A DNA stretch of 64,000 nucleotides from Tetraselmis striata (Eukaryota; Chlorophyta; Chlorodendrophyceae; Chlorodendrales; Chlorodendraceae): assembly GCA_006384855.1 (NCBI GenBank), contig VCJN01000600.1, forward strand, positions 1-64,000. Direction: 5' to 3'. Numbering within the stretch: the stretch's first letter is position 1; the number at the start of each line of letters is the position of its first letter. A program made the translations under genes and the position numbers. The notes beneath the pieces are model-generated. The model had not been told where the DNA came from and did no database searches. It was given only the letters and a program-made list of their open reading frames with translations. This document shows, one piece after another, positions 1 to 64,000 of this stretch.

Positions 1-1539
1 ATGTTCGCTGTGCCGGCTACGCACAGCTCCAAACATGGGCAACATGGATCCAGTCATGCAGCGCATTCTCAGTCAACATGGATGCCTGCTAGAAACAGCT
101 ACCGCGTGGGGCCGCGTTCAGGACCCCAAAAAGTTCATGCATGAGGCAGAAGGATTTTCTGTACTCGATACATGCGCTGGCCAGATCGTGCCATTTTATA
201 GCTCTCCACACAGCAGGAGGACAGTTCAAAAAACAATATGCAATGCCATCAACGACAGAGCCAAGGATCTCACGGCCTGGCGGCTCCAGCAGCTCATGCG
301 AGATGCACCATCGCAATGGGACGCCAACTCGCACAGCGATTGGGAGTGAGCTACCCTAAGGATATCAAGGAGTTCGCCGCCTAGGCGGAGTACGTGTCCA
401 GCCAGATCAAGGACTCATTGCTGAGCCTTGCGATCGCAACTATACTGTGCGTGGACACGTCGCTGGCTGGCGACGGTTTGGGTCTCAGAGGCCACCGATC
501 GGGTTTGATGTTCAAACTCATGGTGGTCATGCGGGCCCTCCGCAGCGCCAACAGGGCGGTAGGACGGAAGCCAACAACACCTGGCGACACGCCGTTCGCG
601 TGGATACTGGAAACATCACCCATCTTCGAGACGGATACTCGACCGCTCATCTTGGAGGCCAAGCAAGTGTTCACCCACCTGCTCGGAAACCCGGTGCAAC
701 CGGACGCGGCATTGGCGGGACCAAGCGCTTACCGCAAAACCATGCTCTTCTCCAACATGGGGAGGGAGGACCAGTTCGATTCCATCCAGGGCTGGACCCC
801 AGTCCCAATGATCCGATCCCTCCAAGCATGTCTGCCGCCCAACTATAAGCTGCAGACAGTGGAATCATGGCACATCACGCCGCGCTACCTGCACAACACC
901 TTGGGTAGTCCCGTGAAAATGTCACCCAAATATATGCGCTCCAAGGACTCATACGCTTTCAAACGCCACCGGCACGGACGGGCAGACACGGCGTGGGAGT
1001 AGTTCTCACCCGCGATCAACAAAGCGGCGCATGGATACCAGCGGAGCCGCCAGTCCAACAGATCGAGTTCTCAATGGGGTTCCCCAGAAATTACAATCTG
1101 CAGGCCAGATGCCGCAGCAGCTCAGCTCAACCAGAAGAGCTAATCGCCGATAACACCGACCTCCTCACAACGCGGGAGCGGTGCGAATTCTACGGAGACG
1201 GATGGGACGCAAATCTGTCCATCAGACTATGAACAACCATATTCAATCGGGACTCCCCGCCGTCGGATCGGCCGGACCCAGATCAAACTACCAGAGACCA
1301 CAAGCGCCGCGCGCCTGGTCCAGATCATGATGCAGACGCCCCGGTTAACAAGCACCCAACCCCCACAGATCCGGCGCCGCCACGCGCGGCCCCGGGGGCG
1401 CACCCAGCCAAGTCGCAACCCCCAGCAGGAATCCAGGGACCAAAACAACCTCAACCAGTCGTCAGCCGCAAAGCGCACTGCGACGGGCCCGACAGGCAAA
1501 GCACTTCCAGCCCCGGCGGGGCGGTCGGAGATGGCAAGC

Positions 1540-2080
1540 GCATCTGGCAGCGCCAGCAGGGACTCATCATATGCGGGGACGCATCAGCCATCGGATTCGG
1601 CGCAAGGGTGGTTATCCCATACGGAAACTTCGAGGGTGATCCCGACACATGGGCAGTCCCGTCACACGAGCAGCTCCAGCAATGGGGCACACCGGTATTC
1701 CAAATTAACCGCGTTCACGGAGGCGCTACGAAAAGCCGCCGAGGATCAGTCTTATTCCAGCACCGAGCGGGAGCTCGATTGCTTATTGGCATTTCTCCGC
1801 ATCGCACTGATCTAGATGCCGCAGTTGCTACGCCACTCCGCCATGCTCTACCTGACGGACTCCCAGAATACAGAGACAGACGTCATGCGCATGCGAGGCG
1901 GACCACGGGTGTTTCACATCGTGTGCGAGATAGGGCAGCTCTGCCTCTTGCACGACATCGATCTGCAAATCAAGTGGCTGCCACGCGAGCACGCCCTCAT
2001 GCAACGCGCAGACGGTGAGTCCAAAAAGGAGGACCCATCGCAATGGGCGCTCAGTCCATGGCACACCGAGCTCATCTAGC
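1540..2080 (+). pseudogene. RNase H region of the DIRS-like element (fossil)
   Basis: Translated pieces contain an RNase H-like start (GDASAIGFGARV near 1575-1615) and a typical DIRS RNase H end (LPREHALMQRADG near 1978-2016). The order fits the pol gene of DIRS elements. Upstream coding-looking stretches (394-1002) probably belong to the same element but no domain was recognised in them. Fossil, broken. Confidence 0.55.
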
Positions 2081-2749
2081 AACGCTGGGCGGGGGCGAAC
2101 ATCGCATTCCAACAGAAACAGATTCTGGACGTTTTCGGCGACGAGGTCACCGCCAAATCTGAGCATTTCTCCTCTCGAGCTCTCTGCCCCGGCACGTTAG
2201 GCATCGACGGGTTCACACAAGCGTGGTTCACGTCAGCGGTCCCTAAGCCGCTCTGCTGGGTCAACGGACCGTTCACCCACATGACACGCGTCATCCAAAA
2301 ACTAATTGATGAACGCGCCGACGCAGTGCTCATATTCCCAGATTGGGCGGCAGGCCGGCGGGGCAACGCTCAGCGCACTCCCAGTCCGCGGCGCATTTAC
2401 GTTGCCAAAGCAAGACGCCGGAGGCGCAAACCAATTGCTGTTCAAGCCGGGCTCACGGGTTCCGCGCAAGGCGCGCGAGGCGGGATAAAAATCCCAGCCA
2501 AGTTATGAGGTTGTCGCGATGTTGATCATTTGGGACAACAGCGATTGGATTACAACATGGCGTGAGGCGCGCTAAGCATCACGGGGTTAGATCTAATAAG
2601 GACTCAAAGGCGTCGAAAAACTCATCCTCGGCATCAGAGTTAGCCTCATCATCAGTTCCTAGTTCCATTTGCACTAGCCGATCCCGATGACGGGTGGGGT
2701 GCACATAGCCCAATGTTGTCCTCACAGGGCGATGGCGCCCATGGGAAGC

Positions 2750-3887
2750 CTACGCAACACTCTCACCTTCCACAACAACGTCATGCTGCAAACGGCCACG
2801 TTTCACACCGTGCAACGTGTGGCCTTTATACAAACCAGCGGCACGCAAGTGCCCCTTGAATCGGAAGTTCATAGCGGCACTGCTCATGCCATGGGCCCGA
2901 CACCCAGCCGGACGCCCAGCGGCCAGGGGACGAAACAGAAAGTCCGCCAAAGGCCACCCGGCATCAGCCATGGCGGTCGCATACCGGCCTAGCTAGCCGA
3001 CGGAGCAGGCAAAGCGACTCGCTGCCCGGGGGCAGCAGCTCCAGCTCCATGACGCCGCTGTGAGCGGTAAGGTTCCCCTTGGTCCCGTAACGGGGCTCTG
3101 CCAAAACACGACCATCCGCGGTCAAACGACCGGCAACGATCGCGCCCCACGCAGGGCGCAGATCCACACCGCGCACCAGGAAATCTGTCAGTTCCATGGT
3201 GCCGGCCTCAAAACCACGGGCGGCGGTCTCCCACAAATACAACACGATGCAAACATCGCGATGCACCGCGGCAATGATCACCAAGTCCGCGGTAGTCCGC
3301 AAGATCAGACCATCCATGAACTGGACCAGCTCCGCCAGGGTCGCATAGTCCAACGGCACGGCGCCACTCTCCACGTACCCCAGCTCAACCAGGGCACGCT
3401 CATAACCACCCATGTATTTGACGACGCTCACGGCATACACGGGGTTGGCATGCTTAGGCACGCCCAGCTCACGTAGGGCTGTCGCCAGTTGCGACACGGC
3501 ATGCCGCAGATATCCCGGGGAAGCAGGTCGGCTCCCGTCACGCATCAGCTTGCGCCCATGATGATGGCGATGCCAATATTCCGCGAAGAATATTAGCACA
3601 TCCCACTCGGTGCAGGTCTCCGGGGTAGGAGTCAACGGCGGAGGCACGGTGCTCGCCCATGCCTCGAATTCTCGCAGAATCCCGCGACGGCGCTGCGTAG
3701 TCACATGCCTCTCGCAACAGGAGGCCACCCGCGCAGCGGAAGTCCGGGCAGCAGCCGAGCGAAGGGCATACTGCTGCACGGAAGCCGGCGGGGCAGCCGC
3801 CACCGCAGAGAGCAGAGAACTGCCGCCAGCGCCGCGTCCCCAGTCGCTAACGCCTTGAGGCGCCAGAAAGTCGCTGCGCTGCATCAC
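2750..3887 (-). pseudogene. Tyrosine recombinase of the DIRS-like element (fossil)
   Basis: The long minus-strand reading (2964-3887) resembles the N-terminal and core part of DIRS/Kangaroo tyrosine recombinases. The stretch at 2750-2971 resembles the C-terminal part, including HTLHGVKRG, which looks like the HxxR region of the active site. It is transcribed opposite to the RNase H, as in Kangaroo. The recombinase would insert a circular DNA copy without target duplication. Fossil, broken. Confidence 0.6.
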
Positions 3888-3960
3888 TCGCAGGGACTGC
3901 GCCCAGTCTTGACTGCCCTAGGGGGCGGAGATCAGAAGGCGGCAATGACATTTAGTCAGC

Positions 3961-4916
3961 CTCCTTCGCCCCCATGTTATATATTCCGGCAAGCAAAAGG
4001 CAACTGGGAATATAGGGAAAATTACTGCAAACAACATCAACACCGAAATACACACCAAAAGGGCTAAGAAACCTAAATTGGGGCATAAATTGGGAAGATC
4101 AACGTGTATTTCAGCAAGATTACCAACAGCAGCAAAGAGGCCAGATAAACTGCATCCCGCCCTAGGGGTTGTAGCAGTGGCCTAGGCGGACAAGAGGCAG
4201 AAGTTGAGGGCAGAGTATGATGACCCTAGGAAGGATATGTACCACACCACCCCAACTAAGTCGGGAGACAAAAACAGATCAAGTTCGGCATTTAAAAAAG
4301 GATAAATAAATGCAGACACCGCAGGATGTGAACAGGAACCCTGGGGGGGATCACCACCATATGCGCATGGGGAATGAAAAATCAAGACTTATCGGACCGC
4401 GGGGGTGCCGGAGAAAAGTAGATCCAGTCGGGTGACGGGAATTCACATCGGTCAAATGAGGATAAGTCATGGCAACCGAGGCACCTGCCAAAATTATCAG
4501 AAAAAGAGTTGTACTAATCTTCGGAATTGCGGAATTCTCCGGGTTCGGCAAAAAGGTTGCACGGGGTCATTCAGACGTTGGCTCCATCAGGAGAAAATTG
4601 TCCGGAAAATACCTGCATATACCCTGTCACCGGACTACGGGGGGCACCCAATCTGAAATTTAGCAAAACCAACCAGGGATGCGGAGGATACCGGATTTTA
4701 GCACAAAGATTTCGGGCATTACATGAACCGGAAAAGGAAGGCCAGGGGCATGCCAAAAAGGGCAAGCCCAGATTACAAGAGGTACCGCCGCATGGCGGGA
4801 ACGGAAACCGCATAGTACAATGACCACGACATGCTATGGGACTTCGTCTCGCATATGATCTTGTAGTGCTGCTTTTTTTTGGGGGGGGGTAATACAAATT
4901 TTAGCGGTGGGTTGGG
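3961..4916. other. Non-coding stretch, no gene seen
   Basis: Comparatively AT-rich sequence with only short, unconvincing open frames and a T-run/G-run near 4873-4889. No domain, RNA gene or clear repeat unit was recognised. It may be the untranslated end of the neighbouring DIRS-like element. Confidence 0.4.
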
Positions 4917-4972
4917 TACTGGCCTTTTTGTAATGCACACCAGTAGTCAGCGGCCCGCTTTTACGCGGCTTG
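4917..4972 (+). repeat. Short dispersed repeat R1 and left inverted arm
   Basis: 4917-4946 matches the motif CCTTTTTGTAATTCACACCA that recurs at 14191-14271, 38380-38407, 43879-43905 and (reverse) 63917-63950. 4950-4972 is an imperfect inverted copy of 7921-7943 (about 19 of 23 bases). The two arms appear to be the ends of a short inverted-repeat element later opened by the LINE insertion. Confidence 0.6.
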
Positions 4973-5013
4973 CAAATTTAATCTGTCTTAATTAATACTT
5001 CTCTTAAAAAAAG

Positions 5014-5025
5014 ATTACTGACAAA
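5014..5025. repeat. Target-site duplication of the LINE (left copy)
   Basis: The 12-base sequence ATTACTGACAAA is repeated exactly at 7854-7865 and brackets the LINE at 5026-7853. Confidence 0.7.
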
Positions 5026-5190
5026 CAGAACTAACTTCAACTGTGAAAGGTTGCCATCAAAAGAGAGACATTAGCCTGAAACCAAGGTCGAGCCGGAGGA
5101 CAGGGAGCCAAGAACCAAGAAGGAGCCAAGGGAACCACGAAATCACTTAGCAGCCAGGGACCAAAGGGACCCCGGCCCCGGGGTAGGCTA

Positions 5191-7476
5191 TCAGCCGCGG
5201 CGAGGACGCTTGCAACCAATGACCCGGGTCATAGCAACACATGCCGACGAGCGACGCGACGCAGGCGCAGGAGTACCATCACGTGCCGCACGCGCGGACG
5301 CGACCCCGGCAAGAACGTTGTCTGCATGTGTCATGTTGATGAGCAAGGAGAAACGGCGGCGCCACGCAGACAAGAGCTGGCCGATTTTTTGGCCAGTGTG
5401 TGTGTGGCTAGCTTTCGCGAGCTCCACCAAGAAAGCCTCGGCGTGCGGGGCCAGCGAGCCAAACTCGGAAATGGCGAAAGGAACAAAGCGAAGCATGCCG
5501 GCGGCGTTTCGGACACCCTCGTCATACTTCTGGATTTTGTGGCGCTCTGCAGCCCTCAAAGCAGTCGTTGGATCCGAGCTTGACACGCCGAGGATGGGGG
5601 CAATGGTGGTATCGATAGCAACCGTGTTTCCGCGGATACCGCCATATCCGAAAAGCCCAACATCGGCCGGCCGGCCGTCGCTGCCCTTCGGGAGAGAAAC
5701 AAGCACCGACGGGTCCGTGAGGATCTGGACACCCACGCCCAGCGCGGACTTCACGTCGTGGCAAATGTCGGAAAGGCCATGTGCGGCCCACTCGTGTGCG
5801 GCGTGATTGGAGACGCCCCCAGAGCAACGTGCCACGTGATCTGCGTATGCGACCGCCCAAGTTGAAGGAGTGAACTCCACGCCAGCATCCTCAAAACGGG
5901 CAAGCATACCTTGTACCGAGAAGGAGCAAGAAGCACAAGGGCATGGCTCGCCAAGGGAGAGGACAGGAGCCGCCGGAAGGCCAAATGGGCGGCAAGCGGC
6001 AACACGGAACATGGAGTCGTAGTACTCAGGGGAACGCTCACGGACTTCACCAAGGCGACCCTCGCTTGGAGGATCAGTCACCAGGAACGCTGTCGCAGCG
6101 CGTAAGAGGCGGCCTCGGAAGCGGTTGCTGTCAGGGCCGCTTGTAGGCATACGCGCAACGAGCTTTGCGAAACGGACCGTGTGAATGCGGTGGCTCAGGG
6201 TTTCCTGTACTTTCCGCATGGAGTGCAAGGGGAAGTCCGAGTAATGCGGGATAGCTCGGAGGTCGGCCGCCGAGCGCATTGCAGACGCCGGCTCAGCCCC
6301 GGCGGCCGAGCAGCCGGCACGGGCAACGTGGGAGCGCTTGGAGGGGAGCAGCTTTAGGGCAGAGGCCAACGGCCCCGCTAGATCTTCGAGTACCGCGTCT
6401 CCACACTCCTCAACGACACGAGTATGAGCGGCGCGAAGCTCGACAGCCCACATCGGCGCCGACGCGTTGGCGCCGGCATCGAGCTCCAACGTTGGGGTGG
6501 CCATGGCCTGGTGGATCGAGGACGCCCCAACAAGGTAGAGGCTATGAGGGCTGGATACGCCGGACGGGTCGGAGAAGAACGCCCCGGCGTCGCTCTGGGT
6601 GGCGTGTTGAGCACGGAGGAAAGTCACAGCTTGGCCAACCACGAGGGCGGCAGCGCCGATGTGGGAGGCATCTGCTATAACCACATTATCGCCGATGCTG
6701 AGGCCCCCAAATTGGACCGGGAGGGACAGTTGCGTGCGCATGGAGGGCGTATCCAAGAGGTCGGGGCTAACACCCCATATGCCGGCAAGCGTTGAAAATG
6801 CGGCGGCGTCTGCATCTTCGAGGAAAGACGTAATAGTGTCGCCATACCCCTCGGATCGACCCAGGCCCCGAGGCGTGGAGCGGAGATGGTGGCCAAAACG
6901 ACGGCCGCAAACTTGCAGCAAGCGAGTAGTAGTGTGGGAGTGGAAGTGGTCTGCCAAACCGACAAGGCGGGAGCCGAATTGGTGAAATCTTTCGACCGTT
7001 TTGTCCAGCAGTTCCCGGGCGAAAGTGGCCGAGCCCACAGGGGCCCCAAGCACCTTGATTCCGGACGAGGAGACTGCAACACCATGCAACAAATGCCCAA
7101 ATGGAAGGGCGCCGAACGGAGACGAAGAGCCAAGCTGACAATACGCCTGTCGTTTGCGAATGGTGACGCTTATCCCAACGGCGGCAAAAGCGGACGGGGC
7201 CACCCACGTAGCAAGCGCAAGTCCATCACCAGTGCCGACCAGGTTGACGTCGTCTGAGAAAGCCGCCAACACTGAGTGACTGGGGGCAGCCGCGCCGATG
7301 CGAGCGTACACTCGGGCAGCGGCGGCGGCGAACAGGATGAGGCCGAGGACGCAACCCTGGCGGGCCCTCGACGGCTTGGAATCCGGAGAGAGGGACCGGG
7401 TTGGGAGCCGTCGAAAACGTACAGATTGGACTCTTGACCATAAAGCATGATCGCCGAACGCCATAGAGGCTGCCAA
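5191..7476 (-). pseudogene. LINE RT C-terminal half, zinc motif and REL endonuclease
   Basis: A 761-codon open frame; true similarity starts near 7390 with RQGCVLGLILFA (motif B) and continues with AFSDDVNLVG (motif C, catalytic DD). A CPCASC...H...C zinc motif lies about two thirds along. It is followed by a PD-(D/E)XK-like endonuclease: RPADVGLFGYGG, AIDTTIAP and a K-x3-Y (KIQKY). This endonuclease normally nicks the target for target-primed reverse transcription. The frame is intact to its stop, so the copy is fairly young apart from the upstream frameshift and truncation. Confidence 0.65.
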
Positions 7477-7853
7477 ACAGGGTCCTCGAGCAGTGTGCGG
7501 AACATTTCGGAGCGGTAGAAGGAATTGAACGCGTTTTCGGCGTCAAGCTGCACCAAGACGAGGGATGGGTCCGAGTCTAGGAGAGATCGCACAAGGAATT
7601 GAACTAGTTCCACGCCACCCTTAACGCCAAAACCGAACTGGCCGCGGGCGGCAAGCCATTGGGCGATGGGCTCGCCATGAGCGCGCAAGAGGACGCGCAT
7701 AGCGAACCGGACAAGCACGCTGCCGATGCCAATGGGTCGAACGGACCCCTTCATGTCTCCGGCACTTAGTTCCAACGCATTGCGCTCCGCCGGCGTGAGC
7801 TTATCTAGGGGAACCAAGGTAGCGGAGGAAAGGAAATGGGCGACGCCAGCAGT
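7170..7853 (-). pseudogene. LINE reverse transcriptase, N-terminal half
   Basis: Encodes the start of the RT domain: RPIGIGSVLVR (motif 2 region) and VQLDAENAFNS (motif A, with the first catalytic Asp). The reading frame runs upstream to 7898, but residues before 7853 derive from flanking DNA. It changes frame near 7385 relative to the next segment, so this copy cannot make an intact RT. The N-terminal DNA-binding part of the LINE protein is absent through 5' truncation. Confidence 0.65.
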
Positions 7854-7865
7854 ATTACTGACAAA
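7854..7865. repeat. Target-site duplication of the LINE (right copy)
   Basis: Exact match to 5014-5025, just outside the truncated 5' end of the LINE. Confidence 0.7.
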
Positions 7866-7990
7866 TCTAACGCTAAAAGCAGTATTACCCGGAAACAACA
7901 GTATTACAAGATCAACACTACAAGCCGGCTAAAAGCGGCCCGCATCCCGCACCAGGCTCAACCCAAGAGGTAGGGGCACCTCCACAAATC
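7866..7990 (-). repeat. Short dispersed repeat R1, reverse orientation, with right inverted arm
   Basis: Read on the minus strand this stretch contains GGGATGCGGGCCGCTTTTAG followed by a TGTTGATCTTGTAATACTG motif. The same order occurs on the plus strand at 37566-37610 and 38337-38360. 7921-7943 pairs with 4950-4972. It looks like one half of a short element whose centre holds the LINE. Confidence 0.55.
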
Positions 7991-8270
7991 CCCGGCGCGA
8001 AGCGCCGCTTAGTATCCTACCGTACTGCAAAAATATCTCCGCCAAATCCGTATTTGTACCGAAGTACATGTACCATGGATGGTACCGTCGTCTGACCGCG
8101 TATTAGAGTCTGCACGTCCGCCGGACATGCGCTTGTTTGAGAGAATGGGTTTCGTACAATTGCCTTTGATATTGATCGCGTGGGTACCTGTACGGACTAC
8201 TAGTATGTGACTTCAATTTTCTATATTTTTCGGTGATAAACCTGTACGGACGATCACGCTGGCCGCTCTG

Positions 8271-8312
8271 CCCCCCCCCCCCCCCCCCCCCCGCCCCCCC
8301 CCCCCCCCCCCC
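8271..8312 (+). repeat. Poly-C tract
   Basis: A 42-base run of C interrupted by one G, about 180 bases upstream of the SLC4 start codon. It is one of more than ten such tracts in the window. Confidence 0.95.
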
Positions 8313-8494
8313 TTCGGTGCAGCAAACGGTGCCAGGAGTGCCAAGCATTATAAATACAAGCACAATTCCAGCCTGGATAGTCACAACTTCTGCTAAGTCG
8401 GCCAGCCATACCGTTTGACTTCTTCGGGCCTTGCAAACTTGCTGTACTGTTCTGTCGGTGCCGCTCGTTCTCGGCGAACCGCAAGCTTGAGACT

Positions 8495-10285
8495 ATGTCG
8501 CCTCTGGCGCCCGTCGTGCGCGATGAGGACAACATCCCCCTCGTCCGTGGCTTCGGCAAGGGCTTCGTTGAAGACCTCCGCGTGAAGCTGCCTTGGTATT
8601 GGAGCGACATCAAGGACTGCCTCCACACCAAGTCCATCACCGCCGTGCTGTACATCTTCTGGGGCGCCCTCGCCAACGCCGTCGCCTTCGGTGCGCTGCT
8701 GGGCGACGCCACGGACGGCTACATGGGCGCCACCGAGACGCTCCTGGCGACCGCCACCCTGGGCATGATATATCCCCTTCTGTGCGGCCAGCCGCTGACT
8801 ATCATGGGCGCCACCGGCCCTATCGCGGCGTACATCATCGCGCTGCGCAGTATGGGTGCTCTCGTGGGCGTGTCGTTCCTGCCTTTCTACGCGTGGACTG
8901 GCCTGTTCCTTTCGCTGTACCTATTTCTCGGCGCGATGTTCAGCCTGTCCAACGCTATTCGCATCGTGACCCGCTTCACGGAGGAGCTGTTCTCCGTGCT
9001 GGTGTCGGTGATCTTCATCTACGAGGCGGTGCGCTATTTCTTCGCACTGTTCGCCGACCCCACGGTGTCGCACGGCGAGGCCAAGACCGGGCTGTTCGTC
9101 GGCCTGGTGACCTTCTTCTCGGCGATTTCTATCCGCGGCTGCCGCAACGGGCGCCTGTTCAACCAGTGGGTCCGCAACCGCGTGGCGGACTTCGCGCCCG
9201 TGATCGCCATCTTCCTGGGCCTGGGCATCTCGTGGCTGCTGATCGGACACTACGGCATCGAGAAGATTAACCTGGACTTCCTGCCCTTCGCCGGTGGCGA
9301 CATCACCGCCACCACCCTGGGCACGGACGTGCGCCCCTGGCTGACGGACCTGTCGGACATCAACGCTGCTGGCATCGGCCTGGCGGCTGTGGGCGGCCTG
9401 TTTGCGTTCATCGTCATCTTCTTCGACCAGAACATCACTGTGCGCCTGGTCAATGCCCGGGAGCACAATCTGAAGAAGGGCTATGGCTACGACATGGACA
9501 TGCTGGCGCTGTGCCTGTGCACCATTGCGCTGTCCCTGGTGGGTTGCCCCTGGATGGTGTCCGCGACGGTGCCATCCCTGAACCACTGCCGCGCGCTATG
9601 CTTCTTCGGCGATGAGGGAGGCAAGAAGAGCGAGGAGCAGGACTCTGAGGCGGTGCTGGAGGAGAAGTCCATGATGGCACTCCAGAGGGTGCGCAGCCTG
9701 GTTGACATGGAGGCAGGTGTGGAGAAGAGCGGAGACAGCGTGGGTGCTGATGGGGTCAAGCTGGGTGAGCTGCGCAAGACCGAGAGCCACCGCGACCTGC
9801 TCAAGGCGGTGCACCAGGAGGCGTCCTCCGCCCTGGAGATCCTGGCACTGCCTACTGGTACCCAGATCACGGGATGCCTTGAGCAGCGCGTGACCGCCTT
9901 CCTCACCCATCTGCTCATCATGCTGGCGCTGCTGTTCCTGCGCTCCGCCCTGGCCAGCATCCCGCTGGCGGTGCTTCGCGGCCTGTTCATGTACAATGGG
10001 TGGTCCAACCTGGCTGGCAACGAGTTCTGGGAGCGCCTGTTCCTGCCCATCACGGACAAGACCAAGCTGCCCAACAAGTCGTACTGCAAGGTGAAGATGT
10101 GGAAGGCGTACGCCTGGACGGCAATTCAGCTGGTGCTGCTGGTGGCCGTGCTGGTCCTGATGCGCTCGCCGGCGGGCTTTGTGTTCCCTCTGGCCATTGG
10201 TATGCTGCATCCCATCAAGATTGGCATCTCCAAAATGAAGTGGCTGTCGGAGGAGGATGTGGAGGCGCTGGACTCGCACTTTTAG
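8495..10285 (+). CDS. SLC4-family anion transporter (bicarbonate/borate type), single exon
   Basis: A 596-residue polytopic membrane protein. The N-terminal [18 protein letters not shown] resembles the SLC4/BOR1 entry to the membrane domain, and [12 protein letters not shown] (about residues 98-109) is the conserved substrate-site region of transmembrane segment 3. A second signature, [15 protein letters not shown], lies near residue 350, and [12 protein letters not shown] plus [14 protein letters not shown] near 460-500 match the SLC4 C-terminal core. About 10-14 hydrophobic segments are visible, with a charged cytoplasmic loop at about 370-445. The family moves bicarbonate or borate across plasma or organelle membranes; the substrate here is not decided. 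It lacks the large N-terminal cytoplasmic domain of animal AE proteins, as in plant and algal forms. The ATG follows a 5' leader without in-frame ATG. Unusually for this genome there is no intron. Confidence 0.85.
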
Positions 10286-11303
10286 AGCGGCACTACAGTT
10301 TCAGCAATAACACAGCAATAGTCGCTGATAGCTTACCTTCATACAAATACATAATATTCAACAATGATACACAGGATACGATTAACTCTCGATACTGAAA
10401 ACAAACATCTTCACCGACACTGGCCGCACTACCCCGGGGAATTTGTTCCCACTTATCTCCAGCATTGGACCAACTCCGGGTGTGATTGCAGGATTAGCAT
10501 GTTTTCTAATTCCAAACACATGTGAAGGCGCAATGACCTGTGTGCCCTGCCTGTCCCAACAGAAGTACAAGTGTATCGTGATCCCTAATCCCCTTCATCT
10601 TCTCCCCAGGACCACAAGTGGTACTACAGCCATGCCTCACCTCGCCCAACAGTGCACCCCCAGGCAGCAGTACACTGAGCATGCTGCAGCCGCCTGTCGC
10701 AAAGTGTGCTGAATTCATTGCGCAGCTAGCGATCTATGTGGCGCCATTTATTACACAGCACTGACCAGCGGAGTGATCCATTCCCATATTCAACACTGAT
10801 GTCCCTCGCCATCTCGAGCAGCGGACCAAATGCAATCATGTTTACTTTAGTCATGTTCTTTCATGTCCTGCGGGTTTCATGATGCCTCCAGCACTCTGTT
10901 ACACCAATAAGCACAGCACACTGCACAGTGGATGGGCCAAATGACAATGTTATTTAATGTCACGTAAAGTGCCACATGCCAGTAACTTCTTCACTTATTG
11001 CTGGGGACATGTCAGCCAAAACAGGGCACGGTCCCCCACCACTGCTGAACGAAATGCCCCCCCCCCCCCCCCCCCCCCTGATCTTGAGAGCGAGTTTATC
11101 TGAAACCCCCTTCAGGTACTCGTACATTGTGTATAGGCATAAATATATCCATATTCGAAGCATTGACGGTGTGCGTTGGTGCTGTGTATTGCGTATAATG
11201 AGGTCGTCACTCAGCCATAGCCGCATGTCGATGTAGCTGCACCTGGAACGCCGTTGCGATTTTGTCCACTTTCATGGACACATCAGGCTTGTCCGTGTAC
11301 GGG
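10286..11303. other. Intergenic region, no gene seen
   Basis: Contains the presumed 3' UTR of the SLC4 gene and a 22-base poly-C tract at 11057-11078. Only short open frames without recognisable features are present. Confidence 0.5.
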
Positions 11304-11785
11304 TCAAGCGGCGGCATCGGCAGCCATGTGATAAATTTTGCACAGCCCAATTAACGTCACGCCCATGCAGGTAATCATGCCCCACTCCCAAGATCCCTGT
11401 AGTGCTTGGACACCTTGGTGCTCAGGTACGGCACGTACGGCAGAGGCGCGCAGATGAGGGTGCTGATGATCAGCGACCCTATCAGGGCCTTCTTATTCCA
11501 GGGCGACTGCCAGAATAGCAGTTTGGTGGCGGCAGTTGTACGCGTGCAGCTCGAAGTAACAGCGTGTTGATCGCCAGAAAGGAGCACGCACGCGCCGGCA
11601 GCACAGTCTCGTGGTTGGCGCCCACGTCGGTGTTACAGTTTTGGCCCTGATTGCCACCCAAGCTATTCCACAGGAAGATGGACAACGCCACCAAAAACAC
11701 GCCGCCCATCAGGAAGCCCATGATGTACGCATTGATGGAGATGCTGTGGGACACTGGCGGCCACGTAATCAAGTCCGGCGTGCAG
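11304..11785 (-). pseudogene. C-terminal relic of an ENA-type (P-IID) sodium/potassium P-ATPase
   Basis: Three frames in succession encode pieces that match the last transmembrane segments of ENA-type Na+/K+-pumping P-ATPases. First comes YIMGFLMGGVFLVALSIFLW, a hydrophilic loop with CN and TVLPARACSFLAINTLLL (about 11560-11785). Then comes WNKKALIGSLIIST with YVPYLSTKVSKHY (about 11390-11500), and last GSWEWGMITCMGVTLIGLC up to a TGA at 11304-11306. In intact ENA proteins these are contiguous, ending just after the SWEWG segment. At least two frameshifts separate the pieces, and no upstream catalytic part (DKTGT) is seen. It is therefore a degraded 3' fragment of a host gene. Small unrecognised introns are a less likely explanation. 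Confidence 0.6.
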
Positions 11786-12580
11786 CATGTAGTTCGATAA
11801 GTCGCTGTGTATATCACCCCGCTCGCTCGCTTTGCTTGCTTATTGTAGAGTTTGACGGCAACACCAGTACGGTCTGACGGAACGGTACCCATAGCAGGCT
11901 ATACGGGTAGGTAGACGTTGGGCCATAAACGAAGAGAGAGGGATCAAACGGCACATTTCATGCTCTTCCGTGAAGCATTCAACGCGTATCCCATGGTCCA
12001 AACGCGATCACACAGGCCAGTCCAAAGCACCACAATCTACTCACTACCCCGCGGTTTTGCCGCGCCATGACAAAGGCCGCATTGCACTCCCCATCTTCCC
12101 CTCTGCGACGACAAGCAAGGCGGATCACTCAATACACTCCAAGCTCGGCCTTCAGAGGGCTGCATGCTAGGGGCTGCGGCCGGCCTTATGCGGGTACATG
12201 CAGCCGGGCCGGAGGACACCTGGCCTGTGTAGCTGGAAGACGGGCGGGAACAAAGTTGTAAGTATCTTTAACTTCACTGCACTCCAAGGGATTCTCATAC
12301 CATACAGATGCCCAACCCCTTGGCCTTCGAAGGGCGGCATGCAGAAACAGTATCCCTTGGGTAGGTTGGCTTAAATCCCAGCCCAACTCACAGCGCACAT
12401 GGCTGGCTTCTCGTTTGCTAATAGCTTGAAAACTGGCAAGATTGGGTTGGGGGGGGGGGGGGGGGGGGGAGGGGTGGATGGGCCATGCAAGCATGCCACG
12501 ACTGCAACTCGGCAGCACGGTTTGATGTGACGTGGTACCAACATCCCATGTCGCCACCGGTTCCCAATGGCCACCGCTGC
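11786..12580. other. Intergenic region with poly-G tract
   Basis: No convincing gene. A G-run lies at about 12449-12469. Two similar stretches near 12145 and 12325 (both starting GCCTTC, with GGCATGC or GCATGC) hint at a small duplication. Holds the 3' UTR of the minus-strand DUF3007 gene at its right end. Confidence 0.5.
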
Positions 12581-13840
12581 TCACTCCTTTGCCGCACGCT
12601 TCGCCGCCTTCCTCGCCTTCTCCGCTTCCAGCTCCTCCAGCATGTTCTCCAGCTCCGACTCCGGCATCTCCTCCATGCGCTTCGCCATCACCGCCGTCTC
12701 GTAGTCCTCCAGCTGCTGCACATACGTCATTTCCTGCGCGCGCCGTCACCCTCTCAGCTGCTGCTGCCACAGGAGCCGCCAGCCCAGCCCAAGGCAGCCC
12801 TCTGCCCCTATCGCGTGGGTGTCCATGTCGCCCCAGCTGCGCCACAATTCAATGCAAAAGGCCCCTGGGTGGTCTGACCAGGCGACCCACGCTTCCCACA
12901 CTCAAGGCCTGATGCCCCGTGCAGCCAGCAGACACAGCAGCCCTCTGCGCTCGTGCCCAGGTCCCACCGCCAGCTGCCATCTACCAGCTGCTGTGCCCTG
13001 CCCTGCCAGGGCGACCCCGCAGCACAGGGGGGGTGGGGTGGCGGCGCGCTGCACCTTGTTGGCGACGCGGAAGAGGTAGGTGAAGAGCCAGCCGACCATC
13101 ATGCCCAGGATGACAATGAGCTGCACCCAGCTGCCCGCCATGCCCGCCTCCATGCCGGTCGCCTGCAGCCCATAGTACATGCCGTAGCCCAGCGCCAGGA
13201 ACCCCAAGCCGATCAGGAGTATGTCCTTCCGAGAGTAGCCGAACTCGGTGTTCTTCTTGAAGCCTGCGCCCGGCGTGGGGATGGGCCCGCCCCCGGTGCA
13301 GTTAACGAGATGAGGGCCGTGGCCGCGCGGAAGTTGGCGGCCGATGGGCGGATGGCGCGAGTAGTTCACACACCTGGGGTGGGCTCCTCCTCCCCGGAGG
13401 CCCGCAGCGGCCCGCCGCGCTGCACGCGCGCCGGAGTCGCGCGGGAGGGCAGCGGCAGCGCCTGCCGCCTCATTGGCTGGGACACATCGCCTGGTCCGGG
13501 TAGGCATGGACACAGCACAGCGAAGCTCAGACCGAACCCCCCCCCCACCCCCCACCCCCACCCCCTGGAGCCAAACCATGCCCGATGTTCCCCGCTCACC
13601 AGCGCGAAAAAACCTGGAGCGGGTGCGGGAATCATGTATCTAGAGGCGCGGATTGGGGATGGAGAGATTGGGCTTTGGGTGGGGAAGGGGGGGAGGGAGG
13701 GGGGGGGGGGGGGGGGCACCTCTCGGGTGGTGGGCGGCCACCAGCGGACGGACGGACGCGACGCGGCGCCGAGACGGCGAGGCGGCTGGCTGCTGCCGGC
13801 CCACGAAGGCGCGGCAGGTAGTGAGTGCTCCGGACATCAT
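12581..13840 (-). CDS. Plastid-targeted DUF3007 two-helix membrane protein
   Basis: Three exons with GT-AG borders keep phase: 13840-13720, 13263-13055 and 12733-12581, giving 160 residues. Residues 1-40 are rich in Ser, Arg and Ala without acids, a typical chloroplast transit peptide. Residues 42-110 hold SRKDILLIGLGFLALGYG and VQLIVILGMMVGWLFTYLFR, two membrane helices. The tail MTYVQQLEDYETAVMAKRME is a charged helix. This order is that of the DUF3007 family of cyanobacteria and plastids, whose function I do not know. I chose the upstream of two adjacent ATGs. Intron 1 has a 26-base poly-C tract (sense strand) beside the donor. The gene is divergent from the NSE1-like gene. Confidence 0.8.
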
Positions 13841-14955
13841 GGTGGTGTGAGACTCAGCTGATGAGAGGTGTGTGTGGGCGGAGGGCGAGGAGGACCGGGG
13901 AGCGCAGCAAGGTGTGCGTGTGGGTCGCCAGATCGTCTGCCGCTGCAACGTGGCAGCCAAGTAGCCGAAGCCGGGGCGGGCCAGGAGTAAATTTTACATC
14001 AGATGCGGGGCGCAGGAGGGACAATATGACCGGATACTTACCGGACCAATTCACACCCGCCGTATATGATCGATTGCTGCGAGTACAGGTATAATCGCCG
14101 TATATGATCGGGGGGTTACCGTACATTATCGCCTTGGTCGCAAATAATCTTAACCGCCTTCAATTTGCCAATACGGGTCACAACCAGTACCTGGGGAACT
14201 GCCCTTTTTGTAATTCACACCAGTACCTCGAATTCTGGGGAACTGTCCTTTTTGTAATTCACACCAGTACCGGTACCTGTAATGCGGAAGGGTTACTACT
14301 CGTACTGGAACGGACTCGTACCTGTTCCTTTGTAGCTACCTGTACTGTAGGGCAGTAGGTAGCGCTTTTTCTATTCGAATTTATATTTTATTCCTCTATC
14401 TTCCTTTCTACTGTTCATATACAGGAAGGTTCATCGGTGTAATCCTGACTTTTACTTGTTCCGGGTTGTTCTCGCCCCGTTTCTGGTCGAATTCAAAACT
14501 GACCATATGGTGCAAGATGTTTCAAGCTCTTAGCGACTTTGCTGCGGTCGTTTATATGTACCTTTTTAGTCCAAAACGAAAAGCCCGAGGGATAGTGAGA
14601 TAGGGTTTGAAAGTATCTAGGGTTGAAGACAGGGCTCTGAAACCGTACTGGGTAATCAGGTCCGAGTTCAAACTCGCGGGCCAGCGCCGGTTGGCCACGA
14701 AGGACTGCGAACCCGCGGATTCGATCGTCGGCTGTGCCCAGGTAAACTGGCAGCCACTCGCAGAAACGCGGCGCCGTGAAGTCCCATCACCTCCCACCTG
14801 CCAGCACCTCCCCCATACACAACGCTACAGCAGCCAGCCCGCAGCACTAGCTCACTCTCCTGTGCCGACCGCAGCCACTTCTCCACCCCCCTCCCGACCG
14901 ACGACACCTCCCGGCAGGCGCGGAGTTTGGGCGCGCGGCAGACGAGGCAGGCGCG
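13841..14955. other. Divergent intergenic region between the DUF3007 and NSE1-like genes
   Basis: About 1.1 kb between two divergent start codons, so it should hold both promoters. CGCCGTATATGATCG is repeated at 14059-14073 and 14096-14110, and two copies of repeat R1 lie at 14191-14271. No further coding signal. Confidence 0.5.
14191..14271 (+). repeat. Tandem pair of repeat R1
   Basis: Two 37-base units (14191-14227 and 14235-14271) differing at one base, each with CCTTTTTGTAATTCACACCA. Same motif as the dispersed repeat elsewhere in the window. Confidence 0.8.
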
Positions 14956-17900
14956 ATGACGGCGAACGAGGACCAGATCCTGCGGCACGCGTTCATCCAA
15001 GCCGTCATGGCCAGGGGCTGCATGAAGGAAGAGGAGGCGCGGGTTCTGTTCAAGAGCCTGACGCGCCGGAGCTCAGGTGCGGTTGCGGCCGCCGAGGCGG
15101 CGAGAGAAGGGCGCCGAATTTCAAAATAATAAGCCGTCGACAGTGGGGTCGGGCAATTATATCATTTACGCACGCTATTTCGTTTGTTTCTTTTAACTGG
15201 CTGAAAGCCATCCTTCTGCAGTGAGCCAGCAAACACTAGGTTGCGTCTGCCCGCGGGGCGTGTTCACGGGCGCCAACTCAGCAGGGCGCGTGTCCCCCGA
15301 CCCCCACCTCGCCATCGCGCTGCAGAGAGCGAGTACTTGTCCTTCGTCGGGGATGTCAACCAGCAGCTGGACTTTGCCCACTTTGAAATCCGGACGATGA
15401 GCAGCATGGTGCGCGCCTGCTGCGAGGCTCGGGGCATCTCGTACATGACATCGGGGGGCTCGCTGACGTCGCCGTGGCCGCCGCCTGCGCGCAGTTCGAC
15501 GGCGTCAAGTGGGTTGGCTTTGTGAACAAGGTCATCGACGACGCGTCCAAGAGCCTGCAGCACCAGCCCTCCGGCTTCTCACAGCCGCAGCTGCTGTTTT
15601 TCAAGGCCGTCGTGCGCCCCCTCTCGCCCCCCGAAGCACCCCAGTGTCTCGGGACCTCCCCCAGCTGCCCGACCACCGCCTCCAACAGCGAGGCGTCATT
15701 TGAATCAGGGGTGCTCATCGCGCCATGGCGACACGCACTGCCACGGCAGGTAGACCAACTGGCCCTGGACGAGGAAGCGGAGGACGGCAAGGCGTTCATC
15801 ACGTCAACGGACGCACTCAACATCGGCCTCACGCAGCAGGTGGGATCTGACCCCCCCCCCCCCCCCCCCCCTCTTTTGGTCAGCTCCTGGTAAGCTGTCC
15901 GCCTGGCACACGAAATGATGGATCAGGGTCTGGCTATGAGCCCCCCCCCCTCCCCCCAACACCCACCTACCTCCACTCTTGACCCATCCTCCACCCTTTC
16001 ACCTCGAAGGGCGACATGGACGCGGCCAGCTGGGCGGCCCTGAAGAAGCTCAGCCTCACCGAGAAGCAGGAGACGCTGAGCGAGCTGGCGCGCCAGCACT
16101 GGCTGGAGCACCACCCCGAGCACAGCAGCTGCTTCTGCATCGGGGTGCGCTCCCCCCCCCCCCCCCTCCCCGCTACCACCATTCTGCGGTGTACCTGCGC
16201 TCCTCGTGAGTGCTCCTTGCAAGTATGGGTTCTGGGGGCGGGGCAGGGGGTCCTGCATCAGGCAGTCTCCGGCCCGGGGAGATTTTCCGTCCGCGGCGGC
16301 ATCAGCATGCCATGTACTGCATTGACATGCCTGTTCGGTAACTTGTGCCCCAGGACCACCCGCAAAGTGAGTAAAATGGACGGCATACATTTTAGAAAAC
16401 TCTTGAGATGAATGATACCTGCTACGGTGTGCTCAAGGCCCGGCAAAGGCAGGCGGCTTCTGGTGTTCCTGTTGGGAAAAGGGCGTTTGGCACTGCAACT
16501 GCGGGCACCGGCACGGTAATAATAGCACCGCGAATAAGAATCCGCCCCGCCTGCCAAAGGTCACATGCAGACGGAGTCACAGCGGAACTTTAGCGAATGT
16601 TCTTATAGGTTGAATGCAGACAAAGCCAAGCTGAGGGTTAACATAAAGGGGGGTCTTCCAGGTGCGCCGGCGCCTGTTGAGAATGAAAGAGCGATGCCGG
16701 CCGTGGTGGTTTATGGGCCCCGTGGAGACTGCTACTGCTGCGGGGATGGAGGCATTGTTTGTGCCAAGGCACTGCAACTGCGAGTCGACGATTATTCTTA
16801 TATTAAACGAGCGGGGGGGGGGGGGGGGGGGGTGGGGGGGGCATCCGGGATCATGGAACGGTGTCTGCGTCTGAACCCCCCCCCCGCCCCCCCCCCCCCC
16901 CCCCCCACGCTGGATTGTTACTCTCCTTGAAGAAACCCTAAACCAGTATTCTACTTCACGGTGCACTTCTCCACGTTGCAATGTTTCAGAGTGGGCTCCT
17001 TTTGCCGATTGGTCCATATAGCGGTCGGCTTCTTGTAAAGACGTCCGTAGTGGCAGTACGTACAGTGCAGCATCCACGGTTCGTACTCCCGCAAAATGCC
17101 GCGCGTCGTCAGGTACCCGGTCTCTGGATTCTCTATAAACACGTCCGGGGCTTGAGGTACTCTATCATATTCTGACACGCGACAACCACCTTGTCAGCAC
17201 CCTCCGTGCCGCGCACACCGATTGTCTTTGTGATTTTGTAAAAAAGGGTTTAGGGGACCCGGTCCAAAAGTACTTGCTATCGGTCACAACCACGTTGTCC
17301 CATGGCTGTCGTGCTTTACGGATTGTAATGAGATGTCGTGACTTGAGTCGTAGGTTCAGCCAGCGCACTAGAAAGACGAGGCAGAGTCCCCGCTTGAACA
17401 GATCGTACAGAGTCCTGTGCAGCCCTAGGTGGGTGAGGGGAGAGGGAGTTGGGCGTATGTCCGCCGTCCAACTAGAAAGGATGTATTCTTTTAGGGTTTG
17501 GGTTAAAACCCTGAACCCAAACCTTAAAATCAAGTGTTGCGACACTATGGCAATCATTCCAGAAGTACCACGGCGACTTGCAGCCATGCCAGCGCGGGTA
17601 CTACCAACCGCGCACAACAACTTGCTACGGGTAGAACGCACCGTGGCGGCACGGGTGTCCACGCACCAACTCAAAGAACCCCCTCATAACGAGCCTCGGA
17701 TTGGGCATGCATGCCACCTGTAAGTAAGAACACTCGATATCGTTCCGCTATGGCTTCGTCTGCCTGTGACCTCTGGCAGGCAGGGCGGGTCGTCATTCCC
17801 AGGGCTTCTATAACCGCGCCGCTACCCCTATACTTGTTATAATGATGGGCGACCCTCACTCGCTGTGGTGATCATGGAGTTCTGCACCCTCCGCTGACCC

Positions 17901-18054
17901 CCCCCCCCCCCCCCCTTCCCCCCCTTCCCCCTGGGTCGCTGCACACCTCCTCGCCGCGGCCGCGCAGGTGCGGACGTTCATGGAGATGCGCGCCTACCTG
18001 CGGTCGCTGGAGCTGCCGCAGAGCACGCGCGACGCCTGGGAGGCGTGCCTCTAG
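14956..18054 (+). CDS. NSE1-like subunit of the Smc5/6 complex, without RING finger
   Basis: Six exons fit in phase: 14956-15076, 15326-15408, 15495-15611, 15750-15839, 16010-16144 and 17968-18054, encoding 210 residues. The product follows plant NSE1: ILRHAFIQAVMARGCM (winged-helix start), VNQQLDFAHFEIR, VKWVGFVNKVIDDASKS, SQPQLLFFKAV, TSTDALNIGL, LTEKQETLSELARQHWL and RTFMEMRAYLRSLELP. NSE1 pairs with the MAGE protein NSE3 and with NSE4 in the nucleus, in repair and chromosome maintenance. Canonical NSE1 then has a RING-like finger with E3 activity. Here the protein stops 13 residues after ELP, and the converging gene leaves no room for more exons. The last intron is 1.8 kb and full of G/C tracts. 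The exon model is hand-made. Confidence 0.75.
16813..16906 (+). repeat. Poly-G followed by poly-C inside NSE1-like intron 5
   Basis: A G-run at 16813-16841 (one T) is followed 34 bases later by a C-run at 16876-16906 (one G). The two could pair as a very GC-rich hairpin in the pre-mRNA. Further C-tracts in this intron lie near both splice sites (about 16151-16167 and 17899-17916). Confidence 0.85.
17492..17529. repeat. Palindrome of telomere-like sequence in NSE1-like intron 5
   Basis: AGGGTTTGGGTT and AACCCAAACCTT flank a 9-base spacer and pair at 11 of 12 positions. The arms resemble the TTTAGGG telomere unit but no tandem array is present. Confidence 0.6.
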
Positions 18055-18070
18055 CGCGGGGCGGGCGGCA

Positions 18071-18075
18071 TTACA
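18071..18075 (-). terminator. Putative TGTAA polyadenylation signal of the Lon-domain gene
   Basis: TGTAA on the minus strand, 165 bases past the stop codon of the Lon-domain gene and 17 bases past the stop of the converging NSE1-like gene. If used, the 3' ends of the two transcripts nearly meet or overlap. Confidence 0.4.
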
Positions 18076-18239
18076 AGGATGTCTATAATCAATGAAAGCT
18101 GTCTAATTTGTTAATAGTAAAGCGGGGCGCACCCCGTGGCTTCCCCCGTCACTACGGCGCCCCCTTTTCACCCGTCACGGGTGGCGTCGTGGTGGCACAC
18201 GCAGCACAGGGGATGGAGGTAATATGGTACAGTCCGCGC

Positions 18240-20577
18240 TCATAGCCCCAGGCTCTTGAGGGAGGCCTTGGCCGCCAGCGTCGCCTGCATCTCCGACATG
18301 ATGTCCAGGGCGATGTCCAGCCTTGGTGTTTTGGGGGGGAGGGGGAGGGGGAGCTGGGGTCAGTCTCAGTCAGGGCCGACTGGTGGTCGCTATACACCCC
18401 ATACACACCCCATGGGTGGGTGACATGCCTGCAAGCAAGGTGGAGGGCCAGGGAGAGAGAGCAGGGGAGGCAGGGCGCGGTGGGGGGGCGCGGTGGGGGG
18501 CAGACCTCTCCATCACGTCCACCGTCTCCATCGCCTGGATGCGCGCCTGCATCACCCTCAGCTGGTCCTGCAAGCCCGGCACAGTCGCGGCCGTCAGGCT
18601 CCCGTCCGCACCCTGCTTGCAGGCATGTCACCGACCCCTTCCCTCTGCTGGGAAGGGGGGCTCATCCCAGCAAGGCGCCTGTCATGCCATGCCATGTGCG
18701 TCGGCTACGTACAAGGTCCGACAGCATGGGCACGTGCTGCAGCGCGGCGAAGGATAGCCGGGACGCCTTTTCTACCGCCGAGTCGTCGGACTTGCAGAAG
18801 CGGATCTGGCAGGGTGGGGCGCACAGACGCTCAGCCGTCGTGGGCGGGGCTTGTGAAGATGGCGGCGGTGGATATGGTGGTGGTGATGATAGCGAAAGTG
18901 AGGGTAGCAATGGTGGTGCGGCTGCGATTGTGATAGTGGTGGTGGTGGGGGTGGTGATAGCGGTACTGATGAGGGCAGTGGGAGCAACGCGGCTACATGC
19001 GGCACCTGACTGTCTGCCTTCACCCACTGCAGCGCCTCCTGCACCTCGCTGGGCCCCGCGTACTCGTCCGCAATGCGCTCCCCGAGGTCAATCACCGTCT
19101 GGGAGCACACAGAGTCCGGCAGCGACTTCAGCCCGCTGGCCGGCCGCTGTGCAGACAGTCAATAGGGCGGCCGTTAAGGGGCCTTGCCCCCAAGGGGACG
19201 CACATGGAGGATGGTGTTGAGCTGCAGCGCCTTCTCAAACACGAGGTCTGGGTCCGCGGGCGCCTCGTCCAGCATCGGCTCCACGTAGCCGCTGGCATTT
19301 GGCCGGGAGGGAGAGGGGCAGAGGGGGAGGGGGTCGTGAGAGATGTCTGAGCGGTGTGCGGCAGCCGCGTCACGCGTCGCGCACCGGTCGCCTGGCGCAC
19401 CTTATGTGCGGGTACGTGCTCGTCAGGTGGCCGATGCTGGCCCAGCCCTCCCCCCGGATGGACACCAGAGCGCCATAGTCCTGCCGCTGCACGTCCAGCA
19501 CCTGGCCAGCAGGCGCAGGCCTAGGTCAGCTCCGCAGTGAACCCTCATCTCGCTGTAGCTGCATTCCGGCCAGGCACCTCATCCGAGCATGAGCTGGTGC
19601 GAATAGGTCCGAGCGGGGCACCTGCACGAGAGTGTTGTAGCAGAGCGCAAAATCCTGTCCGAGAAAGGCGCCCGGCGTGGGCACCGGCCGGTCCGTGCCC
19701 TGCTCCCAGGGGCTGACGACCACCTGTATCGAGGAGGAGGAGGGGGGGGGGGGGGGGGGGAGGAAGGTGAGGACGTTCACTCGGCGGCGCGGCGTCGCAG
19801 CCTCGTACGGTCGCCGGCTGGTGCGGCAGCTAGAGCTCGGCGGGTGGACGGCGACCCACCGTGTGGACGAACATGTTGTCGTCGCGCTCCATCACGGCCT
19901 CCAGCAGCGCGATGTAGCGCGCCTCGTACAGGTGCAGCGTCTTGGCCATGCCTGCGAGTCAAGTGACATCGGGACACCGCGACCTTTACCATGCAGCGCA
20001 CGGGTCACAAGCTAGGAGGGCGGGCGGTGGGGCGAAACGTCCCGAAGGGCCCTGGAAGGGCTTTCTTTTTGAGAACATGAAATTATAGTAAGCCGGCGCC
20101 CCCTCACCTGGCAGCATGATCTCCTCGGCGGGAAACGGGAGCATACATAGCTCCGTGTCGGTGGAGTCCAGATATGCGCACTCTGTGCGACACCAGGGTC
20201 ATTGCGTGATGTCAGTTTCTTCGTCAAGGGCTCACGCGAGCACCGATGCCACCGCGCCAGTTTTTCTTCTGGCGCGCTAGCAGAGGAAAAACCACCGCCG
20301 GTTTTGGTCCACCCAGCCATGTACCAGCAAGACGAACCCCACCTGCAGGAGTGAACTCCAAGCTCAGCTGCGGCTCTCCCTCCTCGCCATAGGTGGCGCG
20401 CGTGGCGATGGCGCCGGCGCGCTGGTGCCCAGCGGTTCCCGGTGCGATGCGCCGCCTAGACGGGCCGTGGGGGCGCCGGCCGCTGCTGGCCGCTGACGGA
20501 CGGCTGTGCTGGCGGCAACCCGCACGACCGTGCCGGCCCACGCTGCTCGACGCGCGGAACGCAGATGTGGGCGCCAT
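18240..20577 (-). CDS. Plastid Lon-substrate-binding-domain protein (no protease domain)
   Basis: Ten exons fit in phase with GT-AG borders: 20577-20343, 20182-20108, 19951-19860, 19723-19622, 19501-19401, 19291-19204, 19146-19024, 18805-18713, 18612-18506 and 18321-18240, giving 365 residues. Residues 1-60 are Arg/Ser/Ala-rich, a likely chloroplast transit peptide. LPFPAEEIMLPGMAKTLHLY followed by EARYIALLEAVMERDD matches the start of the Lon N-terminal (LON/ATP-dependent protease La) domain. LDVQRQDYGALVSIRGEGWA and a helical C-terminal half complete it. No AAA+ or Ser-Lys protease part is present, as in plant LON-domain proteins, probably substrate or adaptor binding. The start (second ATG) has a good GCCAGCATGGCG context. 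Several introns have poly-C tracts (sense) at the splice sites. Confidence 0.8.
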
Positions 20578-21660
20578 GCTGGCAATTAACATCCGTGAGT
20601 AGCTTGCACGGCGGGTGGCGGGCTCTCGGTTTGAGGCGACTGTTCTCTCCAGCAGCGAGCTGACGTCCAGGCCACAACAAAACTGCGCTGAGCAGGGTTT
20701 GTAGGTGGCACGACGGGAGGGCGCGCGGGGTCAAGAGACGAAACTGACAGGAGACGGTTTCTGGCAACGCGGTCGGTTTCACTGTTTACGTAGCCAAAAC
20801 ATAGATGGGAATAGCGCCTGTCGTATATATATCGTCATGTGACGGGTTTCGTGGCAACCCATGAAGCCCGGAAAGGGGCAGCTCTGCATTCTGGAAGCCA
20901 AATAGGCGCCAGCGGAGCAAATTGCGTATCAGGTGAGAGATCTGGCGGATCTGATGTATGTCACCCGCAATGTAGGCGGTTTCAGTGTAACAATACTTAA
21001 TATTGATCAGAAAGAAGACGTCAAAGCCCGTGAATCAGAAACCTCTTGCGAGCATGTACAAGTGCACCGCCTTTAAATAATGTGTACCGGTAGATCGCAC
21101 AACTAAATCCGCATATAGCGCTCTATATATCTTTTTGGTTGCAGGGAGAGCGTCAGGGGAATACGCATATTATTGTCGCTATATGGCTAATATACCTGTA
21201 CAGTGACTGCACGACGAGTACTGGTGCCATTGTTACGGGTACGAGTACTCTCTACATCGTATCTATACGGTCTATTAGTAGTCAGGCCTCTTTAGTAGAG
21301 TATAGGTACTGGCGCGCCGTGCCGCGCGGCTGGCCTCCCGCGGCTCATGAAATGCCTCCCGCGCGTACAGGTAGCCCGCGCGCTGCTGCAGAGCATCACA
21401 AACCAGTAGAGATTTAACATTTGAGTAATCCTTAAGTACTGGTAGCGACTAGCATATTGCATTTTCGTACATGTGTCCTTGCGCTTTCTCCCTTCTGGTT
21501 CCTCCAGCTCCACGGAGATCGCCCGAGTAACGCCAGTTTGCCGGGCATGCACTGAGCGCATCCGCGTTATTAGCTGCAACGCAGAGGAGTGACTGGTTCC
21601 AGTCACAAAAGGGGACAACACGGGGGCGGGCGGGGGAAAGAAACACCGCACAAGGACGGT
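20578..21660. other. Divergent intergenic region between the Lon-domain and CHORD-like genes
   Basis: About 1.1 kb between divergent starts. TATATATAT stretches near 20824 and 21122 could be promoter elements, though neither is placed by evidence of a transcript start. No coding or repeat feature recognised. Confidence 0.4.
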
Positions 21661-22642
21661 ATGCGCCGAGCGGGTGTGAGCGCGTCGCTCCTATCGGGTA
21701 CGGCGATCATCGCGGCGCGGCTCCCGTCCAGGTCTGGTCGTCTCGCCCAGCAGCCCGACAGCGTACGCACCCATCCGTCGGATTGGCGGTTGCCAAGGCA
21801 CTACAGGGTTGCGCGACGGGCGGATATCAGGGCCTCCACGGCTGCAAGCGCGCAGCAGCCGGAGGGTGCGCTGTGCCGTCGATGCAAGCGGTATTTCATC
21901 AAGAGCGAGAATCACCAACATGCCTGCCAATACCATGCAGCCATCTACACCGGGGGAGAAGTTGGAAAGGCTGTTGGCTTTTGCAGGTTGGCTGCTAGCA
22001 CTTGCCCATTGACTTAGTGGATAGGCGGCCAATAAACTACTATCCCCCCCTTGGCTTAGTAACTCTTTACTGACATGTATTAAGCCATATGTTCCCCGGG
22101 CCTTAGGATTACATATTGTCTACTGCAGAATCTTAAGCTCTTCCATACCTACATATGTATATATATGTGTGTACGTTTTCAGTCTTTGTACGGGGGTCTC
22201 TGTATAGCGCTGGGTGCGTGGGGAAGCATTATGCGAATCGTTTTTGCCCGTGCCAAATGGCCATTGGGCAGTCATGCAGATAAACTGGCATACTCATCCC
22301 TGTGCCAATCAGATAAAGCTCTACCGAAAACAACATAAGATTGGCACTACCGACGCATGGGCTGCGGCCTGCAGGTCGTCCGCAGAGCCTGAGGATCAGC
22401 TTGAAGCTGTGGCTGGCCGGAAGGGCATCATCCGGTGCGTCCCTGCCTGCGCAGATCCGGCTGCTGACTCATCCGGCAGCTGCACCCCATGTCGCGCGCT
22501 GGTCGCTGACGTGCTGCTGGCGTGCCTGCCGCGCAGATTCTGGGACTGCTGTGGAGCGGAAGAGCAAGACGCTCCAGGGTGCAAGCATGGTCCCCATGTC
22601 TCATTCGACGACGGCGAGAGTGTGATGTACATGTCGCAATAG
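21661..22642 (+). CDS. Small CHORD-like zinc-binding protein, probably organellar
   Basis: Two exons fit in phase: 21661-21986 and 22537-22642, joined through an AGA codon, giving 143 residues. The first 75 residues are Arg/Ala/Ser-rich without clear domain and may be a targeting peptide. The rest has ordered metal ligands: CRRCKRYFIKSENHQHAC, then QYH, GGEVGKAVGF, FWDCCG, and APGCKHGPH. The spacing C-x2-C...C-x2-H...C-C...C-x3-H resembles the CHORD zinc module, in which HxG and W-x-C-C are conserved, so I infer zinc binding. Proteins with this pattern occur widely in algae; the function is unknown to me. The upstream in-frame ATG at 21589 is less likely because its leader has no targeting look. 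Confidence 0.6.
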
Positions 22643-24090
22643 GCCCTGAGTGCGAAAGAAAATATATCAAGCCCAGAGTGTACAGCGCTCTCGTCAATGC
22701 AGTGTACTTGAGTGCATCTTGTGTGCGGATATTGAAATTAGTTATGGTAGCGAGTGAAGGCCTGCACTTCTCCTGATGCCCCCTCCCCCCCCCCCCCCCC
22801 CCACACCCCTTCCACCCACCCACCTTGTGAGACTGCTCTATCAATGGCAAGGGTGTTTGTGGCTTCCTGGAACTGCCATTTAATGGGGTTTGTAGGTCAC
22901 AAACGAGGTACTCAATACTCAATTGTTCTGCACCATCGGGTCAGAGATTCTGTGTGATACACGTGCTGATTTCTGATTGATAGATTTCCAGACATATTCT
23001 CATTGTTCTCATTCCGCGAGAGAGTCCCAAAATATTAATACATGGCGAATCCAAAGCCGGGCTTATACGCTACACGTGTGCTGCTGTCAGTCCTGTACAC
23101 TGAAAGGAATACAGTTAATGAGGAGTTGATTATTATTTCGGTTGTTGTTTCAGTGCAGTTATAATCTGATCCCAACACATCCAGCGGGAAAAAAATCTGA
23201 GGCTGCTATGTTGTAAACGCATTACGCAAAAACTACTGACCGGCTTACATCAAACTTCTTGCAGAGCTAGTTGCGATGACTGTAAACATGGGCTGGGGGC
23301 ACTCGCAATTTAGGAATGAAATATCGGTTCACGCTGTTATTATATTCTGAATCACTTCCGCGCCGAATGGGCGGCATTAATGTCAAATTACGGCATCATT
23401 ACTCGCCCTGCTGCGACATACGATAGGGAAACTTCGTGCGCTATAAGAAATTATCCACATACGTGCGCCGCCACGTGTCGCGCATCTCGGAAGCGCATCA
23501 GCATGTTCTGTCCTGTATTTCTTGCTGAAGCAGTCGCCAATACACATTGTCATCACGTAATCCTTAGTCGATACTATACAATTTTAGCGGCTATTGATTT
23601 TCATCTGTGACAGCACAGCACCGAAACGCGCGCCGGTTTCATGGTGTTAATGGTACGGGTTACATCTAGTGGCTGTTTGAAACCGTTAAACGATCGCGAG
23701 GCGGGGCGATGGCGCGATGCTGGGCGGATGATACATACGTGATATAAGCGAGAGGGGCATCATGGCGACCATACATAGAGCAGGGGTTAGGGCGATACGT
23801 ATCGCTAGTCGGCGCTCAACTACCTGTACAGCGCTGGTGCCAACTCCCAACAGCAACATCCTGTCCCGCCTGGCTGCGAACACCTCGCCGGGGTGTTGCA
23901 CGTCTGCAGACATAGAGTACACAACTCCGTGTGTGCTTCGGGGTGGAAAGCCGTGCTGTAGTCTGCGGGTGGTAAGGCGCCGAAAGCACTGGCGCTACCA
24001 CGGGACTGCGCTCCAGGGCGTCGTAGCGGCAAGAGGGGCGCGCGCGCCTGTCGTTTTACGACACCGAGCGCCCCGATCCGGAATTACGAG
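22643..24090. other. Intergenic region, no gene seen
   Basis: Contains the 3' UTR of the CHORD-like gene, a poly-C tract near 22783-22802 and AT-richer sequence. Short frames (for example 23762-24094) have no splice-supported or family-like features. Confidence 0.5.
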
Positions 24091-26391
24091 ATGACCGTGG
24101 GCAGTATGCTCGACGGAATCCGTCTCAGCATCCACAAAGGCCAGGCGCACCGATACTCTGTGCGTAGAGTAACGACGGCACTCCTGCTGCTGCTGCTACT
24201 TGGCCAGTTGCGACAGCATGGTGCCACGGCGGCCACGAGCGGCCTGCCGTGCGAGTACTGGGGCGTTGGCCTCTGCACGTACGACGGTTCCTATCAACGC
24301 CCGGAGCGATGCACGGGGCAGGGGCGGAGGTACTGCGACCGCGCCCCCGAAGCGACAGCGTGCCCCGCCGTGTGCCAGCCTGAGGTACGAGCCTCCTTGC
24401 GCATCGGCCCACTGGACCCATTATGCTTTGTGGCTAGTCGGAATATTGCCGCAACCCGCGTCATGATTATGTGCCGACTTGTGTGTTTACAGAACTGCAG
24501 ATGGAACACTCCCGCGCGTTTCCAATTTCATCCCAATCATTTTGCTTTCGATTGGGACGACCTGGTGCTGTCAGGTGAGGGCGCACGGAACGTATCCGCG
24601 GATGATTTACATGATTCACTCTTAATGTGGCAGCTGCTAAATCTGACACCCACTGCATCGCAACCTTGGCTTGACTGCGCACTATTCTGCTGCAGGGCAT
24701 TACGACATGGTTTTTGTGAAGCCGCAGCAAGTGTGCGTTCAAACATGCTGGAAGAACCCATGGTTCATGAAGTGTCTGGCTTCCAGGTCCTACTATGGCA
24801 GGCACTATTGTGTCGACATGAGCTGCGAGCATGACGAGACGAACCGCTTTGCAGGCTGCCATCACGATAGCGCGTGGCATGCACCCACGTGCTCAGAGTG
24901 TGCCCGCTTGTTTCCCAAGGCATGTGGACCAATGCTGGGAAACCTGGCCAGCAAGCAGACGCCTGATTGGGAGTACATGGAAATTCAACAATGGGGGAGC
25001 CCTTCGGACCGGATGGAGGCGCAGGAGGCTGAGGCAGAGAGGCTGCGAGCTGAGTGGCTGGCCAATCTTAGCGCAGATTCCAGTCGCGATGATGGCAGTG
25101 AGGCAGAGAAGAGCGACGAGAGCGACGAATCCAGTGAGGAGTCCAGCGAGGAGGAGGACTCCGACAAGAGGTCCCGGGACGACAGCAGTGATGAGAGTGA
25201 CGACAGCAAGCGATCAGCACGCGAGGAAACCTCTAGCGATGAAGCGGACGATTGCGATAACTCGTGGCTGAACTACTGGAAGAGTTTGCTTCGATCCAGT
25301 CGCACTGTGGAGTGTGTCTCCATCAACAGCGCGGAGGCAAGGGAGAAGCCATTCAACCGGGTGCCTGTCCTTGATGCGGCCGAGCTTCCTGGTGTCACGT
25401 CATTCAATGAAGTCGTCTTTCAGATTGGAAATGCTACCCTGGCGAGGACTCAGGAAAGGCAGATTGTGGCGGCGTTCTCCAACCTTACCGGTATGGCCTC
25501 CGGACGTTACGTACATCACATTATTCGGCCGTCTACGGATATTCAAATCGTGTGTGACTAGGCGCATGTGCGTTCTGACTATGTTTCTGCTGGACCATCT
25601 CAGGCGCGCCTGCGCACACCGTGCAAGTCGCTGCCATGGAGGATGATGCACCTGAACAGCAGGAGTTGGGAAGCAATGCGACTGAATACCAAGAGCAGAC
25701 GGTGACCACAGTAAGTTAAAGATCATGACATATCTGTCTCCTAACGCAGGATGATGCAACCGTCACATCACGAAGCCTGCGCAAACAGATGGGTGTGTTT
25801 GATTGCGTCTGTAGTTTCGATTAAAACTGATGTTGACTCGCAGCACAGGTCTGAATGTCTGATTGGTTGTGTCGCCATGTTTAACTTGGTTTATTGCTGG
25901 CTCGAACCGCTCCACAGGTCGTAGTCGTCATCTGGCCGGGCGATCCATACTTGGTACACAAGACACTGACGCAGCAAATGGTTAGAATGACGTCTCTGAT
26001 GCAAGCCAATGGTGTGGATGGATACCTTGAGGAGTCCATGTCTGCCAATGTTGTGGCTGCTCCAACCGCGGAGTTGCGGCAGCGCTCTGCTGCCGGCGAC
26101 AATACGACTTCCCTTCTGAGATACGCTTCAAGCATGGAAGCATCATTGAATGATGGCATGCCAAGGCTATCAATAATTATTGTATCAGCTGTCGGCAGCG
26201 TCTTCCTTGCTCTGGCTATTATTCTCGCCGTAGCTGCTGCCCGAAGACGAGGCGCAAGCGGCGCGGATGGTGGCAAGGGCATAGACCTTGCCTGCTTCTT
26301 ACCTACCACAACGACAAAGGCAGAAGCGGTCGCTGACGTCACACTGGCTGAGTGTCAGGAACAGGCATCAGCTGCAACATCGCCAGCTTAA
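24091..26391 (+). CDS. Cysteine-rich type I membrane protein with acidic Ser/Asp/Glu region
   Basis: I do not recognise the family. A six-exon model keeps frame: 24091-24384, 24493-24574, 24696-25553, 25604-25710, 25750-25794 and 25918-26391, giving 619 residues. Residues 29-40 are a Leu-rich signal sequence with likely cleavage near 47. Residues 50-220 hold many Cys and Trp, looking like disulfide-bonded extracellular modules. About 240-310 is a run of Ser, Asp and Glu that could bind cations or be heavily modified. A membrane helix (IIIVSAVGSVFLALAIIL, about 546-567) followed by RRR starts a 50-residue tail. It may be an extracellular-matrix or receptor-like protein of volvocine type; this is inference. 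Exons 4 and 5 are the least certain. Confidence 0.55.
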
Positions 26392-26464
26392 GCAGTTGGC
26401 CCAACAATCGCAGCATCGGCGCCACTCATGCTGTAGCAGAGTGAATGCGGGGCTGCCAATGGGC

Positions 26465-26469
26465 TGTAA
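26465..26469 (+). terminator. Putative TGTAA polyadenylation signal
   Basis: TGTAA, the usual signal of volvocine nuclear genes, 73 bases after the stop codon of the type I membrane protein gene. Confidence 0.5.
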
Positions 26470-26649
26470 GTTTCAACAATATGAGATAACAGGAAGTTTG
26501 ATGTCTTCAGCAACGGCCACTCTACTAAACATTCAGAATCATGGCGCATGTATGATTGGGTCCATGATAGGTTCAGTCAGTAATTAAATTGAACACACTG
26601 AAGTGTTGTTGTATTGCTTTCTTTCATGTTTCTAGGGTGAGGATGACTG

Positions 26650-26652
<3 letters not shown>

Positions 26653-26692
<40 letters not shown>
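26653..26692 (+). repeat. (GA)20 microsatellite
   Basis: Twenty uninterrupted GA units in the intergenic region after the type I membrane protein gene. Confidence 0.95.
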
Positions 26693-26694
<2 letters not shown>

Positions 26695-27161
26695 CAAATA
26701 TTCCATTACATATGGTGCAGATTGTTGAAGATCGTCATGACTGCAGTACGGTACATTAAGCCCCATGGGGGACAGGAGTGGGGGAATAACGATCCATACT
26801 TGCATACCTGAAGTGAGGTGTAGCTTGTTGGCACACCCTGTGTGAGAGAACGATAGGTAAGAATAGAAATACATCTTGTATTTTATTAGCAGTTGCTCTT
26901 CAGTACCGGTATGTATTATGTATGCGTACCGTTGCTTTCACCAGTGTGTGTGTGTGCGTGTGTGCTTCGGTATCGGTGCAAGTACAATTAGAGACGAGGT
27001 TCAGCGACTGACAAATATAATGCCTTTGGAGGCACTGATATGAAACTTTCTCCAGAATATGTCATGCTGATATTCCTTGTGTATAAAATACTATTTACAT
27101 TTGCTATGTGCAAGAGGTAACTAATTACAAAGACAGTCCTACTTCGTTGATATGTTAGCGC

Positions 27162-27223
27162 ACCTTTCTGATTGTCCTTTTTGGTGATTTCCTGATATCG
27201 CTTTCTGCTGCTGGCTCATGTAA
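27162..27223 (+). repeat. Partial copy of a dispersed repeat tail
   Basis: Matches the last about 60 bases of the repeat at 38172-38274 (ACCTTTCTGATTG to GCTCATGTAA) with several differences. Lies just outside element A. Confidence 0.65.
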
Positions 27224-27374
27224 TTCTATATTAGCGCAGTATCATATTATTATTCATGCAGCAGCGACCTTGCTATAATATACTGGTCGCTACGTTCATG
27301 TCGACTTCCATCATCCAACCTACCGTACCAGTACCAGTACCTGCCACTGATTCGCGTTTTCGGGTTAAACCCAT

Positions 27375-27437
27375 ATTGTCGCAGGAAAAAGAGAAATGGG
27401 GTGATGATGGTAAACTGTCGGCGCCGCACTGCATACT
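27375..27437 (+). repeat. 63-bp duplicate outside the left LTR of element A
   Basis: Matches 28497-28559 with two mismatches, so the left LTR of element A lies between two copies of the same 63 bases. Far too long for an integrase target duplication. Confidence 0.8.
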
Positions 27438-27443
27438 ATCGCC

Positions 27444-28496
27444 TGACAGACTCTTAGGCATGTGGTCTTATGTACGTGTCCTGGCCTCTAAGTCTCTGTC
27501 TAAGACTTGCTGACTCTTGGCCTCGGTTCCTATGACTCCAGTAGAAGTACGTCTCACAGTCCCATCGGCCCTATTGGCCGGCACTACACACGCGTGCGAG
27601 TTGCTTGGTTACTCGGCGTGACAGAGGTGTGTGTGTGTGTGTGGTCGATCGACGCGAAATACGTCAAGCACTCCTCACCCTGTGCCGCACGACATGCCTC
27701 TCGCGAATGGACTACGAGTGCCCGCACGCGCGCATATGCGTACGCGTACGGTATCACGACACGACTCGACGACGACGACGCGCAGTACCGACTGCTCGCA
27801 TATGGCAACAAGCAAGCCATCAGTGCTGATCAGGCACGTTCGGTACGCTAATCGGTCGGTCGGTCGGTCGGTCGACAAGTCCAGGCAGTCGGTACGACGG
27901 GTTCACAGGAGGTAAAAGCAAGACGGGCGTCACGACGCAAACAACACAGGTGTAACCGCGACTCATCACCGTTGCTTGCTGCGCGATATCACTCGCAGCT
28001 CGACAGCAGGTTGTACTGCCCTTGATGGACAGCAATAGACGAGGCACGTGCAGGTGTGATGTGCACAGGGTCGAGGTGTTTGTGGTGTAGTAGCGTGGTT
28101 ACAAGATGGGTGGAATGAGACGTTTGGAAAGCCAAAGAGTGGGCGGGCAGCGCGCCGACAGGATGCTAAAGCATCCCGCGGGCGCGCGAGCCGACTAAGC
28201 CCCTAGGCCTTCCCACGCGCTATTGGTCTGCACGGGCGCCGTGGTTGGCGGCAGTTAGCCGTTGGTACGGGCCCTAGGTCTGTCGGTGGTTCTAGGTGTG
28301 AGAGCTTAGCGACAGACAGTTGGTCGTTGCGCCATGGGGGACTGCTCGCTTGGACATCAGGCATACACATACAACGCAGTACTGCAAGTACTAAAATTGA
28401 TACCCGTATGACAGGCGACGAGTATTCGCCGGTATGCCAAGTAAGCAAGTCCCTGTACGCGCGCATGCGTACGCTGAAACGTTGTACGCTGTGACA
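27444..28496 (-). repeat. 3' LTR of element A
   Basis: 1053 bases, begins TG and ends CA, repeated at 36299-37348. Similarity runs six bases further left (ATCGCC) in both copies. Contains GT and GGTC microsatellites. Confidence 0.8.
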
Positions 28497-28559
28497 ATTG
28501 TCGCAGGAAAAAGAGAAATGGGGTGGTGATGGTAAACTGTCGGCGCCGCATTGCATACT
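28497..28559 (+). repeat. 63-bp duplicate inside the left LTR of element A
   Basis: Second copy of 27375-27437, immediately internal to the LTR. Confidence 0.8.
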
Positions 28560-28687
28560 CCCCCCCACTCAACTCCACAGGTGTTGAGTCCAAGACGGAA
28601 GTGCGCGACTGACGACATGAAGAAAAGACGATGATGACTGATGATTTGAAGATGGCTTGTAGGGTGGCAGCATATTATGCTGCAGCG

Positions 28688-30724
28688 TCAGCGGCGTAGT
28701 GGCGGCGCGCAGTCCGGGCATAGCCACTCCTCGCCAGGATGTAACTCTGCCTTGGCGCACGCCACATGCCACATGGCTTGGCACTTGTCACAGATGAGTC
28801 GTGGGGCTGCAATGCTGTCGCTGCCACAACCTTTGCATGCTGGCATGCCGCGGCCGTACCGCGCCGGCACAAGGTTGGACAAGTGGCACGGCGCGCAGTT
28901 GTCCATGTGCACTTGAATCTCGTTGCCATCGGATCCGGACAAACGCAGCCATCCGGACTCCAAGATCTCCACAACACGCAGGATGGTGCGGGCGGTACGG
29001 ACGTCCAGGGTGTTGAGCGGGGGCTGCGCCACGTAGACGTAGCTGCCGATCTCGAAGCGGTGGCGCCGAGGCTGCACATCGCCGCGCCGAACTTTGCGGT
29101 AGCGTACCACATCGCGCTGTTGAGCTTGCAGCGCCCTCTCGAATGCCTTAGGCATGGCAGCCCTCAGCATATCAGCCCGCTGTGTGATTAGGTTGATGAC
29201 TGCAATGTCGTTGTCCATGTCGACCGGCTCCTCCAGTAGCGCGCGAACCTGGTCCGGTGCCACATGATCACGGCCAAACAGAAGAAAGAACGGGCTGTAG
29301 CCGGTTGTTGCTTGCTTGCTGACACGATAGCCAAACTCGATCACTGGCATCCACGAGTGCCAAGAGGCAGTGCCGAGGGTTGGCACAACTTTCCGAAGTG
29401 CCACCTTCAAGACTTGAACGATGCGCTCGGCCATGCCATTGGCTTGGGGATGCCCTGGCGGAATGTCCACGGGCTGAATGCCATGGCGCTCCAACTGCTC
29501 GCGGAACGCGCCTTGGTATTTAGTGCCATTGTCTGTGACGACCTCCACTGGTGCTCCATAACGGGCCAACACGCGCTCATGGAACGCTTTGGCAGTCGTA
29601 GTCGCCTCGAGGTCGCGGACAGGCACCAGCTCGATCCACTTGCTGAAGTGCTCCACGATGACGATCACGTACTTGTGGCCCTCGCTGCTAGTCGGCAGCG
29701 GTCCGGCTGAGTCCACGCTGAAGCGATAGAAGAGCCCAAACAGTGGCATGGGCTTGAGACGATCGTGCTTCTGGTTGAACGACGCTTTGACGCGATCGCA
29801 GGCGCGGCACTGCTTGACCATGGCGCCGACGTCTTTGTGCATGCCCGGCCATACAAAGTGGCGGGCCAACACTTGGTAAGTGCGGTCCCGGCCAAGGTGG
29901 CCGATGCTGGCGTGCACTCGGCGAATCGCGTCCGGTCGCTCTTCAGGCTTGGGCACCTCACGGGCAGTGTCTCCAGTGTGCAGCCACACCTTGTCGTTGT
30001 GCCAGCTGTACTTGGCGCAGCGGCGCACAAGCTGCTGCCACACCTCCACTGACACGTCGGCTGGCGTGGTCTCACCTCGCAGGTAAGAGATAGCCACTGG
30101 GCTGCTCCACACGTCCCGGGTAGGCCAATGAAGCTCCTGGCTAGCGTAGACACCTGCCGTGAAGGCCATTGCGATACACTGTGTTGCAAACGCTGCGTGT
30201 GCCGAGGGTAGCGCGGGCGTCCTTCCAAGGCACTTGCTGGATGAGCAGCCACCAAACATAGCCGACACATCCGCCATCGCGGCCGGCGACCTCCTCTGAG
30301 TGGCGATTGCAGTGGCGGTGCCGGCGGCTTCCGAGGTGGCCCTTACTGGCTCCGCTAGCATTGGACGCCGACTGAGCAAGTCCGGCACGGTGTTGTCCTT
30401 GCCCGGACGGTGCTTGATACTGAGGTCGTACTCCGCAAGGATGAGGCTCCACCTAGCAAGCTTGCCTCGCAGCCTTGCTGTCGTCCGCAGCCACTCCATG
30501 GCCTTGCAGTCAGTGATGAGCTGGAAGTGGTTGCCATACAGGTAGTAGCGGAAGCGTTGAACAGCCCACACGACTGCGCCGACCTCTCCCTCGTAGCTAG
30601 ACAGGTCTGCCTCCACTGGGGTGTTCATGCGCGACGCAAAAGACACGGCATACTCCACGCCATTGTCGTCCACCTGCGAAAGGCACGCTCCTACTCCAGC
30701 TCGGGACCAATCGGTGTGCAGCAC
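28688..30724 (-). CDS. Element A: RNase H, integrase and PHD finger
   Basis: A 678-codon frame. It opens with Ty3/gypsy RNase H (LHTDWSRAGVGACLS, then ITDCKAMEWL), followed by the HHCC integrase zinc domain (GHLGRD, CRACDR). The integrase core has the D-D-E residues in FSVDSAGPLP, VVTDNGTKYQG and GMAERI. The C-terminus is a C4HC3-type PHD finger (CKGC, CDKCQAMWHVAC, WLCPDC) where chromoviruses usually have a chromodomain. PHD fingers often bind histone H3 tails, so it may guide integration; that is inference. Fossil element, broken overall. Confidence 0.8.
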   Translation of the reverse strand: MLHTDWSRAGVGACLSQVDDNGVEYAVSFASRMNTPVEADLSSYEGEVGAVVWAVQRFRYYLYGNHFQLITDCKAMEWLRTTARLRGKLARWSLILAEYDLSIKHRPGKDNTVPDLLSRRPMLAEPVRATSEAAGTATAIATQRRSPAAMADVSAMFGGCSSSKCLGRTPALPSAHAAFATQCIAMAFTAGVYASQELHWPTRDVWSSPVAISYLRGETTPADVSVEVWQQLVRRCAKYSWHNDKVWLHTGDTAREVPKPEERPDAIRRVHASIGHLGRDRTYQVLARHFVWPGMHKDVGAMVKQCRACDRVKASFNQKHDRLKPMPLFGLFYRFSVDSAGPLPTSSEGHKYVIVIVEHFSKWIELVPVRDLEATTTAKAFHERVLARYGAPVEVVTDNGTKYQGAFREQLERHGIQPVDIPPGHPQANGMAERIVQVLKVALRKVVPTLGTASWHSWMPVIEFGYRVSKQATTGYSPFFLLFGRDHVAPDQVRALLEEPVDMDNDIAVINLITQRADMLRAAMPKAFERALQAQQRDVVRYRKVRRGDVQPRRHRFEIGSYVYVAQPPLNTLDVRTARTILRVVEILESGWLRLSGSDGNEIQVHMDNCAPCHLSNLVPARYGRGMPACKGCGSDSIAAPRLICDKCQAMWHVACAKAELHPGEEWLCPDCAPPLRR

Positions 30725-32997
30725 AAACGGTGTGCATGCTCCATCTCTGCCTCCACGGCGGCAGCCGTTGAGCGGCGGAGCTCGTGATGTGCGGCGCGCA
30801 GCTCTTGCGTGTTGACCAAATGATCTTCAACTGCTGCGCCGGCAGGGGCGTCCTTCTCAATCGTTGCTGCACGAACAGCTTGCAGCATATGTTGATGTCT
30901 GCGTTCATGCGCATAGGCGACAGCACACCGGTTCATGACCGACACCGACGTCGGCGCACAAACATTTCCGATGGCAATCACCATCTCCTCCTCAGAAAAG
31001 CCTAGCTCCTGCCGGGTGTAGAAGCCAGCATAGTCTCTATCGAGAAGGCACGCCTCACGCATGACGGCTGATGACGGACGGTATTGCGGCGGGTCAATGC
31101 CGACAACCTCCACCATTCCTGAGCCGGGCGCCCCCCCAGGTCGGAGGCGCTGCGTACGCGTGTTGGGCGTGCTGACTGACTTGGGCGCATAAATCATGCG
31201 CCGACCGGCAACGTTGAGCCCCCCCAGCAGTGTGCCTGGGCGTGTGGGCGTCGCCACTTGAGCGCGAAGCAGCCCACCGCTGCAACGCTCCACAGTCTGC
31301 GCGTAGGTCTCGCGAGGCGGCCGCTCAAACTCGTGTTGCACAGCCTGGTAGTAGTGCTGAGTGAAGGTGTTGGTCCACCACAAAGCAGAGCGAAGAGAGG
31401 CGTCTCCGCATTTGTGGGCATGATGCGCGTTGGGCTCGCCAAAGACACGGGCCATGAAGTCGATGAACTCCTGCACCTCAGGGCTGCGCCGGCTCGGCGC
31501 AGCCGGTATCACGTTCTCGATAATGTATCCATACTGCGCGGGAGCAGCCCAGTACTCCTTGACGCCTCGTGCCTTGGCCAACATGCAGTTGAGCTCGCTC
31601 ATCGCCTCTGCCAACGGGACTATCACTCCAGTACGCGCACCCCGTAGTCCATGCTGAGTGCCCATCGATGACACGTCCTGACAGGGCGGCTCAGCGCGTA
31701 GCTCGTCCAGCTCCGGCAGGTGCCTCAGGATGGCTGGTGCTGTGATGTGCTCCACGTCATGCTCCAACTCGTCGCTAAGAGCGAAGCACTTCTCGAACGC
31801 ATTGCGAGGAAGTTGCACGGGCCACCGCTGATGCATCCACTCAAGCTGTCGCAGCAGGCGCTGCCGATGAGCCACGCTCCGGAGCATACGATCCACGATC
31901 TGTATCAGCTCATAGTGGTAACCGTCGACGAGGTTGGTGAACAACACTGACAGCATGCCAGCGAACAAGAAGAGCCCTTGCTTGGCGCGTCCCTCCTTGC
32001 CTCCGGTCCGGTCGAGGTCGATGATGTAGGTCAGCTCCGGCGTCGAATGCGGCACGGCGCGCACGAGCGCCAAACGCTCCAGTGTGTGGCCGCTCAAGTG
32101 CAGCCGTCCGGCAGCTTGACGCTGCGTCCGGAGCTCCCTCCAGCCCGGTATCTCGTCCTCATGTTCCTTCAATGGCATTGCAGTGCCATCCTCCAGCTCC
32201 TCATCGTCTGATGGGCAGTCATGCTCCTGCAGATTGTCGGCGCCGGGGCCCTCCGCGCGCAGGGCGTAACACGCGCCCGCGGCCAGTGGTTCGCTATCGA
32301 GCGTTGTTTCGACCTCCGGCTCCATCCGTGTCATGATGGTGAGCTCCACATAGACATCGTCATCATCGCTGGAGTCCTCCATCAGGTCCGGCAGCTCCTC
32401 GTAGACATCGTCATCATCGCTGGAGTCCTCCACCAGGCCCGGCAGCTCCTCATCGCTATCAGAGTCGACGTCCATGGGACTGGCGCGCAGGGTGAAGCAT
32501 GACGCAATGACGTTGGCAACATGGTCGGGCACTTCCTCTACCCAACAGGGCACAAAGTCCTCCTCGCCATCTGAGTCGGCTACAAGCTCCGGTAGCTCAG
32601 CGTCGTCGTCATGCTGCTCCAGCTGCACTGCAGCGTCGGCGCCCACGTTGTCCGGTTGCAGCTCGATCCGGCTGTTGAAGGAGAATGAAGAGGTCAGGTT
32701 GGCTGCGGCATCGGGCTCCTCCCCCCCCCCCCAACTCCTGACGGCAGTCCGGGAGATGGGCCGTCCGATGCCAACACGGCCAGCGTTGCGTGCGGCAGCC
32801 TGCGCGGGACTTGGCGCTTGGGCATGTTGTGATGCTTCAGCGGCACATCGACGTGGCGGCTGAGATCGTGGGGATCGGGGCGGTATGAGGCAGTATGCCC
32901 CCCCACATCGATGACCATGCCAAGGTGTGCCATGACGGATGTGCACAAGATGACATCTGGAAGATGATCGCCTTCGAGAATGGCGAACGATGGCCAC
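30691..32997 (-). CDS. Element A: acidic linker and cytosine-C5 DNA methyltransferase
   Basis: A 768-codon frame. The first 300 residues are acidic, with a repeated LMEDSSDDDDVYEEL-like unit. The second half shows C5-methyltransferase motifs in order: GLFLFAGMLSVL (motif I-like), EPPCQDVSSMG (motif IV, catalytic Cys), IIENV (motif VI), SLRSALWWTN (motif VIII-like) and IAIGNVCAPTSV (motif X-like). The enzyme class methylates cytosine in DNA with S-adenosylmethionine. It differs clearly from the methyltransferase of element C. Fossil element, broken overall. Confidence 0.65.
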   Translation of the reverse strand: MAIVRHSRRRSSSRCHLVHIRHGTPWHGHRCGGAYCLIPPRSPRSQPPRRCAAEASQHAQAPSPAQAAARNAGRVGIGRPISRTAVRSWGGGEEPDAAANLTSSFSFNSRIELQPDNVGADAAVQLEQHDDDAELPELVADSDGEEDFVPCWVEEVPDHVANVIASCFTLRASPMDVDSDSDEELPGLVEDSSDDDDVYEELPDLMEDSSDDDDVYVELTIMTRMEPEVETTLDSEPLAAGACYALRAEGPGADNLQEHDCPSDDEELEDGTAMPLKEHEDEIPGWRELRTQRQAAGRLHLSGHTLERLALVRAVPHSTPELTYIIDLDRTGGKEGRAKQGLFLFAGMLSVLFTNLVDGYHYELIQIVDRMLRSVAHRQRLLRQLEWMHQRWPVQLPRNAFEKCFALSDELEHDVEHITAPAILRHLPELDELRAEPPCQDVSSMGTQHGLRGARTGVIVPLAEAMSELNCMLAKARGVKEYWAAPAQYGYIIENVIPAAPSRRSPEVQEFIDFMARVFGEPNAHHAHKCGDASLRSALWWTNTFTQHYYQAVQHEFERPPRETYAQTVERCSGGLLRAQVATPTRPGTLLGGLNVAGRRMIYAPKSVSTPNTRTQRLRPGGAPGSGMVEVVGIDPPQYRPSSAVMREACLLDRDYAGFYTRQELGFSEEEMVIAIGNVCAPTSVSVMNRCAVAYAHERRHQHMLQAVRAATIEKDAPAGAAVEDHLVNTQELRAAHHELRRSTAAAVEAEMEHAHRLCCTPIGPELE

Positions 32998-34760
32998 TCA
33001 AACTTGCGCTCCCAATCAGTGTCCGGGTTGATCACGTAGGAGATGCGCCCCACAAGGCGCTGCATCTCCATCTTGCCGCCAATGCCTTGCATGGACATGG
33101 ATTGCAGCGTGGCGTCCGCCTCGCCCGGCTTCATGCGATCCACCACGCGCCGGTGCACACCGTTGTAGTCACAGCCGGTGTCTAACAAGGCCATAAGGAT
33201 GCGCACGCCGCCAATGACGATGACGGTCAACTTGCAGTCCACGTAGAAAGCTCTGTGGCGGTCATACTCCGGGTAGTCAGGGTATGCGCTGCGCTGCACC
33301 TCTCGCAACTGTTGAAGTTCCGAAGATGTCGCTGACAGTTGGCGCCGAGACTCCAGAGGCTTGACGCCATGTTGCACCACGTCCACTGGATGAATGTTGG
33401 CTTGGGGCTCCGCTGATGGCAAGGACAGTGGCGGGACACTGACGCGTGGGAGAGACAGACCATAGACGCTCTGCACGGCTGCGGCAAAGACGCGCGTCAA
33501 GTCGAGGTGCGTGTAGTCAACCCAGGTGAGCCGCGCTGTCGCCTCGAAGCGTCGGACGGCTTGCTGAAGCACCGTCTCCCATGCCACGGCCATGTGGTCA
33601 CGAGTGTCAAGTCCTCCACGCAGTGCAGTGTTGCGTGCCTCCAACCACCTTGCAGCATGCTCGGGTGTCATGTCCGATACTACAGCAACGGGTAAACCAT
33701 GGAACTTGGCGTGCTGTAGCGCTGTGCGCAGGTGCTGCAGGAGCTGCTGATTGCGGATGTCCAACATGTCCGAGGTGATTGCTCCTCCTGCACGGCGGCC
33801 CTCGTAGGACGCAGGAGCCTCCTGCTCGACTGCCTGCTCAAAGCCTTGGGGCCGCTGCTTGGTGAGCTGCTCGCGTTGGGCGTCCCATCCGGGTTGGCGC
33901 ATGCGAAGTTCAGGGTTCCGCGCCGATCCTGGAGGCAGCACTGCCGGGCGTCCACGCGGTCTTGGCACAGTCGACTCCGGCGTCCAGTCAGCTCCCACAG
34001 GTTGCGCACGACCTGGAGCTCCAAAGAAGACTTCACGCAGATCACGCACGGGCAGCTCCACACACGACGCTCCATGTAGCAAAGTGCCGTGATCGTCGGT
34101 GTCAACGCAATCCAGAAAGGGGTCTGGCACCTCCACGGCCAAGCGCATGGCACCCGTAGCACCATGGGCAGCTTGAGACTTCTCGAGGATGCGAGAGAAC
34201 ATGGCCTCCAGGTCTGCCATTGTTGATGATGTCGCCGCTCCGTCAACATGGGCGTCGTGTCGCCCAGTGAGCATGTGTCCGGCTTTCCTCGCCAAGTCCA
34301 TCTCGAGCTTGGACAGTCCGGTCTCCACGTCCATAGCCCATCCGCGTTGCTGTCCATAGGCAAGACGGCGCTCTCGCTCCCGCTGGTTGCGCTTCAGTCG
34401 TGCGATGAGCGTAGGGTCAGTGATTGGCTTGTCGCACTCAGTAAAGTTATGAGCGCCGTCGCACCCAGCGTTCCAGCACGGTCCTCGTCCGCCTCCGGGT
34501 GCGCCTCCATCGCCGCGTCCACCGCCATGACCACCACGGCCACCTCGGCCTGCGCCTCGGCCGCCTCCACGGCCGCCACGGCCACCAGTGGCGTCGTTGA
34601 CATACATGGTTGAGCCGAACTTGTTGGCACACTCTCGGTAGTTGGCTCCGTGAAAGATGTCACGTCCACGCGCCTTTGTGCATGCCTCGCACAAAGGGCG
34701 GATCTGGTGGGTGTCCTTCACGACGACAAGCTGCGCTCGCACACGACGTCCGTTGACCAT
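32694..34760 (-). CDS. Element A: RGG region, zinc knuckle and aspartic protease
   Basis: A 688-codon frame. An Arg/Gly-rich stretch precedes a zinc knuckle-like CWNAGCDGAHNFTEC. Near the C-terminus LMALLDTGCDYNGVH is the DTG active site of a retroviral-type aspartic protease, followed by a hydrophobic VILCTSVMAHLGM segment. It lies between gag and the methyltransferase frame, overlapping the latter. Confidence 0.7.
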   Translation of the reverse strand: MVNGRRVRAQLVVVKDTHQIRPLCEACTKARGRDIFHGANYRECANKFGSTMYVNDATGGRGGRGGGRGAGRGGRGGHGGGRGDGGAPGGGRGPCWNAGCDGAHNFTECDKPITDPTLIARLKRNQRERERRLAYGQQRGWAMDVETGLSKLEMDLARKAGHMLTGRHDAHVDGAATSSTMADLEAMFSRILEKSQAAHGATGAMRLAVEVPDPFLDCVDTDDHGTLLHGASCVELPVRDLREVFFGAPGRAQPVGADWTPESTVPRPRGRPAVLPPGSARNPELRMRQPGWDAQREQLTKQRPQGFEQAVEQEAPASYEGRRAGGAITSDMLDIRNQQLLQHLRTALQHAKFHGLPVAVVSDMTPEHAARWLEARNTALRGGLDTRDHMAVAWETVLQQAVRRFEATARLTWVDYTHLDLTRVFAAAVQSVYGLSLPRVSVPPLSLPSAEPQANIHPVDVVQHGVKPLESRRQLSATSSELQQLREVQRSAYPDYPEYDRHRAFYVDCKLTVIVIGGVRILMALLDTGCDYNGVHRRVVDRMKPGEADATLQSMSMQGIGGKMEMQRLVGRISYVINPDTDWERKFEWPSFAILEGDHLPDVILCTSVMAHLGMVIDVGGHTASYRPDPHDLSRHVDVPLKHHNMPKRQVPRRLPHATLAVLASDGPSPGLPSGVGGGGRSPMPQPT

Positions 34761-34778
34761 GGTCCATGTGATGACCGG

Positions 34779-35903
34779 TTATGGAGTGCTGGTGCCGTGC
34801 TGCCGTCCTCCACCAGCTGCCGGCGCCGATGCTTTAGTCAGTTCCGCGAAGTGTTGGGCAGCCGTCAAGGCCTCCGCCATTCTAATCTCATCCTTCCTCA
34901 CGATGTCCTCATAGCGCTCCACCTCCGCAGCTATCTCGTCCAAGCGGTCCTCATGAGACTGGCGTAGAACAACGATGTCCTTGAGCTTGTGGAAGCCAGC
35001 GTCGAGGGATTGCTTGAGCGCCGGAATAGAGCGCCACACAGAGGTCATGACATCGAACGCTTTCTGGTTGACCTTGTCCCACGTGAGGTCTGGTAGATGC
35101 GCCTTGAGCTCGCGAAGAGTCATCGCCAAGCTGGCAGGGGTCTCGCGGAAGCCCTCACGGGTGTAGGCGTCGTACCTAGTGCGCATCTTCGGCGCCTCAT
35201 TGAACTTGGTCTCAAAGAGCTCCACGTAGCGTCGATAGTGGAACTCGTGAAAGGCGTCCGCATCCTCGCGCGATGGCACTCTAATGCGTCCGGATGCAGG
35301 GTCGAAGCGGAGAGTTTGTTGTTGATAGCGTAGAGTGTCCTTCTGCCATTGATCGATGATGGGCCTGGTGACAGCGTTGATCTCGACGTAATCTTGAAGA
35401 AGCTGAAGGGAGTCTGCTGGGCTGAACACCCACTCCGGTCCGGTGCTCTCGCCCTCCGATGAACCAGCTCCGTCAGCCCTCGGGGCTGATCTTGGTGGCG
35501 CCTTGTTAAGCGCGTATGGCACCAACACGTTGGCGTTGAATGAACTGAACCACTCCGTCCATATTGAGGTAGCGCCGTCGAAGCGCTCATGGCGTGGTGT
35601 TGTCTCCTTGCGTAGACCACCGGCGATTGTCCGCGCGTCTTCTCGCTCCTCGTAGATGCGCTCCTCCGCTGCACTCAGGTCACCCATGATCTGATTGGGC
35701 GTATAATGCTGACTTCCAGGTGGTCGTCGTCTTGATGGTGTTCCAGATCCTACGGCGCTGGGGTCTCCACCGCGCTGCGCCATGGCGTCACGGAGCGCTT
35801 GACGCAAGACGCGCTCCGGCTCCAATAAGGGTGCTGCCACAGGTGCTCCGGTACTCCTCGTGAAGCGTCGTCTGAGTTGGCGCGGGCTCTCTCCCTCTGA
35901 CAT
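34779..35903 (-). CDS. Element A: gag-like capsid protein
   Basis: A 374-codon frame, first in the element after the 5' LTR and a leader of about 400 bases. Mostly helical, with a coiled-coil-like end (HEDRLDEIAAEVERYEDIV). The position upstream of the zinc knuckle/protease frame marks it as gag. No sequence motif is decisive. Confidence 0.6.
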   Translation of the reverse strand: MSEGESPRQLRRRFTRSTGAPVAAPLLEPERVLRQALRDAMAQRGGDPSAVGSGTPSRRRPPGSQHYTPNQIMGDLSAAEERIYEEREDARTIAGGLRKETTPRHERFDGATSIWTEWFSSFNANVLVPYALNKAPPRSAPRADGAGSSEGESTGPEWVFSPADSLQLLQDYVEINAVTRPIIDQWQKDTLRYQQQTLRFDPASGRIRVPSREDADAFHEFHYRRYVELFETKFNEAPKMRTRYDAYTREGFRETPASLAMTLRELKAHLPDLTWDKVNQKAFDVMTSVWRSIPALKQSLDAGFHKLKDIVVLRQSHEDRLDEIAAEVERYEDIVRKDEIRMAEALTAAQHFAELTKASAPAAGGGRQHGTSTP

Positions 35904-36298
35904 GCGCCTTGCTCAGTGACCGCTCCCCCCCCAATTGGCGCGCAGAAGTCTGGACTGAACAGGTTGATGAAGCGGTTGCCGACAAACGCGCTCCATGCTG
36001 AGGTAACCACCACACGCGGCTCCTCTCAGCTCGTTGCACGCGTTGTAGGTGTAGGCGATGCCTCCTACGCGCGCCTTGCACAGTGCCTTGCCAACAATAG
36101 CGCATAAGATCGGCGCCGATGAACGTTGCACTGTGATGACTTGCTCCCTCCACTTGTGAAGACGTGGCTGACTGCAGGAGGTGAGGGCGTCCCCTGAACA
36201 ACCTCGAGGTCAGCGTCTAAGTGGGGGTATTGGGATGTGGGCGTTCAGGACTAAGACCACTTAGGAACAGCCACTCTTTGGCTTTCCAAACGATCGCC

Positions 36299-37348
36299 TA
36301 ACAGACTCTTAGGCATGTGGTCTTATGTACGTGTCCTGGCCTCTAAGTCTGTCTAAGACTTGCTGACTCTTGGCCTCGGTTCCTATGACTCCAGTAGAAG
36401 TACGTCTCACAGTGCCATCGGCCCTATTGGCCGGCACTACACACGCGTGCGAGTTGCTTGGTTACTCGGCGTGACAGAGGTGTGTGTGTGTGTGGTCGAT
36501 CGACGCGAAATACGTACGTCAAGCACTCCTCACCCTGTGCCGCACGACATGCCTCTCGCGAATGGACTACGAGTGCCCGCACGCGCGCATATGCGTACGC
36601 GTACGGTATCACGACACGACTCGACGACGACGACGCGCAGTACCGACTGCTCGCATATGGCAACAAGCAAGCCAGTGCTGATCAGGCACGTTCGGTACTC
36701 TAATCGGTCGGTCGGTCGGTCGGTCGACAAGTCCAGGCAGTCGGTACGACGGGTTCACAGGAGGTAAAAGCAAGACGGGCGTCACGACGCAAACAACACA
36801 GGTGTACCCGCGACTCACCACCGTTGCTTGCTGCGCGATATCACTCGCAGCTCGACAGCAGGTTGTACTGCCCTTGATGGACAGCAATAGACGAGGCACG
36901 TGCAGGTGTGATGTGCACAGGGTCGAGGTGTTTGTGGTGTAGTAGCGTGGTTACAAGATGGGTGGGATGAGACGTTTGGAAAGCCAAAGAGTGGGCGGGC
37001 AGCGCGCCGACAGGATGCTAAAGCATCCCGCGGGCGCGCGAGCCGACTAAGCCCCTAGGCCTTCCCACGCGCTATTGGTCTGCACGGGCGCCGTGGTTGG
37101 CGGCAGTTAGCCGTTGGTACGGGCCCTAGGTCTGTCGGTGGTTCTAGGTGTGAGAGCTTAGCGACAGACAGTTGGTCGTTGCGCCATGGGTGACTGCTCG
37201 CTTGGACATCAGGCATACACATACAACGCAGTACTGCAAGTACTAAAATTGATACCCGTATGACAGGCGACGAGTATTCGCCGGTATGCCAAGTAAGCAA
37301 GTCCCTGTACGCGCGCATGCGTACGCTGAAACGTTGTACGCTGTGACA
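36299..37348 (-). repeat. 5' LTR of element A
   Basis: 1050 bases, near-identical to 27444-28496. Just inside it (36271-36292) lies a 22-base inverted copy of an LTR segment (28117-28138). Confidence 0.8.
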
Positions 37349-37565
37349 ATATCCTCCGTGTTTCAAACATTTGCTAAATGTCTTGAGCTTGGGGTCGGCT
37401 CGAGGGCGTGCTCGCTGCCTCATCAGACGGCGCAGATTCGTCCGCCATCCCGTTAGTTGCCGAAGCTGCACAACAGGTCCGGGGATCACCCTCGCACACA
37501 CGTGCACGCACGCGCGGCCCGGACTCTGAACCGTGCGCGCATCACTCATCCATCCCGCCTCGTCC

Positions 37566-37680
37566 GGGATGCGGGCCGCCTTTAGGTTGTGTTGATCTTT
37601 TGGTACTGCTTTTAGCATCTTTTAGTACTGCTTTTAGCACAAGGGTGGACTTGTTACTGCCTTTTTCCGTAATTCGCCCA
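37566..37680 (+). repeat. Dispersed repeat R1, longer copy
   Basis: Starts GGGATGCGGGCCGCCTTTAG, continues TGTGTTGATC and two GGTACTGCTTTTAGC-like units, and ends with CTTTTTCCGTAATTCGCCCA. The same order is seen reversed at 7866-7943 and 63917-64000. Confidence 0.65.
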
Positions 37681-37769
37681 AGTACAAGCATTTTACTACT
37701 GGTCGCTACTACCTGTACCCGTACCGCCTGTAGCGACTATAGTGTGCTGAGTGGTGTGACGACGATGAT

Positions 37770-38208
37770 GATGATGATGTACAATTTACAGCAGGATATT
37801 GTACCACGTTGGGCGTCTTCCGCCCCAGTGCAGGGCGTTTACCGGTACTACCCTTTTGTGGTTGAGGACCGCGGCCGTCTCGGGAAGTCCGCTTTGACAG
37901 AGGTCTACATCTTTGCGGTGTTGTTGGCTGTGCGCAACTTCCCTGGCGGTCCTTCCGCCCCGACCTCTTGCTTTCTTCGTGGTCAATCCGTTCAGGAACT
38001 TCGAAACTTTGTCGCCAGCCAACCTGCTGAGTTCCGCCGTCACCTGTCGCGCACACGGCGGGGGCTTTTGCAGCGGGTCTCGGCTTGCGTGCATGGTACC
38101 CTGGGCGGCATTCTCTCTGCCGGTGTGCAGATGGCCAAGTCTGATGCGTGTGCTCGTGCCCACTCTGCGTCTTCTCATGTTACTGCTTCCACCCCGCAGT
38201 CGCTGTAG
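37770..38208 (+). CDS. Unrecognised 145-residue ORF within a dispersed repeat
   Basis: An open frame from a run of ATG codons to a TAG at 38206-38208. I do not recognise the product; it is basic, with FRRHLSRTRRGLLQR, and lacks a domain signature. Its last codons and the following 65 bases recur at 43998-44100, and part at 27162-27223, so the ORF belongs to a mobile repeat and not to a host gene. R1 copies flank it on both sides (37566-37680 and 38337-38407). Confidence 0.35.
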
Positions 38209-38274
38209 AGGACCTTTCTGATTGCCTTTTATTTTGGTGATTTCCGATATCGCCTTCTGCTGCTAGCTCATGTA
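38172..38274 (+). repeat. Repeat tail, reference copy
   Basis: 103 bases covering the end of the ORF at 37770-38208 and its downstream sequence; repeated at 43998-44100 with two mismatches. Confidence 0.8.
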
Positions 38275-38336
38275 AGTGTAATAACATACTGTACCAGGTC
38301 GACGACTCTATATATACCCTGTACGTGGCGACTACG

Positions 38337-38407
38337 TGTGTTGATCTTAGTAATACTGCTATTGGCGCTAGGTGGATTTGTTAATGGCCTTTTGTAATTT
38401 ACACCAG
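38337..38407 (+). repeat. Dispersed repeat R1
   Basis: Contains TGTGTTGATCTTAGTAATAC, GGTGGATTTGTTAATGGCC and TTTTGTAATTTACACCAG, the same order as at 63917-64000 (reverse). Confidence 0.65.
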
Positions 38408-38502
38408 ACGACTTTACCACTTTTGTAACGAACCTGTAACGATGACTACAGCAACAATCGATTGCGCTAGACGAGTACCCTGCTTTTATCCTGTACCTGA
38501 AT

Positions 38503-38689
38503 ATGATCTAAACTAGTTTATGGGGTTTCCATCCTTGACCTAACCGCTTTTCAGCTACAAGTGCTGCGCAGTGGTACGGGAGCTAGTAACTGTTGTTGCG
38601 CCCTTGTTGGGTGCAGCACGAGTAGACATAAAAGCAGCCAGAACAGCTGAGCCTGCCATCTTCCAGTTTTCGCTGCGTTCCACGCAGCG
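38503..38689 (+). repeat. Split direct repeat A1 of element D
   Basis: 187 bases identical by eye to 41398-41584. Ends in a perfect hairpin: 8-bp stem CGCTGCGT/ACGCAGCG with a 3-base loop. Confidence 0.85.
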
Positions 38690-38802
38690 ATGTAAAAACT
38701 GTCTCGTAACCCGTTGCGAGCAAGGTCACCCCAGGTTGTTCAAGACCACACCCGGCTCGCCATCCGAGTGTGATATTCTCGTCCGTACGTCCGTGCGTTA
38801 CT

Positions 38803-39657
38803 ATGTCAGATGGAGAAGAACCCGTCGTTGAGCCGACGCTCACGTCGTTGCAAGCAGATGTGCGTGCATTGGCTACAGCTGTTGCACAATTGACGGCTCG
38901 TGATCGCGCTGTTGATGGAGAAGGGGCACATGGCTCCGGTTCCGGGCAGCGTTTCGCGGGACAGCCGACAGGCAGCGGGGGAGCCGCAGAGCGCCCCGAC
39001 TTGCTAGAGCTAGCCCAGAGCGGCCGTGTCGGAGCAAAATCCGTGAGTGCCGAGGATGATTACCTCGCGGTGCCAGAGCTACTGCAGAGAGCAGAGTCTG
39101 GTTACGAGGCCGTTCGACCGGTCAGCCGAGTGCCTGGACTTTTCCCGTTGAGCACCGACCTAACGAACGAGTACCTCAAGCAGGATGACCGGCGTCTGCC
39201 GGCCCAGGAGGAGTACTTGTGGATGTCGTGTTTCGGGGCTCACATGGCCGCCCTTTTCGTGGCGCTCGACGAGCTGCTACCTTACGTCCCCACCACTAAC
39301 CAGGACTTCACCCCCTACCTCGCGAGAGCTCGGAATCACGCCGAGGCCATCGACAAGGCGTTTCGTTTTCGTCTAGCCTTCCTGCGGAGGCTGAATGAGA
39401 TCAAGCGTGTGCACGGTGACCAAGGCGTTCTGGATGTGCTGCGAGCTCAGCATTTTCAGCCCGCTGCGGAGCATCTGGGCTCTGCGATTTTTGGGGACCT
39501 GATGAGAGACTACGAGCGTCGTGTCTTCGAGGCGACCGTTGCCAGCAGTGCCAAGGCGACCGCTACTTCTCGAGTAGCGGCTGCAGCTGCAGGTCGCGGG
39601 CGTGGGCGAGGACGTGGTGGTGGACGTGGACGCGGCCGCGAAGGTGAGCACGAATGA
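38803..39657 (+). CDS. Element D: gag-like protein
   Basis: 284 residues from the ATG at 38803. A helical N-terminus (LTSLQADVRALATAVAQL) is followed by a helical core with DLTNEYLKQDDRRLPAQEEY and ARARNHAEAIDKAFRFRL. The C-terminus is an Arg/Gly-rich tail (GRGRGRGRGGGRGRGR), a usual nucleic-acid-binding end for gag proteins lacking zinc knuckles. I call it gag by position and by this tail. Confidence 0.55.
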   Translation: MSDGEEPVVEPTLTSLQADVRALATAVAQLTARDRAVDGEGAHGSGSGQRFAGQPTGSGGAAERPDLLELAQSGRVGAKSVSAEDDYLAVPELLQRAESGYEAVRPVSRVPGLFPLSTDLTNEYLKQDDRRLPAQEEYLWMSCFGAHMAALFVALDELLPYVPTTNQDFTPYLARARNHAEAIDKAFRFRLAFLRRLNEIKRVHGDQGVLDVLRAQHFQPAAEHLGSAIFGDLMRDYERRVFEATVASSAKATATSRVAAAAAGRGRGRGRGGGRGRGREGEHE

Positions 39658-39693
39658 TGGCGTGGGGCGCCGCTCGTCGGAGCTGCAGGAGCC

Positions 39694-41319
39694 TTGCGAG
39701 GCCACCTTTCGGTGACCGCCGCAAAACGCACCCTTGCAGCTCAACGGCGGGATGAGCGCCCTGTGTCAGGACCTGACCCCCCCACCTTACAGACTTCATT
39801 TAGACCTTCCTCGGTGCGGCGCTTCTTACAGCTACAGCCGAGTGCGGCTCAACCATCCGTACACCTGCACATGGCGGCTCAACCATCCGCCTTTCTTACA
39901 ACCCCATCTCTGCGTTCGTCGGTTGTTACACTACGTGTTACAACCGGTTCGCAACGACCAAGTTTCGCGCGTGTACGTTACGCACGGGACAGGCGCTACG
40001 AGCGCGACGGGCGCGCGGGGCGGCCCTCTTACCTGAACCTAGCCCCGCAAACCCGTACTGAAGCTACTGCAAACCCGTCCAGCAACTACCGGCCAACCGC
40101 CGGGAACCTAACCGCTGCTGCCGAGTACTTTGCGAACAGTAGCCGTGCCAGTGGAACTCTGTCAGTAAAACGACGCACTTACGTAATCGACGAGCCCGCA
40201 GCTATCGCTCCATGGGCTGCGTCACTGCGATCTCGGCTGCAGGACGCGTTCGGCTCAGACGAGCTAGGCCAGCGGACGCTCGACCTGCTCTCCAGCTCCC
40301 TCAGCGCGCAAACTCTCAAGAGCTACGCCGGCAGACTGTCTCAGTTCGCTGAGTTCTGCCACGACTCCGAGAACATCAGCCCGCTGGAGGCGACTACTGC
40401 TACTGTTGTTCGGTACGTTGCCTGGATCGGGGAGCGAGGTCACATCGCAGCTAAGTCGCTGCAGCCCTACCTGTCTGCCATCAACACCTTCTTCGAGCTG
40501 CACAACCTCGTCCCGATCGCCAAGGACAGCCTACACCTCACTTCGGCAAGGCGTGGGTTAATGTTGCGGCAGCGCCGGCTGGACGCTGCCCCCTTGCGTG
40601 TCCCTCTGCCTGCGGATGTAGCTTACCGCTTCGTCTCAAAGGCCGAGCTAATTGTGTCTGCTCCTTATCCAGAGTCCCACCTCGACTACCGAGCCCTCTT
40701 GGCTTCGGTTGTCAACTTCCTGTTCTTTGCCAGGGGCCTTACTGGCGTCTCCTGTCGAGCGCAAGATGTACATGTCGACACCTACAACATCACCCTGCAG
40801 GTCTACCGCGAGAAGGGTCGCGCTGGCCGTCGGGGACCCGACGACCTGCGCGTACTGCTCCTTCCGGTGTCCGAGCACCCTCGAGTGGCACGACTCTTAC
40901 GCTACTTCATCGACAACGTCCAGTCTGTCCCCCTGGTTACTGTTGGCTTGGCTGCCTCCAACTTCTGGGCTGTAAATGTGGCTGAGCAGTCAAAACCTTG
41001 GACTGCGGCTACGATGTCAGACTGGTTGTCTACAGCGGTCAACCTAGTCAACGCAGCCCCTCCTGCTGGCACTTCCTGGACTTCACACAGTCTGCGCAAG
41101 GGCGCAGCCTCTGCTGCAAACGCCATCGGAGCGCCACTGTCCCACATCCGCTACCAAGGCGGTTGGGCCACTAACTCCGATGTTGTTTTGGACTACATCG
41201 ACCCCAACGTTCTTCCTTCTCCTGGCGCGTGGTTCTTCTTTGGACACATCGCCCCCCTCCGCCACTTCCAAGTCCAACAGGACTCCGCAGCGGTGGCCTT
41301 CCCAGTGCCTCCTTCATGA
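39694..41319 (+). CDS. Element D: tyrosine recombinase
   Basis: 541 residues; the first 160 are low-complexity. The SAM-like arm-binding region follows (TLKSYAGRLSQFAEFC, near 210). The catalytic domain has FFARGLTG (first Arg region), H465-x-x-R468 in TSHSLRKGAASA, His/Trp in LSHIRYQGGWATNSD (W491) and the nucleophile Tyr at DYIDP (Y501). It would cut and rejoin DNA at the short core shared by element ends and target. It sits 36 bases after the gag-like ORF on the same strand. Confidence 0.75.
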   Translation: MRGHLSVTAAKRTLAAQRRDERPVSGPDPPTLQTSFRPSSVRRFLQLQPSAAQPSVHLHMAAQPSAFLTTPSLRSSVVTLRVTTGSQRPSFARVRYARDRRYERDGRAGRPSYLNLAPQTRTEATANPSSNYRPTAGNLTAAAEYFANSSRASGTLSVKRRTYVIDEPAAIAPWAASLRSRLQDAFGSDELGQRTLDLLSSSLSAQTLKSYAGRLSQFAEFCHDSENISPLEATTATVVRYVAWIGERGHIAAKSLQPYLSAINTFFELHNLVPIAKDSLHLTSARRGLMLRQRRLDAAPLRVPLPADVAYRFVSKAELIVSAPYPESHLDYRALLASVVNFLFFARGLTGVSCRAQDVHVDTYNITLQVYREKGRAGRRGPDDLRVLLLPVSEHPRVARLLRYFIDNVQSVPLVTVGLAASNFWAVNVAEQSKPWTAATMSDWLSTAVNLVNAAPPAGTSWTSHSLRKGAASAANAIGAPLSHIRYQGGWATNSDVVLDYIDPNVLPSPGAWFFFGHIAPLRHFQVQQDSAAVAFPVPPS

Positions 41320-41372
41320 CTTGGCGCTACCCCTTCTCCGTCAATCTACCGCTCTCTACGTTCGCTCAAGAC

Positions 41373-41398
41373 TGGCAAAACCAGACTCAACTTTGAAA
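41373..41398 (+). repeat. Repeat B1 of element D
   Basis: 26 bases identical to 41678-41703, directly abutting repeat A2. Confidence 0.8.
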
Positions 41399-41584
41399 TG
41401 ATCTAAACTAGTTTATGGGGTTTCCATCCTTGACCTAACCGCTTTTCAGCTACAAGTGCTGCGCAGTGGTACGGGAGCTAGTAACTGTTGTTGCGCCCTT
41501 GTTGGGTGCAGCACGAGTAGACATAAAAGCAGCCAGAACAGCTGAGCCTGCCATCTTCCAGTTTTCGCTGCGTTCCACGCAGCG
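41398..41584 (+). repeat. Split direct repeat A2 of element D
   Basis: Identical by eye to 38503-38689. Confidence 0.85.
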
Positions 41585-41677
41585 CCCCCCCTGACTCCGT
41601 TTTCCCTCCACGCTTTTCGCTAAACCTTCCTGCCAATTTCGGCTCTTGACCGTGTAAAACAGCCTGCGCGACCTTTT

Positions 41678-41703
41678 TGGCAAAACCAGACTCAACTTTG
41701 AAA
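41678..41703 (+). repeat. Repeat B2, right end of element D
   Basis: Identical to 41373-41398. About 93 bases of unique sequence separate it from A2, which is unusual for this repeat layout. Confidence 0.75.
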
Positions 41704-42078
41704 CCTGATGTACCCATCTGTCGACACATCAGGGTACTGGCGCCGGCGGACGGACGTCATCACAGTGCCATACTACTCGTACATTGGACTTGTACCGCCC
41801 CAGGGTAAACAGTGCCAGTACCGGTCAAGGGTAACGGCGACGACGACACCGCGGCGAGCGAGGCCGGTGGGCCGGCGTGGTTTCCTGCGTCGGACAACAA
41901 ACCGGCGTCGAATCATCACACCATGCGTAATTCCTTATTCCGCGAGACCGCGGCCCACTGCCCGAATCGCTCATACTCCTAGCCCACGCCCCAAAATCTC
42001 AGTGGACCTATCGTGCCCCAGCAACGCGCACCTGCAGTCGATCGTTTTTTGCGCGAGGTACTGTGCTGTTGGTTTACC

Positions 42079-42711
42079 ATGTCGAAACTATGGCGGAAGG
42101 ACGGGACGACCGTTGAGATCACCCGAGTCACCCCTGCTGCTGGCGGCGGCGAGAGCCATCACAGCATCTTCGGCTGGGCAGACGACACAAAGGAGACAGC
42201 CAAAACCGAGCAAAGTACCAGCCAGCAGTTCTACGGCGCCCTCGCTGCCGACGCTCGGATTGTTCCAGCTGCGGGCGTGCCCCTCTGCAAGCAGGACTTC
42301 AATCTGTCGGACGGCTACAGGCAGGTGAGGGGGAAAGCTCGCCCACTATCGAAAATCAAGTCGACCGTAGGTCGCCAACCTCGCCGGGTTATGCAGACGC
42401 CGCCGAATTTTCGTCGACCCCCCGGAAAGACGCCGGCATGTGGCCCTCGGACTGATTGTCGACGGTATACCGCCGCCGGCTGGAGGTCATGGCTAGCTTT
42501 TTGATTGTTTGCCCCCCCCCCCCCCCCCCCCTCCCTGTCGTACCAGGAGCTTGCAAAGACCGGTGTGAAAGCCCCCGAGGTTGTCGAGATCTTCGTTAAT
42601 GCCGCCCCAGGCGGTGAGTTGAGGGCCGGCATTCGTTCCACAGACAATGTGGCGCACAGCAAGCAAGTTTCTCAACCCCCTGGAGGCAAAAGCAGCCTGA
42701 CACTGTGCTGA
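42079..42711 (+). CDS. Small JPT/HN1 (Jupiter)-like protein
   Basis: Two exons fit in phase, 42079-42324 and 42547-42711, giving 136 residues. The N-terminal TRVTPAAGGGESHHSIFGW and the C-terminal PPGGKSSLTLC resemble the RVLRPPGGGS and PPGGKSSLVLG ends of the HN1/Jupiter microtubule-associated family. The rest is hydrophilic and probably disordered, as in that family. A microtubule link is inferred from the family only. The intron has a 20-base poly-C tract 15 bases before its acceptor. TGTAA lies at 42985-42989. Element D ends 375 bases upstream, inside what should be the promoter region. Confidence 0.55.
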
Positions 42712-42984
42712 TAGAGAGGTGGAGGGAGGAAGAAGAAAGGGATGACAAGACTAACTAGCAAGTTCATACAAAATACAGTGTACACACAGAATTCATTCGA
42801 TTTACTGTTGTGAGCGGCATCTAAGGACCAGTGGCAATACCTCAGGTGCATTGGTGTTAATACATTACAAGCGGAGCGCTTCCCCTTGCAACCTGAGGCG
42901 GGTGGAACTTGCTATCCAGCGCTTAGCATGTTAATATATACATAAGCACACTCAATCTTGCACCCTGACTCTCAAAACTGAACC

Positions 42985-42989
42985 TGTAA
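42985..42989 (+). terminator. Putative TGTAA polyadenylation signal
   Basis: TGTAA 274 bases after the stop codon of the JPT-like gene. Confidence 0.4.
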
Positions 42990-43878
42990 GATGCTGCGTC
43001 TATCGGACATGGTATCAGCTGCATATCTTGTTTCCTGCAGGCATGCAATCGCGGGTTTTTGTATGCTTGGTTTTGGTAGCTTGTTGAAACCCGGGGCAGT
43101 TATGGACTGTCTGATTTTTAGACTGTGCACGCCGTGTCGGTGTAGCTGAGTACCACCAAATCACTTTCTATCAAGTAAAGTGTGACTGCTATTTGACGGC
43201 TGCATAGCTATGAACATGCACTGCGTGTTCAGGCGTCCTCATCAGGCTTGTTATATTGCTAGCGTGGCGTGGTATATATCATCTTGCTGCAGTCTTGCAG
43301 TATCCAAGTGGTGCCAGCAGTGCTGCGTTGGCATGCACGCTTGTTGTGGTAGAGTGATGCTTTGTTTCGTGATCAATTGGTAAGGCCATATTCTCCACAC
43401 AGGATGCCAAAGAAGCAATTTATGGGGAGTCTGTGAGCCGCTGCTCTATTGAAACATTGTTCAGCAAGCTGGACTGTCGTAAAGGGTCACGCCCCTTGCG
43501 TGACGCCCCGTTACGCGTGCACTCCTTCTCGCGAGCGCCGATGAGAATCCTGCTCTCGGTGAACAAATAGCGACAACTTGCAGGCGTATGGTCAATGGCT
43601 TGGACCGCTGGTCGACTCGGAGCCGTCCGCGCTGCTCGGCAGCAGGGCGGTTGTACGAACGATGACGGGATGGTTCGGGATGGATAAGAGCACACCGAAT
43701 TTGCCATACTGTATTTGCCGGTGTATATATATCTCGTGAGTTCGTAACGGTAGGGAGACAGTTGGCCGAACGACACCTGTAGCAACCGATTTCAAACTTC
43801 CGTACTTAATGTAGTCTTCAAGGTGTCATCATCAGCAGAATATGTAATATTCGTTTAGTGACTACCCGTACCGGTAGC

Positions 43879-43905
43879 TACCCTTTTTGTAATTCACACC
43901 GGTAG
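43879..43905 (+). repeat. Dispersed repeat R1, short copy
   Basis: CCCTTTTTGTAATTCACACC with flanking TA and GGTAG; matches the other R1 copies. Confidence 0.65.
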
Positions 43906-43997
43906 CTACGGTACCCATACCGCCGACAGCACAGCAGCGCAGTGGGCAGCTCATCGCTATTTGCCGCGAATGCTACCCCGTATTAATAAGAGCACTA

Positions 43998-44100
43998 TTC
44001 TCATGTTACTGCTTCCACCCCGCAGTCGCTGTAGAGGACCTTTCTGATTGCCTTTTATTTTAGTGATTTCCGATATCGCCCTCTGCTGCTAGCTCATGTA
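43998..44100 (+). repeat. Copy of the repeat tail at 38172-38274
   Basis: 103 bases with two mismatches to 38172-38274, starting inside the former ORF end; a truncated copy of the same repeat family. Confidence 0.8.
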
Positions 44101-45042
44101 GTCGCTAATTACTTAATGAGAGCACTATCACAGGCACGGTTCCAGGAGTCCGGAAGTCTTCGTACCTACAGTAGTCCATGGACTAGTAACCTGTTCGTAC
44201 GCTGTATATTTTAAATCGCTAGGGGGCCACCGCGAAGCCACCGCCCAAATACCAGTAACTCCGCCCCGCCCGGGACAGGAATGGCAACAATGACAACAGC
44301 AACAGCAATATACAAGGTATTTACCTTGCTTAGTTGTCCGCTCGGTACAGCGGTGGTCTCTTATCCAAGAGGTTACAGCTAATATATGTTGGCAAGACCT
44401 ACGAGGCTACGACTGCAGTTTGTGCAAGAGGTCAAGGGTAAGGCTGGGGCAGCTTCGGCCGATGACCCGGGGCGAACTTTAGTTTTACGTTTGAACATTA
44501 GTGACTCGCCGCCCTAGGCAGTTTCGATTGAATGTTTTGTTTTACACCCCCCGTCAACCCTCACAGTAATTATGAGTAGAACATGCCCATTGCTACAAAA
44601 AACTGTCATTATTATATATGACTTTTTGAACTATATGCAAGTGCATGGCCGTATGCAGAAGGGTATTCCATGCCATATGCAAGCATAAAACGGAGATGAG
44701 GTGGGGCAAGCAGTTTCTGGAAGCATGACCATATCACAATCAATTGCATCATGGCAACCCAACCATCTAGTAAGTGGCCCTATCCATCCCTCCATGTAGC
44801 TATCATGATGTTGTTGATGCTACTTGTTCCTATTGATGTTGTTGTTGTTGTGACTGCTGCTTTGACCTGTTGCGCAACGATGCTTCCCTATCCAACTCAT
44901 CTAGCTTCTCGGCACATTCTCCCTTCCCGCCCCTCACAATCACCTTGTAACCCTCATCATCACATGCTTTGCACATTTAAGGGCAGAAACTTACTGATGT
45001 AGTATAGACACTAAGTATGTGCCTGTACAAACCGGGGCAGCC

Positions 45043-45994
45043 TGAACGCGAACCTAAGTCACTACAGGCACCTCTCAGACGCCTATAGGGCTTTAGTTCA
45101 GACCAGCGTTGCTGGTCTTGCCCGTACTCAGGGGGGTGAATGCCAGTGGCAATGAAGCCTCTCACCACAGGTCACTGCCACGCCGTGCAGTACTTTATGC
45201 AGTGCTGGTCGCGGCTATCAACCGTTCCTACAGTACTTTACGTCGGTACCGGGTCGAATGGTGACAACCCAGCACCACCAGCAGCGCGCGCGCACGATGC
45301 AGCGGGCAGCACGCGTGCGACCGTACGACAAGCACGCAGGCTACCGTGATTACCTTTGGCCCTCGTTCCTCAAGCCGATCTCCGTCTCTTACACCGTCTC
45401 CGTCCCGTACACAGGCTCTTGCCTATGCCTGTCATAGGCAAACACAGGCACACACAGGCAAGACAAGGGGGAAGAGGGACCGCTAGAAGGCGGAGGCCCT
45501 CTATAAGCACGCGATCGCGGCCATGGCAAGGCAGCCGCACGTCACGCTAAGTGCTAATAGCACGCGCGCCGTGCGCGCACCGCGCGCCAGACGCATTACG
45601 CACTGCCCTTGTCTAATTGTACTCATCAAGTCCTATACTACTACTCGGCTGCGGCTACAGTGAGTCTTGCGCCTTGTACCAGCAGCAGTACAGTACTTCG
45701 TCTTCTGCAGGTAGTCCACCTTAGGGGTCCCTGTTAGAGGTCCCGATTAGAGGTGCTATCTGAGTTCCCTTAGAAGTCCCGCCTAGGTGTGCTTGGGCGG
45801 GTCTCTGATCTCCGGCATGTATGTCTCCTTGCGCCTCGCTCAGGGCTATGGCCAGGGTATGGAACCCTAACCAATCAGGTGCCCTGCCTGTGGTCTCAAC
45901 CGGGTATGGAACCCTAGCTTTAACCCTAGCCGGCCCGGAAGGGCTTGGCTGTCCCGTTCTTCACGCGCACGCGGATATGACGGATGCTGCGGCA
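45043..45994 (-). repeat. 3' LTR of element C
   Basis: 952 bases, TG...CA, offset exactly 17200 from the right copy with one difference noticed. Confidence 0.9.
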
Positions 45995-46117
45995 GCTGCC
46001 GTCGCATGCTCGCATTCCCGCGTGGGGCGCTGTCACCAGCTCAATGGGCGGCCCATCCCCCCCCCCCAGACGGTTGGTCGCCAGAAGGGTGAACGGCCGC
46101 TGGGCGCCAATCGACGC

Positions 46118-49100
46118 TCAGTGATGCTGGTCGCCAGCGCACGCCTCGGTGTGGAAGTGAATTGACGCCACGGAGTGACGCCACTCAGCTCGCAGTTCTC
46201 GCTCTCGCAGCTCGTTGTCGCGGAAGACCGCGAGCCACAGGGTTGATCGGCGCGTAGTGCGGTTACGCTGCATGTCGCCGGCAATAATGTGGAGCCGCCC
46301 ACAGTCGCCTAGATGCCGTAGCCACTGCATGCGCGGGGAAGGTCCCTGCGCGATGTAGAAGATTGGTACTTGCACGAAAAGGATGTCCGCGCATGACGCC
46401 ATGATTGGCAGCGCCAGATCAAGTAGTTGGAACCACGGGGAGGTCACCACCATGAAAGGGGCCTCTAACCGCGGCTGTGTTGTCATCATCGTTGTCGTCA
46501 TCGTCGTCGTCATCATCGTCGTCATCGCCACAGTTGCGGTTACATCGCGAGCGCACTGGTACACAAAGGATTCCAGCGCGTCCTCGCACATCTCAGTTTG
46601 GTACACCGGATTGAAGTCGTTGTTGATCACTGTCGCACCGCACGGCCGCAAGGCCTCAGCGGTGCTGCCATGTCCCGCCCACGGATCAAAGATTACTCGG
46701 CCGCGCCAGCTGATCACGTTGGCTAGCGCAGCGTACTCGCTCACTTGGTTACTGATTGCCGGTAGATAGTCATTGGCTGCTTGAAGGTTGTTCATCGTTC
46801 TTGTCACAGTTGCTGGGTGCCAGGCGCCAGGCATGCCCCAGTTCAGTCTTGCTGCCACTGCCGCTCTTGTCGGCTGCAAAGGCGGGGCAGGGTCTTGAAT
46901 CTCCTCGTCGCTGTCGTCGTTGTCACTGATTGTTGTGGCGGCTAAAGCCACCGATGTCCACTGTGCCGGCAACGCTGCGTCATCAGCGCTGCACTCCGCA
47001 CACCGCCATGCCCCCCGCGGCACACGTGCCACAGGTGGCTGATGACACAACTTGTGCCAGCCTCGTTCACAGTCTTCGCAGATGATGATCGGGTTGCGCT
47101 GGGTGCTGACGCGCCCGTCGCACTCCTCGCACGCCATATTTGGGTCTTCAAATCCTGCTGGCAACACCACGTATGGAACGGCGCACCGCGCCAGCTCCTC
47201 AACGCGCACGCGCGCCGTGTCGCCGTCAGCTCCTTGGATGACCACCACTCCGTTGTCGTTCACCTCGTAAACCTTGTAGACAGCCGGTCGCACTCGTGGA
47301 TCGAGCGCGTCTTGCTGCCGCTGTTGCACGTAGACGAAGTCGCCGGGGCTGAAGCGTTGCACTCCGGGCGCCACCAACCCCGCGCGCCTCCTGCGATAGC
47401 GCATCACTTCACGATGCTGCGCCGCTTCCACGTTGTGCATCGCCGTCGGCACCATGAGCGCCAAACGCTCCGCGCGCACTGTCATCAGCTCCCACATGCC
47501 CTCCGGGCTGTTGAAGTCCACGGCGCTCTCCTCAAAGAGCGCTCTCGCCTGCGCGGGAAACACGGGTGCCCTGCCGTACACCAACTCGTATGGGCTGTAC
47601 CTGGTGCTGGCTTGCTTGCTGCAACGGTAGCCCAGCTCGATGGAAGGCAGAAAAGTGTCCCACACGACGCGCTTGCCGGGCTGAACCACATAGCGCATCA
47701 GTGCCTCCTTGACTGTTTTCACCATCCCTTCCGCCAACCCATTGGGCTGCGGATGATAGGGCAGCGGCTTCGGATGATCGATGTCATGCTCCACGAGAAG
47801 CTCGTGGAACTCGCCGCTGAACTCGGTACCGCCGTCGGTACACACCTCGCCTGGCGCCGCGAAACGCGCCAGCACTCTCTCTTGAAAGGCTTGTCGTATG
47901 TTGGCTGCCTCCTTGGTGCGCAGCGGCACCAACTCCACCCACTTGCTCGCCGCTTCCACCATCACCAACACCCAGACATTGCGACTGCGGGTGGCCTCAA
48001 AAGGCCCCGCCAAGTCCAAGTGCCAGCGGTAGAACATGCCGAAGTGCGGCAGCGGCTGCATGTCCAGCGGTGAGGCTGCCTTTGGGCGACCGCTGGTGCC
48101 GCCGGGTCGATGTTGCAGCCGATCGCAGTCCGGACACGCCTTCTTGACTCGGGCTACATCCTCCACCATCCCTGGCCAGAAATATGAAGCGGCGATAACA
48201 CTGCGCAGCCGATCCCGCCCCAAATGGCCCATCTTGACATGCACATCCATAATCACCGTGTCTCGCTCACTGGGTGGCGGTACCTCGCGGTGCGTGCCGT
48301 CCTTGTGTAAATACCACAAGATGTTGTTTCTCCATGTATAGCGGGCATAAGGTTGCGGCATGTTGACGTTGCCCGCCTGCAGCTCCGCCATCGCCTCCGC
48401 GTCCATCCACGGATCGCCTCTCCGCGGTCCCGCCGTCAGCTCGCCGGTAACCGCCACCAAGTCGCCGTTGGCCGTGCCCTCATGGGCGGTGTCCAGCACG
48501 CGGCGTCGCGCCCATGCTGACAGCTCCGGCTGCCGGCTGCTCTGAGCCGTTGCGCACCAAAAGGCTGCCGCATGTCGCACGGTGCCCTCCGGTGAAAACT
48601 CACCGCGCCCATCCAGCTCCGTTGGGTCGCCCTCCACGGGCCCCCGACTCAGACAATCTGCGTTGACGTGGTGAGCGCCCTTCCGATAGCGTACCACGAA
48701 GTCGTACTCGCTGAGCCTCATCGCCCACCGCGCCAACTTCCCACGAAGCTGAGCGGTGTTCATCAGCCATTCCAAAGGCCGATGATCTGTCACCACCACA
48801 AACTGCCTGCCAAACAGATAGTATCTGAACTTGTCCATGCCATACAACATGGCAAGACACTCACCCTCATAGCTGGCATAGTTGGGCTCCGCGCCTTGGC
48901 AGGTGCGGCTCGCAAACTCCACCACGTACTCCTGTCCTTCGTCGTCCTCCTGCGCCAACACCGCGCCCAATCCAGCTCCGCTGAAATCGGTGTGCAGGAT
49001 GAAAGGGCGGCTCCAATCCGGATTTCTCAGCACGGGAGCTGAAACCAGGTCTGCCTTGAGCTGCTCGAAGGCTCGTTGCTGCTCCGATCCCCACTCCCAC

Positions 49101-51433
49101 GGCACCTTGCCAGTGAGCTTGGTCAGCGGCTTGCGCTTGACTGCAACTTGCTCGATGAACTTACCGTAGTAGCCCACCATGCCGAGGAAGCGCCGAAGCC
49201 CCGCAACGTCAGTCGGCGGCGGCATCTTCACCACAGCCTCCACCTTGGAGTGCTGCGGGAATACGCCTTCGCCGTCGACCCAATGGCCCAAGAAAGCAAT
49301 CTGCCTCACGGCCATGCGCCCCTTGCCGGGCGCCAGTCTGATGCCCGCCGTTGCGAGCCTCTGAAACACCGTCTCCAAATGCTGAAGGTGCTGCTGAAAC
49401 ACCTCAGCGTCGCTCATCTCGGCTGCGCCTGAAAAGACACAGATGTCATCGGCGTAAACCGCCACGAACGGCAGATCGCCAAGGGCCTCATCCATGACAC
49501 GCTGCCATGCTTGGCTGGCGTTCTTGAAGCCCATCGCCATCCGGCACCACTCATACTGCCGGTCGCTGCCCCAAAAGGCAGTCTTGTGTCGGTCCTCCTC
49601 TGCGATGGGCAGCTGATGAAACGCCGACTTGGCGTCAAACCCGCTGTACATGCGCGCGCCTGCGACCTTGCTGAGTAGCTCGTCTGTCTTGGGCATACAA
49701 TACGCCCACGACTCAGTGACACTGTTCAACGGGCGAGCGTCCAAACACACCCGGATCCCGGTCCAGTTGCCGTCGTCGTCCTTCTTCGGTGGACACACTA
49801 CTGGGATGCTGTAGGGAGATTGGCTCTCGCGGATCGCCCCAGCTGCCAACAGCTCCTTGCACCAGCTGTCCACGAAGTCCCACTCAGTCTTGCTCAATCG
49901 GTACTTGGGTCGCTTGATGGGCTGCGTGTTGGTCGTCGGTATCCTGAACTCCCAGTGGTTGACGGCCGGTAGGTCGCTGACGGACCACACCCACACGTCA
50001 TCCCAAAAGCTGTCGCAGAGCTCCACTAGCTGTTGTTGCTGTGAAGCCTCGCACTCGCGCCCGCACCGCCAGTGTTTCTCAGGATCCTTCAGGCTGCGAA
50101 CATCCTCCACGTGATCATTCATACTTGCCTGCGTGTAGCCACGATTGGCCCACGCAGCAGCGCTACTCCGTTCCGCAGTCCCGCCGCCGTCCGACACGGC
50201 GTTGGCGCCGAAAGCTCGGCGCCCCGCCCTGCTTGTCGCCGTCACCTCGCGGCGGTAGCGCGCGCTCGCGCGCACCATCACTGCCACGAACATGGCTAAC
50301 ACCGTGGTGTTGCCGAGACGACTCGCCTCGCCGAAGTGCATTGACGTGCCGCCCAACCAAATGAGCAGCAGCCAGCAGCATAGCGCCTGTTGACACAGCT
50401 GCTGCCATGCTCTCCCGCAGGATCTCTGCATCCTGCGTTGCTCTTGTCTCTCTCGTTCCGCGCGCTGAGCTGCCTGGGCAGCCCGAGCTGCGCGCTCCAG
50501 CTCCTCCAAGTCCCTCAGTCGCTGCTGCTCCACGAAGAGCTGCCCGACGATCCACGCTACGCTGTGCAGACCCATGGCATTGCCTATGAGGCGCTCATGG
50601 TCCGGCAGCGATATGCCGTGAATTACGTTCGGCTCGTAACCGAAAAGCTCCTCCTTCAGGTGGACAGTGGGCCGTTCCCACTCGCCCGTGTTGATGTTGA
50701 ACAACATGCCGGCCCCCTCGCCGGAATAGGCATCTGAGTCCGATCGCGCCAAGATCGTTGGCAACGCGCGTGGCTGCCCCGGTTTGTTGACGCGAACTCC
50801 GTTGGGTGGCGTCGGCAGATTGACATGCGGCCGTAGGTGCGGTGGCAGCACCTCTCGCAGCAGTCGTGGCTGCATGTCCGCCCGCCTCTCCCACGCCAAC
50901 TTCAGTCTCTCCACGTCCCCCATGTTCGTCCAGAATCGTCGCACTCGGTGATGATTCGCTCCACAGCCCGCCTCATCAATCACGAGCGCTCTCCCGATGA
51001 TCTTCGTGATGTATTTCTCAGACTCTTTGATGTACAGTCTCTCGTCTCCGCTCGTATCCACGTTCTCCAGCAGCCACCCCACGCCGGTGGGCTGCTTCTC
51101 CTCGAGCTTCTCGATGAATGCGGCCACGTGAAAGAGCAAACGTGACCTCCGGTCGCGCAATCCCAGCGCGTTGCGATTGGCTCTGCTCATGCCTGGGCAA
51201 GGCCATCCACACCCCACTATGTCTATGTATGGCAGGCGCCTCACGTCCTCCGTTGTGATCGCCGTGATGTCCTGTGGAAACGAGTCCCACCCCTTGATCG
51301 CGCTAGCTGGTAGTAGATCCGGATATCTCCTACTGAGCTCCTTGAACACGCTGCCCAGCGGCCTTGCGGGCTGCCGGGTCGATGTCCGAATGCCGGTATC
51401 TGGCCACCTTCTGACCGTTGGCCAGCATGGCAT
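46118..51433 (-). CDS. Element C: methyltransferase-RT-RNase H-integrase-PHD-methyltransferase polyprotein
   Basis: A 1771-codon frame. Residues 65-300 are a DNMT3/DRM-like cytosine methyltransferase: GCGWPCPGMSRANR (motif IV, Cys 79), LLENV (VI), HHRVRRFWTN (VIII), LIGNAMG (X). Two hydrophobic stretches follow (about 349-361 and 376-391). RT comes next, with VCLDARPLNS and YADD (660-663). Then follow RNase H (ILHTDFSGAGLGAVL) and integrase: zinc motif GHLGRD...CPDC and core D-D-E (WHLDLAGPF, VCTDGGTEFSG, GLAEGM). After a GPY/F-like stretch comes a PHD finger (CEEC, CEDCERGWHKLC, WRCAEC). The last 190 residues hold FDPWAGHGSTAEAL and VVTSPWF, resembling motifs I and IV of N6-adenine methyltransferases. 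Confidence 0.8.
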   Translation of the reverse strand: MPCWPTVRRWPDTGIRTSTRQPARPLGSVFKELSRRYPDLLPASAIKGWDSFPQDITAITTEDVRRLPYIDIVGCGWPCPGMSRANRNALGLRDRRSRLLFHVAAFIEKLEEKQPTGVGWLLENVDTSGDERLYIKESEKYITKIIGRALVIDEAGCGANHHRVRRFWTNMGDVERLKLAWERRADMQPRLLREVLPPHLRPHVNLPTPPNGVRVNKPGQPRALPTILARSDSDAYSGEGAGMLFNINTGEWERPTVHLKEELFGYEPNVIHGISLPDHERLIGNAMGLHSVAWIVGQLFVEQQRLRDLEELERAARAAQAAQRAERERQEQRRMQRSCGRAWQQLCQQALCCWLLLIWLGGTSMHFGEASRLGNTTVLAMFVAVMVRASARYRREVTATSRAGRRAFGANAVSDGGGTAERSSAAAWANRGYTQASMNDHVEDVRSLKDPEKHWRCGRECEASQQQQLVELCDSFWDDVWVWSVSDLPAVNHWEFRIPTTNTQPIKRPKYRLSKTEWDFVDSWCKELLAAGAIRESQSPYSIPVVCPPKKDDDGNWTGIRVCLDARPLNSVTESWAYCMPKTDELLSKVAGARMYSGFDAKSAFHQLPIAEEDRHKTAFWGSDRQYEWCRMAMGFKNASQAWQRVMDEALGDLPFVAVYADDICVFSGAAEMSDAEVFQQHLQHLETVFQRLATAGIRLAPGKGRMAVRQIAFLGHWVDGEGVFPQHSKVEAVVKMPPPTDVAGLRRFLGMVGYYGKFIEQVAVKRKPLTKLTGKVPWEWGSEQQRAFEQLKADLVSAPVLRNPDWSRPFILHTDFSGAGLGAVLAQEDDEGQEYVVEFASRTCQGAEPNYASYEGECLAMLYGMDKFRYYLFGRQFVVVTDHRPLEWLMNTAQLRGKLARWAMRLSEYDFVVRYRKGAHHVNADCLSRGPVEGDPTELDGRGEFSPEGTVRHAAAFWCATAQSSRQPELSAWARRRVLDTAHEGTANGDLVAVTGELTAGPRRGDPWMDAEAMAELQAGNVNMPQPYARYTWRNNILWYLHKDGTHREVPPPSERDTVIMDVHVKMGHLGRDRLRSVIAASYFWPGMVEDVARVKKACPDCDRLQHRPGGTSGRPKAASPLDMQPLPHFGMFYRWHLDLAGPFEATRSRNVWVLVMVEAASKWVELVPLRTKEAANIRQAFQERVLARFAAPGEVCTDGGTEFSGEFHELLVEHDIDHPKPLPYHPQPNGLAEGMVKTVKEALMRYVVQPGKRVVWDTFLPSIELGYRCSKQASTRYSPYELVYGRAPVFPAQARALFEESAVDFNSPEGMWELMTVRAERLALMVPTAMHNVEAAQHREVMRYRRRRAGLVAPGVQRFSPGDFVYVQQRQQDALDPRVRPAVYKVYEVNDNGVVVIQGADGDTARVRVEELARCAVPYVVLPAGFEDPNMACEECDGRVSTQRNPIIICEDCERGWHKLCHQPPVARVPRGAWRCAECSADDAALPAQWTSVALAATTISDNDDSDEEIQDPAPPLQPTRAAVAARLNWGMPGAWHPATVTRTMNNLQAANDYLPAISNQVSEYAALANVISWRGRVIFDPWAGHGSTAEALRPCGATVINNDFNPVYQTEMCEDALESFVYQCARDVTATVAMTTMMTTTMTTTMMTTQPRLEAPFMVVTSPWFQLLDLALPIMASCADILFVQVPIFYIAQGPSPRMQWLRHLGDCGRLHIIAGDMQRNRTTRRSTLWLAVFRDNELRERELRAEWRHSVASIHFHTEACAGDQHH

Positions 51434-54400
51434 TCAACACGGCAACGTAGCCTCCGCCACATGGCTCGTACAGGCTGATGCCCTCTTCGCGGGTGCTCAG
51501 CCTCGCCAGCCCGTGACGCTGCAGGCTCTGCACCTCCCGCAAAGGCGGTAGGTCTGCCGGCTCGCAGGTCTTGGACTCTTGCACGTCACGCCGTGAGGGT
51601 TCGTGGGCGGCGTGGCTGTGAGACACGTCACTGCCCCCCCCACTCTCCTCCCCCATCTCATCATCGCCGAGCTCCACCCCATGGCAGTAGCTCGCTCTCT
51701 CCACGCGCACCACAGGTTGGTGCTCGCGTACCCGCCGCTCCCACGCCGTTTGACTGAGCAGTGGCACTCTGCCGGCCGGTCGGTTGGGTGCGCGGAAAGT
51801 GCAGATCCTGGTCGCCGGGTCCGGTCGCAGCCCGAGGGCTGTGATGGTGGGTCCACCGAGCAGCAAGCCCGGTGCCTCGCCTCCATTCTCGTACACGCGC
51901 GGTGCGTGATGAGCTGCCATGATTGAGGTGACGGGGTCCCGAAGCGTGAAGACCACGCCATCCCGCAATCGTCGTTGTTGCTCGCATGAGCGCTTGCCAT
52001 TGGCGAGCACCACCACCATGTCGACGTCCACCCACCCGCCAGCGCCCTTCACCACGGCCTCCGCCGCGCTTGGTTCCATCGCTGACGCGTTCATGCGGGT
52101 GTGGCTGCTCCCGCCGTCGGAAATGGTCTCGCACTGCAGCAGGGTATTGTTGGCGTGCAACTCGCACGTGATGGTGTCAAGCCGAGCCGTCTCCGGCTGC
52201 TCCTTCGCCTCAGCCCCCGTGGGCTGAAGGGCAAAAATGCCCTTGTGGGCGACTTCCGCCTGCTGCTCCAGGCAGCGTCGGGTCTCAGACCCTTTGGGCA
52301 GCCGTAGTGCTTGCTCCCTGATGTCTGCCTCAGTGGCACTGCGTCGATAGTCAGTGGCGGGTTCCCACTTGCCGCTGCGGCGACATACTGATGCCTCCTC
52401 AACCGCCGTGCTGGCATTGCGCTGCGCATTTGCACGCTTGCGATCTTCCTCCTCCTCGCGTTGTCTCGCGAGTTGACCTGGCCGGTAAATGGCAAAAGAC
52501 CGTTCAGTCTCAGCCTCTCCGCCAGCGGTCTTCTCCTCCGCGGTAGACTTGCCGCCGCTTTGTTGGTCAGCGACCTCCTCCACCATCATCAGCGCTGCCT
52601 CGAAGGCGCGCTCCCCGCTCGAGGTCCTGGCTGAGTGAGCGTGGCTGCTGATCGGCTCGGTACTCAGGGCACCGCCGCCCCATGCTGTTGCCATGACGCT
52701 CTCCATCATCCCGCCGCCGCTGCGCTCGAGCTGGTAAGCCTCCATCAGGCTGATGGAGACTCGCTTGCTCTCCAGAGCACGCATGACAGCATGCTTCTCC
52801 CAGCCATCCTCCACGGGCTCGTGCTTGACCAGCCGCTTGGCGATCTCCATCAGTGGCATGCGCGGCTGTCCACCGCCGTTGGCCAGTGACACAGGCACCG
52901 TGACGCTCTGAGCTGCGCTGGTAAGCTTCGCCGTCAGCTCTGTACGGCTGTGCATTTGCTGCGCCATCTCCATCGATGGGGTGGTGAAGCCGCGAGGCAG
53001 CCTCCGCTGCCTGGCCTCACGTTCTCCGTCCTCCATGCGCACCGTGTTGACGCCATGGCGTTGAGCCTCCGTGCTCTTACGCTGTGGGCGCAACTGGCTG
53101 GCTGCTGCCAGCCCCACCACCTCGCCCTCCTCGCTGCCGACGACTTGAGCATAGCCGTTGAGCGGCGGGTGCTTGGGTTCGTGGCCGTCTGTCGCCTGCA
53201 GGTTCGCAACGAACTTGCGCAGCTTCCCGCACTCCTCAGTTGTATGGCCCGCATCCTTGCCACACATCATGCACGACTTGCGGTCCGGCTTGGGATTGGT
53301 TGCTGCCATGGCGTTCTCCGGACGGAGATCAGGGTTGGCCTTCCAGCACCGCTTGGCAATGTGGCCCTTCTTGCCACACTCAGAGCACGTCTTGCTCCAC
53401 AGAGGGCAGTCGCTCTTGTAGTGATCTTTCGACCCACAACCATAGCAACCTGCCTCATTGACGTGGCTGCCTCGCCCACCATCATCTCCATCACGGGCGT
53501 AAGCGCTCCTCTCCGTGCGCCCGCCTCCACGATCACCTCCTCCACCTCCACGTCGATGGTAGTTGCCACCCTCTCCGTGGCTGCCTCCACGACCACGGCT
53601 GTTGCTGCCGCGACCGCCACCACGGCTGTTGTGCTCCTCGTGGTCGAAACCCCGCCTGCCGCCTCCGCTCTGGACGCGCGAGTGAGCGCGCATGTGAATG
53701 CTGCCGCGCTCCTGCTTGTCGAGCCACTCAGCCATCTCCCAGGTCCTGTCCACCTGGGTGTCCATCGTGTAGTCCACGAGTTGTTGTTGTGCGAAGTTGA
53801 TGCGGGGGCTGAAACGCGTCTTGCCCCAGGCCCGCTCGATGAACTCCACGTTGACGCGCGATATCTCCACAATGCGTGTCGTCTCCTCGGTGACCAGGTT
53901 CTTGACCCTGGTGTGCGTTAGCAACAGATTGCGGAAATCGCGCACAGTCTCACCAGGCGAGCGATGGCACTTGTTGTACCGCTCCGAATGCAGCTCGATC
54001 TGCTTGGTGATGTTGACGAGCTCCTCCCACATGCCGTCCAACAACCGGCGGTAGTAGTCGAGCCGTTCTGCGCCTTCCAGCCTCCGCGCGATCCTCGAGT
54101 CCTCGTACTTGATGCCCCGGCTGATGAGTGTAGTCTCTAGCGACTCCAAGTACTTTGGCTGAATGCGGCTCCGCAGCACGTGAACCTCGTGGATCTCGTT
54201 GAACGGTCTGTTGCGGTCAAACGCCTGTTGTTGCTCCTTCTCCATGGCACAGTCCGTAGAGTTCTTCCACGTCTCAAACGTGTGCTCTGAGGTCGCCTTC
54301 TCGTGACCCGCCCACAACCTCCCGTTGGAGCCCTTGCCCCTCCGCGGCTCCATCTCATCGTCGCTCATTGCGTCGTCCACAAAGTACGCGTGTCCGTACA

Positions 54401-54662
54401 AAGTGTCTCGCCTAGGGTTGCGTGTTGGCAGCGGGGAAAAGTAGAGCTCGTCCTCGTCGTCTCCGCTGTCCTCTGCTTCGCTGCTGCTGTATGCGTACGC
54501 GTTCTCGTGATCGCACTCCTCACCCTCCTGGTTGGATGCGTCTACGTCGTTCAGCAGCCCCTTCACGATCTCCTCGATCAGCTGGTCTTCCTCCAGCTCG
54601 TCCAGTGCTGCCCACAGGTCGCCCAGGGCAAAGCCGCCCTCTGCGCTTTCCAGCGCGTCCAC
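51330..54662 (-). CDS. Element C: gag, zinc knuckles and protease-like region
   Basis: A 1110-codon frame. An acidic N-terminus is followed by a gag-like helical region (RNLLLTHTRVKNLVTEE), an Arg/Gly-rich stretch and three zinc knuckles (YGCGSKDHYKSDC, CSECGKKGHIAKRC, CMMCGKDAGHTTEEC). Near residue 900 ISDGGSSHTRM could be an aspartic protease site (weak). The last residues, EGISLYEPCGGGYVA and YRHSDIDPAARKA, look like motifs I-II of a DNMT3-like methyltransferase whose other motifs lie at the start of the next frame. The two frames overlap by about 100 bases. Ty3/gypsy elements often link gag and pol by programmed frameshifting. Confidence 0.7.
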   Translation of the reverse strand: MDALESAEGGFALGDLWAALDELEEDQLIEEIVKGLLNDVDASNQEGEECDHENAYAYSSSEAEDSGDDEDELYFSPLPTRNPRRDTLYGHAYFVDDAMSDDEMEPRRGKGSNGRLWAGHEKATSEHTFETWKNSTDCAMEKEQQQAFDRNRPFNEIHEVHVLRSRIQPKYLESLETTLISRGIKYEDSRIARRLEGAERLDYYRRLLDGMWEELVNITKQIELHSERYNKCHRSPGETVRDFRNLLLTHTRVKNLVTEETTRIVEISRVNVEFIERAWGKTRFSPRINFAQQQLVDYTMDTQVDRTWEMAEWLDKQERGSIHMRAHSRVQSGGGRRGFDHEEHNSRGGGRGSNSRGRGGSHGEGGNYHRRGGGGGDRGGGRTERSAYARDGDDGGRGSHVNEAGCYGCGSKDHYKSDCPLWSKTCSECGKKGHIAKRCWKANPDLRPENAMAATNPKPDRKSCMMCGKDAGHTTEECGKLRKFVANLQATDGHEPKHPPLNGYAQVVGSEEGEVVGLAAASQLRPQRKSTEAQRHGVNTVRMEDGEREARQRRLPRGFTTPSMEMAQQMHSRTELTAKLTSAAQSVTVPVSLANGGGQPRMPLMEIAKRLVKHEPVEDGWEKHAVMRALESKRVSISLMEAYQLERSGGGMMESVMATAWGGGALSTEPISSHAHSARTSSGERAFEAALMMVEEVADQQSGGKSTAEEKTAGGEAETERSFAIYRPGQLARQREEEEDRKRANAQRNASTAVEEASVCRRSGKWEPATDYRRSATEADIREQALRLPKGSETRRCLEQQAEVAHKGIFALQPTGAEAKEQPETARLDTITCELHANNTLLQCETISDGGSSHTRMNASAMEPSAAEAVVKGAGGWVDVDMVVVLANGKRSCEQQRRLRDGVVFTLRDPVTSIMAAHHAPRVYENGGEAPGLLLGGPTITALGLRPDPATRICTFRAPNRPAGRVPLLSQTAWERRVREHQPVVRVERASYCHGVELGDDEMGEESGGGSDVSHSHAAHEPSRRDVQESKTCEPADLPPLREVQSLQRHGLARLSTREEGISLYEPCGGGYVAVLNAMLANGQKVARYRHSDIDPAARKAAGQRVQGAQ

Positions 54663-54917
54663 TGGCTGTCGCCCACGCCGGGGCCCTCAAGCTCAGAAGT
54701 GGGGCTGCGTCCACGCGGCCTCAGAAATCTGAGGGCCGCTGCCGCGTCGCTTCGCCGGTGTTGGCGCACACCCGTCTCAAGCCGATACACGAACAGTTCC
54801 AGCGTCCGGTATAACTCAGTGCCGATGAACCTCAGATCCACACCACCGCCACGAAGAGGTTGGCACCGAGCTGAGCCACGCACCCGCCAGCCGTCACCCT
54901 CGCCGGGGCCCTCAGGC

Positions 54918-54922
54918 GGCGA
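54918..54922. repeat. Target-site duplication of element B (left)
   Basis: GGCGA, repeated at 61623-61627 directly after the right LTR. Confidence 0.85.
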
Positions 54923-55333
54923 TGTTAGGCTCTAGCTTAAGCCTGTTCTTTAGGCCCTTTAGGATGCAGCGGAAGGATTTAGAAAGTATGGCCAATCTCT
55001 TCTGGTTACAGGGGTTCCTGGGTTATAGTTCTGTCTCTGAATTCTGCCTAGTAGACTAGTCCGAGGCGGTATTTATACCCGCCGAGGTCATAGTCATACC
55101 TGTGCTATGTTAGCCGGGTGTCATGGGATACCCGTGCTGTGTTAGCCACGTAAGGCTTGAGTCAGAGAACTCTAGAGAATTCCAGAACAGTCCTCGGCCT
55201 TATACTACTAATATTTACGCCCGCAATACTAATATGTACAGCGACTCCGCGGATGCGTAGTCGTACTACCTTTGCGGGGTTATACCTGCTAGTATAGCAG
55301 AACATTATGGCTATAGGGAAATGGAGTATAACA
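54923..55333 (-). repeat. 3' LTR of element B
   Basis: 411 bases, TGTTAG...TAACA, one difference from 61212-61622. Confidence 0.95.
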
Positions 55334-55344
55334 CTCTCTCCCCC
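55334..55344 (-). promoter_or_regulatory. Polypurine tract of element B
   Basis: On the minus strand AAGGGGGAGAG directly abuts the 3' LTR, the normal priming site for plus-strand DNA. Confidence 0.7.
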
Positions 55345-55421
55345 TTAAGCACAAGCGTCCTCGCTGTGCAGGTGTCACAGAACTACAGGAAACTACAGTC
55401 TTGGTCTTGATTTTTTGAAGT

Positions 55422-58400
55422 TCAGGCGGAAGGTACTCGGCTTGGGTAGCGATTCCGGAACCGAATGAAGTCTGGGCTCTCAGTAAACTGTCGGTATGGT
55501 TTAGACAGTAAGAACGACCGGAAAATGTCCAAGTGCTTGACTCCGCGTAGGGGCTCCCAGGTGTCTTCGCTTGGTACGTTGTACGGGAACGCCCATCGCA
55601 CTCGAAACAGTAGTCCAGTGCCATTGTTGTTGAAGGCAACATCGAGTATGTCCTGAACATGGAATCGGTTTGCGTCATGGACAATCGGTACTCGTTCAGA
55701 CTTCGCCGGTTGGTCAGGGTCGTCATACCACTTGTCTAGCATACTCGCGTGCACCACGTCGTGGACTCGTACGCCCGCAGGTAGTTGCAATCGGAAAGCA
55801 ACTGGTGAGATCTGCTCTGTAATGACGAAGGGGCCCACGTAGCGATCGCGTAGCTTAGCACAGGGTTGCTGAATAAACTTCAGATGAGACGCTTTCAGCT
55901 TAACTCTGTCGCCGGTCTTGAATGGTACGGGTAGTCGTTTACGATTAGCTGCAGTCTGCATACGAGTTTGAGCCTCCAGTACGCAATCATGCGCGAAGCG
56001 ATGAACCTCCTGTACATACTTGACGTGTTCCGGAAGAGCTCGAGTCGGCTCGGTTGCGAGTTGAGTAGTAGCAGGTGTAGTCGGCTCGAATCCCAAAGTC
56101 GCCTTGAAAGGGGACATAGTAGTCGAAGTCGACTGAGCAGCGTTGATCGCAAACTCCACGTTGGTGAGGTGGTTGACCCAATCATCGTGCAGGGGGTGCA
56201 CGTAGCAGCGTAGCACTTGCTCCCAAGTTTGGTTAGTGCGTTCCGTCTGGCCATCGGTTGCTGGATGAAAAGCTGTAGAGATGTTCAGCTTAGTACCCAT
56301 GGTCTTGAACATATCTTGCCAGAATTCCGACATAAATCTGGGGTCTCGGTCAGAGATGAGTTTAGCCGGTAGGCCGAAATGACGAAAAACTGAGTGATGC
56401 ATAATCTCCGCCAGGCCTTCAGCAGTAACTGTCTTTGTAGTTGGCTCAACAATTACTCGCTTTGACAGTAGACATACGAAAACCACTACTGAGTCATACC
56501 CCTGGCACTCCGGAAGATCTGTGATTAAATCCAGGGATATTACCTCAAATGGTCGTGACGGTACGTCATGGGGCTGAAGTAAGCCGTATGGCTTATGCCG
56601 GGCCGCCTTAGTACGTTGACAGGTAGGGCAGCGTCGCACGTAGTTAGTGACAGTCTGTTTCATACGGGGCCACCAGTACAGTTCCACAGTACGCGCCAGT
56701 AGTCGTCGTCCTCCTGGGTGTCCAGCAGTAGGCGCGTCATGTAGTTCGTACAGTGCTCGTTGTCGCAGGTCCGCCACATTTGGTACGTAAAGTCGTGAGC
56801 CGTAGGCGTACAGTAGACCATTACTGTGACGTACTAGCCAGGATGGTAAAGCTTTCCGCGATTTCAGGTACTCGTCGGAGTCATATGCGGTCTTGATTTC
56901 GTCGTAAAACTTGTTGTCCGCCTGTAGTCGCGACTCCATAGCAAATAAAACTGAATTTATTTCGCAGTCAGCCTCGTCTTCTGACCAGTTGTTCAGCAGA
57001 TCTAGCTTCTGTAGCGCATCCTTCAAGTCGGGTCGCCGAGAGAGGGCGTCCGCATGATTGGCAGCTCCTCGCTTGTAGACGATGTCCATATGTCGTTGGT
57101 AAGGCGCAAACACTTGCAGCCATCGTACTTGCCGCGTCGACAAATCGCGTTGGCGAAAGAAGTGCCGTAGTGTGTCATGGTCGGTGATGACCGTAAAGCC
57201 CGCCGCTCCATCAAGGTAGCATCGGAACTTGATGAGTGCATCACGAACCGCTAACAACTCTTGCTCATGTACCGGGTAGTGAACTTCGTGTTTGTTCATC
57301 TTGCGTGCATGGTACGCGACAGGTCGAAGTCCTGAGCCTTGATCTTGCAGCAGCACAGCTCCCACTGCAAATCCAGAAGCATCTGTATACAATGTGTAAC
57401 GGGCGTCCGCAGATGTGTCCGGTATACTCAGTACAGGTGCTCGTACCATTGCGTCCTTTAATGCACGAAACGCCGCATCAGCACGAGGCGTCCACACAAA
57501 CTCCGGTTGATTCTTCGTCAGGTCATGTAGTGGCGCCGCAATAGCCGCGAAGTTATGGATGAACTTGCGGTAATAGCCAGCAAGGCCGAGAAAACCTCGT
57601 ACGTCCTTTACTGTCTTCGGCACGGGCCACTGTTGAACTGCTTCCACCTTCCGGGGGTCCATCTTGATCTGTCCTGCTTCGACGATATGGCCCAAAAACT
57701 CCACGCTAGTACCGCCGAACGAACACTTCGACAGCTTGATATGCAAGTGGTGTCGTTGCAACTCCCGTAGCACCAATCTGATGTGCTCGAGATGCTCTTC
57801 AGCTGTCTTGCTGTAGATCAGCACGTCGTCCAGGTATACCACGCAGAATTTGCCGAGATATGGGCTCAAAACACGGTTCATCATAGTCTGGAATCCAGCT
57901 GGGGCGTTTTTCAAGCCGAAAGGTAACACACAGTACTCGTAGAGTCCATAGTGTGTCCGGAACGCTGTTTTGTGGATGTCTTCCGGTTTAATTCGTACTT
58001 GATGGTAGCCTTTGTACAGGTCCAGAGTACTGAAAATAGTCGCACCATGCAATGAGTCCAATAATTCGTCGATGCGAGGAAGCGGGGTCCGGTCTTTCTT
58101 CGTAAGGTCATTCAATTTACGGTAGTCCACACACATACGCAGAGTGCCGTCTTTCTTACGCACAAATAAAATTGGGGCGCCGTAGTTTGACTTGGACGGA
58201 CGAATCCACCCTTTTGCCAACAATTCCTCCAGTTGTGACCGTACCTCCTGCAACTCCGCTGGTGACATACGGTACGTTCGTTCCTTGGGGGGTTCATCAC
58301 TCTCCAGGTTGATCTCAAAGTCGAACTCGCGCTCCGGTGGCAGGTCAGTAGGCTCCGCGATGATGTCTGCAAACTCCATAAGGGACTCCTTGAGCTCCTC

Positions 58401-59702
58401 GGTCCACTCGGTCGACTGGTCCGTGCGCAGCTCAGCTACCGCATCGAACACCTCGCGTACCGCAACAGCAAACAGTTCCTCGCCGCGACTCTTCCTCAGT
58501 TCCTTCGCCATCTTTGCCGCGTCCAGGTGGTAAACCGTCGTAGGTACTGTATACTGTTCCGCTGTAGCAATGTGTTGTCCAGTCTTCCGGTGTTTAATAA
58601 TTTTAGCAGTCCAGTCGATGTCAGGATTAACTGTTTCCAGCCAAGGTTGTCCGAGAATAATGTCGAATTTCTCCAGGTCTGTAACTATAGCGTCCAATTT
58701 ATAGTCGAAAGCTCCTACGGTAAGTACTTCGCTCCTCAGCCGTTTGGTACTGGTACTCATACTGCCGTTCGCCAGTTTTATACGGTGTTTTCCTCCGGAT
58801 ACTGTAGGGCACTGATGCAATTGCACCCATTCGGTACTCGCAAAATTTTCGGTTGCACCAGAGTCCACCAGTATTTTACAGTGTCGTCCTCGCAATTCGC
58901 CAGTAATAGTCAGCAGTCGGGTACCACTCGGTGAAGATACGTTGCACAAACGCGATGTGGAGTTTTCGCCAGGTAGTCGGACGTTACGGTTGACATATTC
59001 ATCAATTTGTTCGCCGAAGCTTTCGTATCGTAGTGGGTAGCGTACTGTCTCCGTCTCCAGATAACCCGTACTTCGTGCCTCCAATAATTTCTTCCAGGTT
59101 GTCCATAGTGCACGGTTCAAAGGGGTCTTCTCAGGTACAGTATTACGACGAGCGCGATACAGGTATACAGGACACCGGTTGTCTCCCGTCCGCTGAGTGC
59201 CGAGGTACCGTAGATTGCTCTCCTGTACCCGGTACCCAGTTTGCTCGAGTAATCGTCGTACTGCTGTTGTCTCCGGCGTCGCGTCCGTGTCGCCGCGCTT
59301 GCCTTCCGGAAACCAAATCAGTCCGCTGTCTTCTACAGTCAGAAGCACTCGTCTTCCATCGGTTACTAGAACCTTCGAGTGCGTCCACTCAGGCTTCGGT
59401 GGGGTTCTCAGGTGCTGCGGTAGAAACCGTACGCCGGCGCCATCGTCAGCGTAGATCTGTGTCGCCCATCGAGTGGGGCCAACATCTTGTCTCGCACCTT
59501 CTATGCCATCGTTCGTTGGGCACGTAAACACAGAAGTCTCCGCTGGCAACTCATCCACCAGACGAAAATTTCTAAGTAGTCGAAACCACGGCTTACGCGA
59601 CCATTTTGGGACCACAATAATTGCTCGTAGATGCGGATGCAATAACTTCTGTCGAAGGTAGTGGCCCAAAAATTCTTCAATTCGGTCATACATACGGGGC
59701 AT
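55422..59702 (-). CDS. Element B: pol with Nudix-like domain, protease, RT, RNase H, integrase, chromodomain
   Basis: A 1426-codon frame. Residues about 108-185 resemble a Nudix hydrolase fold, with FPEGKRGDTDATPETTAVRR and LLEQTGY in the place of the Nudix box. The protease site is KILVDSGATENF. RT has LRMCVDYRKLND, FSTLDLYKGYHQV and VVYLDDVLIYS (catalytic DD). RNase H has LYTDASGFAVGAV. Integrase has the zinc motif (HPGGRR, CPTCQR) and core D-D-E (ISLDLITDLP, LISDRDPRF, DGQTERTNQ). A chromodomain ends the protein (FHVQDILDVAF, LFRVRWAFP, TWEPLRG). Chromodomains bind methylated histone H3 and guide insertion to heterochromatin. Confidence 0.88.
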   Translation of the reverse strand: MPRMYDRIEEFLGHYLRQKLLHPHLRAIIVVPKWSRKPWFRLLRNFRLVDELPAETSVFTCPTNDGIEGARQDVGPTRWATQIYADDGAGVRFLPQHLRTPPKPEWTHSKVLVTDGRRVLLTVEDSGLIWFPEGKRGDTDATPETTAVRRLLEQTGYRVQESNLRYLGTQRTGDNRCPVYLYRARRNTVPEKTPLNRALWTTWKKLLEARSTGYLETETVRYPLRYESFGEQIDEYVNRNVRLPGENSTSRLCNVSSPSGTRLLTITGELRGRHCKILVDSGATENFASTEWVQLHQCPTVSGGKHRIKLANGSMSTSTKRLRSEVLTVGAFDYKLDAIVTDLEKFDIILGQPWLETVNPDIDWTAKIIKHRKTGQHIATAEQYTVPTTVYHLDAAKMAKELRKSRGEELFAVAVREVFDAVAELRTDQSTEWTEELKESLMEFADIIAEPTDLPPEREFDFEINLESDEPPKERTYRMSPAELQEVRSQLEELLAKGWIRPSKSNYGAPILFVRKKDGTLRMCVDYRKLNDLTKKDRTPLPRIDELLDSLHGATIFSTLDLYKGYHQVRIKPEDIHKTAFRTHYGLYEYCVLPFGLKNAPAGFQTMMNRVLSPYLGKFCVVYLDDVLIYSKTAEEHLEHIRLVLRELQRHHLHIKLSKCSFGGTSVEFLGHIVEAGQIKMDPRKVEAVQQWPVPKTVKDVRGFLGLAGYYRKFIHNFAAIAAPLHDLTKNQPEFVWTPRADAAFRALKDAMVRAPVLSIPDTSADARYTLYTDASGFAVGAVLLQDQGSGLRPVAYHARKMNKHEVHYPVHEQELLAVRDALIKFRCYLDGAAGFTVITDHDTLRHFFRQRDLSTRQVRWLQVFAPYQRHMDIVYKRGAANHADALSRRPDLKDALQKLDLLNNWSEDEADCEINSVLFAMESRLQADNKFYDEIKTAYDSDEYLKSRKALPSWLVRHSNGLLYAYGSRLYVPNVADLRQRALYELHDAPTAGHPGGRRLLARTVELYWWPRMKQTVTNYVRRCPTCQRTKAARHKPYGLLQPHDVPSRPFEVISLDLITDLPECQGYDSVVVFVCLLSKRVIVEPTTKTVTAEGLAEIMHHSVFRHFGLPAKLISDRDPRFMSEFWQDMFKTMGTKLNISTAFHPATDGQTERTNQTWEQVLRCYVHPLHDDWVNHLTNVEFAINAAQSTSTTMSPFKATLGFEPTTPATTQLATEPTRALPEHVKYVQEVHRFAHDCVLEAQTRMQTAANRKRLPVPFKTGDRVKLKASHLKFIQQPCAKLRDRYVGPFVITEQISPVAFRLQLPAGVRVHDVVHASMLDKWYDDPDQPAKSERVPIVHDANRFHVQDILDVAFNNNGTGLLFRVRWAFPYNVPSEDTWEPLRGVKHLDIFRSFLLSKPYRQFTESPDFIRFRNRYPSRVPSA

Positions 59703-59871
59703 TTAGCCAAATACGCCGATATTCTCCGAGATCCTGTTCCTGAAATGGGCGCGTCGGACAGCAAAAACTACCAGAAACTTGAGAATTCAGGCCGTCATTA
59801 TCGCAAGCTCCGTCCAGGTCGCAGGGTCCGTATTTCTTCGTGTACTCGTGAAATAATTCGCGATGTACCAT
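59686..59871 (-). other. Dam-like methyltransferase segment of element B
   Basis: A short frame next to the start of pol encodes YGPCDLDGACDND and ending RRIWLNAPY, resembling the D-x-C-A-D and W-x-NPPY motifs of the Dam-type domain carried by many algal and fungal retroelements. The beginning of the pol frame (AIIVVPKWSRKPWF) looks like the continuation of the same domain family. Fossil segment. Confidence 0.4.
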
Positions 59872-60011
59872 CCAGTCGCTGAAATCCTTGTGGAGGAAAT
59901 CAGGCCTCAGTGTCGTTCGAGGATACGAGGGCTGTACTTCTGTAGTCTCGCGAGCCGTTTTAGGGGACAGTCCTTCACCCTGTCGCGCGCCGCGCGCGGC
60001 CGACTCACGTC

Positions 60012-61172
60012 TTAGTTTCCCGGCCGGGTCTTTCTGGGTCGATATTCAGAAATCTTCTTCTTCTTGCTCGGGCGCGCGGACGCAACATGACCTTTCGCCC
60101 TGCAGATAAAGCAGCGACCTTCCTTCTTAAATCTCTCAAACTCCTCCTCGGTCAATCGCCGCGCCATCAACAGGTCGTCTTCTTGTTCTGTAGCTTCACC
60201 CTCAGCACCGCTGTAGTACTGCTCGTCGTCGTCGCCATCGTCGTCCATGATATTCAGGCGCTCGCGACGGATCTCGCGGTGCACATCTGTCTCCCGCTCT
60301 GCAGCTTCAACAGCCAGGGCTGCCTGTACAGCTTCTGCCAGGGTCTTAGGGTTTTTCAGGGCAACCTCCTTTCGAATATGGGGTTTCAGTCCGCGCTGGA
60401 AGTCATGTACATTATCTTCCTCGTGACGATGTGGTAACTCCAGTAGTTGCTCGCGGAAATAATTCGCGTACTTCTGTACTGTAGTCCGCTGTGTCGCGCG
60501 ATCCAGATTGATACGAGCTTGCTTCGCCGGTGTACGTCCACAGAATTCGGTGATTAGTGCCGCCTCCATGTGCGTAATACCGGTAAAACCGCCGCCAATT
60601 TCGTCGTGCGTACTCGCCACTTGCGCGTACCACCACTTGGATACAGGTCCGTGAAAATAGCCAGATGCCCAGTACACGCTACGAGGTTCCTCCGGGTTTA
60701 CATTGTGATATTTCAGGTAACCCCGTGCATGACGAAACCAGTTCCGTAGCTCGTCGATATTCGTAGTCGATAGCTTCTCGATCTTCGCTGGTTTCACATC
60801 GCTCGGCATGAGCCCAGGCATGTCGCTGGTCCGGGCAGAACGAAGCTGGTCTCGCATCTGCTGCTCTACAACTCGGCTCCGGTTCACTCGGTCGTCGAAA
60901 TGACTAAAGCCTTGTCGCACGTACTCGTCCAAGCGGCGAATCTCCGCCGTTGCCGCCGTTGTAGCTTGCGCTACATCTTGCATCCTCGCTTGCTCCGTCG
61001 ACATAGTCTCGACTCGGTCGGCTAGTCGTTGAAGCATGCTCATCATGGTTACGAGGGTCGGTTGCGTGCCCTCTTGACCTCCTTCGAGCGGAATCGGCTG
61101 TGCTTCGCCGGCAGTGGCCGCTACCGGAAAGCTTCCGCTGTCCTCAGGTGGTGTCTCTCCTGGTGTAGCCAT
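60012..61172 (-). CDS. Element B: gag
   Basis: 386 residues. The N-terminal part has a coiled coil (MSMLQRLADRVETMSTEQAR). A Ty3/gypsy capsid core follows: NWFRHARGYLKYHNV, WASGYFHGPVSKWWYAQV, AALITEFCGRTPAKQARINL and VQKYANYFREQLLELPHR. A zinc knuckle-like CFICRAKGHV near the end is followed by a basic tail. It is the first ORF after the 5' LTR, with a leader of about 40 bases. Confidence 0.85.
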   Translation of the reverse strand: MATPGETPPEDSGSFPVAATAGEAQPIPLEGGQEGTQPTLVTMMSMLQRLADRVETMSTEQARMQDVAQATTAATAEIRRLDEYVRQGFSHFDDRVNRSRVVEQQMRDQLRSARTSDMPGLMPSDVKPAKIEKLSTTNIDELRNWFRHARGYLKYHNVNPEEPRSVYWASGYFHGPVSKWWYAQVASTHDEIGGGFTGITHMEAALITEFCGRTPAKQARINLDRATQRTTVQKYANYFREQLLELPHRHEEDNVHDFQRGLKPHIRKEVALKNPKTLAEAVQAALAVEAAERETDVHREIRRERLNIMDDDGDDDEQYYSGAEGEATEQEDDLLMARRLTEEEFERFKKEGRCFICRAKGHVASARPSKKKKISEYRPRKTRPGN

Positions 61173-61195
61173 CTTTACGTCGCTTACCGCTGTCT

Positions 61196-61209
61196 AAGCT
61201 CCGAAACCA
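61196..61209 (-). promoter_or_regulatory. Primer-binding-site-like sequence of element B
   Basis: On the minus strand TTGGTTTCGGAGC follows the 5' LTR after a short spacer; TGG complements a tRNA CCA end. The tRNA is not identified. Confidence 0.5.
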
Positions 61210-61211
61210 AG

Positions 61212-61622
61212 TGTTAGGCTCTAGCTTAAGCCTGTTCTTTAGGCCCTTTAGGATGCAGCGGAAGGATTTAGAAAGTATGGCCAATCTCTTCTGGTTACAG
61301 GGGTTCCTGGGTTATAGTTCTCTCTCTGAATTCTGCCTAGTAGACTAGTCCGAGGCGGTATTTATACCCGCCGAGGTCATAGTCATACCTGTGCTATGTT
61401 AGCCGGGTGTCATGGGATACCCGTGCTGTGTTAGCCACGTAAGGCTTGAGTCAGAGAACTCTAGAGAATTCCAGAACAGTCCTCGGCCTTATACTACTAA
61501 TATTTACGCCCGCAATACTAATATGTACAGCGACTCCGCGGATGCGTAGTCGTACTACCTTTGCGGGGTTATACCTGCTAGTATAGCAGAACATTATGGC
61601 TATAGGGAAATGGAGTATAACA
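61212..61622 (-). repeat. 5' LTR of element B
   Basis: 411 bases, matched to 54923-55333. Confidence 0.95.
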
Positions 61623-61627
61623 GGCGA
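61623..61627. repeat. Target-site duplication of element B (right)
   Basis: GGCGA, as at 54918-54922. Confidence 0.85.
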
Positions 61628-62242
61628 TGCCGCTCCCTCCAAGTGCACTCCGGCACTGACACACGACTGTGAAGCCGGCGCCTTCCCACTCCCGGGCTCA
61701 CGCCCTGCCTCCCTCCTACCACCTGTCGTCGTTGAACCGTTGAACTGGAGCAGGCCAAAAGAACCGGAGCAGGCCAAAAGAACCGGAGCAGGCCAATTGG
61801 TACCCAAAGGAACACGCCGCTCTCTCACCTCCCGCGGGATGGTGAAAGAGCGTCGGCACGCCGCGGCTCTCACTCAGAGGCCGCGCTGGGTGAAAGAGCC
61901 ACTCAGCAACACACTTAGCTTGACGTTAGTGCCCTTCGCCCACTCAATGCCCCGTTGTTCACGGCTCGCTCAGGCACAAACACAAAGTGTCCCCAGAGGT
62001 GGCAAACCCTTTGCCTCTCGCTCGTCACCAAACCCAAAAGGAAACTCGAACCACTCCACACCTCGTCACCTCACTAGTCCGAGGGCCTTCCTGGCCCACC
62101 CTCTAGTGGGTTTTGTCCCCTCACCCTTCGAGTCTTATGTACTCTTACGAGCAGTTCCCATATAGGTTTGTCTCCAACACCCCTTGGACCTTTCCTCACC
62201 TCTAGCACTCACTCTCACCCACGAGAGCTCTTCCCCCTTGTC
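61628..62242 (-). other. Leader of element C between its 5' LTR and the nested element B
   Basis: Non-coding part of element C, separated from gag by the element B insertion. Contains a short tandem repeat of GAGCAGGCCAAAAGAACCG type near 61747-61795. A pyrimidine-rich CTCTTCCCCCTT abuts the LTR. Confidence 0.6.
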
Positions 62243-63194
62243 TGAACGCGAACCTAAGTCACTACAGGCACCTCTCAGACGCCTATAGGGCTTTAGTTCA
62301 GACCAGCGTTGCTGGTCTTGCCCGTACTCAGGGGGGTGAATGCCAGTGGCAATGAAGCCTCTCACCACAGGTCACTGCCACGCCGTGCAGTACTTTATGC
62401 AGTGCTGGTCGCGGCTATCAACCGTTCCTACAGTACTTTACGTCGGTACCGGGTCGAATGGTGACAACCCAGCACCACCAGCAGCGCGCGCGCACGATGC
62501 AGCGGGCAGCACGCGTGCGACCGTACGACAAGCACGCAGGCTACCGTGATTACCTTTGGCCCTCGTTCCTCAAGCCGATCTCCGTCTCTTACACCGTCTC
62601 CGTCCCGTACACAGGCTCTTGCCTATGCCTGTCATAGGCAAACACAGGCACACACAGGCAAGACAAGGGGGAAGAGGGACCGCTAGAAGGCGGAGGCCCT
62701 CTATAAGCACGCGATCGCGGCCATGGCAAGGCAGCCGCACGTCACGCTAAGTGCTAATAGCACGCGCGCCGTGCGCGCACCGCGCGCCAGACGCATTACG
62801 CACTGCCCTTGTCTAATTGTACTCATCAAGTCCTATACTACTACTCGGCTGCGGCTACAGTGAGTCTTGCGCCTTGTACCAGCAGCAGTACAGTACTTCG
62901 TCTTCTGCAGGTAGTCCACCTTAGGGGTCCCTGTTAGAGGTCCCGATTAGAGGTGCTATCTGAGTTCCCTTAGAAGTCCCGCCTAGGTGTGCTTGGGCGG
63001 GTCTCTGATCTCCGGTATGTATGTCTCCTTGCGCCTCGCTCAGGGCTATGGCCAGGGTATGGAACCCTAACCAATCAGGTGCCCTGCCTGTGGTCTCAAC
63101 CGGGTATGGAACCCTAGCTTTAACCCTAGCCGGCCCGGAAGGGCTTGGCTGTCCCGTTCTTCACGCGCACGCGGATATGACGGATGCTGCGGCA
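62243..63194 (-). repeat. 5' LTR of element C
   Basis: 952 bases, TG...CA, near-identical to 45043-45994. Confidence 0.9.
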
Positions 63195-63916
63195 TATGTA
63201 AATCAGAATCAGCACCGAGCCAGTCCGACATCATCATCAGCGTGATCACCTGCCAAACAATGAGCATATAAATGCATCATAAGTGGGCGCATCATAGCAA
63301 GCATGAAGATAGGCAGCACAGATGGGCAGCCGCGGTAGCAAATCTCACCTCACATATGACCATGCAAATACTGCACATACACAATGCACGGACCGATAAA
63401 TAACTCCCCTGCAGGTGGTGTTGTCATGCAATCATATAGTATTCTGCTTCAATTGGGGCAGCATCACATGTCAGCCGGTGAGGAACACAAAGGATGCATT
63501 ATGAGGATGGTCCTCATTAAGGGGTTGCATCCCACACATACATGAAAATGAATGACGTCTGGCCATATGTAAGGCCACTGCCAGCCAACCAATTGCACGA
63601 AATAAGCAAGCATGGCGGGTAACTATTAATTGGCATACATATTATGTGCCCAGCCTCACTGGCAACATAGCGCGGCCTCCTTGCAAAATGTTAGGATAAG
63701 CCTACAAGGGCAGCATGGCGGGTAAATAAATAAGAGTTGACACATCACGTTCAACCACCCCCGCCCGGTCGTCAAGCATTGTTGCATTACATTATTGTAA
63801 AGTTTAGACCCCAACATGCAATAGTTGCCCACTCCACCCTCATTCTCTGCCCAGATTTGGGGCTAAAACATAGCATTTGATCGGAATTGCCATGCTTGTT
63901 GCGGCTGCTGTGGCAA
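63195..63916. other. AT-richer flank, no gene seen
   Basis: Short motifs recur (GCATGGCGGGTAA at about 63611 and 63713). No coding or RNA feature recognised. Confidence 0.5.
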
Positions 63917-64000
63917 CTACTGGTGTGAATTACAAAAAGGCCAATAGCAAATTCACCGCAGGCTAATAAAAACAACACTACCAGTACGAGATCAACACAA
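63917..64000 (-). repeat. Dispersed repeat R1, reverse, running to the window end
   Basis: On the minus strand: TTGTGTTGATCTCGTACTGG, then GTGAATTTGCTATTGGCC and TTTTTGTAATTCACACCAG. Same order as at 38337-38407. Confidence 0.7.

Follow-up and report, generated by a model that had tools for sequence, protein, structure and literature searches.

Which enzyme has this retrotransposon of the alga Tetraselmis striata taken into its polyprotein, and how might such an element multiply? The original prediction for the window, the 64,000-nucleotide stretch of DNA analysed here, was a Ty3/gypsy element at 46118-54662 with a DNMT3-like C5-methyltransferase (MTase) between protease and reverse transcriptase. 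Indeed, such an element is present, with an MTase between a protease-like region and the reverse transcriptase and with coordinates and motifs as proposed, and its extent is larger than first described. The predicted range covers the coding part; the terminal repeats at 45042-45994 and 62242-63194 lie outside it, and the whole element, on the minus strand as are all features below, spans 45016-63198. It is interrupted at 54923..61622 by an ordinary Ty3/gypsy element (ORF 55422-59702, LTRs, 5-bp target-site duplication GGCGA) that is not part of it. Because this nested copy separates the repeats, no LTR pair was found by a repeat search of 43000-58000; the repeats surfaced in a search of the whole window. 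Element type, MTase placement, motif I in the gag frame, multiple copies and catalytic motifs of the earlier interpretation all hold. The proposed volvocine host does not: T. striata belongs to the Chlorodendrophyceae, and the near-identical proteins are T. striata gene models. A viral_contigs scan recovered no relative.

Coding frames and identity of the methyltransferase

The Gag ORF (51330..54662) encodes a CCHC zinc knuckle and a protease-like DGGSSH, the latter assigned by eye without a Pfam match and with a DGG rather than a D(S/T)G site, and it terminates in ISLYEPCGGG...SDIDP, which we take as MTase motif I. The Pol ORF (46118..51433, 1771 aa) opens with WPCPGMS, LLENV, HHRVRRFW and LIGNAMG. 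Motifs I, IV, VI, VIII and X are in canonical order, the first lying in the gag frame (N-terminal part, 51333..51548) and the remainder, IV-X, at residues 35-301 of the pol frame (50531..51331; identified by PF00145, profile and PDB searches). Downstream, Pfam places gypsy-family domains in the order reverse transcriptase (RVT_1, 49280..49789, E 8.1e-23), RNase H (48704..49093, E 1.4e-34) and integrase, with H2C2 zinc domain and DDE core (47774..48280). The integrase is followed by a PHD finger (46991..47131, E 4.2e-6, above the Pfam cutoff) instead of a chromodomain, for which no Pfam match was obtained at E up to 1. The C-terminal domain (46148..46936), with DPWAGxG, NDxNP and SPWF motifs, is kept in some relatives. 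It returned no Pfam or PHROG match, and its best PDB profile match, a putative modification methylase, was not significant (E 0.37); tentatively, these motifs may mark an amino-MTase-like domain.

The proposed check against PF00145 and DNMT3 supported the assignment. The Pol ORF alone scored 21.9 bits (E 1.3e-4), just under the cutoff of 22 bits; reading on through the overlap raised this to 24.9 bits. In the PDB search of the domain, all 29 distinct sequences matched at E up to 0.1 were DNMT3A, 3B or 3C (best E 0.001). A profile of seven MTase rows, five of them from copia and LINE-like elements, likewise had DNMT3 as best match among structurally solved MTases: DNMT3A scored 61.2 bits (E 8e-16), followed by HaeIII (43.4), DNMT2 (43.2), HhaI (36.9), DRM2 (19.7) and DNMT1 (15.5).

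The two frames overlap at 51330..51433, with pol at +1 relative to gag, presumably joined by a +1 frameshift. This relation is kept in 30/30 young copies and in four of eight older ones. We consider it unlikely that the break is merely a mutation fixed in the source copy, with no shift, a Pol starting inside the MTase and an N-truncated enzyme as sole product. Such a fixed mutation would fit a break common to all near-identical copies examined and changed in the other four older copies, an overlap in which no known +1 slip heptamer was recognised, and the single-frame MTase of other clade members, e.g. P0154 and P0163. On the other hand, the relative P0005, 71% identical in the MTase part, also begins its Pol ORF after motif I, half of the older copies retain the overlap, and both frames align by eye, collinear and gap-free, to the continuous L060 MTase; moreover, without a shift or a re-start there would be no Pol at all. 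With the frameshift as preferred reading, the whole MTase would be made only upon a +1 shift of the ribosome, and therefore would be packaged together with reverse transcriptase and integrase.

Relatives of the element and constraint on the enzyme

Reverse transcriptase phylogeny placed all 46 included MTase-bearing gypsy Pols in one clade of 69 rows, while none of the 38 rows outside carries an MTase. The clade is supported by an SH-aLRT of 99 in the tree of 107 rows and by 100/99 in a second tree of 55 rows hand-picked from these. Five MTase-bearing rows with a reverse transcriptase below 280 aa (P0183, P0186, P0198, P0222, P0233) and the near-copies P0002, P0007 and P0133-P0135 were left out. 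Within the clade, the MTase occupies two alternative places in Pol and a PHD finger behind the integrase is usual. Elements of Tetrabaena, Gonium and Haematococcus are included, with matches to a portion of the MTase profile, as is a Klebsormidium nitens gypsy Pol, P0190 (KFL_009030040), with its MTase before the reverse transcriptase.

P0190 is presumably a member of the published KnitGypsy-Dnmt3, and the arrangement is therefore not new in principle. The suggestion that it had no described volvocine counterpart concerned the wrong host, yet partial matches do exist in volvocines as well as in Haematococcus. KnitGypsy-Dnmt3 shares with our element the Ty3/gypsy domains, the DNMT3-like MTase before the reverse transcriptase, the reverse transcriptase clade and, according to the Fig. 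4 legend of PMC5890265, split DIRS-like repeats. In contrast, P0190 is about 35% identical over the RT-IN part of Pol and gave no PHD match, its MTase is not known to be divided by a frameshift, and the parts of PMC5890265 considered here do not discuss target duplications, palindrome or joint scars. The same source describes cytosine MTases on dinoflagellate retroelements of other superfamilies: SymbioDIRS-Dnmt3, a DIRS element with tyrosine recombinase, and SymbioLINE-Dnmt, a LINE. Related MTases also occur in Tetraselmis Ty1/copia and LINE-like elements, and the LINE-like element of L095/L060 parallels SymbioLINE.

Such a distribution could stem from several independent captures of a host DNMT3 by gypsy, copia and LINE elements; PMC5890265 takes this view for Klebsormidium, treating its element as a separate acquisition. 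The two MTase positions in Pol point that way, as does the best MTase tree (38 hand-picked rows), in which the gypsy enzymes do not form one clade; the MTase trees comprised retroelement and prokaryote-type sequences, none of them a host DNMT3. Nonetheless, the single reverse transcriptase clade argues against repeated capture, the MTase tree broadly follows that clade, and the MTases of retroelements form a group (100/100) apart from the seven prokaryote-type ones sampled, making independent captures improbable in our judgement. Holding the gypsy MTases together was not rejected (p-AU 0.148), and a gypsy-to-copia transfer therefore does not follow. 

Is the enzyme then a functional component, or has the polyprotein inherited it as a structural or vestigial part without a DNA-methylating role? 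The latter would be congruent with the division of the domain over two frames in the window's element, and with the RT-RH-MT-IN sub-clade, where the PC pair is mostly EC (13 of 18 covering rows); across the clade, PC is present in 21/43. The catalytic Cys itself is however kept in 42 of the 43 covering rows, and EN in 42/46. Copies of the T. striata MTase are numerous: scoring 121 of 383 candidates yielded at least 43 rows at 93-100% identity, each covering at least 285 of 333 residues, which refutes a single-copy domain; in 38 of these rows no in-frame stop interrupts the matched part. As for retention of the catalytic PC, raised in the original prediction, all 30 young copies inspected keep it together with ENV, RxR and GNA, with an in-frame stop in three. 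Variants of the pol-frame MTase part common to at least two copies comprise three non-synonymous and eight synonymous changes, and on these 11 shared variants pN/pS is 0.12, versus 0.50 for singletons. A methylation-decay signature, the lack of which speaks for a vestigial enzyme, was not seen in young copies: they have a CpG o/e of 1.00, with C>T changes per kb at CG (1.53) falling between CHG (2.24) and CHH (1.16). Such absence of CpG decay neither shows nor excludes methylation, and the self-methylation or mimicry of host marks raised in the original prediction would be hypothetical roles. Furthermore, retrotransposon DNMTs are reported to methylate CG sites de novo (PMC5890265). Taken with the conserved motifs, we regard a vestigial role as rather unlikely.

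Split repeats, palindrome and variable joints

Rather than the plain LTR-internal-LTR structure, the element displays the order A-coding-B-A-B, despite a Pol that falls among gypsy Pols; the nested ordinary gypsy, serving as an in-window control, has plain LTRs. The LTR-like 5' repeat A1 (62242..63194), which starts TGCCGCAG and ends TTCAG, differs from the 3' repeat A2 (45042..45994) at one of 953 positions, and the A repeat also flanks other copies. Between A1 and the nested element lies the outer part of the 5' untranslated region (61623..62241). A polypurine tract, a G run at 46057..46067, precedes B1 (45997..46056, 5' limit approximate), which ends GCGACGGCA. At the B1/A2 joint stands the palindrome CGGCAGCTGCCG (45990..46001), reading CGGCA-GC-TGCCG across the joint, with CA-GC-TG as presumed integrase site. 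The A2/B2 joint occupies 45020..45041, where B2 consists of a terminal GGCA only, separated from A2 by ~18 nt of unrelated origin. The 4-bp target duplication CATA (63195..63198) is matched at 45016..45019.

The primer-binding site (PBS) AGACAAGGGGGAAGAG (62228..62243), which begins with the final two bases of A1, is perfectly complementary over 16 nt to a segment of the A repeat of the element itself; the longest complement in 2000 shuffles of A was 12. The complement (62661..62676) lies some 30 nt downstream of a TATA-like TTATAG and marks the presumed RNA 5' end, as read from the sequence. Priming presumably occurs as in Tf1, by the RNA itself. A PBS that would be complementary to the 5' region of the element's RNA resembles that of self-priming Tf1/Sushi and Tcn1 elements (PMC6317226), while split repeats, MTase, and PHD finger in place of a chromodomain set our element apart from Tf1/Sushi.

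A second DNMT-bearing Ty3/gypsy element in the window (27373..37352, target duplication ATAT) has the same repeat plan, palindrome (GACAATTGTC, 28493-28502) and 4-bp duplication, with A1 at ~36300-37348, A2 at ~27438-28496, B1 at ~28499-28559 and B2 at ~27377-27437. Its MTase-bearing ORF (30691..32997) contains PPCQDVS and ENVIPA and had no Pfam match. Its PBS is complementary to its own A repeat over 22 nt.

Among 21 copies examined, both ends were resolved in 14 and unresolved in seven. An exact 4-bp duplication flanks 13 of the 14, and their A/B joints are all different, resembling end-joining scars, as suggested by their sequences: C2011 lost ~340 nt at A2/B2, and C1767 carries ~50-60 nt of filler there. 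The 5' flanks vary between copies and are not element sequence in resolved ones. The joint GCGACGGCAGC/TGCCG stands before A in all ten 3' A repeats found; that of C2415 was not found. Three copies stand apart. The irregular C311 keeps a B-A left end, where an inverted B piece precedes A1, and its A2 is followed by 5' sequence in inverted orientation; C1687 has an inverted A repeat after A2; and C2631 showed no 5' end in the 3.7 kb searched.

A-coding-B-A-B is also the split direct-repeat order of PAT/DIRS-type elements, and a DIRS-like origin, or one by nested or tandem insertion, would produce such repeats without an end-joined circle. DIRS elements carry a tyrosine recombinase and are not known to generate target-site duplications. 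Here, however, a DDE (rve) integrase and 4-bp duplications are found, and neither the Gag nor the Pol ORF has a Pfam match to a tyrosine recombinase. Moreover, one would expect a templated DIRS joint to be constant, whereas A2/B2 varies in every resolved copy, with the loss and the filler described, and the varying flanks argue likewise. We therefore judge this origin very unlikely.

A proposed circle cycle

Based on the above, the RNA would start in A1 and self-prime reverse transcription at the PBS complementary to its 5' end. Polypurine tract and PBS predict a linear cDNA with B-A at either end, of which C311 retains the left. These ends would be joined imprecisely into a circle, as the variable A/B joints hint, and the DDE integrase would open it at the palindromic B/A, at CA-NN-TG, and insert it with the 4-bp duplication observed. 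Before or at insertion, the MTase may methylate cytosines in the cDNA or circle, or in chromatin to which the PHD finger directs it. None of the 14 resolved copies represents the alternative circle product, opened at the B/A adjoining the polypurine tract, which the circle model leaves unaccounted for. Foamy virus integrase also acts on a palindromic LTR-LTR joint, that of 2-LTR circles (PMC1180852); in that virus the circle joint itself is palindromic, whereas here the palindrome lies inside the repeat (B/A) and the presumed circle joint A/B is imprecise.

Aggregated, we lean towards a recently multiplied T. striata Ty3/gypsy family, of a green-algal clade in which an MTase is common in Pol, moving by such a circle cycle. 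More speculatively, and with somewhat greater doubt than confidence, a DDE lineage of chlorophytes and a streptophyte may generally integrate from end-joined double-repeat circles at the in-repeat palindrome, with a DNMT3-like enzyme, made solely as a Gag-Pol fusion in the window's family, methylating cDNA or circle before insertion, and with the MTase lineage having also moved among elements of the gypsy, copia and LINE types.

In retroviruses, 2-LTR circles are commonly regarded as dead ends. The insertion scars are sequence evidence that points to integration from circles, with the cut site inside each repeat. Where there had seemed to be a handful of odd captures, the data indicate a gypsy lineage widespread among green algae that commonly carries the MTase, and T. 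striata is amenable to culture. A retrotransposon equipped with a host-type silencing enzyme bears on how such parasites persist, be it by self-silencing, mimicry or protection of the cDNA.

Gag-Pol layout of the methyltransferase

In the first element, a Ty3/gypsy retrotransposon on the minus strand, a cytosine C5-methyltransferase (MTase) domain opens the Pol ORF (46118-51433), and motif I of the enzyme forms the C-terminal end of the Gag ORF (51330-54662, minus), as the original prediction had it. The proposed membership of Pfam family PF00145 is borderline, Pol alone scoring 21.9 bits, just under the curated 22, and the overlap read through 24.9. The suggested DNMT3 likeness is sustained: among solved structures DNMT3 ranks first, making up 29/29 distinct sequences with E up to 0.1, with profile search scores of 61.2 bits for DNMT3A, 43.4 for HaeIII, 43.2 for DNMT2, 36.9 for HhaI, 19.7 for DRM2, 15.5 for DNMT1, and 23.4 for entry 4onj, labelled just DNA methyltransferase.

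Gag and Pol overlap by 104 nt, with Pol in frame +1 relative to Gag. All 30 young copies are indel-free from motif I to well within the pol frame, while eight older copies retain the frame relation in four cases (one with a 3-nt insertion) and have lost it in four. In P0005, a relative of metagenomic origin whose Pol is 74.6% identical, Pol likewise starts 3' of motif I, and the Tetraselmis striata L060 element carries the same MTase stretch in a single frame, collinear by eye with the two-frame reading. The simplest reading of these sequences is a programmed +1 shift at a putative slip site in the overlap; a mutation fixed in the source copy is a possible alternative origin of the frame break.

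Downstream of the MTase, Pol encodes RT, RNase H, an H2C2/DDE integrase, a PHD finger and a conserved C-terminal domain (46148-46936) with amino-MTase-like motifs (DPWAGxG, SPWF/SPPF), for which Pfam and PHROG gave no match. Relatives of this last domain (~46%) occur in many ~230-aa ORFs elsewhere in the genome (150/1003 candidates scored), with evenly spaced matches on contigs C2237 (~4.01-kb steps), C2346 (592 bases) and C1116 (595). Separately, the MTase-RT interval holds a hydrophobic, membrane-like stretch (Pol aa 346-390, window 50264-50398; LCQQALCCWLLLIWLGG...), and P0005 has one too.

Methyltransferases among gypsy, copia and LINE-like elements

T. striata gene models include proteins near-identical to those of the first element, placing it in a core chlorophyte of the Chlorodendrophyceae; the volvocine host assumed earlier is thereby refuted. 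The assembly containing the window's contig, C470, spans 224 Mb. An RT-integrase search, scoring the 7998 candidates with most words in common, returned relatives from Klebsormidium, Tetrabaena, Gonium, Haematococcus and metagenomes among the best 120 of 229 matches. A profile built from the Tetraselmis MTases and P0005 detected MTases in many relatives without a PF00145 label, and two domain orders were found, MT-RT-RH-IN and RT-RH-MT-IN (MT, MTase; RH, RNase H; IN, integrase).

A 107-row RT tree places 46/46 MTase rows in a single 69-row clade (SH-aLRT 99), and 0/38 rows outside it carry an MTase. Fewer than 200 aa lie upstream of RT in 19/23 in-clade rows lacking an MTase, so absence there is uncertain, and in 6/38 rows outside. 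A careful RT tree of 55 chosen rows supports the clade at 100/99; MTases occur in 26 of the rows within it and in 0/23 beyond it, and the MTase tree is in broad agreement. Among clade rows covering the catalytic site, the Cys is retained in 42/43 and the PC pair in 21/43. P0190, from K. nitens, belongs to this clade and is presumably one of the elements that passages of PMC5890265 describe as an independent acquisition.

MTases are also present in other T. striata superfamilies. Several Ty1/copia families (L059, L061, L062, L064, L073, L074) carry a one-frame MTase N-terminal to RT, with motifs PPC[QA]P[FW]S and ENVxGA in the four elements where the whole domain was read, and a LINE-like ORF (L095 and L060, contig C2687) joins endonuclease, RT, a PCIF1-like domain, a DNMT3-like MTase and RNase H. 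The copia and LINE-like MTases nest among the gypsy ones (95/94), and one gypsy MTase clade is not rejected (p-AU 0.148), in trees containing no host DNMT3s and compatible with either a single host capture or several. Passages of PMC12344493 mention DNMT3s inside Copia and DIRS elements; the titles and abstract starts listed in searches of open-licence literature yielded no Tetraselmis DNMT elements. Stand-alone 325-aa C5-MTase ORFs (L001-L006) lie on six contigs, and L001, the one scanned and placed in the tree, clusters with prokaryote-type MTases.

Split repeats and integration

The first element is flanked by repeat A, whose copies A1 (62242-63194) and A2 (45042-45994) differ at 1/953 sites, with a short repeat B both before and after A2. 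Both ends were inspected in 21 copies, the window's and 20 others, and resolved in 14, of which 13 show an exact 4-bp target-site duplication (CATA in the window) and C238 matches at 3/4 positions; C2631, C1687, C2415, C311, C1431, C2171 and C1995 were unresolved. The element starts with TGCCG and ends with CGGCA, and the B1/A2 junction is a 12-nt palindrome, CGGCA-GC-TGCCG. The A2/B2 joint is distinct in 14/14 resolved copies, with small deletions among them, a filler of ~50-60 nt in C1767, ~340 nt lost in C2011, and B2 cut down to GGCA in the window.

Together, the variable A2/B2 joints, the palindromic B1/A2 junction and the duplications fit an end-joined circle opened at B/A: a cDNA ending B-A...B-A would be imprecisely joined at its ends into a circle, which would then open at a B/A site. 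The left end of C311 retains B-A, with an inverted B piece before it. Among side observations, C311 (L075, L096) also has inverted 5' sequence after A2, and in C1687 (L047) A2 is directly adjoined by an inverted A repeat. The opening site is the B/A adjoining the primer binding site (PBS) in 14/14 resolved copies and never that adjoining the polypurine tract, a bias that is unexplained. The PBS region has a 16-nt complement in the A repeat, ~30 nt downstream of a TATA-like box, against a maximum of 12 nt in 2000 shuffles; this self-complementarity may allow self-priming of the Tf1 type. No DDE elements with such joints were found among the titles and abstract starts listed in the same searches of open-licence literature.

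A second, distinct DNMT-bearing Ty3/gypsy in the window (27373-37352) shares the plan A-coding-B-A-B, with palindrome GACAATTGTC (CA-AT-TG), duplication ATAT and a 22-nt self-complementary PBS, each read in one copy. Its MTase ORF (30691-32997; motif PPCQDVS) has no Pfam match, its PHD match of 20 bits falls under the Pfam cutoff of 24, and its relatives P0160 and P0174 share 38-39% identity with the first element in RT-IN. An ordinary gypsy that interrupts the first element, with plain LTRs and a 5-bp duplication, serves as local control; its Pol (55422-59702) carries a NUDIX domain (PF00293, E 9.9e-6).

Copies, constraint and methylation

The MTase domain is not confined to one copy: at least 43 rows cover at least 285/333 residues of its pol-frame part at 93-100% identity, and at least 38 of these are free of in-frame stops, both lower bounds since 121/383 candidates were scored. 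Many older rows (~65-82%) have stops; C2010 and C665 do not. The PC, ENV, RxR and GNA motifs are retained in 30/30 copies examined, the window's included, and 3/30 contain a stop. Counts are small, with variants common to at least two copies (3 non-synonymous, 8 synonymous) giving a pN/pS of 0.12 in the pol-frame MTase and singletons (40 and 26) 0.50. The corresponding values are 0.26 and 0.88 in upstream gag and 0.45 and 0.75 in downstream Pol, where unmasked misaligned stretches have probably inflated the singleton counts of both regions.

The element copies bear no sign of methylation decay, with a CpG o/e of 1.00 and C>T at CG not raised. On the coding strand, singleton substitutions in the 30 copies comprise 78 G>A against 38 C>T. 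According to the abstract of PMC5890265, DNMTs of retrotransposons are capable of methylating CG de novo. In the first element, we infer that the MTase may methylate the cDNA, the circle or the target.
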